NCBI GenBank assembly: GCA_015227615.1
Contig: JAALGZ010000081.1
Span: 20,298-84,297 of the forward strand
Direction: 5' to 3'
Length of the DNA stretch: 64,000 nucleotides
DNA from: Labyrinthula sp. Ha
Lineage: Eukaryota; Sar; Bigyra; Labyrinthulida; Labyrinthulaceae
Positions 1 through 64,000 of this stretch are shown here, one piece after another. The notes under the pieces were generated by a model that was not told the origin of the DNA, made no database searches, and saw only the letters and a list, made by a program, of their open reading frames with translations. The position numbers and the translations under genes are program-made. Position 1 is the first letter of the stretch, and the number at the start of each line of letters is the position of its first letter.

Positions 1-1174
1 CCTTTTGGTTCCTGGGTTTCGTAATTATCTTCAAACCGTTCTTGTTGTTCATATAGGCCTGCTTTAGTCGCTGCAAATTGAGATGCTTAACTCCAAGTAG
101 TAGCTCATCGAGTTCAAGGTGTAAGGTTTGTGGAGTCTTCTGTAGCAGTATCTTCACTATCCTCTTTCTGTGTTGATCCTTCTCCCCTTGGCTTAGAAAA
201 CGCAACTTCTTGTGAACTTCATCAAAGAATAAGTATATTTGCTCTTCTGGGGATAAGGTTCTCGAAGGCCATGTTAACTCTTCTGAAAGCTTTGTCAGAC
301 ATCTAGCTCTGTTAATCCTATCGAACTTCGAAACGTGCTTCTTCAGGTACCTATAGATAGCTCTTGTATCGTATACATCTACTCCACGGTGACGTAAACT
401 GGATGTCACATCCTCCGTTAACAAAACTTGGATCTTCAAGTTTGGCACGCTTACCGCAACTCCGTCAAAGTCGTGCAGGAAGTTCAGAATAGCCTTCTGT
501 GTTAACTCCCACAGCTTTGGCGGTAACTGAAACTGCACTAAAGGGACCCCAGATGCATTTCCGTCCGTGATTACCTGCCTTCTCCAGTCATACATGTAGC
601 CGTCCTTTACAGCACTTATGTCGACAAAAGAACTCCCCGTATCCGACCACGGGTCCAAGGATCTGTAGCTCATTACACTTTCCTTGTCTCTCTTTTTGTC
701 ATTGACTGGTACTTCGTGTCTCACCACTTCATCACCGTTATTCTCGTTATCATAATGTTCAGGCGTGTCCGTAACATCCTCATCTGCGGTTGATTTTCCT
801 GCGTCCCCTTCTTCAATTAGCTTTTGCCTCGCTTCTAGAATACGCTGAAGCTCTAAATTAGCCTCTTGCTGCCTGGCTAGCGTTTCCTGAAGTGTTCGAT
901 TGGCTTCTTCTCTGTCTTCTAGTGCTTTTTCCCATCTTTCAAGTCTGCTCCGTTCCCGCTGCTGACGCGTTAACTCCTCCAAAGTGCTTGTGGGAAAAAG
1001 GTCCTGTGTACCAGCTGAACGCGTTACGACTCCTCTGGACTGTGTATTCCCTTGTGGCTCGTCATCCTCAGGAACGTTTCTGCGTGTCGTGGGAATCGGT
1101 TCCGGCTGGGTGGGATTGTCGTCGTCTTGTTCCTGAGTGACTGCATATGTATATTCTTCTTGATTTTCAGCCAT
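1..1174 (-). CDS. Gag-like protein of element 2, partial at the window edge
   Basis: An uninterrupted frame of about 391 codons starts at ATG 1174-1172 and runs past position 1. The N-terminal third is charged and glutamine/glutamate-rich, with a probable coiled coil (repeats of E, R and Q around residues 75-130). The remainder aligns in order with the Gag of element 1: SYRSLDPWSDTGS matches SIDPWSETGG, VPLVQFQLPPKL matches YPLVHIQPPNKL, IYRYLKKHV matches IMNYLKKHL, and SPEEQIYLFFDEV matches the element 1 stretch that carries a TAA where Gln stands here. No zinc knuckle is seen in the visible part. Gag should package element RNA; that role is inferred from position and from the homologous element. 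Confidence 0.8.
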   Translation of the reverse strand, partial: MAENQEEYTYAVTQEQDDDNPTQPEPIPTTRRNVPEDDEPQGNTQSRGVVTRSAGTQDLFPTSTLEELTRQQRERSRLERWEKALEDREEANRTLQETLARQQEANLELQRILEARQKLIEEGDAGKSTADEDVTDTPEHYDNENNGDEVVRHEVPVNDKKRDKESVMSYRSLDPWSDTGSSFVDISAVKDGYMYDWRRQVITDGNASGVPLVQFQLPPKLWELTQKAILNFLHDFDGVAVSVPNLKIQVLLTEDVTSSLRHRGVDVYDTRAIYRYLKKHVSKFDRINRARCLTKLSEELTWPSRTLSPEEQIYLFFDEVHKKLRFLSQGEKDQHRKRIVKILLQKTPQTLHLELDELLLGVKHLNLQRLKQAYMNNKNGLKIITKPRNQK

Positions 1175-1184
1175 TATAACGACG

Positions 1185-1196
1185 TAATTCGAATTA
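1185..1196 (-). other. Perfect 12-bp palindrome directly after the 5' LTR of element 2
   Basis: TAATTCGAATTA abuts the LTR end at 1197 and is followed, on the minus strand, by CGT and then the gag ATG. It occupies the place of a tRNA primer binding site but lacks the usual TGG start. Element 1 has a different perfect palindrome at the same place. Confidence 0.6.
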
Positions 1197-1369
1197 TGTC
1201 TTCTCTTCCTAGGATATGTAGCTTCTTTATCAAATGTTAGTTAGTTCTCTTAACGGTTAAGTAGCATTTCATAGAACCGATAAGTATGTTTCTATTACAA
1301 GTGTACCACGATATTATAGCAATATATTACAAAGTAACGTTAACGAACTAGTCCGGGGTTGCACGGACA
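1197..1369 (-). repeat. 5' LTR of element 2 (173 bp)
   Basis: On the minus strand it begins TGTCCGTGCAACC and ends GGAAGAGAAGACA, giving TGTC/GACA termini as in element 1. The boundary at 1369/1370 is set by loss of homology with the duplicated segment ending at 55287. The boundary at 1197 is set by comparison with the 5' LTR end and leader of element 1. The second LTR is outside the window, so the extent rests on these comparisons. Confidence 0.75.
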
Positions 1370-1492
1370 AATCCCACCATTCGTTGTCCTTAAATAGCTT
1401 AAAAATCAATATAATTATATAAATCTCCAAAAAAAGGATAAATACTAATATTGATTGCTTTGTTGTTTTCCTCTATGCTTAAAACCTTTATT

Positions 1493-2286
1493 TCAATTGA
1501 AAAACAAGCTTGAAAATGCAGTACTTATAATGTTCTCAGAGTATTTATCAAGTACTTCTAATCTTTTAAGAACTTGTTTTGTATTAACCGAATCAACACG
1601 TAAAGTACTTGCGGCTATAAAACTGTCTTTTCTCCATAAAAAACATTATAAATAGAAGGAATTACTGATACAGAGTTAACATTAATACCGAGATCTACCA
1701 TTACACATTTTCTTAGAGAATTTAGAAGGAAAAACAGAGAGTAAATATGAGCTTGCTAAAAAGTACTTCGTTCATAATCAAGAGCATCAAAACGAAACAG
1801 AGATACTTTTTCCAAAACTGATGATTTAACTAAGGTGAAAATAGTTGGTAAGAGAAAATAGCTTTCAGATTTAGAAAAAGAGAGTTCAAGCTGCATAATA
1901 TTTGAGACCCAATTAGATCGGAAGTAATACTTTGAAAGAGGCTGTAAAAGTGAATCTAAAAGAATCGAAATTTTCCCAAGTTTCCTGTCGACTTTCTTAC
2001 ATAGTTTCTTATACATTTTGAACCCTTTCGAGTTTTTAAAGAGCTAAATTTTACAGTTTTCATCGATTTTTTTCTTAAAAGACAATCAAATAAAGTTTCT
2101 GCGTTGATTAGAACAGTCGAGTATATATCAATTTCTTGAAAAGTTATTGGGGCCAGTATATCAGAAAGCAAAAAATTTCTAATTCTATTTTTATTGGAAA
2201 AGTTTAACCGTATTTTCATTTTTATTATTTTAAGTTTTGAAAATAACGACATAATATATTTTGTTTCTTGGCTGGTCCAGCGGATC
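1493..2286 (-). pseudogene. Decayed copy of the 54168 gene, C-terminal part
   Basis: This is the C-terminal part of a copy of the intact gene at 54168-55163, cut by insertion of element 1 after 2286; the N-terminal part is at 10171-10374. By eye the nucleotide identity with the intact copy is about 95 percent. It is dead independently of the insertion: a one-base deletion near 1995 shifts the frame after the NYVRKSTGNLGK stretch, and a Trp codon of the intact copy (TFWQAH) is TAG here near 1760. The product family is unknown; see 54168. Confidence 0.9.
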
Positions 2287-2458
2287 TGTCCTCAAAGGAC
2301 GCGACTATCGTTTTAGTTAACGTAACTGGAACACTTATGTCATATGTAATATACTTTGGTTAGTTGAAATATATAACCGTTACTTGTCGTGAAAACTTAA
2401 CCGTTAATACAATATTATACACTGATGTATTAAGTCAAAAAGGTTAACCCAGAAGACA
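2287..2458 (+). repeat. 5' LTR of element 1
   Basis: It starts TGTCCTCAAAGG and ends CCCAGAAGACA, with TGTC/GACA inverted termini. It is the direct repeat of 9999-10170. The left flank GATC (2283-2286) repeats after the 3' LTR. Confidence 0.93.
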
Positions 2459-2470
2459 TTACTCGAGTAA
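2459..2470 (+). other. Perfect 12-bp palindrome directly after the 5' LTR of element 1
   Basis: TTACTCGAGTAA abuts the LTR and is followed by CGTACTTATT and the gag ATG at 2481. No TGG-type tRNA primer binding site is visible here. The position and the following CGT are shared with element 2. Confidence 0.6.
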
Positions 2471-2480
2471 CGTACTTATT

Positions 2481-3900
2481 ATGGATAAATCAGAAGCAAA
2501 AAGTACTAAATTACCTACTGAAGAGTTCACGGGACCGAGTAACCCACAAAAGGATATCAATGAAGAAGACCAAAGTCAAAATTCAGTCAAATCACCTCCC
2601 AAACAATCGTCCGCGTCGAAATCTTTCTCAAAATCTCCTAAGAAGTCTCCAAGAGAATCTCCCAGACACGCAGGCGACAATGTTAAATACATGCCACAGG
2701 ACTTAGATAACATAAGCAAGATCATAAAGTAGCGAAAGAGGATGGAGAGAATACAACATGACATTGCCGAAAAGCTCGCAGAAATCACAGTAGTGGAAGA
2801 AAGACTGAAGAACACAAATACCCCGATCAATCTAAAGACAACGACAAAAGCTCCAAAGCAACTACAGTAGATCCTTCTCGACACTCTTTAAACGATGATG
2901 CGGAAACGCGAAGCCAGGTTGCAACTTTAACGAGAAGATCTAAAGCTTCTAAAGTATCTGGAAGGTCCGAAGTTTCTAGGGAGAAGAGCTACAGTTCAAA
3001 GGTTACAGACGTATATAAACGTCCAGGAAGTCAAAATATTCCCAGCCATCTTTGAAGGAGGATAAAAACTCTTCAACGACACTAAGCATCGACCCTTGGT
3101 CAGAAACTGGAGGCATTAATGTAGACAAAAAGTTTCATGCACGAAGTTACGAACCTCAGTATTTACCAACTTCATCCTTCCCTCTGACTGCACGTGGTTA
3201 TCCACTTGTCCACATCCAACCTCCCAACAAACTAACAGCTCTGACTTTTGAGAAGATTAAAGCTTTTGTTCGTGAAGTAGAAACTACTCTTCCAAATATA
3301 CCTATGAACGTACTTAGTTTAATCTCGAACAGTGTCACTGAGAGTCCGCAACAACGGGGGGGGGGGGTAAATACAAATGAATCGCAGTCAATAATGAACT
3401 ATTTGAAGAAGCATTTACAAAACTATTACAAAGCTGAAAGATCAAGTAGTATTTCTCAATTACAAACAGTCCTCAAATGGCCTACAAATAATATGATACC
3501 TGAAGATTAAATCTATACTTTTATTGACGATGCAATGAAGATACTCAAGCTTCTAGATAAAGATCAAATGAATAGAAATCGAAAAAAGATCCTCAACACT
3601 ATTCTATCCAAAGTTCCAGAAGCATTTAACTTCAACGTTGATGAAATGCTACTAGACGCGAAAGAATTAAACTTACTTAAGTTAAGATCCAAGATGATGA
3701 AGAGAAGATTTGTTTTAAGGGTTAAAGTCAACAAAACCAAGCAGGTCAGTGGACTGAAGACTTCTTATTTACCTCTTTATCAACATGACGACGATCATAA
3801 GCGCAAACATTTTAGGAAGGTTGGATGCATTATTCTCAGAAGAATTGGGAAAGAAGCAACTCCAATCAATTTAATGCTTTTTCATCTAGCAAATAAATAA
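2481..3900 (+). pseudogene. Gag region of element 1
   Basis: ATG 2481 opens a Ser/Lys/Pro-rich N-terminus (KSPKKSPRESPRHAG), followed by stops and frame loss between about 2730 and 3050. From 3052 the frame carries the part conserved with the Gag of element 2: SIDPWSETGG, YPLVHIQPPNKL, IMNYLKKHLQNYY, then a TAA at 3508 where element 2 has Gln, then IYTFIDDAMKILK and ELNLLKLRSKM. The remaining segment to 3900 is basic (KVNKTKQ, DDDHKRKHFRKV), which would suit RNA binding, but no CCHC knuckle is seen. A run of 12 G at 3356-3367 lies inside it. Confidence 0.8.
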
Positions 3901-4233
3901 TACACTCAAGTCAATGACATTGCCGATACAGGAGCTGACTATAATGTTAGCAGCATCCAAGCTTTAAAGGATTTCACAATAAAAACTGAAGACCCTTAAT
4001 ATATTAAAGAAGTACAATTTCCAGATAAGTCTCAAAAAAGTGTGGAGAAAGTTGTTTATACAAGAGCAATGCTAACACAAGGAGAAAAGACATTCAAAAT
4101 CGGCGTCCAGAAGTTCTTCACAGTGAACGATCCAAACTGGGAGGAGATAATTATTGGGCACAGGACACTGGACTACTTCGGAATAAAGTTGGATCTTTCT
4201 CAGGCAAACCACGCAAAAGAAAAGGATGAATAG
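3901..4233 (+). pseudogene. Retropepsin-like protease region of element 1
   Basis: In the same frame as gag, this follows a TAA. The active-site motif is NDIADTGADYNV (DTG at 3925-3933), and the family's C-terminal motif appears as EEIIIGHRTLDYFGIKL. There is an internal TAA near 3997 (TEDP-stop-YIKEV) and a TAG at 4231-4233. It would cleave the Gag-Pol precursor. Assignment rests on the DTG and on position between gag and RT. Confidence 0.75.
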
Positions 4234-5874
4234 GAAGCAGGTGAAAACGAAGACCTAGTTTCTGGACCAACAACATCGACACAAGGCACCCAGCAAACGA
4301 CATTCGAAGAGTCAACAGTCACAATTTATGTCCACCTTCTCAACAAGGACGAGATCCTCTCTTTCTTCAAGAATTCAAGTTCGCACTCTACGATGTATAT
4401 TATTAGATCAAGCTCTCAATTTCTATATTATATTTTCAAAGTCTTTTACGACGCTGGGTATAAACTCGCTGATTCAATTATTTTTGTAAATAAGGAGGAC
4501 TTAGCCATGGACCAACCACACAAATTATTTAAAAGATCTGTCTTAAGATATTTACTATTCTACAAGAAGGGATTAGATCATTCTATTATCGAACACCAAC
4601 AAGACACAGATGTTCAACTTGAGTACAATGATATTGAAGAGAATTTAGGAAAGATCACTCAAAACTTATTCGTCTCTAAACCTATTTTACAATATTTTAA
4701 TGATACACCAACAATTCCATCCCAAGATTGGGACACTTATATCCGAACTCTCACAGTTAGAGAGCTAAGGGTTAAGCCCATTGAAGATCTAGAAACAGCT
4801 CAATTTGAAGAACTCAATAAAGACCCTGATAAGACTGATGTTACCCCAGTTTTACTCGCCAACTTCCAGCAGAATATGCCAGATGAATTCAACGAAATTG
4901 GCATTGGGGAGGGCAATATTCAAAAGGAAGATGAAGACAAAGAAATATATAATATGATTAACAATAAACTCTCGGAATCTACTTTTAATTTACAAAAACA
5001 GAACTTCTTAAAGGATCTTTGTTTAAAATATCGAACAGGATGGGGCCTTAGACAATCAAATGTCCAAATGTCAAATTTAACACCCATAGAGGTAGAACTG
5101 AAACCAGACTCTTCTATCCTCAGGAGCGATGGTTATCATCAAACCAAAGAAGAAGAAAGATTCCTACAATTAAAATTCGAAGCCCTAAGAAAGGTTGGTA
5201 TAGTAAGTCCTGCTAAAGATCCAATTTGGGGCCACCCAGTTTTTGTTGTTACTAAGAAAATTTCTAAAACAAAGAACTGGGTTTCAATGTCAAATAAAGA
5301 AAGAGAAGATTGGAAGGAGGGCAACCTTCTAAATCACTACCGCATGGTAGCCAATATGATTAAATAAAATCAAATCACTCAACCTACTACTTTAAACTTG
5401 CCGAACTTAGAAAGGTAGCTGATGTCCATAAAGAACACCAGGTTCTACGCAACGTTGGACATACTTTACGGTTTTGATTTTCTACCTACAAAGGAGGAAA
5501 ACCGTGAAATATTTACCTTAGTGACAAGAAAAAACTCTTACACTTTAAATGGAGCTCCAATGGGGTGGTCTAACACCCCAGCTCTCTTTTTCGACCGAAT
5601 AATAAATAAAGTAATCGATCAAGATGATGACTATTTGTTTAGCACGGAAGGAAATGGTGTTTTAGCCTGGCTTGATGACCTTCTTGTCTACCCAACCTCC
5701 CTTAAAAATCTATGCATTATTCTTGAAAAGCTATTAAAAAGGGTTATTTTTCGAAAAGTCCGCTATAATATCAGGAAATGTGGTTTCGGCGAAGAGCACA
5801 CCATTTGATGTGGCCGCGAGATAAAAGATGGTCACTGGAACTTCTCTCCAGCTTTCTTCGATAAAATTTTAAAC
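4234..5874 (+). pseudogene. Reverse transcriptase region of element 1 with preceding linker
   Basis: The frame continues from gag and protease. 4393-5050 is a linker I do not recognise. RT begins about 5090 (LTPIEVELKPDSS), with KVGIVSPAKDPIWGHPVFVV, HYRMVANMIK, then TAA at 5365 and TAG near 5416. It continues with FYATLDILYGFDFLP, YTLNGAPMGWSNTPALFFDRI and the catalytic LAWLDDLLVYP (YxDD-box variant). A TGA near 5806 (HTI-stop-CGREI) stands where related elements have Trp before CGR. RT copies element RNA into cDNA. Apart from the stops, the catalytic motifs are intact. Confidence 0.88.
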
Positions 5875-6891
5875 ATGACAAAGCCAACGTATAGACACGA
5901 AGCTGCTCAACTTGTCTATCTTGCCAACTGGCTCTCTCCCAATATACCAAAACTCTCTCAATTACGGAAGCCATTCACAGAGTACGCAAATCTAAAGGGC
6001 AAGAAGTTGACTGCAATAGAAAAATTAAAGGATGAAGTTGAATGGACTGAGGAAAGGGAACAGGCCTATATTCTATTAAAGCAGGCCATAGTTGATTCAA
6101 GCAAGCGTTTTCTTGCTATATACGAGGAAAAGATTCCTTTGTTACTTTTTACTGATTCATCTCCAGATGTTTGGGGTCTTCCTGTATTTCAAGACGAAGA
6201 AAAGAACGTCACAAATGACGTTAGGACTCTCAAACCCAGACCAATTATGTTTTTATCTGCCTCATTCTCTCCAAGTGAGTTAAGATGGCATATCTCATCA
6301 AAAGAACTTTACCCTATAATTTACACATTTGAGAGTATTGGGTTCATCTTAAGGACACACTCTGGTGACATTTACATTTACACAGACCACGGAGCCCTTA
6401 TCTCCATTGTTAGAATAAAACAAAACGAACGGAGAATATATTGGGACCGCCTTTATAGGTGGATCCTAAGGTTACAGTCGGTTGACTTAACCATTTTTCA
6501 CATTTCTAGTAGAGATAATTTCGTTTCTGACCCCCTCACTAGATGGGGGAAAACAACTGAAATAAAAACTGCTAGATGCAATGTTTTATATCAAAATAAT
6601 ACTTTACCTGTTTTATCAATATATTCAGAAAGTTCAGAAGTAGAAGACAAAGATGATTCAAATTTAACTCAGACTAATTCAGTGAGCCAACTAAATATAA
6701 GTGAACTAAAAATATTTAGATGCTCAAACAAAGAAAATTATCAAGAAATTATGAACCGGGAACCAGGATTAGCTCGTGTTAGAGCAGAGGTTAATAACCT
6801 CTCTTTTGGTGAGGCGGAACTCGAAGACAGAGTCTCTGTTTGCACCAATCGTTCTAATTTACACCAAGTATTATTAAAGGAGCATATATAA
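5875..6891 (+). pseudogene. RNase H region of element 1
   Basis: Same frame as RT. After the RT connection region (YRHEAAQLVYLANWL, EWTEEREQAYILLKQAI) come the RNase H motifs: LLLFTDSSPDVWGLPVF, SASFSPSELRWHISSKELYP, IYIYTDHGALISI and TIFHISSRDNFVSDPLTRW, the last being the family's C-terminal N-x-V-x-D motif. It would remove RNA from the RNA:DNA hybrid. The frame ends with TAA at 6889 (KEHI-stop-HLSP), after which the integrase linker resumes in the same frame. Confidence 0.85.
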
Positions 6892-8312
6892 CATCTCTCC
6901 CCTTTTTATCCTAATATTTCCTTCAAAACGTTAGACTATGAAATATTGAAGAAACACCAACAACAGTTGGATTCAGAGTTGGTATCAAGTTATGAAATTA
7001 AAGACGGTATTTACTATAAAGACGATCTTCTGGTCATTCCAAGAAAATTAGCCCCTCGATATATAGTAATGAATCATGTTTAAGGGGTCATCCAAGTGCT
7101 TCTGCAGAAAAGAAGTATTTGTCTGAAGTGTTTTTGCAAGGAATTAGAAAGAAAGATTTAAACTCACTGCTCTCTTCGTATAGGAACCGCTGTTTAAATT
7201 GTCAAAAATCACCCCGTATTATACGAAGGCCGTACCACTTGACATCATTAGCCAAGAAAGCTCGCGATATAATTCGCGCAGACTATCTTTACATTAACCA
7301 AAATGGTTATGTATTGGTCATATTGGACTCTGCAACACGAAAAACACAGCTTACATTTCAAAAAACGCCAACTGCAAGGAGAATGGCGGAGGCACTTTTA
7401 TTGTGGAGGGCCAATTTTGGCTTCTCAGAGGATTTCTCAATCATTACAGATAATGGGTCGCACTTCTCAAATAACCTTATACATGATTTAAGCAAGTCAA
7501 TTGGTTTCGAACAGAATTTCACCATTGCTTACTCAACATGGACAAATGGTTCCGTCGAAACAGCCAACAATGGAATTCTAAATTATTTAAAATCGCTAGT
7601 CAACCAATTTGGGTTACATGAATCCCAATGGCCTAGCATTTTACCGCTCATTACCTACATTATTAATAACAAGCCTATGGAAAGAAGAGATGGAAGAACC
7701 CCTAATGAGTTATTTCTATACCATCGACTTGAAACACCTTTGGTTGAACAAAATTTAAAGTATTTCGCTATTACAGTTGGAAACAAACTATATCATCCTT
7801 CGGATCAGGAAGAGATATTTTCAGATGTTGGAAATATCATCCAAAAGCTAGAGGATATTCAGGAAAAAACGTTCGAAGTGGTTAGATTAAAACAGGAGGC
7901 TAAAAATAGCAGAAGAAATAAAACAGCTACACCTATTTTGCAATTTTCACCAGGTGATTGGGTTTTAGTTTCAGAACACGGGACACAACACGAAAACGCA
8001 AAGACAAACCTTGCATGAATTGGTCCCTATCAAATTATAGATATATTATCAAACAACGTTTACCTAGTAGAATCTCTTTTAGGGAAGACAAGAACCGTAC
8101 ACACTTCTAGAATCTGGTTCTATTCCCATACCCACCCAATATGAAGCAAGAAGTTAAAAGCACTTTTTATACACAATTTTAAGCAGTTGGAAATAGAAAG
8201 TATTGTTGGATGCAGATTAGCTGCTGACAATAAATCTTTTGAGTCTAAAATCCGCTGGTTAGGTTTTGAACAAGATCAGGATACCTGGGAACCAGCTGTT
8301 ACTATTTATTAA
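6892..8312 (+). pseudogene. Integrase with C-terminal chromodomain, element 1
   Basis: The N-terminal zinc-binding part shows DLLVIPRKLAPRYIVMNHV, GHPSASAEKKYL and NRCLNCQKSP, split by one frameshift near 7081. The DDE core follows: RADYLYINQNGYVLVIL, SIITDNGSHFSNNL and GSVETANNGILNYL. After that come FSPGDWVLV, a TGA at 8016 exactly before IGPYQIIDIL where the family has Trp, and TVHTSRIWFY. A chromodomain lies at about 8187-8309 (ESKIRWLGFEQDQDTWEPAV). Integrase inserts the cDNA; the chromodomain may direct insertion to particular chromatin, as in chromoviruses. Further stops are TGA near 8141 and TAA at 8310. Confidence 0.88.
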
Positions 8313-8368
8313 GATGTTCTTATTTTAGTTACTTCTTACATTCAAAACATGGAAGACAACAATCTTAA

Positions 8369-9415
8369 GATGCTTATTTCAAGCGTAATCTAAGACCACG
8401 ACATTTCAAGAAGAAATCAAATTTCGCGTATCAGGAGCTTCAAATCACGTTTGGAAAACTTGAAGATTCAAAAATATACCAACCTCGAGCTTATTCCCGG
8501 GGGAACACTCTAGGATGGTTATCCGAGGAAAAATATATTTTGAGACTTTTGATCATGAAATTTGGCTCGGGAAGATACCTAGATTATTTAGAAAGAAACT
8601 ACTTGCCTTTTAGATCGAAGCAACAGATCTCTACTAAGATTCAGAGACTTTGCAACTTACAATCTATTGGTATTTTTCATAACCGTAGATTTGATGTTTA
8701 CAAACCTAGGTCTTTCATTCAAGAACACTTTGGAATCAAAACAATGCATAAAAATTTACCAGGACGTTTTAACACGTACACAAAAAAAAATAAAAATATT
8801 ATCTTTATTCTCTCAAGAAGTTGAAATAACATCGGACCCAGATGACATAAGAATCCCTTATTTCAGAATAACCGGCGACCTTAAACATCTCAGGTTGATG
8901 AAAGAAGAATATTCTAATTTTGATGATTGCAAACTATTCTTATCCCAATTTGGTATTACTTCTCTCGAACTTTTAGAATCAAAAATATTGAGTAGTTCCG
9001 AACCTTTGGCAAAAACAGTAGAAGGAAGCGAGGTTTTACTTAATGATCTCTATAAATCTTTTTTGAAATTACCTAGTTATTGGTAAGATCTGTCCGCTCT
9101 ATATTCTAAGTCAATTACCTTTTGCCAACAAATAAAAAAATTACAGGACACGCCGAGCAATTACACATACAGACAAGATTCTATTTCTATCTCATTTGTT
9201 CTCATTGACAATAAGATTCAGCTTACTTCTGCAAATCTGGTTTCAGGAGATAAAGTTATTTTATTATATAATGGTGGTAATTATTACACGATCTTAGGAT
9301 GTGATAGAATCGTTTATCTCACACCACCTGATGCAAGACTTTTCCATCAAAACGTTTTTGATTTAGAATTTAAAAACCTTACTCAAAGCAAAACATTTAT
9401 CAGATCTAAGTTATA
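8369..9415 (+). pseudogene. Extra ORF of element 1, N-terminal part with SANT/Myb-like segment
   Basis: After pol, a new frame opens at 8369 and runs to 8824, with no ATG required if expressed by read-through. It contains LGWLSEEKYILRLLIMKFGS followed by GRYLDYLERNYLPFRSKQQI (about 8510-8650). This fits the SANT/Myb pattern: a tryptophan and E-E start, a G-x-G-x-Y turn, and a third helix with R-S/T-x-x-Q. The frame shifts near 8770 and continues to 9415 (EITSDPDDIRIPYF, FLSQFGITSLELLESKILS, then TAA at 9084 after PSYW, then DSISISFVLIDNKIQLTSAN). I do not recognise the middle part. It leads directly into the MT-A70 part, so the two were probably one protein of about 540 residues with a DNA-binding N-terminus. 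The SANT call is by pattern only. Confidence 0.55.
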
Positions 9416-9998
9416 GATCCTCCATGGAAAATAGGTAGTTCAAACCCTACACGAAGTATTACACTCGATTGCCCGACTTTATCTAACTCTGAATTTACGA
9501 AACTTAATCTGCATTTACAACACTTCCCTTTCGGAAGTTATTTATTCTTATGGGTTACTAATTCGTCCTATAATAGTTCTTTGTCCTGGACACAAAATCA
9601 AAATTATTATCAAATCGATCTCTTTACATGGATTAAGTCACATAGATCTGGAACTTTATTTAAAAATTTTGGTTATTTTCTACAGCATGCTCAAGAAACA
9701 TGTTTAGTATTTCAGAGAAGAGAACAAGAATCAACTTTTTATACTAATACATTTGGTGAATATAAACTCCACCACTTTTTCGACTCAATTAACACTATTC
9801 CTTTGGATCCTTATACAAAGCCCGAAACATTTTATTGGATTCTCGATCAGATCTTTCCTCACTGCAACAAGTTTGAAATGTTTGCTAGAAGTAATTACTT
9901 AAGACAGTATTGGAGCAGTTGTGGGATTGAACTTGAGCCTAAAGCACATGTTATATACTCACCCTTAAATGCACAGGGTTCCTCTCTTTCAAGGGGGG
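9410..9998 (+). CDS. MT-A70-type adenine methyltransferase domain carried by element 1
   Basis: From 9410 one open frame (no stop until inside the 3' LTR, at 10159) has the MT-A70 hallmarks in family order. VIDPPWKIGSSN contains the catalytic DPPW at 9416-9427. Next comes FGSYLFLWVTN (strand after the motif), then LFTWIKSHRSGTLFKNFGYF and LQHAQETCLVFQRRE (the W-x-K and G-H/Q-x-x-E-x-C-L-V region). Last comes KPETFYWILDQIFP, NKFEMFARSNYLRQYW and SSCGIELE (the K-P-E/D, E-L-F-A-R and W-x-x-x-G region). MT-A70 enzymes place N6-methyladenine on RNA or DNA using S-adenosylmethionine. A one-base frame break near 9413 separates it from the upstream half. Its place between integrase and the polypurine tract makes it part of the element. 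Confidence 0.85.
9991..9998 (+). other. Polypurine tract of element 1
   Basis: AAGGGGGG stands immediately before the TGTCC start of the 3' LTR, the expected place for plus-strand DNA priming. Confidence 0.8.
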
Positions 9999-10170
9999 TG
10001 TCCTCAAAGGATGTGATTATCGTTTTAGTTAACGTAACTGGAACACTTATGTCATATGCAATATACTTTGGTTGGTTGAAATATATACCCGTTACTTGTC
10101 GTGAAAACTTAACCGTTAATGCAATATTCTACACTGATTTATTAAGTCAAAAAGGTTAACCCAGAAGACA
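9999..10170 (+). repeat. 3' LTR of element 1
   Basis: Direct repeat of 2287-2458 with nine differences in 172 bp (about 5 percent). Six are transitions, including three C/T differences close to the 5' end. It is followed by the GATC target duplication at 10171-10174. Confidence 0.93.
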
Positions 10171-10374
10171 GATCTCAAAACAATATAATTTGAAATTAGA
10201 CACTTCAATGTTTTTTATTTTCTCAGAGACCTCTTAATACTCTTCCGAAGCGTTATTAATATTTATAGTTGGCAAATTTTCAATTTTTACTTCTGCTATA
10301 TCAGTGTAATCAAATAAAAGAGTTAGTTTAACTCCAAGATTTTCGTAATAGTGTGAGAATTTTTGCTGGGACAT
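10171..10374 (-). pseudogene. Decayed copy of the 54168 gene, N-terminal part
   Basis: This is the start of the disrupted gene: the ATG complement is at 10372-10374, and codons correspond to the first 68 residues of the 54168 product. A TAA replaces the Ser codon of EEYSEV, so the copy would be dead even without element 1. It joins the part at 1493-2286 across the insertion. Confidence 0.9.
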
Positions 10375-11330
10375 TGCAGTATTGTGGGAAAATAGAATTT
10401 AACTTAACTTATTCCCTGATTATAAGCAAAAAATTAAAATAATAGTTTATTTTTGTTACAAGTTTCTTGTTAAGTTTGCAACTGTCTGGGGTTTATTTGT
10501 ACTTCTTTTCTTCCGAATCTCTTCTTCGTTCTCTAAGAATCTTTGTACGTGGTAATGCAACATTAACAATTGAATGAACCTGGCATTTGTCTGAGTCAGT
10601 AGTGTAAAATGTAGTATAATGCCTTAAGCTCTACTTGCCTGCTTTGTATCTCTTTTTTGTATTGTTTAACGCTTAAGTGTTAACCGAAAAATGTTCCTAC
10701 GGTGACGTACCACTAAGTTTAACTTTTAAAACTATGACTAAGCGACTATATGGTAAGACACGTTTGCGAATAAAATCCAAGGATAACGTTTCTTCTAATA
10801 AACATCAAATTATTAATCATAATTTAAAATGTGAAACAAGAGCTTCCTCAATAATGCAATAAGACTTGTTTCATCTATTTTGTACTCATTTCGTTTCAAT
10901 AATAATAATGCTGGGATTTTAGCGTAAGAATCAAATTTGATTTATCTTATTTTGCTTTAAGGATAAAATGATGCAATTACTTAGAATTTAAAGTAATTAA
11001 ATTCAATTTAGTTGGCCATTTATGAATATCTTTTTTCTGGTAATTATACTGAAGGTGCTGAAAATACTACGGTTACAAGAGCTACTGCATATCGGTCCCG
11101 GAACCAGTACGATTTTGAACCTTGAGAAAAGAATATGTAAGGGGAACAGTATAAAATATAGTTAAAACCTGAATTGAAAATCTATTCATAAATTTTGGTT
11201 GAGAGTGATAACATAATAACCAAAGTAAATAAAGAACAACCAAGCCAGCAACGAAAAACTGAGCGAGGAGCCTCCAATTGTACTACCAGGGAGCTCCAAT
11301 ATGTAAAAAAAATAGAAACTTGAATTAAAA
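10375..11330. repeat. Left arm of inverted duplication, region upstream of the dead gene
   Basis: This is nearly identical in reverse orientation to 53212-54167. I count about one difference in the first 240 bases checked and seven in the last 480. The coding part of the same duplication differs at about 4-5 percent. No ATG-started gene is supported. A 61-codon frame at 10677-10862 is unchanged in the other copy but starts with GTG. Confidence 0.9.
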
Positions 11331-14109
11331 AAATATTTATTTATCTGCTACTGATAAAATGGTCTGTTGTTTCAAAAATGTAAAACAATATAAGCGTATA
11401 TGCTAGATACTCTAGTCTTTCACAAGCTAAGGCAGCTACAGCTAATACAGAAACAGTATTCCCCTTACTTAGCGATGTGGTACATGTGTTACAGAACTCT
11501 GAGGAATGAATTGTTGAGTCAATCTGTGAGCTGTTTTTGGAGCCCAGAACTACTGTGCGGCTAGCTGGGAGGGGTGAAGATATTGTTTAAGAAAATTTAG
11601 CAAGACAAGAACTGAGAAACTCGAAAGTAGTAGGAAAGAATTAAGGAAGGTTTTTATGCAATAATGGCATGGTTCTGTGAAAAAAAAAGAAATATCAAGG
11701 AGAAAACCAAATAGGATAATAAGTAGCAAAATTTTTAAGCATAACTAATTCAACAACAAAATACAAAGTAACAGTAAAACCCTTTACAGTAGCGGATCCT
11801 GGAGCGGAATCAGTTCCTCGTTAATGAACTCCCTAGCAGTATGTATATCATAGGGTGTCACATTATCGACAATAAGAAACATGAGTACACATGATTATAC
11901 TAATTTATGCGAATAAGAAACAATGGGAATATTTCCAGGTGCCCCCCAATCGATTGAAAAGAACTTTAAAAGAATGAAACAAGAGGCAAGAAGCGATATT
12001 CAAGAAGAGGTCCAGAGATTGGAAACCCAGACGACTGACGGCTTGGTAGATATGCAAAATCAACTCATACAAAGAATATGTGTTCATATCCAGGAAGTTG
12101 TGACCCCAGCAGTGGTTCAAGGAGGAACCCAGGGCTGATTTTGATCGGTAGAAGGATAATTCATAGTAGAGGATGTTTCTCCATCGAGTTCTAGGGAACT
12201 TGGACGTTTTCTTGAGCTAGAGCCGAAGCTAAAATGATATCAAGTACTGGAAAAGTTAGATCCAGCAACTGTTTCTAAATTCGAGTATATTTCCAATTCA
12301 ATGAAGAACTAGGAAAGCAAATGATAAATAAACCGGGGGCATATCTACAGCGATGCAAAAGCATTGATATCAGATCAGATTTGAAACTTCAAAGAGGTAT
12401 TGATACCTATGATAGGAGACCCATTCTCGTAAAGATAAAGGAAACTCAGGAGGTAGATCAGTCCAATCGAGAGGCCAGATTACTTGACACAACCAATATG
12501 AAACTCAAATGCAAAAATGGGGAAATTATCCTTACAGTTATGAGGAGTTATGTTAAGAGTATATTTGGGCTTCTTCAAGGGTTGACTATCTCAAAGGAAA
12601 CAGAAAAAATTCATGTTAAGTATTGATTATAAATCTAATATGACATTTACTATTAGCAAGCCCAGAGCTCACACAATACGAAAAACAGTAGACTACATGG
12701 AATAGGACTAGGGCTACTTTCTTCCCAGATGCAAAATATGTCAATATGCATGTCACGTTTTCTGCTATAACCCTGCAGTGAGTTGGTTGTAAAGTGGGTT
12801 TCATGGGCTATTTATTATAAGTATTGAGATGTCTCGAATAATTACTATAGTTTCGTCTGTATTGTTTTATCCTGATAACGTTGAGGGTGAGTGATGTGTA
12901 GCATCACACTGTTATTACCGGGGATGTGTAGACTATTATCAAGAATGGGGTAAAAGAGAGAGGCGATTTATATAAGTGAGTTTATGTAATAAGCAAGTAT
13001 TAAAGCATTATTTGACGAGAATTGAAGTATTAGTAACAATGTGCTTAATATAAGGCCCAGCTTAATCAAAGTATTACAGGTCATCTTTATTGTTGACATA
13101 GATAGAGTCAGATCATTGGTTGTTGGCTATTTTTAAGAAATTACCTAGGTTTAACTATTCCTATTTTCCCATTAATACTATCTTGTGAGGAAATTTAGTT
13201 ATACTGATTTAGCCCCCCCCCCCCCCTCCGAGGGCTATTCTAGCGAAGCGTAACTAATTTAAGTTGGGAGTACAGAGAGAAGGTTGGTATCTATGGGTTT
13301 CCCAAAAGTATCTAATAAGGTAGTTGGATGCAGTGAATGGGTAGCAGCAGTGGAAAGGGTTGGAAGTGGGATGAGTAAGAAGTTTCGATGTGGTGAAGAT
13401 CATCATTTTGTTCAAATTGTCCGAAAAGAAATTTGTCTCCTATAAAAAACGACGGTTCTTACCACAGTAAAGGGCATAGAAAGCTTAAAGTCAAACTTTG
13501 AAGGGGATTTTGACATAGTCATGACTAAAGGGGATCTATCTAAAAGAATTTCAAAGAGAGAACCAATGATAGAGCACGCTAAAAGGGTACAATTGGAGTT
13601 ACTCTGTCTTCGACAGCAGGAGCAGAGTAACAGCATAGATAAACCCCATAAGATCTAGTAGCACGGTTATGCTAATTATGTCGGAAAATCGAAGAAAGTG
13701 ATTGTTTTGTTGTTCCAAGAAGATGACAATGGATCATTAAGCGAAAAAAAAAGATTATTATAAGACCATGTTCTACGGCACTAAGTTAGAAGTGGAAATT
13801 AAAGAGAATCTTGAGCAAGCAGAAAGTAATGACGAAGAAAGAATAAGTGGAAATTGGAAAACAGATATGTCTTCGGTTTAAGGCTAAAATTACAGAGAAA
13901 TTTATGAATATTGAAACCCTTTGCAAACATATAGAGATGAATTCAGAGATAAGATGTACAAGGTGAAAAGGAGCACACTTAATGATATGAAGATGATGTC
14001 TGGAGTGTCTCCTTTTTAGGCCACGTTGCATTTAATGTCAACAAGAAAAACGAAGTATTGAGAGAAAAACTTCACCTTTTTAGAAAAAAAATAAAATTAT
14101 CGAAAGGGA

Positions 14110-14690
14110 TCCCTGCTCTATATGGAGCAATGCTGCCTTCATGGTTCCAAAAGCATTTGTGGGTTTTGGGATAACGGTTGACTTGAGGAAACTCGATGAG
14201 TGTGTGGAGATTGAAACGGTAATATTACCAGCAGTGGAGCAATGGATCAGCTGGTTGTCTTCAGATGCGAAGTTGTTTGCTCACTTTGGCTATCTGGGTG
14301 GGTTTGATATATTAAGCGTTGACCCTGAATCTACGAGGTATTTTGCTATTAGCACAATATTTTGACCATTTAAATTGTTGGGAGCTCTAATGGGCTACGT
14401 CAATACTTCTACCCATTACCAACAAAGGATGGCAATACAGATTCTAGGAGGAGTAGAAGACGATGACTTGTTTGGCAATCCAAGCGAGGGAATACTTCAA
14501 TGAGTCAATGATACACTTATCTAAACTTCAACTTGACCCCGGATCCTAGATGTGGTTGATAAATACCAATCGAATGTTCAAAAATATGATGTCCGATTGA
14601 ACGTTGGCAAATGTAATTTATTTGCGAAAGAAGCTAAGTAGCGTGGAATAACTTTTTCGAAAAGCAAATGGAGGTTCTAGGATAAATATT
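14110..14690 (+). pseudogene. Reverse transcriptase remnant of the decayed gypsy element
   Basis: Readable RT blocks are AFMVPKAFVGFGITVDLRKL, AVEQWISWLSSDAKLFAHFG, SVDPESTRYFAISTIF and LLGALMGYVNTSTHYQQRM. Next come GILQ-TGA-VNDTLI (the Y/W-x-DD catalytic box, with TGA at the usual Trp and N-D for D-D) and VRLNVGKCNLFAKEAK-TAG-RGITFS (TAG at the usual Trp). The two Trp-to-stop changes and the altered catalytic Asp show that it is dead. Confidence 0.75.
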
Positions 14691-14727
14691 CCGACAGGAT
14701 ATTGAGAGTTAACTCGTCTCCAAAAAT

Positions 14728-14770
14728 GGGGGGGGGGTTAGAAGATGCCTTACTCTCTCTCTCTCTCTCT
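14728..14770. repeat. G10 tract and (CT)9 microsatellite
   Basis: A run of ten G at 14728-14737 and a CT dinucleotide run from 14753 to 14770, within the decayed gypsy remnant. Confidence 0.9.
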
Positions 14771-14979
14771 ATGATTTTGTTAAATAGAACTATTACACAA
14801 TTGGCGTAGTTGAAGGAAATATTAGCAAAGATTGTCATCAGAATAAAGAACGATAAAATGGCTAAAAAGAGAAAAAAGTCAATAGGAAGCAAAAGAAAAG
14901 AGTGGTATTGGATCAGTAATGGACATAAGAATATGAAGTAACTTTCCAGAAATTGAAAGAGAGAATTGCGGCTGTGGCA

Positions 14980-15480
14980 AAGAGTAATCTCAGTAACTAC
15001 TCCAGTTTAAGAAATATCATCCTGATCACAGATACCAGTATATATTATTGGAGTACAATTCCAGGTCTAGAAGAAGTTGGTCAAGGCAGAAATGATTTGA
15101 CGAAGTTGTAGTTTCACCCTTTTTATTTCCTTAGTGGAACATATTACGGGAGTTCTCATAATTGGCGAAAACTGAACAAATAACTGTTTACAATAGTAAG
15201 AACAATTCAGAATGTGTGTTTTCTTTTTTAGTCACACCTGTCTCCAATAAACTTGTTTACGGATTACATGAATATAGTTCATCTGATAAAACCAAATCGC
15301 AATTTGAATTTGTCAACAATTTGGAGGCTCTATAGCCGGTTCTTTTTTATATATGTTGTTCCTATTTGCGCAATACACGTTTCAACGGAACAAAATAAGT
15401 TGGTGGACGTGTTTACCAGATTGGGCTATTGAGGAGAACAAGCAGTTCAATATGATATGGATCAAGAAAGAACAGAATTT
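14980..15480 (+). pseudogene. RNase H remnant of the decayed gypsy element
   Basis: Motifs across broken frames are IILITDTSIYYWSTIPGL (first catalytic Asp region), NLFTDYMNIVHLIKPN (second Asp region) and AIHVSTEQNKLVDVFTRLGY (C-terminal N-x-x-x-D region). The order fits a Ty3/gypsy RNase H following the RT at 14110-14690. Confidence 0.6.
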
Positions 15481-15561
15481 TCGGGCGCAATAGCGATGGA
15501 GCCTCTCAAGAATATGGTACAGAGAGCAACAGTTAAAGAATTTAAGGTATTGGAACAATGT

Positions 15562-16730
15562 TATGCGAATTTGTACATTATCCCCTCTTGCTGCTAATCT
15601 AACCTTACGTTTCACAGCACCAGAAATGTTGTCTATCTTTTCAGTAAGAACCTCTCTGAAGGGAATACATTTCATTTCCCTTCTTCTAGGTACAATTTTT
15701 AGCTCTCCTTGCTCTTCTAGTTTAGTTGTTTCATCTAAGTACGATTTTTCCCATTCAGTGTTAGATGCCAAGGCGTCTTTGTAGGACTTGTAGCCTTTTT
15801 TCATGTTACCTTGGAGCTTAGCTTGAGCAATTACTACAGGAATTGTCAACAATGCCTGAGAAGTTTCTGACTGAATTCCTGGTCTAAGTGAACTCAAACT
15901 GTCTTTGAATCGTTCTGGAACTCTAACACTTGAGCGAAGTCTACTCGAGATTGGTTCTTCATTAATTTCAACTACTTCATCATCCTCTGAAAGAGGCTCT
16001 GACACAACATCCTCATATTCACTTTCAGGTGATGTATCATCAAGAAACGTTGTATCTTGTTCAGAAACAGTAACAGCGGAGGCCTGTGGCTTTTGTGAAT
16101 ACGGATCTGCGCTAACTTCACTTAATTCATCATCAAAGGTTTCTTTTCCATCAAAAGTAGTTTTTGGGTCAAAAAGATCATTGACATCTTCTTCATTCTC
16201 CCCCGTTGCACCAAGCAACGTACTTTTGGAATTCAAAAATTTTTCTTCATCGCAGAAAAAACTTCTTGTAGCAAAAATTCTACCGCTGTTAACATCTCTA
16301 ACGACATAGCCATCAAAATTCTCACCATAACCAAGGAACATTACCCTTGTTGCAGTGTCATCTAACTTGCGTCTGTTTTCTCGATGGATATGAGCAAATC
16401 CAACGACTCCAAAAATTCTAAGTTTTTCAACGGGTGGTTGAACACCGAACAAAAGTTCCCACGGAGAAATGTCTTCCTTCGACAACTTCGTAAAGTTGTA
16501 CGCATGAGTCGCACATTTCATTGCGAATGACCAAAAACCTCTACTAACACCAGCTTGTTTAATGAGACTTCTCATGTTTTCCAGCAAAATTCGATTAGAG
16601 TTCTCTGCACGACTATTTTGCTCATGTTCATAGGGAATCGTAACATGGTGTTTGATGCCTTTCTTCTTTAAGAATCCATCAAGATTTTTATTGCAAAACT
16701 CTGTTCCATTATCTGTCCTCAGATTTTGAA
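15562..16730 (-). pseudogene. Ty1/copia pol: second half of integrase and start of RT, truncated
   Basis: On the minus strand the frame holds NLRTDNGTEFCNKNLDGF (second integrase Asp) and NSRAENSNRILLENMRSLIK (catalytic Glu), then FWSFAMKCATHAYNF, RIFGVVGFAHIH and VMFLGYGENFDGYVV. A long acidic linker follows, then the first RT block: YKDALASNTEWEKSYLDETT, LKIVPRRREMKCIPFREVLT and AVKRKVRLAARGD. Homology ends at about 15565 and the rest of RT and RNase H is absent. A one-base frameshift near 16735 separates it from the upstream frame. The frame continues to 15382 through unrelated sequence. Confidence 0.85.
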
Positions 16731-18290
16731 CCTGACCTGGGAAACTTTTTCGAGATAACTAACATGTGAAACCATCAAGTCTGGTACTTCACTTTTCTTT
16801 GCAAACGGAAAACTCCATTGAAATTGTGATCTAGCATCAGTAACTACTAATGCCCCAGTCTTACGGTCAATTGATGTATCATAAGGACCCACTGTGTCTG
16901 CAACTAAAAGTTCCAGCAATTTCCTCTCTGTAGGAATCTTGCTACTTTTGGGAATTCTAACACGATGTAACTTCCCCTTCATGCATCCAACACAGGTTGT
17001 TCTCGAGCTAAGTGGCTCGTCCTTCTTGATGAACTTCGAAACAGTTCGCACAAGACGATCTTTGCTACAATGATTCAAACGGTTATGCCAGACTTCAAGA
17101 GAAACCATAGCTTTTTCTTTCGGCAAAAAATGCACTCTAAACAATCCATCTGTGCATCTTCTTGCTACATAAACAACTTCACCTTTCGAAATGATCTTTG
17201 CAACATCCTGCGAAAACACAACGTCCACACCTTTTTTTGTCAGAGCAGCAACAGAAAGTAACATAGGTGCTCCAGACCAATGAAGTACTCCTGAAAGAGA
17301 TATTGGTTTTCCATTTTCTAACGTAAGTTTAACGTCACCAGCCTTATCGGTACATATCTCACCGCTTGCTGTAGATATCTGCTTCTCGGGAATCTTGGTC
17401 TTATTAGAGAAGAGGTCACGCTCACCACATACGTGTTGTGTAGCACCAGAGTCCAGAATGAAGCTAATGCGATTCCTGTTCAGCGTTGCTGCACACATCC
17501 AAGCTTCTTCTCTCTGTTTCTTTTTCTCTTTCTCATGAGGTCTTTTTCCCTTCTTTGCGCTTCTTTCCGGACATTCAGAACGAAAATGTCCTTTGTTCCC
17601 ACAACCAAAACACTTGACCGAAGACTTCTTCTTTTTCTTCTTCTTGGTAGTATTTTCGCGGGTGTTCATTGCGGTTTCCTTCTCAACAGAGTAATTTTTT
17701 CCACCAGGGTGATAAAGACCACAATCCATAAGGTAATCCAAAACTGCATCAAAAGTAGTTTCCCAAATTAACCTTGCTTCTGGTGAAGACTCCGCAGTCC
17801 TCTTAAGAGGATGTGTGATCGCCGATAAACTCCTAGGTAATCTTTCTAAGAAATTAAGAGAAAGATCCTGCCAGCTTATCACACCGTTCATAGAATCCAA
17901 CTGCGCAACCAGCGCTTGATAGCGCGTCATAAAGCGGAAATAATCCTTCTCAAAAGTCACATGGGCGATTTCTTGTCTCAGCTTACGCTTTTGATTCGCA
18001 ACTGATCCGACAAACATTCTCTTAATGCCACGAAAAACTTCATACGCGCTACTAAAATGTCTTACCGCTGCCACGAGGTCCACCTCTAGACTAGAAAGTA
18101 CGTCTCTTCTGCATCTAGCTTTAACTAAATCCGCAGCGTTCTCCGCACCTCCATCAGGAACCTCAATTTGACTTCCTTCACTAACGTGACTCCAGTATCC
18201 CAAAGATTCAAAGTGTGCTCCAAGCTGTGCTATCCAGTCGTATATATCACCATTTAGCCCAAGCTTCCGAAGTTTAGGTACACGATCCAT
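16719..18290 (-). CDS. Ty1/copia Gag-protease-integrase (first half)
   Basis: The first ATG is at 18290 (MDRVPKLRKLG); the frame is open for about 524 codons. The Gag part contains IAQLGAHFESLGYW and KRKLRQEIAHVTFEKDYFRF. Then come a CCHC zinc knuckle (CFGCGNKGHFRSEC), the protease (ISFILDSGATQHVCGERDLF, with the DSG active site), and the GAG-pre-integrase zinc domain (LEVWHNRLNHCSKDRL with CVGCMKGKLHR). Last is the start of the integrase core (LELLVADTVGPY, ALVVTDARSQFQWSFPF). It lacks the in-frame stops seen in the gypsy copies, so it is comparatively young. The frame is lost just before the second integrase Asp. Confidence 0.88.
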   Translation of the reverse strand: MDRVPKLRKLGLNGDIYDWIAQLGAHFESLGYWSHVSEGSQIEVPDGGAENAADLVKARCRRDVLSSLEVDLVAAVRHFSSAYEVFRGIKRMFVGSVANQKRKLRQEIAHVTFEKDYFRFMTRYQALVAQLDSMNGVISWQDLSLNFLERLPRSLSAITHPLKRTAESSPEARLIWETTFDAVLDYLMDCGLYHPGGKNYSVEKETAMNTRENTTKKKKKKKSSVKCFGCGNKGHFRSECPERSAKKGKRPHEKEKKKQREEAWMCAATLNRNRISFILDSGATQHVCGERDLFSNKTKIPEKQISTASGEICTDKAGDVKLTLENGKPISLSGVLHWSGAPMLLSVAALTKKGVDVVFSQDVAKIISKGEVVYVARRCTDGLFRVHFLPKEKAMVSLEVWHNRLNHCSKDRLVRTVSKFIKKDEPLSSRTTCVGCMKGKLHRVRIPKSSKIPTERKLLELLVADTVGPYDTSIDRKTGALVVTDARSQFQWSFPFAKKSEVPDLMVSHVSYLEKVSQVRFKI

Positions 18291-18344
18291 CAAGCTCAAA
18301 TTCAAAACTCGATCCGGCCGTCTGAACCTTTCAAAGGGGTACAA

Positions 18345-19200
18345 AGAAGATCCCAGGAGACTTGCACTCCTAAAGTATGTTTTTTACTAGGGATGTGAGT
18401 TCCTTGATCCTACTGGGCAGAACTTACTCACGAGTATGTCTTATTGCTTTTAGGCTCTTAACCTGTTTTTCCGGAAAGCTCCTTTTTTTACAATTAAGAA
18501 TTAAAGCACGGAAAACAAGTCGAACTATTAACGGCTGAAGTGATGCCTCTGACAGATGTATTCACAGCTGGGAACCTATCAGACAGAGTAGCCAGTTTCA
18601 CAAACCCTAACTGTAACCACAGGTAACTGCAGAAGTTATTCTACTACCTGTACCAACTCTTAGTTTCTAGAGCAACATAAATTGCACACTAAAGCAAGAA
18701 AGAAGTTCTACCGAAACTTTATGCTGCGATGGTGACCGGGCAGGACGAAACACAAACAAAACAACAACAACTTCTAGCCGAAGTTCTCCACAAGAATTAA
18801 CCAAAGTGCCAAGTTGAACCAGTTGAGACTATGCCCAAAACATGCACAAAACAAAATACCGTGAATCAGAAAATTAGCGCATGTGCTAATTTCCTACAAC
18901 TTCTGATTTGCTTTTCTCTTCAGGGTCTAGAACCTCTGGTTGGACGTTCGTCCCTTTGCTTTCGTCTTTTTGCATAGTTTTTGTTCGTAATTTTGTTTTG
19001 AAATTTGCCCAAAATATTTGTGTACGCCCTCTTTAAATTTTATCCAAGTATAGGGATTCACAAATCTGCGCATCGAATATTCAAACGAAGTATGATGAAA
19101 AATCGCGATTCCGCGCATTGCAAATTTCGTCTGTGGGAAATCGCCACTCTGCGCATACTTTATTCAGACGAAGTATGATAAAAAAAAGTTTGGGAAATCG
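18345..19200 (-). other. Upstream region of the copia element, LTR not resolved
   Basis: The 5' LTR and leader of the copia element should lie here, but the second LTR is missing because the element is 3'-truncated, so limits cannot be set. No coding frame is supported. Imperfect copies of a motif occur at 19065 (TCTGCGCATCGAATATTC, then ACGAAGTATGATGAAAAA) and 19148, offset 83 bp. Confidence 0.35.
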
Positions 19201-21117
19201 ATTTGAACAATAAAATCACGAGGAGTATCTGACTCCGAAGACAAAAAATCCGAATCCACAGCTATATCCAGATAAAACTTGGTAAAACGAAGAAACATAA
19301 AAAACATGACATTTTATAACTATAAATAACAAGAAGAACAAGTATAAAGTGTACAATGGAAATATTTTTGAAAATCGAATTTTAGGTAAGAGATCTGGTT
19401 AATCCCCTTACAAATAAAAGTAGTTGTGTGATAATATTTATTGAAGGTTTTTTGTCCTATACTTTCTTGTTTCAGATATACAAAAATTGAACAAATAAAA
19501 GATAAATAACTTTGGTAGCTGTTTTATTTTTTCTCAGCTCATTTCTGGGATCGCAAAAAAAATAGAACGGGTATATATTCCAAAGTTTCCACAACAATAC
19601 TGTACCAATAACAAGAAGCAAAAGGGGCATTTTATACCTGAAAAAAACCTTAAAATAATTCTTGTATTTTCATATCACATGAAAACTGAGAAGAGGAATA
19701 AAATAGACACATTCTCAGCAATATATCTAAACATTCCGCTTCATGAGAACAGGTTATTGGTATACTTTTGTTGGTTCTCATATTTTATGTGTGTAATGGT
19801 TACAGGAAATTTCTATGCACATCTTCACTGAAGTCAACTACACAAGCTCTCAAAATAATAATATCCTCATCAGCACACCACAATATATGCACTCCAGCTT
19901 CAAATATTTATTCATTTATTCTGCCAAATAGTCAGACGAAAATTGTTTACAACTTATGCTTGAGTTTACAAAACCCGAGCAAATGATTTTCACTGCTCTA
20001 AGATTAGCTCATCTCTTCCAAAATTTGAAACACACAAATACCATCAGAAATATAAACTAATGTTGACATAAGTTAATTTTGTTTTTTTTTGTATATGGAA
20101 GGAGCTGATGTTCTGACCTCTAATAATTGAAAAACAAAGATAGAAATGAATTGAGTTGGTGAGATATAACCAAACCTTTGTTGAGAACCAAACGGAGCTC
20201 TTGTAGGTAAAAGAGACTTTTATAGGTTTGATATTTGATTGAATGCAGTTATATGTACAGAAAGTGGATTTTAAAAATGATGGAAAAAGTTGATTGTAAT
20301 GCCATATTGGAATGTAACCAAAGTGTAAAAGGTGATGACATATTTTGGTGAAAGTTAGTTACAAGAATCATCTAATACAAGCTATAATTTGCTGAATATA
20401 GGTTTCACAGGTTTATTAAGCGTTAAGTACTAGATAGAAGAACTTTACAAGAGTTTTAGAAATCCATGAAGAAAAAGGAAGTTAATAAGAATAAGAAGTT
20501 TAAATGAGAACTTGACCTACTCAATAATAGCGCACGTGAATTTTTCATACCCATTGAAATAGGGAAACCCCTTGGGCTTTAAAATAAGTTAAATTTATAA
20601 CTGTTCTAATCTTTTTTGTGTGTTCTTGTCTTAATCTCAAACATGTGTCATTGGTTTAAGGTGTTAGTTAGTTTCAATGTCTACGTAGCATGTCTCTGCA
20701 AGGTTGGCAAACTTGTTTACGCAATAAACAGGTTTTTCTTAAATTTCAGCTTATTATTTTTTTCTTTTCCATTCCAGGGGTAATGATCAAGGTAAACTCA
20801 TTTAGCAAAACGACTAAGACCAGTGTTAATTTCTCTGTGCATTAACAAAAGTTTATAAGCTCCTTACAAAAAGCAGTGCTATCATATAAGATAAAACAAT
20901 CAGAACAAAAGCAAAATAAGATAAAATATTTTATACTGTAAAATGTGTTTATACTTAGGAATTATTATTTTGGAATAATTTGGAATAAAAATCAGATCGA
21001 TTGAATATTTTTCAAAATAAAAACATTTTTAAACGGGATTCTCATTAATTCCCGAGAAAAAATATATTTCTCGAATTTCAAATAAAAATAAAACAATTGA
21101 AACAAAAAACATAGAAA
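19201..21117. other. Non-coding AT-rich interval
   Basis: I see no supported gene. Short frames here lack ATG starts or recognisable motifs. Confidence 0.6.
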
Positions 21118-23688
21118 ATGTCATTTAAAGCCCCATCAATTAAACAACAATTTGAGAAAAGAAATCAAAGTAGGAAGCTCATCATTCAATGGTTTGTTTA
21201 TTTCCATATCTAATTCATAGGTCTTGTGATGAGAATTATCACCCAATTGAAAGGGAAAGGTTTGAAAAAGAAGCAGAAGAGTTTGTTAAGGTAGTGAATG
21301 TAGATGAAGAGATTGTGATATTGACGTGTTCATGAATTTTGTTTTAATTCTTTAGTTTTTACTTCTGTCCTTTATATTTTATTGGAAAAAACATTTCTCT
21401 TTGGTTTGAAAAGTTTCCAAAGGTTGAACAACTTCAGTATTTTCTTGTTTTGTTTTTATTTTAGGTTCTTATATTGTAATTTAAACACCTTGAATTTTAT
21501 TGGAATGGAAAAAATAAAACAAAATCTAAATATTCAGTCACTATCGTATATTTTCTATTCTTTTTATGTTTTAGTTTTCGTTATTGCAATATTCCAAAAG
21601 ATAATTCTCTTTCTCAGTTTTTAAAAGGACAAAAAATAAAGTCAATAACGTAAACTTTTTATTTATGTTAAATATTAGTTTCTTGGAAAATAATATGATA
21701 GAAGAAGCACTGGCTCAAATATTGAAGGAAGTTTCAAAAATGAATACATTGATAAGTGTTTTGTATTTTCTTTTCTTTTCTTTATTTCTAGTATTCAAGA
21801 AGATAACTTGAGGATTGATAACCCAGAAATTAGTAATATAACAAAAAGCTGTTTGGAAAACTTGCCTTCTTTATTGAAATTTATGTTTATTTTTGTTTTG
21901 TTTTGACTTTTAGATTGCGAGTTGGTGAAATAAATATTGAAGAAAACAAAGATGAAGTTCAAGATTTACTTGATAATCATTCTTCTCTTTTGTTATTTGA
22001 ACTTGGAAAGAATATATTCAATATAAAAAATTTAGAAGAAAGACTTAAACATTATGTTTCCATAAAGCTAAAAGATAACTACAATAGATATACTCTTTTA
22101 AATGAATGTCAAGTTTTTTTTTATGGGTGATGGAAGAGTTGGAAAAACTTCTACCATAAGAAGTTTATTTGACAGGAGTTTTTTATTTGATCATAATTCA
22201 ACTTTAGTTTTGAATGATATTGATATATTTTCAGTACACCCCAATAGTTATAATTGGAATTCAATATCTAAATATGAAGTAAGCGTTCAAAGAGTTAAAA
22301 ATAGCCTTCCCCGTGTTGTTTATTATGATTTTGATCCAAATCAAGAAGTTGAAACAAAGTATAAACTTGATTTTGAAAAAGAGCTTCTTTCAAGAACAGT
22401 TCCTAATGAAAAGTATATTGAACATATGAAAACAAATAATTTTGTTTTTGGTACAAATGATATTTATTTTCGTGTTTATGATTTTGGTGGACAAGAAATA
22501 TTTCCTTCTGTTCATCATATTTTTATGAACACAAACTCACTTTATTTTCTAGTTTTTAATATGACTAAAATATCTCAAAATGATTTATTTAGATTAAGGT
22601 TTTGGTGTGAAAGTATTTTAAAAAATACAGAAAAAGCACCTGTTATTTTTATTGGTACATATTTAAGAAGATATAACAGAAAAATATTAAGGATACAAAT
22701 TTAGAAAAAATACAAAATATACTTCAAAACTTTGTTAACAGTCTTTCTTCTGAATTAAATATATTGAAAAATGAGTTGAATATTTTCTTTCCTATTGAGA
22801 ATTCAAAATTAGATTCTCAAGAAAAAAAGATATAAAAGATAAAATAAAAACTATTGTTTCTGGAGCAGCTGGAATAAAAAAAAATTTCTTAACTTTAGAA
22901 TAGGAACTGCTTGGCTTCTTTTCCTGGATAATTGTCGAGAACAAACAAATATTATGACTTTGAAAGAATTTGAAGATAAACCTTATTCTTGTGGTTTTGA
23001 AGATTGGGAAGTTGAGAAAATGCTTGAAATTTATTCAAAAGCTGGTTTAATTTCTTATTTTCCTGATTTAGATTTGGGTGCAGATGAAAACTTTATCTTT
23101 TTTGCACCTTCTTATCTTGCTCAAGCTTTAGGTAAGTTTATCAGAGATCCAAATTTTCATGAACTTGCGTTTCGGATTCCAAGTAACAAATTTTCTTTAT
23201 ATAGAATTTATGTTGATAAAGGAAAACTAAATAAACAACTTTTTAATATTTTGCTAAAAGAATATTCTGATAAAGAAAAGAAATATATTTTAAGTTTGGC
23301 TTTGAATAGTTTGGTTTTGATACCTGTAGAAAAAGAAAATGATGTTTTTATTCTTCCTGAATTACTTCCTGAACTAAAGAGAGCAAAAATAAAACCTTCT
23401 TTTAAGAGTGATATTAGAATAGTTTTCAAAAGTCTTGTTCGTTTGGCTGTTTTTGTAAAAGTTGTCTTTTTATTTCTAAAGGATGAAGATATTCATGAAT
23501 CACTTTTATTTAAAGGATTTTCAAGAATTATTTTCAAGAACAAAAGAATTGTTGATATTTTTTTAAACACTGAAACTGAACTTAGTTTTACTCTTGTTCA
23601 AGGAAGTAATTTAGAATGGTTAAAAGAAAATGTTGAGCTGATTTCAGAAGAGTTGCAACAAGTTACAGAAAATGATGTTGTTTTGTAA
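21118..23688 (+). CDS. ROCO-type protein: LRR, Roc GTPase, COR
   Basis: ATG 21118 opens an eight-exon gene. Exons 2 to 7 (105, 81, 81, 75, 84 and 93 nt) are all multiples of three, bounded by phase-2 introns, and each carries one leucine-rich repeat (for example LQFLYCNLNTLNF, LSFRYCNIPKDNSLSQFL, ITFLENNMIEEALAQIL). Exon 8 holds the Roc domain: P-loop GDGRVGKTSTIRSLF at 22126, Walker B/G3 VYDFGGQEIFPSVHHIFM at 22480, and APVIFIGTYL before the expected G4. A COR domain follows (TAWLLFLDN, KAGLISYFPD, FFAPSYLAQAL, FILPELLPELKR). ROCO proteins are GTP-dependent signalling proteins; no kinase domain follows before the TAA. Exon 8 is broken by four frame shifts, at or near homopolymers (T9 at 22114-22122; A-rich near 22670; A7 at 22822; A9 near 22876), so it is either a pseudogene or a gene with read errors. 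Confidence 0.82.
21192..21913 (+). other. Seven mini-introns of the ROCO gene
   Basis: Introns are 21192-21220 (29 nt), 21326-21355 (30), 21437-21464 (28), 21546-21574 (29), 21650-21678 (29), 21763-21791 (29) and 21885-21913 (29). All are GT...AG, T-rich and in phase 2. They were placed because removing them joins LRR consensus residues in frame. Confidence 0.85.
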
Positions 23689-24576
23689 CTTGTCGCTTTG
23701 GCTCAAACTTATTAAATACAAAAAAAACAACACATACTATTTCTACTCTATTTCTTTAACAATGTGAACATTTCTTAATCAAATTACAACTTAAGAAACT
23801 TTCAAACTTTCAATCTATTTTAATGGAGAGTAGACTTTAATAGTTTTTTTCAAAATTCAAATTTAATAGCAAAGTACCAAGAATTAGGATTCTTGTTTTT
23901 TCTACAATGTGTCACGTAATCTAGGTAGATTGATCTGAAGTCTTCTTCTTTATTTCAAACTTAGGTCTTAAATTGAAGTGCTAATAGTTAGGTTTTACTA
24001 AATATACCAAAGGCTTATTATTCACTATGTCAAATTAGAAAAGCCGAGCAGCCTAGTCCACATAGGGTGGACAAATGATAGATACAACAAGGAACAAAAG
24101 TTGTGTATGAGAATATCTTCACATGCTCAGCTTCAGCTCAGAAAGCTGTGAAAACCTAAGTTTTATTTTCAACGTAGATAATAATTGGAAGAGTTATCTA
24201 TTATTCTTAATTGACCTGTATAATAGTTTTTTTAAATCGTATTGACCAGTGTTAAGTTTACTAAGATTTTTGGCAATATAAACCTATGATTATACTGATC
24301 TCTGATGAAAGTGAATTTAATCTTAGAAGATATCTGACAGGTGGATCAGTACGGTACTAAAGATTTCGGACTGATTAGGTTCAACACGTGTATCTAAAGT
24401 CTATTGGCTTATTATATTAAAGCTCCATTGGTACTGTTTATCTAAAAGCTTGTCCTCGCTAGTATGTAAATCTCTTTTTATGGTTCTTATGATTTCTGTT
24501 GAATTACGTTAAATCTTAACACTGTCCTAATTTGCCATAGTATCTATCCAACCAATTTATATTAAATTTTGGGCTT
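23689..24576. other. Non-coding interval
   Basis: No supported gene or RNA. AT-rich sequence after the ROCO stop. Confidence 0.6.
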
Positions 24577-25716
24577 GTGAAGACAACGTCAAGGACGAAG
24601 CTAAAATGCAAAGTTTTCAGAGTAGACCAAACTACTCCTTTGAAAGAAGTCCCGGGGACAGTGAGCCGACTGAAGCACTTACCCAAGTTGGTGAGTGTGA
24701 ATGTTGGTGGTCTAACTGCCTTTAAGTGCAGTTACGTACAAAAACTTAAAATTACAGCGAATGGTGAACGTCAGTCCGAATTCAGGAAGGTGGTTTTTCA
24801 AAGCTGCCTGAAGAATGCGGAGGGCGTAGCAACTTTCCTGTTTGACGAGCTTGCTAGTCAAGTAACGGACACGGACGGAAGAAGCGACAGGATCCTGAAA
24901 CTGGTTGCCTGGAAAATGGTGTTGTATACAAATTGCCCGGAATAAAAATACAGAAAACTGTTACTAATTAGGAAAGAGACGACAATAAACAAGGCAATCA
25001 TAGAAAATATATAGAAACGCCGCTTGTACAAGAAATCAAGAGTCCCCAGAGGATACAGCTCATTCAACAACTACCCCAGAAATGCCAGCAAGATACCAAG
25101 GGAGTAAGCAAAAGTCAAACAGGAGAGGAAAATTTTCCTAAACTACTAGAAAATGAAGCCATGATGCCAGCGGACCACATCGACCAAGAAAATCTCCAGA
25201 AAAAAGTCAAGGAAAAATGCCACAGCTGGAACACTGAAAAGAAAATGAAACATTCTTTCAAATCCGTAGAACCACCATCAAATTACATCCTCAAACTTTT
25301 CACAGAACTCAAGAAGACAGCAACAGAATGTAACACAGCTCCTTCCAAGCATTTCCCCAGCATAGCCAAGACTGGGCTAAAAATCCCCGCCTTCAACACA
25401 GCTCATCAAAACGTCAGATTTCGCTCAAAAACCATATCAATATCACTGCAGGAGGGACCAAGGCTGCGAAACAGCAAGGAATACACAGTAGAAAAGATCG
25501 GCGATGCAGAACAGCCAGATCAAGCTTCTTCTCTCTCGATTTGCACAGTTTTCTCAATATTTGTTCTGTATTTTGGGCAATTTAGCAACGACCAAATCCA
25601 GGCAACCAGGTTCAAGGATCCTTGACGTTCAATCAATGGAATTACAAACAATATTGAAAACTAATAGTAGAATTGATAACGAACGGTTAGTAGAGATTAA
25701 TACATATAGTACGTAG
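24577..25716 (+). other. Degenerate or unidentified open frames, possible mobile-element relic
   Basis: The base composition is richer in G and C than the flanks. A 122-codon frame at 24577-24945 (start codon GTG, so probably a fragment) contains LKHLPKLVSVNVGGLTAFKC and FLFDELASQV. A second frame at 25161-25625 starts with ATG (MMPADHIDQENLQKKVK) and is Lys/Thr/Ser-rich. I recognise neither. The mosaic of short open frames with different composition suggests an old insertion, but no diagnostic motif was found. Confidence 0.3.
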
Positions 25717-27400
25717 CTTTTATTGGTAGTTAGATCCTCGCCACAGGGTTAGGCCAGCAGTCCCAATTAACTCCCTTAAAGCCTAAACCTAAACCAATTT
25801 ATATTATCTAACTAATCATATTTCTCAAACTACTTATGAAATAATTAACAACTCAAATCTCACATCGATACACAGGTCAACCAGGTTAAACTTCAAAAAG
25901 AATAAGCAAAATTGTTAAATTCAGGAGGTTCCTCCCTCTAGCTATGCCAAGGCTTATTTATCTCGTGTTTTATCTCTATTACCTCAGTACATGTGTAGAA
26001 CAATGCCTATATCCAATATTTTCAACTATTTTTCTTTTTGAGCTATTCGAAAGACCGTGTTCTTGGTAGTGTAGTATCGAGAGACTAGACGCTTTTAACT
26101 CTTCGTGCTCTTTGAGTAAGAAAAAGATACAACAAACATTTGACAAGAATCTAGTATCAAGTCAAATTATTGAGTATGGTATCTGGTAATTTTAATTCGA
26201 ATAAAAATAGTATTTTAATTTAACAAAATAATCTTTAAAAATAAACACAAAAAGTAAAAAAATAATTTCAGAAATGAAACAATAAATGGAAACATCATGC
26301 TAGAAAATAAGAAAGAAGAAAGGACCATGTAACAAAAAATTGAAGTTTTTATTCAATGTTCAAGAATAACTGGAGATTAAAAATAAGAATTTGATATTTT
26401 CAAAACGGATGAGACAATCTGAGAAGAGAAAGTGAGATTTCAAGTCATAAACCAAGCACATTAAGATTATTCCATAAAGAAGGAGTTCAGCAATTGATGT
26501 TCTAATAGATGCCGTGCTTAAAAGTATCTTGTACGTTTTATTAACTAAACGGGCACATTCTTGAAACTAATTGAACAAAAATTCTCAAATGGCAATATTA
26601 TAACCCTCTAACATGATAGAAAAAACTATTTTGAAGACATAGAGAGCTCTATGGAGAGTTCTCTGACAGAAAAGTGGTTTAAGGGGATTGTAATAGTCGC
26701 TTTAGATACGAATCAATATAATTTTGAAAAGGAATCAAGTAAGCAGAACCAGATGAAAATATTTTAAACACAGTTTTTATACAGGGAGCGGGTGAAACTA
26801 AACAAGATACACATTATTTTGCAACCATACGGTTGTTACTGACTGGTTTGTTTATCTAATATGCAAAAGAAGTTGAAAAAGTATGAATGGTGTAGAAAAT
26901 AATTAGGGAGGGATGTTAGCGTTAGTTCACAATGCATGGTAAGGTGGCAAAGCAAACAATCATTCCAAGAGTTATTCATGAAAAGGAGGAAACCAAATGG
27001 AAAATAGACTTGGGTTCTGGCTATGTATATAAGAAAAGTTTATTGATCAAGAAGCGAAAACAAGAAAAGGGAAAGGGGCCTTAGTTATTGCTTAAGAACA
27101 TCAATTGCAACAACTCTACTAGTGACGCCACCTTCCCCCTTTCTATCCCTCTTCCTAACTATTTCTTTGGTGACTAAAACGTTTTACCACTTTTCTCAGC
27201 CACCTCATGAATATTTTCAAAGTTTTCATCTGAATTTTTCTTCAAGAATCCGACCATCTTTGCAACTATAGCGCAGGCTTCTTTCCAATCATTGTTGCTG
27301 CTTTTAATCTGTTAATAGAGAGCCTCTCATGCGGTAACAAGCTTCGAACAATTAGTCTCCAGATTTCAAAGGATGCGAACAAGCTCAAGTGATGGTATTA
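25717..27400. other. Non-coding interval
   Basis: AT-rich, no supported gene. Two tandem CCTAAA units near 25780 are too few to be a telomeric tract. Confidence 0.6.
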
Positions 27401-27412
27401 TAACCCTTAATT

Positions 27413-28241
27413 CTAAAACCTCCTTAGACCATGAAGTCGCACGACCCATCTCCCGTAAACTAAGTTTGTAAATAGGTTGATTTTGAAACTCTCATTTTCT
27501 CGGAATTTATCCAACATCGAAGTATTCAATTCTCTTGCAATTACAATACCTAGAACATTTTCTGTCAAGAAAGCAAATATATGTCCAAATCTCACAAGTG
27601 CAATAAGGACCTGCAACCCCACCCCTTTCCCATACTTCCCGAATATGTTTAAACTTTTTTCTCGTGGTTATATCACTTATAACAAACTTATGTTCACTGA
27701 AATATTCAAAGATTCCGCAGCTCCCCATCATCTTAAGTTCTCTTGAGATAAATATATATACCTCTTTTTAGAACACGTTATCCTTCCTCATCAAATCATC
27801 GAGTGATTTATGGCTGTCTCCTTGTACTTATCCGCAGTATTCTCATGATAAGTGACAACCTCATCAATGGTCCGGTTTTTAATGTGTATTTCAACTTTCC
27901 ATTTTCTTGGATGGTTGAGTAGAATATTTAACCGTTTGAGTAGCTCCTTGGAAAAACGTGACACTGTTATTTCATCGCCCAATAAACTTTGTTTTTTCTT
28001 TAATTTTGTAAGCTATTTCTTATGGTTCATCTACAAATTCAACTAGTATGTCCTCGATAAGTTGAGCAAGATGTATCATTTTTACTAGTTTCTTCACAAA
28101 TAAAATTCTAGGAAAATCCTGTTGAAGTTCAAAATATTCTGCTGCAATTCCACTGTCGCGAACTCCTGAGAGCGTAAGCGTTTTTAATTCTTCTTTTTTA
28201 AGCTCTTGTGCATATTTATTATTCTTTCCAAGTGCTTTCAC
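27413..28241 (-). pseudogene. Decayed minus-strand coding stretch, unidentified
   Basis: Four overlapping short frames on the minus strand suggest one broken gene read from about 28241 down: KKEELKTLTLSGVRDSGIAA, FVKKLVKMIHLAQLIEDILV, then after breaks HKFVISDITTRKKFKHIREV and a frame switch into ALVRFGHIFAFLTENVLGIV and SMLDKFRENESFKINLF. I do not recognise the family. The low stop density on one strand across 800 bases is the only support. Confidence 0.35.
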
Positions 28242-28989
28242 CTAAAAATTACAGTGATATTCGTTAATTACGACGAAAACACTCTTAGAAGCATCAAGAT
28301 AAAGCATAATTTTAACTTCAAAGGAGATTTTTTTTGTGTGGACTACATTTTATGTTGCATCTTTTAAGTATTTTACAATTTTAACTTCTCATTTTGCAAG
28401 AATCATTGCCTTATTAAAGTAATGAGAGGCGTGAATTTCTCACTTAAATCTTCCATTAACAAGTGTAGAAGTGACCACAATAATTTATTCTGAGCTAGGG
28501 TTCCTAACTGCAAGCCAGTTCCTTATAATTTCCTTTTGACTTGGTTTTTGGAGCTGTAGAACTTTTCTTTGAAGATTAACCCCTTTGGTTTTATGTTCTT
28601 CCACAGTTTTTGTTCATAATCTTGCTTTGGAATCTGTTCAAAATTATTCTTTAAACCTTCTCGAAGTTTCTTCAAAATTTTTTAAGTCTTTAATTCTATA
28701 TATGGTAAATTTTATTAGTATAGGAATATATATTTTGGGAAATTGTTTCGTCCAATCAAATCGCGAGAAAAATTTAATACGAGAATAAAAAAAATGCACT
28801 CATATTGGATTCCTAAGTTATAAAAAAACTCAAACACATTCTAACTTATTAAAGGATAACTATTCAATAGGAAAAAAATGAATTTATATTTTCTAGAGCT
28901 TTTTAAATATTCTGATAGTATTTTTTTTGTTCTGTGGACAAAGGTTTACTCTAGCAACGGGTTAGTAAAGCAGTGTGCAAGTATTTAAA

Positions 28990-29889
28990 CCAAGATCTGA
29001 TTTCTTTTTTAGATGATATTTTATAGAATATTTTTGGTGAAGAAACTATGAATATTATAATATCTAAAAATTCTTTACAAATATCAATACCAAGAGGGAG
29101 TACAATTTTAAATCAGGATCTGTTGAACTTAAGAGTCGAAGAAGAAACCGACATAGAAATCTCACTTGTTTAAATTTCTTTTTATGAAACAGCTTTCAGA
29201 TATTTGAAAATCTTCCCCTCAAGAATAAAAATTCATAATTTTTGTTTCATCGACATCAATAAGTTATTGGGGGACAAGTGTAAAGACTTTCTCTTTAAGT
29301 AATTTTCAGCTATAAGAATAAAAGAACGAGTTATTTGCAAGCATAATTCTCAAACCATTTCCTCAAAAAAAAGTTTTTTCATCAAGGTTAAGATCTTCTT
29401 GATATTAAAGGGGGTGTGTTTGATGATTTCAAACTTACACATCCGAATAAGTGCTTGGTAGATTTTCTCATATTTTGTGGAGAATAGTTGAGAAATTTAG
29501 AAGGATAACTTAATGAACTGCTTTTTTATAATTCATAGTATTTTTTCTTAAAATTTATTTATCCTATTTTATTATCAATGCGGAAGCGGATAAATTCAAA
29601 GGAAGGTTATTTCCTTGCTTTTGTTCTATACTTATCTAGTGGATCTCTGTTGAAATCACTGAGAAATCTTTCATTAGGTCCAGAAGAAGACTATTTATTA
29701 TTCTGTGTGGAGTTATTTGCTCTGAATATTGTATTTCAACATATTCAATATGTACCTTGGATCCCGTTTGGTTTCAATGTCAACATTGATACAAGCACAT
29801 CATTAATATTCTGCTGTTTTTTTCTATCAAAGAATTTGAATGAAAGTAGCAATATTTTCTTTATAGGTCTCATGTTTTTGCTCAAATGA
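28990..29889 (+). pseudogene. Decayed paralogue of the 54168/55876/57129 family
   Basis: The 3' part is an open ATG frame (29578-29889). Its YFLAFVLYLSSGSLLKSLRN and FGFNVNIDTSTSLIFCCFF match YLLSFFYYLSKTTVLRSLDT and FGITVPIKRNSSISLLFSSF of the 55876 product. Upstream, broken frames around 29450-29525 read CLVDFLIFCGE-stop-LRNLEG-stop-LNELLF, matching SLTKYIENAGESLKDLEGSL of the 57129 product. Stops and shifts earlier (for example after EIEISLV near 29170) show it is dead. Its presence about 24 kb from the cluster indicates spread of the family. Confidence 0.65.
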
Positions 29890-30905
29890 GGTTGTATTGT
29901 TGTAGACTAAGTATTTCCAAAGTGTGATTGATATGTCATCCATTATCTAAAGAAGAAATAAACTGAGCGATTGAAAGCTAATTTTTCTCCAACTAATATT
30001 AATTGATCATGTTAACTTATGAACTTGATCACCCTTTTGTTTTAGATTCCCTGATCCATGCGCATTATAACATAATTTCTGCCAATTAAGTATCTGCCAA
30101 TCATAGCTATATGGATGAGAGTTGGTCATCTCCTTTATGGGTTTGCCTCAATTTCATCTTCCTTCGATAAGTCTATGCTAACTAATAGAAAATTCTCATT
30201 TGGCTGCTTAGACTTTCTTCCCTTATCTCTTTCCTTTCTTGAACATCCCGGTTGTCTTAATGGAGTCCCTTTCTTTAAACTCATACGAAGAAAGCAGTAT
30301 ATATATCCCAGAATACTTTTTGGTTCTTCACGGTAAATAAAAATCAGCCTCATATATTTCTCAGGAAAAAAGAATATATTAACTTTTCTAAACTTCTCTA
30401 CAATTAAGTGTTTTTCATTATCGGTGAAAAGAGAAGAAACAGAACTGACTTTATCAAAATAGTATATGTTTCTTTTTCACATTTTCAACTTTTGTATTCT
30501 TTCAATATTATATTATATACATAAATCTCTTTCTAGTTTCATATATGCAAAGAATTCAAAATTATATTCTAGTTTCTCTTGTCCAAAGTGAACAATTCAG
30601 CCTATTTTTTCCCGGCGATAAATCTTTTCAAGTTTACCAATTATAAAATACCAACATTTTCTTTATAAACATGTTTACTTTGGACAAGTTATGTTTTTTC
30701 TATTAACTTAAGGTTAAACTAGCTAAGCACAAGTAACTATTATTCCTTGTTGAAGATAAAGATTCATTCTAATTAATGGCTTACTAGTATTTCTATCTGG
30801 CCGGGAGAAAACTTAGTCAAGCACGCAACAGATCTTGTCAACAGTCATGTTCTTTCTGAACAAGTTTTATTCTTGAAATGTCTTGAATTCAAATAAAATT
30901 AAAAC
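29890..30905. other. Intergenic region upstream of the metalloprotease
   Basis: No supported gene. It is likely to contain the promoter of the 30906 gene, but I recognise no motif with confidence. Confidence 0.5.
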
Positions 30906-32374
30906 ATGATGAACAACCAACAATACAAAGGAAATGTAGCTGGAGTACTTGGGAATGAAAACAGGGAAGCATCTTCACCACAGAAATCCTCTTTTTCTTT
31001 TATGTTTTTTGTCTATTTTTCAGCATTTCTACTTGCTGTCATAATAGTTGGAGGTTTTTTTGCTCTTCAAGATGCACTTAATCCTGAAAACTCTGACGAA
31101 AACGAAAAGGGGGAAGATATTACTGATAACCCAACACCATTCCCAACTCGATTTCCAACAGATTTCCCAACTCGATTTCCAACAGATTTCCCAACTAGAT
31201 TTCCAACATTTCCTCCTACAGATTTCCCAACTGAAAGACCTACAACTGAAGAAGAGAAAGATGAAATTAAAGAGTTATGCAGAACAGTTACTAGGGGAAC
31301 AAGAGTACAAGCTAAGTCGAGCGACTATATTTCAGTAGTATTTGACTCAACACCAAACTCTGCAGATTGCATTGCGTTCATGAGAGCAGCATCAAGATTA
31401 TCAACAGCTGTTGCAGAAACTTTTAATGACATCAATTTCTCACCAAGTTCAAGTTTTCGTCTTTCTGATATTTGTGGCTTGACAGGAAATTTTAACCCAA
31501 CAGTATTTCCTGCTTTCGAAAATATTAAGGACTTAACTATTGTCGCACTGTTGGATTCGATCGATGGAGCTGGTGGAATTTTAGCTGCAGTACATTTTCT
31601 TCTCTTGTTTGACTTTAGGCTGGCCCTTGTATCTTTAGCACAGCATTTGAGTTACCTTTGGCTGGTGTGATGATTTTTGACACAGATGACACTGCAGATT
31701 TATCCATATTTGGAAAACTTGAAGACGTCGTTTTACATGAAATGATGCACGTCCTTGGATTTGGTAGTATGTGGAGCCGAGTTCCAGATGGTGCTGGTGG
31801 CTTCATTACCTCGACAGATGTTCTACGTGATGAAGTTTATGTAATAAATGGATTTGGGGATATTGTTTCAAGAAATTCAAATAATCAACCAAAATTTATT
31901 GGAAGTTCTGGAATTGAGGAGTTTGAAGAGCTTACAGGAGAAGCAGAATCTTTTGTTCCGGTTCAAGGAGTACGTCTTGACGGCCAGGTTATTTTCAATG
32001 TTTTTAATGATGAAGGCCGTGGAAGTGTTGATTCACATATTGATAAAGACACTTTTCAGGATGAGTTGATGACTTTTGCTGTAGATGTAGAAAGTGGAAG
32101 AGCAAGCCCTTTGAGTGCGATGTCATTGAAGATGTTGGAAGATATTGGTTATGATGTGAACGTGACAGTTGCAGATTTATACAGTCTTGAATCGAGAAGA
32201 CTTATAGCAGAAGACAGAAATTTAAGAGCAGAAAAGGAATATTTGTTTGATCTTACAGGAGATGTCTTGAACTTTGTGCCAAAGCCATTTGGAGTTGATG
32301 CATCAGGAGTTCTTAAATTCCAAAGGGTTGAAAAACCGAAATCAATCAAGCAGCTTTTTAACCTGGAGGATTAG
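30906..32374 (+). CDS. Membrane-anchored leishmanolysin-like zinc metalloprotease
   Basis: Two exons (30906-31589, 31619-32374) encode 479 residues. A 29-nt intron (31590-31618) joins ILAA to AGPCIFSTAFELPLAGVMIF. Residues 31-53 form one hydrophobic segment with no cleavage site, so a type II membrane anchor is likely. Residues 77-113 are a Pro-Thr stalk of FPTRFPTD-type repeats. The catalytic part has HEMMHVLGFGSMW (His268, Glu269, His272) and a downstream VDSHIDKDTFQDELMTF with the probable third zinc ligand His368 and Met turn. It continues into SPLSAMSLKMLEDIGYDVN, as in M8-like proteases. It should act as an endopeptidase at the cell surface or in the secretory lumen; substrates are unknown. 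It ends in TAG. Confidence 0.88.
31590..31618 (+). other. 29-nt intron of the metalloprotease gene
   Basis: GTACATTTTC...TGACTTTAG, phase 0. Removal restores the conserved AAGPC block of the protease family. Confidence 0.9.
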
Positions 32375-33780
32375 TTTTCTTTATATTTAGTTTTGTACAT
32401 CCTAATATATAAGTTGAGGCTTTGACTATAGAATCGAATGAAGCTTTACGATCATTATTATAGAGAAATACCAAGTAAAACAATATTTAAAGGTAGCTGA
32501 TGTTAATTGTAGATTTGAAGTCATGCAAACTGTATTAATATCACAAATTTTTGCTTTTCTGCCTGCATATAAGAATAATGAATGGCGAGTGTTATTCTAC
32601 TCGCTGTTTCCCTTCTTTAGTTGTTCATTTCAAATAAATATGTATACGCGAGAGTTCATAAACATCAGTTTCGCATTCGAGGCTCAATTAAGGTGAAGAG
32701 GTGAAAAAAATGACAGATGCAGGAAATTTATGAATGCAGGATACATACATTTATCCAAAGTTTGTACCTATTTCATATTAAAGTTTCGCTGTTTTCTCAA
32801 TTCCTTTGTTGTTATGTGAAGTTACCTATGGTTCATCATCAGAGCGAAGTTGTACCATTTAGACTCACACTTCCAAATAGATAATAGTATAATTGGGATC
32901 TTAGTTCCATGGTCATGGTTTCATTTTTTTATAATGAAGCAAGTTATGACTTTCTTAGACAAAAATACGGCTAAACCAGTTTTCCAAGCAAGTGAAGAAG
33001 CATATAGAGAACATCAGCCACAACAAATTCTCAGAAATCAAAAATGATCTGCATATAAACAGGATTTGTAAGGAAATTATTTCCAACTACATCCAAAAAA
33101 ACTTAATAGAAGATCATCTGCTCTTTGCAGGATGATGGAATAAAGCAACTGAATCATGTACAAAAAGAAATCAAAATAAAGGAAGCACTTGTAAGACTGG
33201 AACTGGGAGAGCACATGATGGAACCAACAGCAACAAACTAGTTTTCTTCAGATTGTGAAGGTCAAGTGAGTCACCAGATCCACCCAGACAGCACAGGAAA
33301 CGCCTAAGCAAGCTTTTTCCTCTCGAAAATTATCCAAGTACCAAGAAGAAATCTGCTAACCAACCTCGAAGGACTCGACTATGCATATTGGCTTCTGCTT
33401 ATCAAACACCTCTAATTACTGAACAACCTGAAAATGAAATTTTGAATCTCAGGAAGCTGGAGCACTTTGCTTTTCACTCCTTTTCGATGTTATATAAAAA
33501 ACCAGAAGGAGAAAAGATGGGAGCAAAACCACGGAACAAAAGACCACTAGAAAACCCCATTGAGAAGAAAGAAACAAGCAGAATAAGAGAAAACAACAAA
33601 CAATATATCAAAAAAACAGATAAAATAACATCTCAATCTCATAGAAATAGTCAGAATATGCCTACTGCAATCTTGTCGTTAATATATTTATATATAACGA
33701 TCTTCAGGAAGATAAAAATAGACAATGGAAATAATAAGATCGCTCAAAAAACTTAGAACCAGGGTAGATAGCATTTAATC
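32375..33780. other. Interval with weak open frames, no supported gene
   Basis: A Lys/Arg-rich frame at 33388-33756 begins with TTG and shows no motif (GAKPRNKRPLENPIEKKETS). Composition from about 33000 to 33780 is slightly less AT-rich than the flanks, which might mark an old insertion like that at 24577. Confidence 0.35.
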
Positions 33781-36700
33781 ATAATAATAAACCTTCTGAA
33801 ATTTTCTTCTTGTATCTTTCTGGCGCAGAAGCTGCTTTTCGTGAACTTCCACTCTTCTTTTGTATTTTTTGTGAGCTTTGGATTAATGGATTGTAATTCT
33901 TGGAAAATAGTTGCTAGTGGGCTAGTTAATAAGGGTTCTTATTATCAAAACGTAGTTTCCAAATAAGAAGCAAAACAGAATCTTGGCTAAACCAAACCGT
34001 GCGCGGTTGAAATAAGAATAGAAGTGGGCTTGGTAGCATTATCAACTGTATTGATATTTAGTAAGACTCATGGATCACCAGATTTAGAACTAAGATCTCA
34101 ATTCATAATGTTATGGAACCTTCTTAGTAAGTAAGTAATTGTTATCTTAATGCCAAAGTTATAAATAAACTCATCAGGAACATGATTATATTGTTGCCCA
34201 AGAGAAATTTGTCATTCAAAAATAAATTTTCTATTAAACGATTTTCGCCTATTCTCATAATTAAAGTATGAAATCCTGACAAGTATTGTATAAATTTTTC
34301 ATTGACATATTCCAACAGAACTAATTTCTGCGACTTATAAATACTAGTTACAGGTGTCCAGGGAAGGATAAATATTGCGCTAGTTGACACCCGTATAAGC
34401 GCTTCAGTGTTTTTTGCGAATCTTATTACAACTATATTGAGAGATTAGTCAGGTTTCTAAGGTAATGCTAGGATCATGATGGATCTTGTACTAACTATAT
34501 TATCTTTGGAACCTGTACTTTAATAACGGAAAAGGTATTAAGAGAAGAAAAATTTTCTCATTTTAGTAAACTTCTTAAAGAAATTATAGTTACTAAAACT
34601 AAGAAAAATATGACAGGATGTTTGGCAATATACAGAAAAGCAACATTCAGTTAAATTAACTTAGAACTCTTCTTCAAGTATGTGATTTGTTAAAAAGTTC
34701 TTGCATATATAACTTCATACCAACTGCTATCAAGCTAGAAAAATCTGCTTTTTCTGTGATACTAAATAGGTAATTAACTTTGCAAGAAATTTTTGACAGG
34801 GAGTGAAATTTTTGTAAAATTTCTACATTCATGGAAAATTTTCCAACATAGCAAATCTATACTTGTTGATCGAGCTATCGCCCTTGAAAAGTACATAAAA
34901 TTTGGGTACTCGTTTTTCAGCAGCTCTACTTCAGCTGGGAAAGACAATGGAGAGTTTCGTTCCAGAATAACCTAACAGAATAAAAACAGATTTGCATAGT
35001 GGCTGCTAGTCCATAAAAGCTACAATGGTCCTAAAGACAAACATCTAAAACCATGAAAAAAATATATGTGTTTATTAAAATTACTAGGGAAAATTATTAT
35101 AATATCTCAGTATCAAGTGGTTAAAAAATCGTTGGCACAAGATCCATAGGGCTTTCGAGAAAAATAGATGCATATTTCCAATTGTAGGGGATATTCAGGC
35201 TATAAAAAAGAATATATTTCAAATCTTTTTACTAAAACCACAGTAAAAAATGAGACTAGCCGAATACTTGTCTTTAACAAAAAATACAGAAAGATTTTAT
35301 TTAGGATGATGCAACATGAACTTTCGTATAACTAAATTATATAATAAACAGAATTATCTTGGACTAATAATTCAAACAAAAAATCTTGAATTTATAAAAA
35401 TGAAATGTATTTTTTCGGAAAATATGCTCTAACTTTAGAAATAATAAGAATAAAAATGGCACTCCAATGATATGATGCATAATGAAGTGTAATCAATTCA
35501 TACATAGAAATGATATATACCCATAGAGGACCAAATATCATCGCCAGACAACAAAGTACATAACAGAAACAATATCTTTTAATAATTCAAAATTTTTTCT
35601 AAAAGATATTCAATTGAAGAATTCATTCACCAAGAGCATAGTTGTTTCCTATACATTTATTCTTGAAAATTAAATTAAAATTCTTAATAGCTTCGTCACA
35701 GTAAACAAGAATAGAATTATAAGAGGGGAAACCAATATTTCTTCAGAAAGCAAAGTAAAAAAAGCAGCAAATACTGATATTATGGCAATCTTTAATAACC
35801 CATCTAAGTTTTAGTAAATGCTAACTATATATACGTCTAGAAGCAAGTTTTTATCATATAAGCCTATATGTAAAGCTTAGAATCAGTTCGGTATTTAGTA
35901 TATTTCTACAAAGTTATTTTACAAAATTTACAATAAAGAATCATAAAGAGATGAGAAAAATCTAAAAGGGAGTCTAGAAATCTATTAACTGAGCATATTA
36001 TAGATTACTTTGTATAGAACCCAGAAAATATGCCATTACCGAGATTGTTAGAAAGGAAGAATGACTTATCTACAAAAACTAGAATTTTGTTATTCTAGAT
36101 ATAAAGTAAAACCATTAGTATACGAATATGGAGATTTCATAGTGTTCTAAGGCATATATTATCATTTTAATCATCTCAATTCTTGTTTAAGGAGCCCTAC
36201 TCATATGATGTGAATGGGTATCGTGAAAAATCTTATCTTAGACGTCATATTATGTTTAAATCAAAAAATTGCTATATTTTCTATTCAGAAAAAGTAGTAA
36301 TGGAAGTTGCTATAAATATGATAAACAACAAAAAATCATTTAATACAAAAAAATTAAGTTATGAATTTAAAAGCCAAACTCATACGGAATTAATTTTCTT
36401 ATTTTACTCATCTTATGTCACAGAGAACTAAGCAATGGTTCTCACATTGAATATTTCAAGCGATCATGGAAAGTTGATTGCCAGTGTAAAGTGTTTTGAT
36501 AATATACGAGCTATAATATACACTTCAATAGCTTTTTGATGACTAGAAGCCAATACAGTTGACTTAAGTATATAATTTAAATCTGGTATCTACAAGCAAA
36601 TAAACCTTATTTTCTTCAATTTTAGAAAAATGATTTCACAAATTCCCTTTGAATTGTTTATGTGAAAAATAAAAATTAAATCTCGTCAAAAATAGAAAAA

Positions 36701-39700
36701 AACGATGGAAATTTGTACTAACTTATTTCTATAACTATTTCATTTCCTTCTTGAGCGACCTGGAAAATTTAGGATAGAAATTGTAGAATCTTAATCTTAG
36801 GTACCACTCCTCTACAATCTAGAGAACTATTATCACTTCAATGAATTAAACACGGTGTTTAAACTACTTAATAACTAATAAAAATAAACAAAAATGCTTA
36901 AAAAATATGTAACTTCGAATTCTAATCTTTTTAATTTAGAGAGAGAGGTTTCTCAAGGTTATCAAAGTATTATATAGACATTAGCTACAAGAATAAAGGC
37001 GTTAGAGGCACAAGGAAGTTTATGAACAATAGATTCTCAAATAAATGATGAAATATATGTTATTTATTTTTAAGATGTGTAATTTATTTGGGTCTGCTAT
37101 TGGCTTAACTTTTGTGCAATAATCTATATGATTAGATGGCATTTCCTGAAGCGCCATTTAATCACTATAATCAAGTAGATTGGCTTCAAGAAATAAGAAT
37201 GGCCCTAACCCCATTTGTATTCCATGGGTAAAATTTATTTTATTTAATCATAAAATGTGATGAACCCTCAAAGTAGAAAATAAAGCTTTGGTTATTAACA
37301 TGAGAAAGTGACCACTCATCTTCATTTAATATAGGATAAAAAAATAGATTTAGTATAAAATCTGTGCTGTAGTAGGTATTATAAATGCTGCAGAGAATTC
37401 ACATCCCTGAAACTATTATTTCATAATTATTATAAACGAACTAAATCCTGAAAAATACAACATTAATTATGAACCAATATTCAGCTACGGATCACCAGTA
37501 ACTTCGAGAGATAATACGGTCCCAAGGAATAATTTAGTTGCTCTATTTTCACCAAATAATTTACCCTTAAAATTATGTATATTTTAATTTAAAAGTTAAA
37601 AGACTGAGATACCCCAATATCAATTATAAATTTTACTTTTAATGTTTATTATAGTTGCATTCGACAAGTATATTTTACTGATAAGACATATATTATTTTC
37701 TCTGGTAGCAATAATAGTCACTTTTATCCATATGCAGATATCAAGTAATGAAGAAAATTTGGGGTAAAGGAGCACTATGTCTCAATATTAGAATTATTTT
37801 ATGCTGGTTAGTTTTTTTTGTGCGAAAAATAATATAATGTATAGTAAATTAATATGGATTAATTTATCTCTTTTATAACAACAAGATTACCGTAAGATAT
37901 AATGCTCACTTTGCGGTTCTTAAATGATGATAATATGCGCGTAGCTCAAGTGAATATAAAAGCCCGTAAAATACACGGACTTTGGGTATAGGGCCTATAT
38001 CGAAACTTAGTTAAATCTCTTCTTAATGGGTTGGAATGTGGGTTTTTCATATTCACAATGATGAATAATTTTTCGGAAACCCCCCCCATGAATCACCATA
38101 AATCACAACTGCAATGTTCAACTTCTCAAGACGTAGTGTTTCCCTTAGAAAGAGGTTATGATTCAGAAAAAAAATCATAGTATATTATCACATTGTCTAA
38201 ACGGGAACCAAATATTTCAACCAAGTAGTAACAAATCTAATTTATACTACCTTGAACTACTGCTCCGAGTGATTCTCCAGTTACATGTTGCAGAAATCGT
38301 AGATATGGTTAAAGAAGACTAGTGCAATAAATAAATAGGAATTCTAATTACCCGCATAGTATACATCCAATTCTCGATCCAGGTAAAATAGCCTGATTTT
38401 CTAATCATAATTTCCGCGATTGCAGATTTGGTTGCCCTCTACATCCGATTGCATAAAACATCAGGTTTAATTGAGAATTGGATTACCAGTCATGATTGAT
38501 AATTCATAATACTGGAAGTGCCTATGAGATATAGGTATCGGAAGTAGTGTGTCAAATAAAAATAAATTATTTTTTTCAGTTGCGCATTACCACCATAAGA
38601 CATTGATTAACTAGATACCCTCTAGTCAATCAATATGTGTGGATGTTCAATGACACGTATATATAATAAGTTGAAGCCCAACTACGATTCATTGCCCTAG
38701 TTTATCACTAGGTGAACAAATTGTTGAAGTAATTCTTTTTTAACAACATGAGCAAATCCTTGAGCATTGCCAACTTTTGAGAAAATATGGAAGAAACTTG
38801 GTAGTTTTGCTTGTTCGTGGTACCAAGAAATTTAGGTCTTAGTCCTAGTAGAATATTCTGTTGCCCTAAGAGAATGACCAGAGCTTGAATTCATGTAAAG
38901 TTAGATTAATAGAGATTCTGTAGGCAAACAATAAAGCTATAATTTTTGTGTAGAAGCAAATCAGAACAATAAACGATAAATTTTTGGTTTTTAAGTTTCA
39001 ATTTCTTGTGACATTTTAACTCCTACCAATGTTTATATTAGTTTTCTTTTGTTCCATTTTATCAAAGTAAAGAAACACTTTTTTTGCAGATTTTCTGTAT
39101 CTGAAGAAGATGAAATGATGGTCCAAACTTTTGTGCAACATATGACAATATTCTACATTTAATTTTAAGCTTTATGTTTTATTGAAATATTAAATTGCAA
39201 TGGGATAAGTGGTACCAGCTTTTGCACATTCCTGAACTGATACTCACTCTTAGAATTTCATATGGTCAGTAATATCAGAAATAGCCATAATAACCATATA
39301 AAATAGACTCCATTTAATCTTTAAGTTCAAATAATTCAAGGCTTTCTCCATTAATAAGTTGAAAATTTTACCGTTTCTTAATCTGAGATTTTCTAAAGAA
39401 CATATATATGTATTTTAAGTCCTAATTCAAAAACTTCAAGTATACTTTGCATAAAGACTAGAACACTGAAGTTGAAACTTTTCTTAGAAGGAAAAAATGC
39501 AATTTTATAGAACTAATAATACATTACATGCATTCAATAACACTATTACAAAATTTCAAACCGTTTTTTTGTCGGAATTATAGTACTGAAACATAGCACC
39601 CGCACAAACTTTGGAGCATTGATAATATTACAAAATTAAAGCATTGATTAGGTACAAAATGAGATCATATTCAAACTTGAAATTAGGAAGAATATATTTT

Positions 39701-40268
39701 TAATACATAAAAAATATTATATCTTTCTCTTTTGAATACTGTGGTCTTAAGTTCGCCATAACAAGACAAAACTTCCTGGAAATTCTTGAAGAAAGAATAA
39801 ATTCAATTCAAAGCCGAAAATTATAATCATACTTCTAAGATATTAAATTTGATAAATCAAATTAGAGTTTTTAATGGTTCTAGCATCTGTTTTCAGATTG
39901 TGATTATTTAGCTAGTAATATCGCTGTTTCTAAACAAGATTTCTTCTTTCAAGCAGGTTTCTTGCATAAACTCTTCTTGCAACTTAAAATTATAAGAATT
40001 ACATATTGATCTTCTATATCTTATTTATTTAGTTGATTGATTTGTTTTTACTTATTTAAACAAGACTTTTGTCTTCTTTTTTTATATCTATACATCCTAT
40101 AAAAACATTGTGCCACGTCACATAGACGGGAAGAGAATCATATTCGGTCCGTTTAAAATAAATATCCCGAATTTCAAAATACTAAAATCAAAAATTCATT
40201 CATCAAACTTAACCTCGGTTGTATCAAATAAGTTCAAACAACTTCTGAAATACTTTTCATCAAGTCAA
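33781..40268. other. Gene-free AT-rich region
   Basis: Over 6 kb with no ATG frame above about 60 codons showing a motif and no recognisable RNA gene or repeat array. A C8 run lies at 38080-38087. The last stretch presumably contains the promoter of the MsrA gene. Confidence 0.6.
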
Positions 40269-41011
40269 ATGACAAGAACAAACCACTTTATACTTGGAAA
40301 TAGCATAGAAGCGCCATTTCCTGAGAATACGGAGTCTGTAGTCCTTGCAACCGGTATCATCTTTTTCATCCTTTGACATAAGGTTGTTTCTGGGGTGCAG
40401 AAAAAAGTTTCTGGCGAATGCCTGGTGTTTATACAACGGCAGTGGGTTATGCAGGTGGATCTTCAGCTGCAAGTTATGAACAAGTGTGTACAGGAAGAAC
40501 AGGACATACAGAAGCAGTTCTTGTTGTTTGGGAGACTGATAAATTGAGTTACACGGATATCATCAGACAATTTCTAGCTAACCATGATCCTACCCAAATA
40601 AATGGACAAGGGAATGATCATGGAAGTCAATATAGAGGAGCAGTGTATTATGAAACAGAGGATCAAAAGAGAATTACAGAAGCTGCGTTTGAGAGTTTTA
40701 ACAAGACATTGAAAGAAAATAGAAAAGGAAAAATAGCAACTGAAGTAAAAGGGGATCAAAAGTTTTTTTATGCGGAAGAGTACCATCAACAGTATCTTGC
40801 AAAACCGGGGTCCAGACCTTATTGTAGTGCACGACCACTTGGAATAAGAATGGAGGATCCGAATGTTTGGTTACCTGAAGATATGAAAGAAAAATATGCA
40901 CCAAAGTTAAGCGAGGAGTATTGGAATCAATACATGCCATCACCACATTGTGTAATCAGAGATCCTCATGAGCAAATTAAGTGGTCTGTTGAAAGTGGAG
41001 CTAATATGTAA
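40269..41011 (+). CDS. msrA: Peptide methionine-S-sulfoxide reductase
   Basis: Two exons (40269-40353, 40383-41011) encode 237 residues. The 29-nt intron at 40354-40382 is certain because it splits the catalytic motif: VVLAT-G joins to CFWGAEKSFW, giving GCFWG with Cys30. Further family blocks are YTTAVGYAGG, GHTEAVLVVWE, NHDPTQINGQGNDHGSQYRG and FFYAEEYHQQYL. The enzyme reduces methionine-S-sulfoxide in proteins with thioredoxin as usual donor. The frame extends upstream to 40110, but only with a GTG, so ATG 40269 is chosen; this leaves no clear organelle targeting peptide. The stop TAA is only 66 bp before the next gene. Confidence 0.95.
40354..40382 (+). other. 29-nt intron of the MsrA gene
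   Basis: GTATCATCTTTTTCATCC...CATAAG, phase 1, splitting the Gly codon of the catalytic GCFWG motif. Confidence 0.93.
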
Positions 41012-41077
41012 ATTGATTAAGAAGTTAATTTAAGGTTTTTCTTTTCATATTGAAATTGTTCGTTTGTTCTTAAGAAA

Positions 41078-42850
41078 ATGCAAGGATATAGTCCATCTAA
41101 GGAAAGAAGATCTAAAAGTATGAGGAATTTAAATAGTGGAGATGCTGAAGATGTTTCGAATATGTTTAGTTCTTTGTTCAAAACTAAAGAAAAAATACCA
41201 GATCCTTTTGCAAGTATTGAAAATGAAGAAGAAACAAAGGAAAAGAATAAACATGAAGATCAAATCAATTCAGAATCAGACCAGAAAAAGATAAAGAGTA
41301 GAGAAAAGAAAAAGAAGGTAAAGAAGAAAAATACAGAATCAATTGAAATGAAAAAGAAAGTTTCTTTACCTCAAGCTTTGGAGAAAGAGGGAATATCAGC
41401 GTTTACGACTATAAATGAGAGAGAACGGAAATCCATACGAACAACAGAAAAGGATGAAACAACGAAGGATATGAAATCGTCGGAGAATGCTGAGTTCAAG
41501 TTAGTTCAAACAGAGTTAAAATTGATGAGTAACAAAGAAACTCAAGCATGTGATGAGTCATTCAAGTTAAAGCTAAGAAGCACAGAGAATGAACTAAAGG
41601 TACTCAAAGCCATTTCTAAGACCGACTCCGAAAAAGTTAAAACACTTAATGCTATGAATGAGAGTTTAACGAGAAAAATAGAGTCTTTGGAGCACGAATG
41701 TAAAGAAAAGAGTGTTGAACTCAAACTTCTTCAAGCCATGAAGGAAAGCCAAGAAAAACATGCAATAAACTTACAAGAAAACATAAGAGCATTTCAATCT
41801 GCAGAAGAATCTCTACGAAATTCAACAAATAATTTTGTGGACACAAAAAATTCCCTAGATGAACTCTTATTAAGGCTCAAGAATGTTTTCCAAGAAAAAG
41901 ATGAAACAGTAAAAGTACACTTGGAAGCCAGAGAAAAATTGATTTGTAATTTAGAGAGAGAGTATAATGAACATAATCAGATTTCAAAAGGAAACATGAC
42001 AATTTTGACAGAGAATCTTGAAAGGTTGAGTGATTTGCTAGTTAGAAAATCAAAAGAAAATGAAGTGTTTGAACTAAAGAATAGAAAAGAAAGGGAACTC
42101 TTTGTAGAAATGAAGTCCAAGTTTTTTAGTGAGATGGATCTTTGGAGAAATTTTTTATCTGAAACAAGAGCAGAGTTTAAAGGAAAAGAAGAAGAAAACC
42201 TTAAGCTCAGTTTGGGGAGAAGAACCGAGATGAAGTTGGAAATGATTAAACTTGAAAGAAGAGTTGAAGAAATAAACAGGAAAGAAGAAGAACTTGGACA
42301 AGAAAAACTTATTTTTGAGGCCAAAAAGAAACAAGAGAACAATCTCTTGGAAGAAAAAAGTACTCGGATTAAAAAAGATGAAGCTGAGATAGAAAAAAAG
42401 CAAAAAGTTTTCTTAGAGAAGAAAAATATTTTTGAACAAGAAGTTTCAGCATTCAAAACAGAGAAAACACAACAAAAACATAATCTTCAGAAAGCTCAAA
42501 GTGAGAAAGAAAAGTTTCACGTTTGGGTAAGAAAATATCAGAAAGAGTTAAAAATATTTAAACAAGAGAAAAGTAAAGTAGATTTACAAAGAATAAAAAA
42601 TGCACGAAAGGAAAGAGAGCTAAAAGAACTACAAGACAAAATAAATTCGCAAAAAGAAAACACAAATCAAATTCGCAAGTATTTGTCAAAAGAGAGTCAG
42701 CTCATAAATTCTCCTCTGTCCATTTCCGCGCTCCATTCGACTTACAAAAACAAAGCTTCTTTAAAAGGAGAATCAGAAAAACAGGAATCCGCTTTTAGTT
42801 TTTCAAATTCAAATTTAGAAACAGAATTCGCTGCAGTTTTCAGTCCTTGA
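41078..42850 (+). CDS. Long coiled-coil protein, unidentified
   Basis: A single ATG frame of 590 residues. Residues 1-45 are Ser/Arg-rich with NMFSSLFKTKEKIPDPFASI. Residues 45-95 are strongly Lys/Glu-rich. From about 130 to 540 the sequence is almost continuous coiled coil (for example NLERLSDLLVRKSKENEVFE, EIEKKQKVFLEKKNIFEQEV). The C-terminus is Ser/Asn-rich (SAFSFSNSNLETEFAAVFSP). No enzymatic domain is seen. The architecture suits a structural or centrosome/cilium-type scaffold, but that is only a guess from shape. It starts 66 bp after MsrA, and its TGA stop is 15 bp from the convergent stop of the next gene, so the two 3' UTRs must overlap. Confidence 0.85.
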   Translation: MQGYSPSKERRSKSMRNLNSGDAEDVSNMFSSLFKTKEKIPDPFASIENEEETKEKNKHEDQINSESDQKKIKSREKKKKVKKKNTESIEMKKKVSLPQALEKEGISAFTTINERERKSIRTTEKDETTKDMKSSENAEFKLVQTELKLMSNKETQACDESFKLKLRSTENELKVLKAISKTDSEKVKTLNAMNESLTRKIESLEHECKEKSVELKLLQAMKESQEKHAINLQENIRAFQSAEESLRNSTNNFVDTKNSLDELLLRLKNVFQEKDETVKVHLEAREKLICNLEREYNEHNQISKGNMTILTENLERLSDLLVRKSKENEVFELKNRKERELFVEMKSKFFSEMDLWRNFLSETRAEFKGKEEENLKLSLGRRTEMKLEMIKLERRVEEINRKEEELGQEKLIFEAKKKQENNLLEEKSTRIKKDEAEIEKKQKVFLEKKNIFEQEVSAFKTEKTQQKHNLQKAQSEKEKFHVWVRKYQKELKIFKQEKSKVDLQRIKNARKERELKELQDKINSQKENTNQIRKYLSKESQLINSPLSISALHSTYKNKASLKGESEKQESAFSFSNSNLETEFAAVFSP

Positions 42851-42865
42851 TAAAATAATAACTTT

Positions 42866-45104
42866 CTATTTATGCGCGTCAAAGTTCGTAGAAAACATAT
42901 TCATCTGCACATCAAGCCGAGGCCTAGTGTTCAACAACTTTTCAATACTACCATCTAATTCTTTCTCTATAGACTCAACTCTAGGAAAATCAGGCACATT
43001 TAGCAGCGAATCTGAGTTCAAGTTCAAATCCAGGTCACTAGATAGGGACCTTGGTGAAGAAATTGCAGTGGACTGAAATCCTGGAGGATGGTTTAGAACA
43101 AAAGGCTTCGCATTTGGATTTAGTTTAGATCCTCCTCTAGAGACTGAAGTGGGTGAGCTAAGGAAAGCTGGAGGATCATTACTCCATGAAGAGTATTGAG
43201 AAGATAAAAGAGGAGCAGGGTCTGTTCTTAAATCACCAGATGAGTATCCAGTTAAGAAACCTGCACCAAAGGTGTTCTTCTTTTGCTTTGGACTTGGTTT
43301 CTTTTTTGGTGAGTTTTTCTTTGATTGTATTTTATTAGGAGTTTTTTTTACATTTTTGATAACTTCCTTATTTCGAGGACTTTGAAGGATAGTAATTTTT
43401 TCTTTAGGACCTTTTGCTAAAGGTGAAGAAGGATCTAACAAAACTTCATCATCAGAAAAAACATCGTCAGAAAATGTTAAAGCAAAAGGATTTTCTTCAT
43501 CTTTTTCAAACTTTTTCTTTTTTGGTGATGAAGGATTATGAAAAAGAGAACGAAAATTTTCCAAATGCTTCGCAATTTTTCGTGCTCTATAGCAATCAAA
43601 GCTTTTAATTTTTTCATCAATCAATTTATCGTTCGCAGAAAAAACTTCTACTAAAGGAACAAAAAATTTTAGTTCAACTTCTTCAGGAAGACAGACTTCT
43701 AAAAAACCAGCTTCTTTTGCACTGAGCTTAATATTCTTTTCTAATTGGCTTTTCTCAAACTTTCTTAAGAAAATTTTAAAAGAGTTTCTAATTTCCTGAA
43801 ATAGTTTATTTTCATGAGATTTAATCTTCAGAGTACTGAAATAGTCAAATATTAAACCAACTGTTACTAAAACACTTTTATCACGTTTTCTTTTCCCAAT
43901 AAATGCAACTTTAAGAAAAGTGAGAATTAACTCAAATGTAAAACTACAAAGAACTGGAATAGTTTTCAGGTCAACCTTTTTATCGAAGGACTTCACTCGA
44001 AGGCTTTCAAAAGATCCAATTGTAAGAACTGCAAAAGAAATCACAAAAGATAGGGAAAGTCTCTTAAGTTTCAGCAATGAAAAAATTTGCTTTTCTTGAA
44101 ACAGATCATTAATCATTTGACTCTCTGTATTTTCTAAAGCAATAAAAGAGTGCAAAATCATAAAACTCGTAAAAAATTTTTCACTTTCAACTGAATTTTG
44201 TAAAATATCAAAATGAAGATTAAATTTTTGATATAACAATTTCAAATTATTTGCAGCTGAGCCATAGCCATTCTTAATAAAACCTTTTGATGCTCTTAAA
44301 TAAAAACTTGCGGCGGAAACATATTGCTCCTCAATTAATTTCAAAGCTGCTTGTTGATTAATTGGATGTCCTTCATCACTAAAAACTTCCAAAGCATTTC
44401 TATACCAGCTTTCTGCACCTTGAATTTCTTTGTTTCGAACACTTTCTTTAGCAAATGTGATTTTATATCTTATTAAATCACCCAAACATATCGATGAATG
44501 ATATAAACTTCTTTTAAGATTATATTTTTCCGTTTTCTTTTCTTTTTCATAATCCTCACTTTGATCCGGGAATAGACTATTGTTACCGGTTGTAAAATCT
44601 CCTTCAAGTAAATTCTCTATTTTTGAACGAAATTCCTTATAAAAGTAAACAGAATTGTTAATAATTTCAATATATCTCTTTTGAATTGCTTTCTTGACAC
44701 AATTATCACTTGATGTGCATAAGTTTTTCTTGTAGATCGATAGTGGTTTGTAAAAACAACAAATCCACAACGAATCTTGAAGTTTGGAATACATTCTTGA
44801 AGGAAGTTGAGGAGAGTTAATCAATGTATTTTTCAACTCAAGTTTTAATAGCTTTATCTCTTTCGAACACTCTTTTTCTTCTAAATATGAAATTCTTAAA
44901 AGGAGAAAAAATACCCAGATCTCCAACATTATTCTTGGAGAAAATAGCTTTAAGTGATTTTTCCTTTGGAAGAATATTTTCTTTATAATATTCAAGTGCC
45001 TCTTCAGCACTGGAAAACTCAACTTTATTCCCTTTGGATCTTGTCTGTGTCGAAGCACTTGTTTTTTCACTCACATCTTGGTTGTCTACTAAGTTTGTCG
45101 GCAT
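42866..45104 (-). CDS. Est1/SMG5/SMG7-family protein
   Basis: Two exons on the minus strand (45104-44915, 44880-42866) encode 734 residues; the 34-nt intron joins KNNVGDL to EEKECSKEIKLL. The N-terminal half matches the 14-3-3-like and TPR-type domain of the Est1/SMG family: SLYHSSICLGDLIRYKITFA, QGAESWYRNALEVFSDEGHP, INQQAALKLIEEQYVSAASF and YLRASKGFIKNGYGSAANN. These proteins bind phosphorylated UPF1 in nonsense-mediated mRNA decay, or telomerase in yeasts. The C-terminal third is Ser/Pro/Lys-rich (SPKKKPSPKQKKN, DPAPLLSSQYSSW), and no PIN nuclease domain is seen, which favours an SMG7/Est1 role over SMG6. It ends in TAG, 15 bp from the convergent coiled-coil gene. Confidence 0.8.
44881..44914 (-). 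other. 34-nt intron of the Est1/SMG-like gene
   Basis: On the minus strand GTATTTTTTCTCC...CATATTTAG, phase 1. Without removal the N-terminal frame and the main frame do not meet. Confidence 0.8.
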
Positions 45105-48100
45105 ACTATGAAAACATTAGATTATGAAAGAAAAATTACATAATGGAACAATAATTTGGTATTTTTGCATTAATTGAATTACTTTAATTGTCCTACTACG
45201 TCCTTTTCTGCTTCGAACCTTCTCTCTTGAAGCAGTGAAACCAAAAGTTGCGCGATTTATTTAATGGCCTATATGGTCACTTCCATATATTTTGGGCAAT
45301 TAAAGTTGGTCTTTTTTTTCTGCACAGATTATAGACAAAAATATAACTCGAATAAGTTGGATAACTTGTGGAGAATAATATATTGCAAAGATATTATTGT
45401 TTTTCAATAATATTCTTAATCATTGATAGATTTCCAACATCTTCCTATAATATTATTCAAAGATTCTGTGCTGGTTGATTCTCGCTGATGTTTACCTAGT
45501 ATGATTGATATCACTGCGAAGACTTTCCGTGGATAAATTTCGTTTGTGAACTACTTTGCAAACCAAGAGAAATTTTGCTTTTTCTTGTTAAAATTCGTAT
45601 AAATTTAGATCTGCCTGATGCACAGCCGAACTGAAAAACCCACAAATTGTATACATTCCAATTTTTAAATCCAACCACCCATTATCTGCTTCACTTACGG
45701 CCACTCAACCAGTTTGTAGTTCTTATCCTTACTTTGTTTCTTTTCTTTTTCTAAATCAATACTAACTGACTGCAGGGATTCGAAACTGATAACATGAACC
45801 GCGAAGTCATTAATTTGAAGGAGCTCAACGAAACTCTACTGTTCTTCATCAGCATCTAGAAAACTGTTAAGTATGTGAATTGCTAATTCATTTTTGTCAA
45901 TAATGAATGCAGGGCCTACTTATGAAGTCTATAGCAAATCTTAGCATAAAGACCAGACACTAATAGTACGAAGAATTCTTTAAGTCGTTGTTTAGTTCTA
46001 TGTCAAATAGAGAAAGGAAATTTGATAATTTTCTCGTTTTTAGGATTCTAAAACACCTCAAAAAAAAGATTTGGCTCATATATCTACCAATTTCAATGAT
46101 TCAAAGTTCCACAATGATTTAATGATATCACAGTGGAATAGGTTTTCCTTAAGCTTCTTGACCTTCACTCCCAATACAAAAAATTTAGGAATCAGTTCAT
46201 GAATAATAAAAGTGTTGATCTTTTTTATATAATATCTACTTTTGTGAGTTTATCTTACACCAAAATCACTACAGACTATACCTAAAGGCGAGATATGTAT
46301 AATCTTAATTTTTCGAAAACGCCATGATCACTGGCAGGAGAAGAGTAGCTTTGAAAATTTTTATTATGTGTTTTCAATCTGTTATTGGTTTCAGAGTACA
46401 GATAATTCAGAAGTGAGTAGAGCACGAGTTTAGGTAGTGTAGATAATTTTTTTAATCAAAATATTTGTTTAGTTGAGCATATTTCTTGCAGGTAATGTGC
46501 AGTTACATTGAGTGCTTTACTAAAATACACTATAAAACCTATAGCTTGCTTATGTTTTCTTTCGCTTTTGGACATTTTACCTGAAGTTGGGTTCTGCTAC
46601 CCAGGTGATTAGCTTTTCTACTCGTTGTTTACAAGTATAACATCCGCATTACTCATACTAAGAAGCTTTAGTTCTGCTTTAAATATATTCAGTCTTCGAT
46701 AATTTCTTCCGGTTATCCCAAAGCTCCCCTTAAAAACTAAAGGTTATATCTGGATTATGTTATTCTTATTACATTTTTCTCGTCTCTAAGATTTAAGTTT
46801 TTTTTGGTATTTAGTCATAGGAACACTTCTTAATTGCAAGTGTTACCTCTATAGCCCTTACTATCATTGTATTAAGTTCTTGACTAAATAACATCTGTTT
46901 TTAGCTTAATCTCATTTATCTCGGCGGGGGGGGATGTTGGGTTCACTCTTCATATCAGCTGCAGTACCCTTTACTGTTATTTTAGTAGTCCAATTACGTG
47001 AAAAGGGTTGCTGCCACTTCGAAGAAAACAAGAAATCCTGGTTCAGGCTGCATCTGTAACCTTATAGGACTGAACTCAATGCTTAAGTGATAGTTTTCAT
47101 AAATTACTGATTTTTAGCTTGCTGTGCCTGTGGATTAAGGCCAGATAGTTAGTTTAATCATCCTTACCCTGTATGTTTAATTCCATCGAAACTATAACAA
47201 TGAATATGTAAAATAATATCCCTCCCGCCTCTTGCCTTCTATGAATTTAACATATTCTTCCAATATCCAGAATAGTTTTACATAATATATATATCTCAAG
47301 TTATAGTATCAGGTATTCCTAATACTCAACTCAATTTTATGCAAAATGCTTTCAGATGAAAAAAATACGTAATCAAAATCCTGGAAGGCAAAATTATGAT
47401 GCGATCATCACAGAATCACTAAACACATTGCTATCGAGTTGTTAGTAATAACAATATCCCATGTCAAAAACTACAATATTATTTATTTGAGCTACTATTG
47501 TTTACATTAGAAGAATAATCACAGTTTGCATAAAGTATCAATTTTCTCTAACTGAAGTACTTCAGATCCCATTATTTATTTATATGATTAATTTAAGTCC
47601 GTTTTCTTTGTGGTTTTATTACTACTGGTTAAGTCAGACACTAAGCAGTCGGGTGTACGACTCTCTCCTTACTGACTGTTTACATTTTACATAGTTATAA
47701 TACAATATTACATTACCGCACAATTGGTGCAACTTTACATAATACATCTTTACTAATACATAAGCACCAGAAACAACAGATCGTAAAACCTCAATATCTC
47801 AACAACTACTGGGAACTAGAAGACTTTACTTATATCATTTTAAAGCTAATTGCAACCTCTTTCAGTTTATTTAACTTAATATATGTATCCTCATACACAT
47901 ATAGACGATACGGACAATTACTTGTCTAACTGGTTATATTGAACATGATTTAAATGATATTTGATTTGGTACATCGGTATATTTTTGATAAAAAAAGGAT
48001 ATTCATCATATATTCTACGCCTACTTAAAACATCAACTGAGCTCAATAAAAAATAATTTGCGTGTCAGATAAATATTTCAGATACCCCTTATGAAATTTT

Positions 48101-51100
48101 GTATCTTAATACTGTAATCGATAAAAGTTCTTGATTTAGATAAAATGTCTCTTTTGTTCTTGAAAACATTATTCATTATTATACTACTTCTGGATTGAGT
48201 TCTTAAAGAAGGTTACTTTCAAAATCCCCGAGAAATTAGACTATACTTAAATATATGTAAAAACCTTCAAAGATCCTAGCCATCACCCCGAAATCAAAAT
48301 AAATTGAGTATTTTCAAAATTATATAGTTTTTCTTTGAGTAATCATGATTTTATTGCACTGATATTTTTACAGGTAATAACTTTAGAGGCATATCCAAGT
48401 TTTTATATATATCTGTACACACTAGTCTCGAGTTTTTTTAGTGAACTGAGATAAAATTCTCATTTTTGTAATACTTGTGTCCTCCTTATCTTTAATCTCT
48501 TGATGAATTTGGGCTAAATGTAAGATAAACCAAATAAACATATTTCCCGGGTAGCGATGGCTTTATCTAACATTTATAAGCATATTTTTCTTTGGTTGCG
48601 TGTAAACTAATCTTTTTCAAGGTTTCTTAATATAAGGCTCAAGAATTTTTTTTCAGTTTTAATTATTAATTTATCCAGGTAAAATAACCTTTTGCTACAC
48701 CTGCCTGCGCTAAACCCTAGGTTGATATATTGGTAACTGAATTACGTTAACATATTGGTATGATTCTCAGGTTAATAGTTTTGAGAATTTGGTATGTGGG
48801 GTCCTGTCTAACATTACCTATGAATGTGATAATAGAAGACATAGAAGAAAACTAAGCAAGCTAAAAAGTTCTTGGGATATTATTTCCCGTATTTCCAAGC
48901 AGTTTTATCGCCTTCCACCTGTTCCAGGTAATGTCAATAATCTTGAAGAGTCTTGATTGATATAATCTATAGCTGCTAATCACTTGTACCAAATTTTTGT
49001 TCACAATTAGTGCAGTGGTATATTACGTTGTTAGATCGGAGCGAATGAGATATACTAAATATTATATATAGTATTTGTGGGTTGACCAGGATACTGGGAA
49101 AGACCTTCCTATAAGGTGTTTACTATTGTCAGTTGTAATACTCTACTATGCGCTGGATCAGTAGAGCAATACGTCATTTTCATTTTCTTCAGAATGTATA
49201 AAGGATCTTAGGTGTAGTTTTGGTTGCTTACTTGATTGACACAAGAATTTCATGGATACTGCAAAAGCAGTTCCTTTGAACTGATCCGCGAAGTGAATGT
49301 TTTTGAAGATCGTTGAATATGCCCAATGTTCGGGCACAATAAAATTTCCATTTATTGGCACACGTATAGGGAAATCATATTGAATAATAATATATCCCTA
49401 CCATAACTCCCTAAATACTTGTATGATGCATAGTAGTATTATCAAGATGAGACCGGCATTTCGATTCTATCTTATACCTCTTCAAATCATATTCCTGTAA
49501 CCAGGTTCCGATAATATGTACAACGACGGAGCATAGAAACAACGACAAATAAATAAAATAAAATCATCTACGAGACAAGAATTTATGTCTTCAGTGCTGA
49601 CTAATGTTATTTCAGGCCTTTGAGGAGTATAGTTTCCAGAAATTAAGCTCGTACAAATAATTAAGCTTATTTGGAAGCTGTGTTTTCAACCTCTTCTATG
49701 AAAAATTACTAAGTTTTCTGTAACAATACAGCTCATGGTTAGTTCCGATACCTAGGTGAACAATGAAAAGAATTAATGAAAAACCTTTTTTAACTAAATT
49801 AAGTCGTGATTTTTAAATAATATATGAAACTGGCTAAGATTGACTGAGAAAGCAGTCAACTTCTAGACGATAACGTGCATCAACATTGCTATCCTATTCA
49901 TAGAAAAATGTTTTATGTTATAACATATTTTTAGCTATTGCAGAACTTTCCAGGGATTTTCTTTTATTTTAGGGGATTCTTAGATGAAAAATCTCTTCCA
50001 TATGAGTATCAGATTTATTATATATTTATACCATCATTAAATATTAGGCCGTATGTTTTGTCAAGATTGGAGTAAAATTTGGCATTTCTTCTATGATTGT
50101 AACATTGACTCTTATGAAGTATAGTAATCTCAACAAAACATTATTATTATTATTCGATTACTCTTTTATTTTATTTTAGCGGACATTGGAAAAACAAAAT
50201 TCACATAGTTATTGCCAGGAAGGGTCTTTGGCTTTCGTTACTGGTATAAAAAAATACAATTTTAAAACCTATATGAGTCTGTTGCTCCAGAGAAAAACTA
50301 GCTTAAACTAATTTATTTTGCCATAAACAGCGACAAATTGTTATGTAATTGAGGTACCAACTTCCTTAGAGAAATCTTTATGGTTAATTGGCTTTGCAGA
50401 ATAATTCTTAATTTATTTAAATGCCTTATATATCTAATGCAGAAATCATAGCCATAAGATTTGAGAGCACATTCGATAACCTTTAATCTGATCTGCAATT
50501 CTTAGTCACACTATACAATAGCTATGATGCTTGATAATTCTCTCAAACCTGGCTTATTTAATTTCACTTATAATTCTATAGCGAGAATTTGGATACAGTT
50601 CACTATGTTTCACAAGTCAAAGTTTTAATTTTAGAGTTACCAGCTATTACATATCCAAGTATTAAGTTTTTCACAAATGATACTTTACCAGTTTTAGAGT
50701 AAACAACTCATAATTTTTTTTGGTGAATCAATATATATTTAAGATGTTCAATTATACGAAAATTTTGACTCGGTTTATTGCCCCTAGAGGCCGGACTCTT
50801 TTTTGAATAGTAAATGGTCAATTTTGATACCTTATAAGCCCCGAAAATCCTTACAAACTATGGTCTTATTGACAATCTAGGTACTATAGGGTAAGCAGAA
50901 TATGTTGTTGGATCCATTTTTATAAATGTATCAAAGAAATCAGTCCTCATATTACACACTTTCATACATATAACATTAGAGCATCTCGAATATATATCTT
51001 GTCGCCGTCGGTACTCTCATGTGATATAGTAGATAGATTCCTTAACTGAAGCAATTTCATTAGTATTTTTGGGATTGCTGCAAATTCTTCCTCACTCAAT

Positions 51101-53211
51101 TAAATTCTTTAAAAATTGATGAAAGTTAACCGATCGCTCATTTTGTGGAAGTTAAAATTTGAAGAGCACTCACAAGACATCACAGTTTCTCAATTTACAT
51201 TAGAGTTTTCAAATAATACACAATATAAAGGTAATAAATCATCCCAAAATATTTTGATCAAATATTTAGGCGAAGAAAATATTAATCTAAGTCGTAATCA
51301 ATATCAAGGGAAATAAAAAGGAAACAAGAAGGGAATTCACTGAGAGTGTATACAAAAAGGAGTAAGAATAAAATAAGATAAGATCAAAGGAATGTGAGAA
51401 ATATATCAACGGAATATGACAAGAAAACAGTCTACATTATAAGTTCATACTAAGAAACCACATGAATATAATAATGGGAAAGTTACACTAGCATTAGCAA
51501 TAGAAATGTGAAGAACTCATATAATAGATTAATAACAATGGTGCGAGAAATCCAAGTAAAGTATTTCTCCGCTTATTTCGTGTATGAAAAGGATACATAT
51601 TGGTCTCAGCGTAAAGCAAGAAACACATCAGTAATGACTTATGTGAGAAGTATTCTACAGATCTATACAGTTTATTCTTTTACAATTTACCAAGTTTATT
51701 TAAGATTGAAGATAACAAGTACAAGTAAATAAGAAAAAATTCCTTTCCCCAAAAGGAAAATTTTAATCGTGTATAAAATCCCAAATCCAATCGTATTATT
51801 GAGATCTAGAAGAAATTTCTGATTTTGTAGTTTACTACAACATACTACAAGTAGGAGACAACTAAATAACGGGTATATACAATATATGACTTCATAAAAG
51901 TAAACAAAGGTTCCCTTGTGTTCCTGATAGTATAAAAATCTGGTTCGGAATATATGACATATTGAAGTGATGGTATATTAGAAGCAAATCTTATTAATAG
52001 CTATACATAACAATTCCATACACTGAAGAATGGAGACTGTATATATATATACATACATACATCCAAGATACACAGAAGAATTCGACAGGTCTATGATATA
52101 AAGAAGAGAGGTTATCATGTTTCAAATATTTTCAAGAAAATTTTTAGATAAAATAACCGAGAAAAATCAATTTACAACTCTTATAACTGTATATCAACAG
52201 CAACTACCATATTTTTTAATAATATTGCAGCAAATAGCGGAATAATGGGAATATTATCATGGGACTTAAAAAAAGTGAAACTCTAGCATATCTAAAGGTT
52301 CTATATCATAAATTGCACTTGAGCCAAAGAATTAATTAATATTTATATTCCGCCATATTTACAAGACAAAGAAAAAGTTATCATCGAAACTGAAAAAGGT
52401 AAATATGTTTGTAAGACGCATATAAAATATGATTAATTAAGTTTTATCCAAAGTGCCGAGGGTTGAATCCATAATAGCTAATACCTTTTTTGGGAAGTGA
52501 AACATGAGAAACCATGAACAGAGGGGGGGGGAATACAATACTTAGTAGTTCAGGAGCACGTTCAGCAAATAGTATAGAATAATAATGGTTTTGTACGTAA
52601 TACAGAAAAAAATATATTTAAAACCAACAGCTTTCAATAAATATCCACCTTGTTATTGTATCTTTGGATTAGTCTTATTTTTTTGTGGATGACTACTCAT
52701 TAAATCTTATCCAGGCACTGCGATGAATCATTGTACACATCTTGTTTCGCGGAGTACATTTCTACTTAGATGTTAGTACATCCTCGTTTTTTAGGAAAAT
52801 ATATAATAGGTTCAATCTCAAATATCTGAATAAGATATCAATACTCGTATTTTTCTAGTTATATATTCAAACCTAAGAAATTTTATCGTGTTGGTTCTGC
52901 TGCATGTTCAGGAAATCAATGTTCAGTGTCATACGATAGTGAAGTTACTCTCAAAGTATTGTAAATATATTTCGATCTGCAATTTTTTCAGGACTTTTTA
53001 ATGGCAGGTTGTATGGATATAACCTGTAGATGCATTAAATTAACAATCGGGAATTTTTCACACACCATCACCAATCAGGGGAATACATTTTCTGTGTTGG
53101 CTGCTACGACACTAGTTTGTAGATTAATTCAATGACTAACATAGCTACTTGCATTTGCTTCTAATAATTTAAAATAGATCTTATTTTCAGAAATTACAAA
53201 AATGGTTATTC
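45105..53211. other. Gene-free AT-rich region
   Basis: About 8 kb with no supported gene. It contains a G8 run (46926-46933), a G9 run (52523-52531) and short ATT and CATA microsatellites near 50140 and 52050. Frames above 60 codons lack motifs and mostly lack ATG starts. Confidence 0.6.
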
Positions 53212-55287
53212 TTTTAATTGAAGTTTCTATTTTTTCTACATATTGGAGCTCCCTGGTAGTACAATTGGAGGCTCCTCGCTCAGTTTTTCATTGCTGGCTT
53301 GGTTGTTCTTTAATTACTTTGGTTATTATTTTATCACTCTCAACCAAAATTTATGAATAGATTTTCAATTCAGGTTTTAACTATATTTTATATTGTTCCC
53401 CTTACATATTCTTTTCTCAAGGTTCAAAATCGTACTGGTTCCGGGACCGATATGCAGTAGCTCTTGTAACCGTAGTATTTTCAGCACCTTCAGTATAATT
53501 ACCAGAAAAAATATATTCATAAATGGCCAACTAAATTGAATTTAATTACTTTAAATTCTAAGTAATTGCATCATTTTATCCTTAAAGCAAAATAAGATAA
53601 ATCAAATTTGATTCTTACGCTAAAATCCCAGCATTATTATTATTGAAACGAAATGAGTACAAAATAGATGAAACAAGTCTTATTGCATTATTGAGGAAGC
53701 TCTTGTTTCACATTTTAAATTATGATTAATAATTTGATGTTTATTAGAAGAAACGTTGTCCTTGGATTTTATTCGCAAACGTGTCTTACCATATAGTCGC
53801 TTAGTCATAGTTTTAAAAGTTAAACTTAGTGGTACGTCACCGTAGGAACATTTTTCGGTTAACACTTAAGCGTTAAACAATACAAAAAAGAGATACAAAG
53901 CAGGCAAGTAGAGCTTAAGGCATTATACTACATTTTACACTACTGACTCAGACAAATGCCAGGTTCATTCAATTGTTAATGTTGCATTACCACGTACAAA
54001 GATTCTTAGAGAACGAAGAAGAGATTCGGAAGAAAAGAAGTACAAATAAACCCCAGACAGTTGTAAACTTAACAAGAAACTTGTAACAAAAATAAACTAT
54101 TATTTTAATTTTTTGCTTATAATCAGGGAATAAGTTAAGTTAAATTCTATTTTCCCACAATACTGCAATGTCCCAGCAAAACTTCTCACACTATTACGAA
54201 AATCTTGGAGTTAAACTAACTCTTTTATTTGATGACACTGATATAGCAGAATTAAAAATTGAAAATTTGCCAACTATAAATGTTAATAACGCTTCGGAAG
54301 AGTATTCAGAGGTCTGTGAGAAAATCAAGAACATTGAAGTGTCTAATTTCAAATTATATTGTTTTGAGATCCGCTGGACCAGCCAAGAAACAGAATACAT
54401 TATGTCGTTATTTTCAAAAATTAAAATAATAAATATGAAAATACGGTTAAACTTTTCCAATAAAAATAGAACTAGAAATTTTTTGCTTGCTGACATACTG
54501 GCCCCGATAACTTTTCAAGAAATTGATATATACTCGACTGTTCTGATCGACGCAGAAACTTTATTTGATTGTCTTTTAAGAAAAAAATTGATGAAAACTG
54601 TTAAATTTAGCTCTTTAAAAACTCCAAAGGGTTCAAAATGTTTAAGAAACTATGTAAGAAGGTCGACAGGAAACTTGGGGAAACTTTCGATTCCTTTAGA
54701 TTCACTTTTACAGCCTCTTTCAAAGTATTATTTCAGATCTATTTGGGTCTCAAATATTATGCAGCTTGAACTCTCTTTTTCTAAATCTGAAAGCTATTTT
54801 CTCTTACCAACTATTTTCACCTTAGTTAAATCATCAGTTTTGGAAAAAGTATCTCTGTTTCGTTTTGAGGCTCTTGATTATGAACGAAGTACTTTTTGGC
54901 AAGCTCATATTTACTCTCTGTTTCTCCTTCTAAATTCTCTAAGAGAATGTGTAATGGTAAATCTCGATATTAATGTTAACTCTGTAGCAGTAATTTCTTC
55001 TATTTATAATGTTTTTTTATGGAGAAAAGACAGTTTTATAGCCGCAAGTACTTTACGTGTTGATACGGGTAACATAGAACAAGTTCTTAAAAGATTAGAA
55101 GTACTTGATAAATACTCTGAGAACAGAATCAGTACTGCATTTTCAAGCTTGTTTTTCAATTGAAATAAAGGTTTTAAGTATAGAGGAAAACAACAAAGCA
55201 ATCAATATTAGTATTTATCCTTTTTTTGGAGATTTATATAATTATATATTTTTTTTCAGCTATTTAAGGATAACGAGTTGTGAAATT
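53212..55287. repeat. Right arm of inverted duplication
   Basis: Reverse-complement copy of 1370-2286 plus 10171-11330, with both left-arm retrotransposons absent. It ends at 55287 only because the left copy is cut there by element 2, so the true repeat may be longer. It carries the intact gene at 54168 and about 950 bp upstream of it. Confidence 0.93.
54168..55163 (+). CDS. Unknown protein, founder-like member of a local family (331 aa)
   Basis: An intact single-exon ATG frame (MSQQNFSHYYENLG) ending TGA. The protein alternates short hydrophobic beta-like strands with helices, roughly like a degenerate leucine-rich repeat solenoid (FKLYCFEIRWTSQETEYIMS, IKIINMKIRLNFSNKN, FQEIDIYSTVLIDAETLFD, LMKTVKFSSLK). 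There is no signal peptide or membrane segment. It aligns along its length with the products at 55876 and 57129, sharing a block near residue 75-85 before a long strand, and an S/PL-x-KYYF or PLLKF block near the middle. I do not recognise the family. A nearly identical dead copy lies at 1493-2286 and 10171-10374. Confidence 0.8.
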   Translation: MSQQNFSHYYENLGVKLTLLFDDTDIAELKIENLPTINVNNASEEYSEVCEKIKNIEVSNFKLYCFEIRWTSQETEYIMSLFSKIKIINMKIRLNFSNKNRTRNFLLADILAPITFQEIDIYSTVLIDAETLFDCLLRKKLMKTVKFSSLKTPKGSKCLRNYVRRSTGNLGKLSIPLDSLLQPLSKYYFRSIWVSNIMQLELSFSKSESYFLLPTIFTLVKSSVLEKVSLFRFEALDYERSTFWQAHIYSLFLLLNSLRECVMVNLDINVNSVAVISSIYNVFLWRKDSFIAASTLRVDTGNIEQVLKRLEVLDKYSENRISTAFSSLFFN

Positions 55288-55875
55288 TACGAATAACAAA
55301 TTATTCTTAGATAAATTTATTGCTTTACAGAAGCCCTAAGGGGAAAATAAGAAGCAAAGCGATAATGAACATTGGAGTTAGCAATTTTATCTCCTTTTAC
55401 CACAAATATATGCGATTGATTACAACTAAATAATATTATGTTTAATATTGTGTAAAATTTCAGTAGAACCGCCTATTCACGGGAATAACAGGATTTAGTT
55501 CGTTTTTACCCTGTACTTACACACAAGATCCTTTTTTAAGTCTATCTAGAAAATTATTTTCAAATATATATATAGAATATTCATAAGGAAATGAGAAGCA
55601 TAAATATATTTATATTGTATCATGTTTCGTTTTTTTTGTTATTTGTATTATTTGTTATGTATGAAAGAGTTTAGGAATGTATTCAATTTCATTTTACAAT
55701 ATTACATTACCATGTAATCACAAACCAAAAGAATTCTCAAAAATAATCCAGTCCAAATACTCGAAGGAAAAGGAAAACCAACTTCGTACGACTTATTTAA
55801 ATTGTTTAATAATATTTGTTTCCAAATTGATAATAGTTTTTGCATACGTCATTTTTCAAATTGCAAAGGTGGGAA

Positions 55876-56856
55876 ATGAACTCAAGACCAAAGAATTATG
55901 TCGATTTTGAGCACCTCAACATCAAGATTGTCGTACCAAATATTAAAAATAGACAACCACATATAAGAATAATAATAAAAAGTAAGAGCAATATAAATGA
56001 ACAAGGAGAATATTATTTTAGCTTAATCAAGAAAATAAATTCTTGCAGCATTTATTTCGAACCTATTTTTCCTTTAAATAAGAAAGACGTTAATTATATT
56101 GCTAGTTTAATATCTCATTTAGAAGTTTCATGGTTTAGAATAGAAGGAAATGCTGGTGTATCAAATGCAGATTTTGAATCAAGTCTTGTTCCGATTATAT
56201 TTTCCCCAAAGAAAATAAGTTCTATTTCAATCACGAAGGATTATTTCCAACTGAGTGCCAACTTATTCTTCATTTCTCTATCTCAAATAAAGGGATTGGA
56301 AAAAATTACGTATCAAAAATTCAAAAAAGAATCTCATATGTTTTCATTAGTAAAGTTTATGCGAGTCAATGGAGATAATTTGACACTTATCAGAACTATT
56401 GTAAATAATCTTTTTCCTCCTTTATTGAAATTCAAGTCAAGGTGCAACATCTTTCCAAAATTAAACCATGTTTTTCTAGAAGCGGAAAAAGACAGAGAAA
56501 ATTATCTTCTATCATTTTTCTATTATCTTTCCAAAACAACAGTATTACGCTCATTAGATACTTTTTTTCTATACATTGACGGTCTTTGTTCACTTGCTGA
56601 AACTCAACTAATTGCTAAAGTTTTGCAAAGTCTAGACAGTAAAATTAAGTTTGGTATTACTGTTCCTATAAAAAGAAATTCTTCTATTTCCTTACTTTTT
56701 AGTTCTTTTCTTTGGAGTGCTAACTTCTTGAAAAAGGATAGTAATCTTATTATTGAAACCGATAAGCAGGAAAGTTTTCATAAAAAAGCTGATATATTGG
56801 TAGAAGTTTCCGATAATAAGTTTTTCAAGAAAGTTGATCGTGTAAAAGTTGCTTAA
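55876..56856 (+). CDS. Unknown protein, second member of the local family (326 aa)
   Basis: The frame is open from 55840, but the first ATG is 55876 (MNSRPKNYVDFEHLNIKIV). Family blocks shared with the neighbours are KKDVNYIASLISHLEVSWFR, IIFSPKKISSISITKDYFQL, LSQIKGLEKITYQKFKKES and NNLFPPLLKFKSR. The C-terminal FGITVPIKRNSSISLLFSSF block is also found in the decayed copy at 29578. It probably forms an LRR-like solenoid; function is unknown. It lies 0.7 kb after the 54168 gene on the same strand, consistent with tandem duplication. It ends in TAA. Confidence 0.78.
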   Translation: MNSRPKNYVDFEHLNIKIVVPNIKNRQPHIRIIIKSKSNINEQGEYYFSLIKKINSCSIYFEPIFPLNKKDVNYIASLISHLEVSWFRIEGNAGVSNADFESSLVPIIFSPKKISSISITKDYFQLSANLFFISLSQIKGLEKITYQKFKKESHMFSLVKFMRVNGDNLTLIRTIVNNLFPPLLKFKSRCNIFPKLNHVFLEAEKDRENYLLSFFYYLSKTTVLRSLDTFFLYIDGLCSLAETQLIAKVLQSLDSKIKFGITVPIKRNSSISLLFSSFLWSANFLKKDSNLIIETDKQESFHKKADILVEVSDNKFFKKVDRVKVA

Positions 56857-57128
56857 ATAACCTTTTCTACCAATTATTGGTAATAATAATCCCATGACGA
56901 TATCAATTATTCTTTCAGTTGCTGATTAATAGTTGTTTTTTTCTTGTACAGATATTTTCTAGATAATATTAATATATATATATATATAAGAAAACTTATT
57001 TCCTTGAATGATTATTTAGTATTCAATATGGTTTATTTTCTGCTGCAATTTACTTTTGAGCCTTGAAAAGATTTTATCAGAGACTTTCTACTTTGAGAGG
57101 ACTGAAGAAAAATGAAAATTAATATTCT
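56857..57128. repeat. Convergent intergenic spacer with (AT)n run
   Basis: The short spacer between two convergent family genes contains an AT dinucleotide run at about 56972-56988. Confidence 0.7.
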
Positions 57129-58115
57129 CTATAGTTTCTCTAAGAAATTAGCTTCTGCAGTAAAACAATTTTTAGCAACTAAAGAACAGATATGAAGTTT
57201 TCTTCGAACAAGAGCATCTTCCTTAGCAAAAAAAATGCATCTGCTCCAAGAACTTATATTTTCTTTCACTGATAAAATATTGGCAAGAATTAAGGAACTT
57301 GTTTGGGTCAATAAAAAATCAAAGAGGATTGATAACGACATTTTCCTTTTAATTGCGATCAGAAGTTTGAGTAGAACATAAATCTGTTCGCTAGAAAGAT
57401 AACATCTACAAACTGAATCAAGTTGAAATCTGCTTAGATGTTCAAAAAATTTTCCATTTGATAGCGAAAAAATCAAGGGAACAAAAATTTTCTCGTATTC
57501 ATTCTCATAGTTAAGTCTCAAACTTGTAAGATTATGTAAGTTTGAACTGAGCAAAGTAAACTTTACAACTGGGAAAAATAATTTGCATAATGAACCTTCT
57601 AAATCTTTTAAACTCTCACCAGCATTTTCTATGTATTTAGTTAATGACTTTGCAGGTGAAAAAACTTTTAAATCTCTAAATTTTATATAATGCACATCTT
57701 TTTGTTCTGATAAGGGTTCAAAAACACTGCGTGCATCAAGTTCGCTGTGGTTCTGAATCAGTTCAAGTTTTATTATTCTTTTTGGTGCAGAAATTATCAT
57801 ACGAATAAAACCCTGCAAAAAATCAGTTGGCAATGTATTTGAATATATTTTGAAATGAAAAACTTCCAAACATGCTAAAACATCCCACAAGTACTGAAGC
57901 TGTTTCTTTCCCATAACTTTGCTAATGTAATAAATTTCTAAATTTACGACTCCGAGTCCTTCAAACCATTTCAACATATTTTTTGCATTAGCATTAATAG
58001 TGTATCGTTTTGTTTGATGTATTTCTAACCGGTCTATATTTTTTGTGTTTGTTGTTGTTTTGAATTTCAAACCAAAATGAGAAAATAAACGTTGTTTCCC
58101 TAATTCAGTTGACAT
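57129..58115 (-). CDS. Unknown protein, third member of the local family (328 aa)
   Basis: An intact minus-strand frame from ATG 58115 to TAG. Blocks aligned with the other members are VVNLEIYYISKVMGKKQLQY, CLEVFHFKIYSNTLPTDFLQ, MIISAPKRIIKLELIQNHSE, SLTKYIENAGESLKDLEGSL and CKLFFPVVKFTLLSSNLHNL. The last parts are Leu/Ser-rich (LLKLLIAIKRKMSLSILFDF). It is inverted relative to its paralogues. Like them it has no transmembrane helix, no catalytic motif and no introns. Confidence 0.78.
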   Translation of the reverse strand: MSTELGKQRLFSHFGLKFKTTTNTKNIDRLEIHQTKRYTINANAKNMLKWFEGLGVVNLEIYYISKVMGKKQLQYLWDVLACLEVFHFKIYSNTLPTDFLQGFIRMIISAPKRIIKLELIQNHSELDARSVFEPLSEQKDVHYIKFRDLKVFSPAKSLTKYIENAGESLKDLEGSLCKLFFPVVKFTLLSSNLHNLTSLRLNYENEYEKIFVPLIFSLSNGKFFEHLSRFQLDSVCRCYLSSEQIYVLLKLLIAIKRKMSLSILFDFLLTQTSSLILANILSVKENISSWSRCIFFAKEDALVRRKLHICSLVAKNCFTAEANFLEKL

Positions 58116-60947
58116 TCTCTTGAAGTCACAATATTTTTAAGATTCCAGAAATAAGTTAGCAGCAATAGATAGAACAGTATTTTGATAGATTTAATCAAGA
58201 GATAAAATATCCTTTTTAAGATTACTTTTTAGGAATTGTGTACAGTTTAGAAAAGAAAGTATGTCTATTTTGGCAAACTTTTCAGTCTGGAAAGGACTTT
58301 ATCTTTACAAAATATAATATTATAATGGTACATTACCCTATTTAATATTAGACTTTTATCTGCTCGGAAAAACTCGACGAGACAGTCAGAATACCTTTGA
58401 TAACGGGTTAGGGGACTAATAGAGGCGTTAGGCTAAGATGCTGGTAAGATTTGGGCAAGACCCTTATGAAACGAAAGGAATCTACGTATTTTACTGAGAA
58501 GATGTTTACAAAATACCACAAAAGTCATGAGTAACTTTAAAAGTCAGTATTATACTTAGGTTCGAAAACACTAAGACTTATGTTTATACTTGGAAGTCGT
58601 TATCCAAAGCAATTTACTCAGCTAAGTGTTTTTTGGTACCTACTTTGTTTTTTATTATTGGACTATCTGTCGATAGTTAGTTATGGCTTAATTTACCAAA
58701 ATATTATACGACTCTTGATACTGAGAACCAGTACCAATAAGCAATAATAGATAAATCTGCTATGACTTATTTAGCATTGCTATTTAATATACTAATTTAA
58801 TATGTTTCACATTAATATACACATTGCTCAATTTTTCTAAGGAATATCGGTTTATAGTTAACGTGTATATATTTGACTTAACAGAGAAATCGCTTGAATA
58901 ATCCAATTCTTAAGAATCCACGCTTAGTTTTATTGATAACTCTAGTTTGTTTATCCAAAATGAGTAATAATTTATGCAAGTTCATTAGATAGAATGGAAA
59001 TCTTCTATACAAATATATGTTCATTTTAAGTTTTTCGGCAGACCATTGGCTGAAACTTGAGCTTAGCCAATCATATTCATTCTTTGATCGGACCGGAAAT
59101 TTTGCAATACCTTAGTTTTGGCACATGCTTCTAATCGGGCAATCATTACCACTTTGACTACAAATGCAGATCTTTGCGAAGTTTACAGAGTAACTAAGCA
59201 CTTCCTTTACATTAAAGGATTAGTTTATGAAATGACAAAAATCAAAAGTAAGACTCAGAATTCTTACTAATTCAAAATCGAATGTAAAAACTTTGCAAAG
59301 GCTTTAAGCACTTAGTTACAGGTTTGCAGCATTACAGGTAGCATTTATTAAATCTCATCTCAAAAATTCTAACTTCACTGTGGCTTACATCTCAAGACAA
59401 TTTAACTCTTCAGATGCTCCTACTAAACCTTCGGCATTTACAACATTCAATAAGTTTTCGAAACCTGCAACATCGAAATTTCAATGAAAACATACTAAAA
59501 TGTAATTTATGACCCAAATTAGGTTTTCTTAATGGTTTTTCCTTTTTTACCTAATCCCCGTTTATATTTTGCGGGCACGGAGTTAGCATTTAAAGATTTA
59601 CAAGTTGCAATTAAATATATATTTTGGGCAATTCATCAATTAACTTCTAATACACAATAAAAACCTTCTTGTACAAAACACATGAAATTACTATTTACAC
59701 ATTCTTAACTGATATTGACTACCTTTTTATATAACCGGTTCAATGATTTCTCTGTAGTAATGTTATCATCTTCTCCAGAAATAATTACTTTGCTTCCTGT
59801 TTTTTTTTCTTTTAGATACCATGTAAGGAACTATAGTATCTATTTAATATTTATATTATTTCCAGTTGCATCCATCTATACTACATCATAATTTTTTATG
59901 AAGGGATATGGGAGTAATCGTGACAAACTTTCCATCAAGACATAATATTCGGAATTCAATAGGTTTTACCAAGGGGTAATTATTAAGCTTCAAATATCTC
60001 TTGCTGAGAGAGAATGTGGTAAGAATTAAATGGAAATCAGTTTTTGCTTCTTGGTACAGGGCTAAGCAATTAATTTCTTACATGTATGTTGAAGATGATA
60101 GAGGAACGTTAGATGTTCACAGACTATAATCTTTTACCTGACAGGAATTAGAATAATAAGAAAGTGAAATGCATTGGAGAAGCAAACTGTGTCTCGTAGA
60201 TATATTGCAAAATTACTGAATACAATGAAAGTTATGCTGATTTTAGTTAATATACCTTGTAATTAAATGTTTCTTTCCTTTTTCCATATACAATTATGAG
60301 GAAATTGAATTATTGAAGGTATATATTTTGATAAGGTGCAATAAAATTGGGGAAACTTGTCTTCTGGATTTTTCTAGATTAAGAACTAAAATATACAGGG
60401 GCTTTATTGTCCTTCGTTAACCTTCATCATTTCCCTTAATTAACTCTGCAATCTGATTAGCTGTGGAAATTACCTGAGAACAATCTTCTGCTGGAGATTT
60501 TAGAACCCTTATCGTTCCAAAGATTATGTTCTTAATTTGCTTCTTTACTTACCCCCAAAAAAATATTGAAAAAAAAATTCATACGAAGTTCATCATTTGT
60601 ACTTCAATATAGAAAGAATATTAAAATTACGGATGCCCCACAGGATTTTTAAATATTCCTGCTTATAATACAGAAACACCATTTGCCATGAAAATAATAT
60701 GAACTACAAATATACATCAAGATCCTGGCAAACCTAGTTTTCTTCAACAAGAATATAGGAATTGATTAACTTACAAAGGCATAGTTCCATCTAGTACAAA
60801 ATGATAAATGATGTTATAGATGTCTATAGTTTATAACTAATCAGTACTTTGAACCTCCTGTGATGATGTCAAACGTAATCAAAGTGCTACTAGTTCACAT
60901 AGTATCAAACTGTTAGAAACACTGATAAAGAAAAAAAAAATGCTACA
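58116..60947. other. Mostly non-coding interval
   Basis: No supported gene except a possible retroelement scrap at 59320-59485. The final part upstream of 60948 should hold the promoter of the pseudokinase gene. Confidence 0.5.
59320..59485 (+). pseudogene. Possible retrotransposon RNase H scrap
   Basis: One frame reads AFIKSHLKNSNFTVAYISRQ then FNSSDAPTKPSAFTTFNKF. This resembles the RNase H C-terminus (Y-I-S/G-R-x-x-N-x-x-D-x-x-T/S-K/R). It is short, with no partner domains nearby, so the call is weak. Confidence 0.25.
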
Positions 60948-62069
60948 ATGAGTCTATTGGTCCGTCTAAAGCTTAAAAAATGTGAACAAGAAAAAAACAG
61001 AAGGATTCATCTTTCATCAAAACCTTGCATTATGAAGGAAGGTTCAGTTCTCGATCCTCAGTTTGACTGGATCTACAAAACTCCAGTGCATAGTCATATA
61101 AGAATTCCTTTGGTAGTTAAAGAAGAATTTCTTTTTTCACAGCGCAACCCAAAGTCAGAGTGGTTTCTGGTGGCTGTAGAGTATAAAGGAATCACAAGAT
61201 ATGTTGCAAAGATGGAGATTCCAAAGACATGGATTCATAAGAAGAAAAATATCACTGAGTTAAATAAAAGTTTTAATTTACATAGAAGTGTTCATAAATG
61301 GACCACCAGAGTAATCGAAACTAATTCCACTCTTTTTTCTATAAATGTTTTTCAGGAATACTGCTTGCAAGGCACAATCTACCATCTTTTCAAGAACAAG
61401 TGGTGTAGAAAAAATAAATATATCTACTGCTATTTTAGACAAATTATCGAAGCGCTGCGTTATTGTCATGAAATCCATAACATTTGTTTTAGAACACTTA
61501 ATCCATATTCCATCGGCATCACTGAGTTTGGGAAAATTAAAATTACAAATTTTTACCAAGCTATAAGGATGGATGCAGATGTTATATCAGATATATCAAC
61601 AGAATTTGAATACGCTGCACCGGAGATCATCCCGATTGATAACTTACCAGGTTCCTACCAAATTTTTAATTATAAAATTGCGGAGATGTATCCTTCTTGT
61701 GATGTATTCTCGCTTGGGTGCATTCTGCACTACATGCTGTATGGAAAACACTTGTTTGGAGATGGAAAGATTGAGTCAGACACGCAAATTGCGAAACAAA
61801 TTATCAAATTGAAAAATCTCATGATGAAATCTGCTTTGTTAAGGTCTCTTCTCACCCGTGACTGTACCAAAAGGATTTCTCTTTCCAAAATTGAAGATCA
61901 TCCAGAGTTCAAAAGAAAATATAAGCGATGGAAACTAATTATCCCGAACAAATATAAAACCAAACCAGGAAACAAATCGTATTATCCCTGTAATGAACGA
62001 CTTGAAACTCAGAAATTTGAGCCCACAAAGCAGTTTGTGCAAAAAACATTCTTAATGACTGAAAATTAA
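60948..62069 (+). CDS. Pseudokinase (protein kinase fold, catalytic residues lost)
   Basis: An intact single-exon frame of 373 residues. The kinase fold is clear: VAK lysine in TRYVAKMEIPK (Lys88), hinge-like NVFQEYCLQGTIYHLF, helix E ALRYCHEIHNI, APE motif FEYAAPEIIP, and helix F CDVFSLGCILHYMLYGKHLF. The catalytic loop reads ICFRTLNPYSIGI (residues 179-191): the HRD Asp, the loop Lys and the loop Asn are all replaced. DFG is NFY (Asn201-Phe-Tyr). No phosphotransfer is expected; such proteins usually act as scaffolds or allosteric regulators. The N-terminal 60 residues are basic. An upstream ATG at 60940 makes a three-codon frame whose TGA overlaps the chosen start. The stop is 23 bp from the convergent HIBCH gene. 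Confidence 0.85.
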   Translation: MSLLVRLKLKKCEQEKNRRIHLSSKPCIMKEGSVLDPQFDWIYKTPVHSHIRIPLVVKEEFLFSQRNPKSEWFLVAVEYKGITRYVAKMEIPKTWIHKKKNITELNKSFNLHRSVHKWTTRVIETNSTLFSINVFQEYCLQGTIYHLFKNKWCRKNKYIYCYFRQIIEALRYCHEIHNICFRTLNPYSIGITEFGKIKITNFYQAIRMDADVISDISTEFEYAAPEIIPIDNLPGSYQIFNYKIAEMYPSCDVFSLGCILHYMLYGKHLFGDGKIESDTQIAKQIIKLKNLMMKSALLRSLLTRDCTKRISLSKIEDHPEFKRKYKRWKLIIPNKYKTKPGNKSYYPCNERLETQKFEPTKQFVQKTFLMTEN

Positions 62070-62092
62070 ACTAGTTTCGAACGATTTAAACT

Positions 62093-63247
62093 CTACACTA
62101 GAAACATTAATTCCTTTTCAGCGGGTTCAAAAAACTGTTCTATCGTAGCTTGCTTTACTTCTTGTACACTCTTTGCCTTCCAGTTGGGTTTCTGATCTTT
62201 GTCAATTAGCACAGCCCTAATCCCTTCTACAAAATCACTTGCCTCGTGAAACATACAAGCTTGGCTTAATCTGTACTCACTCTTTAAGGCTTCTTCAAAA
62301 CCAACTTCTGAATGCTTTTTGATAGCTTTAAATGATAGCTTTACACTCATTGGACTCATTTTCTCAATTGTCGCTTTTGTTTTCTTCGCAAACTCAGTTC
62401 CATTTCCATCCAACTTTTGAAGGACATCTTCAACATTCTCATTCTCTTTTCCAAAACATTCTCGAATCACATCAACATTTTTTTCAATCCCACCGGATCC
62501 AACATTCTCCGCATACTTTCCCAGTGCTCCATCTACATCTCCAGAATTTTCAATTTCCTTAACCAAGTCCCCAACCTTTTCACTTGGAACAAAATGTGTA
62601 GCCAACCCAGTGAAAATTAAATCTTCAGCTTTTAACCTTACACCAGAAACTCCAAGGTACTGACCTAATGCATATCCAACATCCGCATCCCCCTGAAGCG
62701 TCCTTGTTAACTTGTGTGTGAGGCCAACATCAGGAAACAATCCAATTGCAGTTTCTGGCATAGCAAAAAGTGTTTTTTCTGTACATATTCTATGTGACCC
62801 ATGTACTGAAAGACCAACTCCACCGCCCATTACGATGCCATCCCAAATTGCAACATGACTAACTTTAAGCTTGTGTATTAAGTGGTTGACTTGATACTCT
62901 TCATAGAAGAAGTTTTTTGGACCATGAAATTTTTCGTTCAGCAGATCTTGCTGGATTGAAGCAACATCACCACCAGCACAAAAAGCTTTTGGGGAGGTTG
63001 ATATTAAAAGGATTGGAGATTTAGAGGTAATAAGGGGCAAGTAGTGTGATCGAAGAGAAGCAATCATTGGGAGATTAAGGGAGTTCAGTTTATCAGGCCG
63101 GTTTAATGAAATTGTTGAACATTTTGGTGTTTGATTAAGAATAACATGTGAAATAGATGTTGAAGAAGTTGATAGATGATTGGATAAAGATGATATTCTT
63201 TTCATATTTAGGATATCTTGAGTTTTGTTTTTCCGATTCCTACACAT
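62093..63247 (-). CDS. 3-hydroxyisobutyryl-CoA hydrolase (crotonase family)
   Basis: A single-exon minus-strand frame of 384 residues, ending TAG. Crotonase blocks are SLNRPDKLNSLNL, KAFCAGGDVASIQQDL (oxyanion hole, residues 89-95) and WDGIVMGGGVGLSVHG. The hydrolase-specific FAMPETAIGLFPDVGLTHKL carries Glu165 and Asp173. The C-terminal block KSEYRLSQACMFHEASDFVE and GIRAVLIDKDQKPNW is also typical of this subfamily. It frees 3-hydroxyisobutyrate from its CoA ester in valine breakdown, normally in mitochondria. The second Met (residue 15, 63205) begins MKRISSLSNHLSTSSTS, a good mitochondrial presequence, so it may be the real start. Length is as usual for the family. Confidence 0.93.
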   Translation of the reverse strand: MCRNRKNKTQDILNMKRISSLSNHLSTSSTSISHVILNQTPKCSTISLNRPDKLNSLNLPMIASLRSHYLPLITSKSPILLISTSPKAFCAGGDVASIQQDLLNEKFHGPKNFFYEEYQVNHLIHKLKVSHVAIWDGIVMGGGVGLSVHGSHRICTEKTLFAMPETAIGLFPDVGLTHKLTRTLQGDADVGYALGQYLGVSGVRLKAEDLIFTGLATHFVPSEKVGDLVKEIENSGDVDGALGKYAENVGSGGIEKNVDVIRECFGKENENVEDVLQKLDGNGTEFAKKTKATIEKMSPMSVKLSFKAIKKHSEVGFEEALKSEYRLSQACMFHEASDFVEGIRAVLIDKDQKPNWKAKSVQEVKQATIEQFFEPAEKELMFLV

Positions 63248-64000
63248 TTAAATGGCCATGTGGCCAAGTATGAATTGTACTAGTCGACGTGGCATGATGT
63301 TGAGCAGTAGCTTATATTACGTTATAGGATAGATTTACCCAAGAGTTCTCAAATACATGAAGAAAAACAAGAGAAATATACAAGTTATGTATATGTATTA
63401 CCATATTTTTTGCCTAAAACATTGACCTAGCCACCTGGTTTTCTTCTGTACTTAACTGGGAAATGCTGGGCACATCACAAAGCTGTTTCTGTGTCATGAG
63501 GTTAAAATGGTGCCTCTATTTGATCATATTTTATAATTGAAAGAATCTATATATATAATGTTGATATTATTGCTTCGAAATCGAATGAATGGTCTATCTT
63601 TATACAACTCTCTCTTTCTCTCTGTTCGATGTCACGGTCATGTTCCGCAAACCAGACTTTCCACCTCCCATTCTGGATATACAGCCTATGAGAAAATAAC
63701 CATCTAACATATTCTTATAAAAGTTAGCCCCTCCCATTTATTTAAACTTGTATTATCAATAAAAGTTTTTTTAATTACAGCGATAGTGGACACTATTAAC
63801 TTCAAGCTGTTCCTCTAACACAGTGTTGAAGCTATTAGGTGAGGAAACATAAGGGGAAAACAGACATCTAAAGTTTTTTGGAATTATTTTCCTTCTTGCT
63901 TATTTAAATATATTAATCTTTATATTCTGATTACTAACTAAGGCCTTGACACCAGTTTTCGCCTCGGCAGAACATAAATATTACTCTACGGCAGTCAACA
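63248..64000. other. Non-coding region upstream of the HIBCH-type gene
   Basis: No supported gene to the window edge. It should contain the minus-strand promoter of the hydrolase gene; a TCTC-rich run is at 63610-63625. Confidence 0.5.

Follow-up and report, generated by a model that had tools for sequence, protein, structure and literature searches.

A p1-like segment and an AMT1-like MT-A70 domain form the C-terminus of Pol in Ty3/gypsy-type retrotransposons of Labyrinthula sp. Ha

The 64,000-nucleotide stretch of Labyrinthula sp. Ha DNA analyzed here (the window) contains a decayed LTR retrotransposon whose Pol region ends in a p1-like segment, predicted to bind DNA, followed by an MT-A70 domain that is closest in sequence to the eukaryotic DNA methyltransferase for 6mA, AMT1/MTA1. 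The fusion is real, recurs in many copies across the genome and is under selection. As a whole, these observations are best explained by a captured p1-AMT1 module with which the element would mark its own DNA against silencing, a reading to which we assign a probability of roughly 0.55.

Structure of the window element

The element is inserted on the forward strand and comprises the following parts. L031, to which they are compared, is the closest to the window among the relatives fetched whole.

2283..2286, target-site duplication, left copy, GATC, from comparison of the flanks with the empty site
2287..2458 (+), 5' LTR, TG...CA, 172 nt, 95% identical to the 3' LTR
2459..4230 (+), Gag region, decayed; several frames match the L031 Gag frame
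4234..9973 (+), Pol region, decayed, with in-frame stops and four or more changes of frame
5335..5790 (+), reverse transcriptase (RT); RVT_1 E 6e-10 in ORF 5419-5808; 85.5% to L031 RT
6136..6480 (+), RNase H; RT_RNaseH E 2.4e-14; 89.6% to L031
7257..7535 (+), integrase core; rve E 5e-7, 30.4 bits, below the Pfam cut-off of 32.6; 85% to L031
8190..8345 (+), chromodomain; 90% to the L031 chromodomain, itself a Pfam match at E 6e-8
8495..8794 (+), p1-like (Myb/SANT-like) segment, predicted DNA-binding; 82% identical to the L031 segment
8838..9374 (+), linker from the p1-like to the catalytic part, helical with beta-strands according to the secondary structure of the L031 model; 65% to L031
9374..9973 (+), MT-A70 domain, AMT1-like; 76.5% to L031; DPPW at about 9416-9427; Pfam match at 9410-10156
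9990..9998 (+), polypurine tract directly 5' of the 3' LTR, CAAGGGGGG, read from the sequence
9999..10170 (+), 3' LTR, 172 nt, 95% to the 5' LTR
10171..10174, target-site duplication, right copy, GATC, from the same flank comparison

With the element removed, the joined flanks align to window positions 53668-55068 on the opposite strand over 1401 nt, with 2 gaps and 97.07% identity. This region is a paralogous empty site, a second copy of the host sequence that lacks the element. The GATC on both sides and the match to the empty site therefore identify the window element as a real insertion. The empty site also rules out an assembly or annotation artefact for the window; for the family, such an artefact is ruled out by EukProt gene models that apparently derive from the same species, one of which (P0010) is found letter for letter inside another (P0002). 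The interrupted sequence is a member of a host gene family that has no Pfam match (window 1956-2291 (-) and 54144-55163 (+)). A preference for GATC targets was considered and rejected, since, judged by eye, the duplication reads GGAT in L032, TCTC in L034 and GCTT in L035, and L031 has none; L033, whose left flank lies outside the stretch, and L036, which is not delimited, were left out of this comparison.

The window copy is decayed: the Pol pieces of an intact relative map to it successively in frames 1, 3, 2, 3 and 2, and in-frame stops are present. The match to the L031 Gag frame starts at 2433, within the LTR, because that frame was taken from stop to stop. Right after the 5' LTR, the window element (2459-2472), L031, L032 and L033 carry the palindrome TTACTCGAGTAA or TTATTCGAATAA and then CGT instead of the usual primer site of the TGG type, so priming may be unusual.

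The first-pass annotation had described the span 8369-9998 as a separate extra ORF encoding an MT-A70 enzyme with a SANT/Myb-like N-terminus. The span consists of the p1-like part, the linker and the MT-A70 domain listed above. The MT-A70 assignment is confirmed by the Pfam search (PF05063, E 2.9e-17, 63.6 bits against a cut-off of 23.9), and the DPPW, FLWVTN, HAQETCLV, KPETFYW and FEMFAR motifs on which it was based are all present in the translation. The placement between the integrase/chromodomain and the 3' LTR of a Ty3/gypsy-type element also stands and is the same in other copies. The ORF is, however, not a separate one, as it corresponds to the C-terminus of Pol, which in intact relatives is in one frame with RT, integrase and chromodomain. 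Window positions 8369-8821 give no Pfam match at E<=1, but the SANT/Myb-like character of the N-terminus is recovered as a match to p1 through the relatives.

Elsewhere in the window, a sequence related to Gag, 30% identical to that of L031, occupies positions 62-1021 (-). The MT-A70 domain of another element is located immediately outside the left edge of the window (C134:14046-14660 (-)). Distant Ty3-type RT-RNase H remains (23-28% to L031) are found at 14165-15426 (+) and 15382-18383 (-), beside a Ty1/copia-type element. Positions 30903-32374 (+) encode, in two frames, a protein anchored in the membrane that has FPTRFPTDFPT repeats and a part resembling leishmanolysin (Peptidase_M8, E 4.6e-5).

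Intact relatives and organization of Pol

The window MT-A70 domain was used to search the same genome (50.8 Mb, 153 contigs), and the best 150 matches range from 100% down to 27% identity. Each of six regions that were fetched (L031-L036) contains a long open frame in which Pfam detects RVT_1, RNase H, rve, Chromo and, last, MT-A70; the E values for MT-A70 lie between 4e-19 and 3e-24, and some of the rve and Chromo scores are below the Pfam cut-offs. In L067, Gag through MT-A70 is encoded in a single frame of 2278 aa. All seven intact elements examined (L031-L036 and L067) thus have the MT-A70 domain joined in frame to the C-terminal end of Pol. LTR pairs that are 97.0-99.6% alike delimit five of the six fetched regions, and within the L036 family three copies do not differ across 457 aa. 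The in-frame fusion and the near-identical LTRs and copies therefore indicate that the domain is part of Pol and that the families were recently active. Of 150 MT-A70 matches listed for the genome, 34 lie in an open frame of at least 1500 codons with no stop in the match. The first-pass annotation had set beforehand a one-off insertion as the outcome that would speak against it; this is ruled out, as other copies hold the domain at the same position and it recurs across many families.

The order RT, RNase H, integrase, chromodomain is found in the six intact relatives and in the window, and the RT of L034 matches the Ty3 structure 7q5b in a search of PDB sequences (E 2e-18). On these two grounds the elements are assigned to the Ty3/gypsy type. 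Aspartic-protease-like D-S/T-G sites are present before RT in L035 and between the p1-like part and MT-A70 in L034 and L067; none occurs in Pol of L031, L032, L033 or L036, and the Gag frame of L031 contains IADTGAD near its end. The site reads LLDSGA in L034, L067 and P0011, where it is located between the p1-like part and MT-A70 and not before RT, and its region in L034 gives a Pfam RVP match with E 0.00025. At the Gag-Pol border of L031, L033 and L036, the two frames are the same and a single UAG lies between them (GAA-TAG-GAT, GCA-TAG-GAA and GCG-TAG-GAT, respectively), which suggests stop-codon readthrough.

Identity of the MT-A70 domain

A comparison with PDB sequences reveals that the domains of single elements score higher with Tetrahymena MTA1 than with METTL3 (123 vs 83 bits for L034, 112 vs 55 for L031 and 118 vs 67 for L036). 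A profile of 21 element C-termini gives 239 bits with MTA1, 124 with METTL3, 66 with METTL14, 53 with 7cv6 ('Methyltransferase-like protein 2', which we take to be a METTL4-type protein) and 38 with MTA9. The preference for AMT1 over METTL3 is therefore 40-57 bits in the three single elements and 115 in the profile, and a bacterial MT-A70 protein used as a control displays no bias (61.1 bits for MTA1 and 61.0 for METTL3). By sequence, the nearest relative of the element enzyme is AMT1/MTA1 and not METTL3, METTL14, 7cv6 or MTA9. METTL3 tied with MTA1 in a fold comparison (VIA), and the fold was consequently left out of the choice between them; with regard to the N-terminal helix by which MTA1 binds p1 and p2, the VIA ranges, given as end points only, start for the MTA1 chains at model residues 173-192 against MTA1 135-151, and for METTL3 at 300.

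The p1-like segment

The segment that precedes MT-A70 matches p1 of the ciliate MTA1 complex in L034 (E 9e-16), L036 (E 8e-10) and L031 (E 1e-5). An element profile of 21 rows aligns to residues 14-257 of the 309 of p1 with an E value of 6.9e-19, and the L034 segment alone gives E 4e-17, with a likeness that extends well beyond the Myb repeat. The fold of the segment matches p1 as well. Pfam detects Myb in two relatives, below the cut-off in L035 (E 0.0011) and above it in P0011 (E 2e-7). Both an N-terminal Myb/homeobox-like domain and p1-specific sequence after it are hence present in the elements.

In ciliates, where ApT is the substrate, MTA1 is the catalytic subunit, MTA9 is an inactive partner, p1 and p2 bind DNA together with MTA1, and p2 opens the SAM pocket, as far as described in the accessible parts of PMC9174199 and PMC9852454. 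The corresponding complex of Rhizopus consists of Mta1, Mta9 and P1 according to the part of a review that is available (PMC13297926). The elements combine a p1-like with an AMT1-like part and would therefore carry, one after the other, two subunits that interact within a single DNA methylase; their fusion in one chain makes binding of one part to the other likely. The nearness of the enzyme to AMT1, together with the p1-like nature of the SANT-like part, points to DNA as the substrate and disfavors a role in RNA m6A.

Catalytic motif and selective constraint

DPPW followed by a P-T/S-R motif in an open frame is found at 26 of 30 loci. In a second sample of 28 loci (28 of 30, the other two holding the p1-like half alone), the motif is DPPW in 21 and NPPW in one, an unrelated upstream site was matched in four and nothing in two. 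The altered motifs DPAW and DPPY are found in L067 and L035, respectively. When six elements are aligned to MTA1, residues D209 and N360 are kept in all six, R357 and S332 in five each, D182 as D or N in all six, and N370 in one only; the roles of these residues in MTA1 are described in PMC9852454, as far as its accessible text goes.

Selective constraint was estimated codon by codon in fourteen open C-termini, of which nine belong to the wider family of the window element, using pairs with dS of 0.05-1.5. The median dN/dS is 0.03 in the p1-like part (14 of 91 pairs), 0.10 in the linker (16 pairs) and 0.09 in MT-A70 (8 pairs), and it amounts to 0.05 in the integrase C-terminus (25 pairs) and 0.41 in the chromodomain (38 pairs); the pairs are non-independent and most of the remaining ones are synonymously saturated. 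The p1-like part and MT-A70 are under purifying selection.

Copy number and host genes

At least 264 places in the genome match MT-A70, including one probable host AMT1, in a partial tally among the matches listed that counts broken pieces, excludes the window copy and some of the best matches, and contains one approximate position (C46). A search with Tetrahymena p1 returned 150 p1-like places, 133 of which are followed on the same strand by MT-A70 at a distance of 150-2200 bp (median 924 bp). When positions are drawn at random, uniformly on the contig and with nesting ignored, 200 trials yield a mean of 3 and a maximum of 7 such pairs.

The two best p1-like places, at C100 (45%, 104 bits) and C1 (44%, 103 bits), are clearly set apart from the next one (71 bits) and belong to the 17 that have no MT-A70 downstream; they appear to be host p1 genes. 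At C91 lies the strongest AMT1 match of the genome, 64% identical to a Hondaea protein and scoring 316 bits, against 146 bits for the next. It is encoded by a frame of 327 aa that is separate from Pol and ends with the MT-A70 domain, the latter being 28-37% identical to the element domains compared. Among 121 references, it is nearest (65%) to the proteins from Mucochytrium quahogii and Hondaea fermentalgiana, and it is probably the host AMT1. The host thus seems to keep AMT1 and p1 genes of its own, separate from the elements.

For 107 of the best 150 RNase H matches, MT-A70 is located 1.5-5.5 kb downstream (median 3.1 kb). The other 43, an upper bound, have no listed MT-A70 downstream, and the module is therefore missing from some Ty3-type elements. 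The eleven best-scoring matches to RNase H (PF17917) are all among these 43, so that the module-bearing elements seem to coexist with Ty3-type ones of another lineage that lack the module. The eleven perhaps represent this module-free lineage, which would be useful as a control.

Relatives outside this genome were sought in searches of limited reach: the C-terminus of L033 retrieved four proteins, all from EukProt, a profile of six rows retrieved one EukProt element and one bacterial protein, and viral contigs searched with one element contained no relative.

Origin of the module

In a tree of 45 domains, 23 element rows fall on one side and 20 AMT1 rows on the other, with a branch support of 93/73; the AMT1 references were the best 120 of 966, found by a profile that contained element rows, and 20 of them were kept. 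The element/AMT1 character changes once in all 200 bootstrap trees. These results are compatible with a single capture followed by radiation. The remaining two rows, human METTL3 and one bacterial sequence, have long branches and were not counted. Of the clade assignment proposed for checking in the first-pass annotation, the nearness to AMT1 rather than METTL3 is supported by sequence similarity, and the tree places METTL3 and the bacterial row weakly.

Proposed function and alternative explanations

We propose that a chromodomain-bearing lineage of the Ty3/gypsy type once acquired the p1 and AMT1/MTA1 subunits of the 6mA complex. The C-terminus of Pol would then deliver, along with the integrase, a series of a histone reader (the chromodomain), a DNA-binding part (p1) and an adenine-methylating part (AMT1). 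Either freed from the integrase or still joined to it, the module may, like AMT1, methylate adenines of ApT in the cDNA of the element itself or in the fresh insertion and its surroundings. The mark would correspond to transcription-permissive chromatin and would counter the silencing of the new copy, and the partners MTA9 and p2 would be either borrowed from the host or dispensable. The accessible part of PMC12695648 reports that in many protists AMT1-dependent 6mA accompanies active genes and H3K4me3, and that an ichthyosporean p1 bears a PHD reader.

Among the alternatives, the one that fares best, though we consider it unlikely, is that the module serves targeting instead of marking: the p1-like part and the chromodomain would tether the integration complex to certain chromatin, with MT-A70 as a scaffold or an incidental enzyme. 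In elements of this type, chromodomains are known to act in targeting, dN/dS is lowest in the p1-like part, and altered motifs occur in some MT-A70 domains. The retention of the catalytic motif in both samples of loci argues against this explanation, since a mere scaffold could lose it. The same retention speaks against interference with the host, which we regard as less probable still, whereby the element p1-AMT1 would compete for MTA9, p2 or sites and disturb host 6mA, with an indirect benefit for the element. Such competition would be in line with the lack of a visible MTA9 or p2 in the elements, with the AMT1 gene (C91) and the two p1-like genes that the genome seems to retain, and with the element-borne homologues, which number at least a few hundred.

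That the domain writes m6A on the RNA of the element or the host is improbable. METTL3 belongs to the MT-A70 family, it is not separable from MTA1 by fold alone, and an orchid Ty3/gypsy element with an m6A demethylase is described in the accessible text of PMC9289625; on the other hand, AMT1 is ahead of METTL3 in the single elements and in the profile alike, with an unbiased bacterial control, the adjoining part resembles p1, a DNA-binding partner specific to AMT1, and Pfam lists no CCCH finger in the six intact relatives. Least probable is a passenger captured once and carried without present use, for although many copies, that of the window included, are broken and the families are widely diverged, the two parts stay together at 133 of 150 places, under purifying selection and across families whose MT-A70 domains are often just 25-45% alike, and the in-frame fusion is found in each of the seven intact elements.

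If 6mA is permissive in protists, as recent maps indicate in the accessible part of PMC12695648, self-marking by the p1-AMT1 module would mean that the element brings a 'keep me on' writer, which differs from evading an 'off' mark. Young marked and old insertions within one genome would then constitute a natural test of 6mA function that can be read by nanopore sequencing, and the one-chain fusion may help to clarify how p1 and AMT1 cooperate. It is conceivable, but on balance we would not count on it, that most AMT1-type genes of this genome are owned by retrotransposons, a radiation of elements in which one chain would join a histone reader, a DNA binder and a 6mA writer to integrase and put a permissive mark on the element's own insertions, in which case a considerable share of the 6mA landscape could be transposon-driven.

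Comparison with known systems

The closest parallel to the module is the ciliate MTA1c/AMT1 complex (MTA1, MTA9, p1 and p2), two of whose four subunits, p1 and MTA1/AMT1, have counterparts in the element in both sequence and fold. In the ciliate complex, however, the subunits are separate host proteins, whereas the element has them in one chain fused to RT-RNase H-integrase-chromodomain, with no visible MTA9 or p2.

Among mobile elements, KnitGypsy-Dnmt3 of Klebsormidium is likewise a Gypsy element with LTRs whose Pol ORF includes a DNA methyltransferase, again under purifying selection, but its enzyme is a structurally unrelated cytosine methyltransferase, and the accessible text of the source mentions no DNA-binding subunit (PMC5890265). 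DIRS elements also combine a retrotransposon with an adenine methylase; as described in the available parts of PMC5890265 and PMC6338049, they belong to another order, which uses a tyrosine recombinase, and their N6A methylase is of the bacterial Dam-like kind. The orchid Ty3/gypsy elements have captured an enzyme related to N6-methyladenine too, the AlkB m6A demethylase, which, to the extent covered by the accessible text (PMC9289625), is an RNA eraser in a separate ORF, in contrast to the writer type with DNA-acting relatives found here. The Sola1 transposon of Ectocarpus joins a DNA-binding domain (ParB) to an N4C/N6A methyltransferase but is a DNA transposon, and both of its domains are of other, prokaryote-typical kinds, according to the portion of PMC12477816 that is available.

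A literature search that left most subscription papers and preprints outside its reach returned no published case of an MT-A70/AMT1 enzyme in an LTR element. With respect to known methyltransferase-bearing retrotransposons, the elements described here are new in the class of the enzyme, in the taking of two partner subunits and in their scale within one genome.
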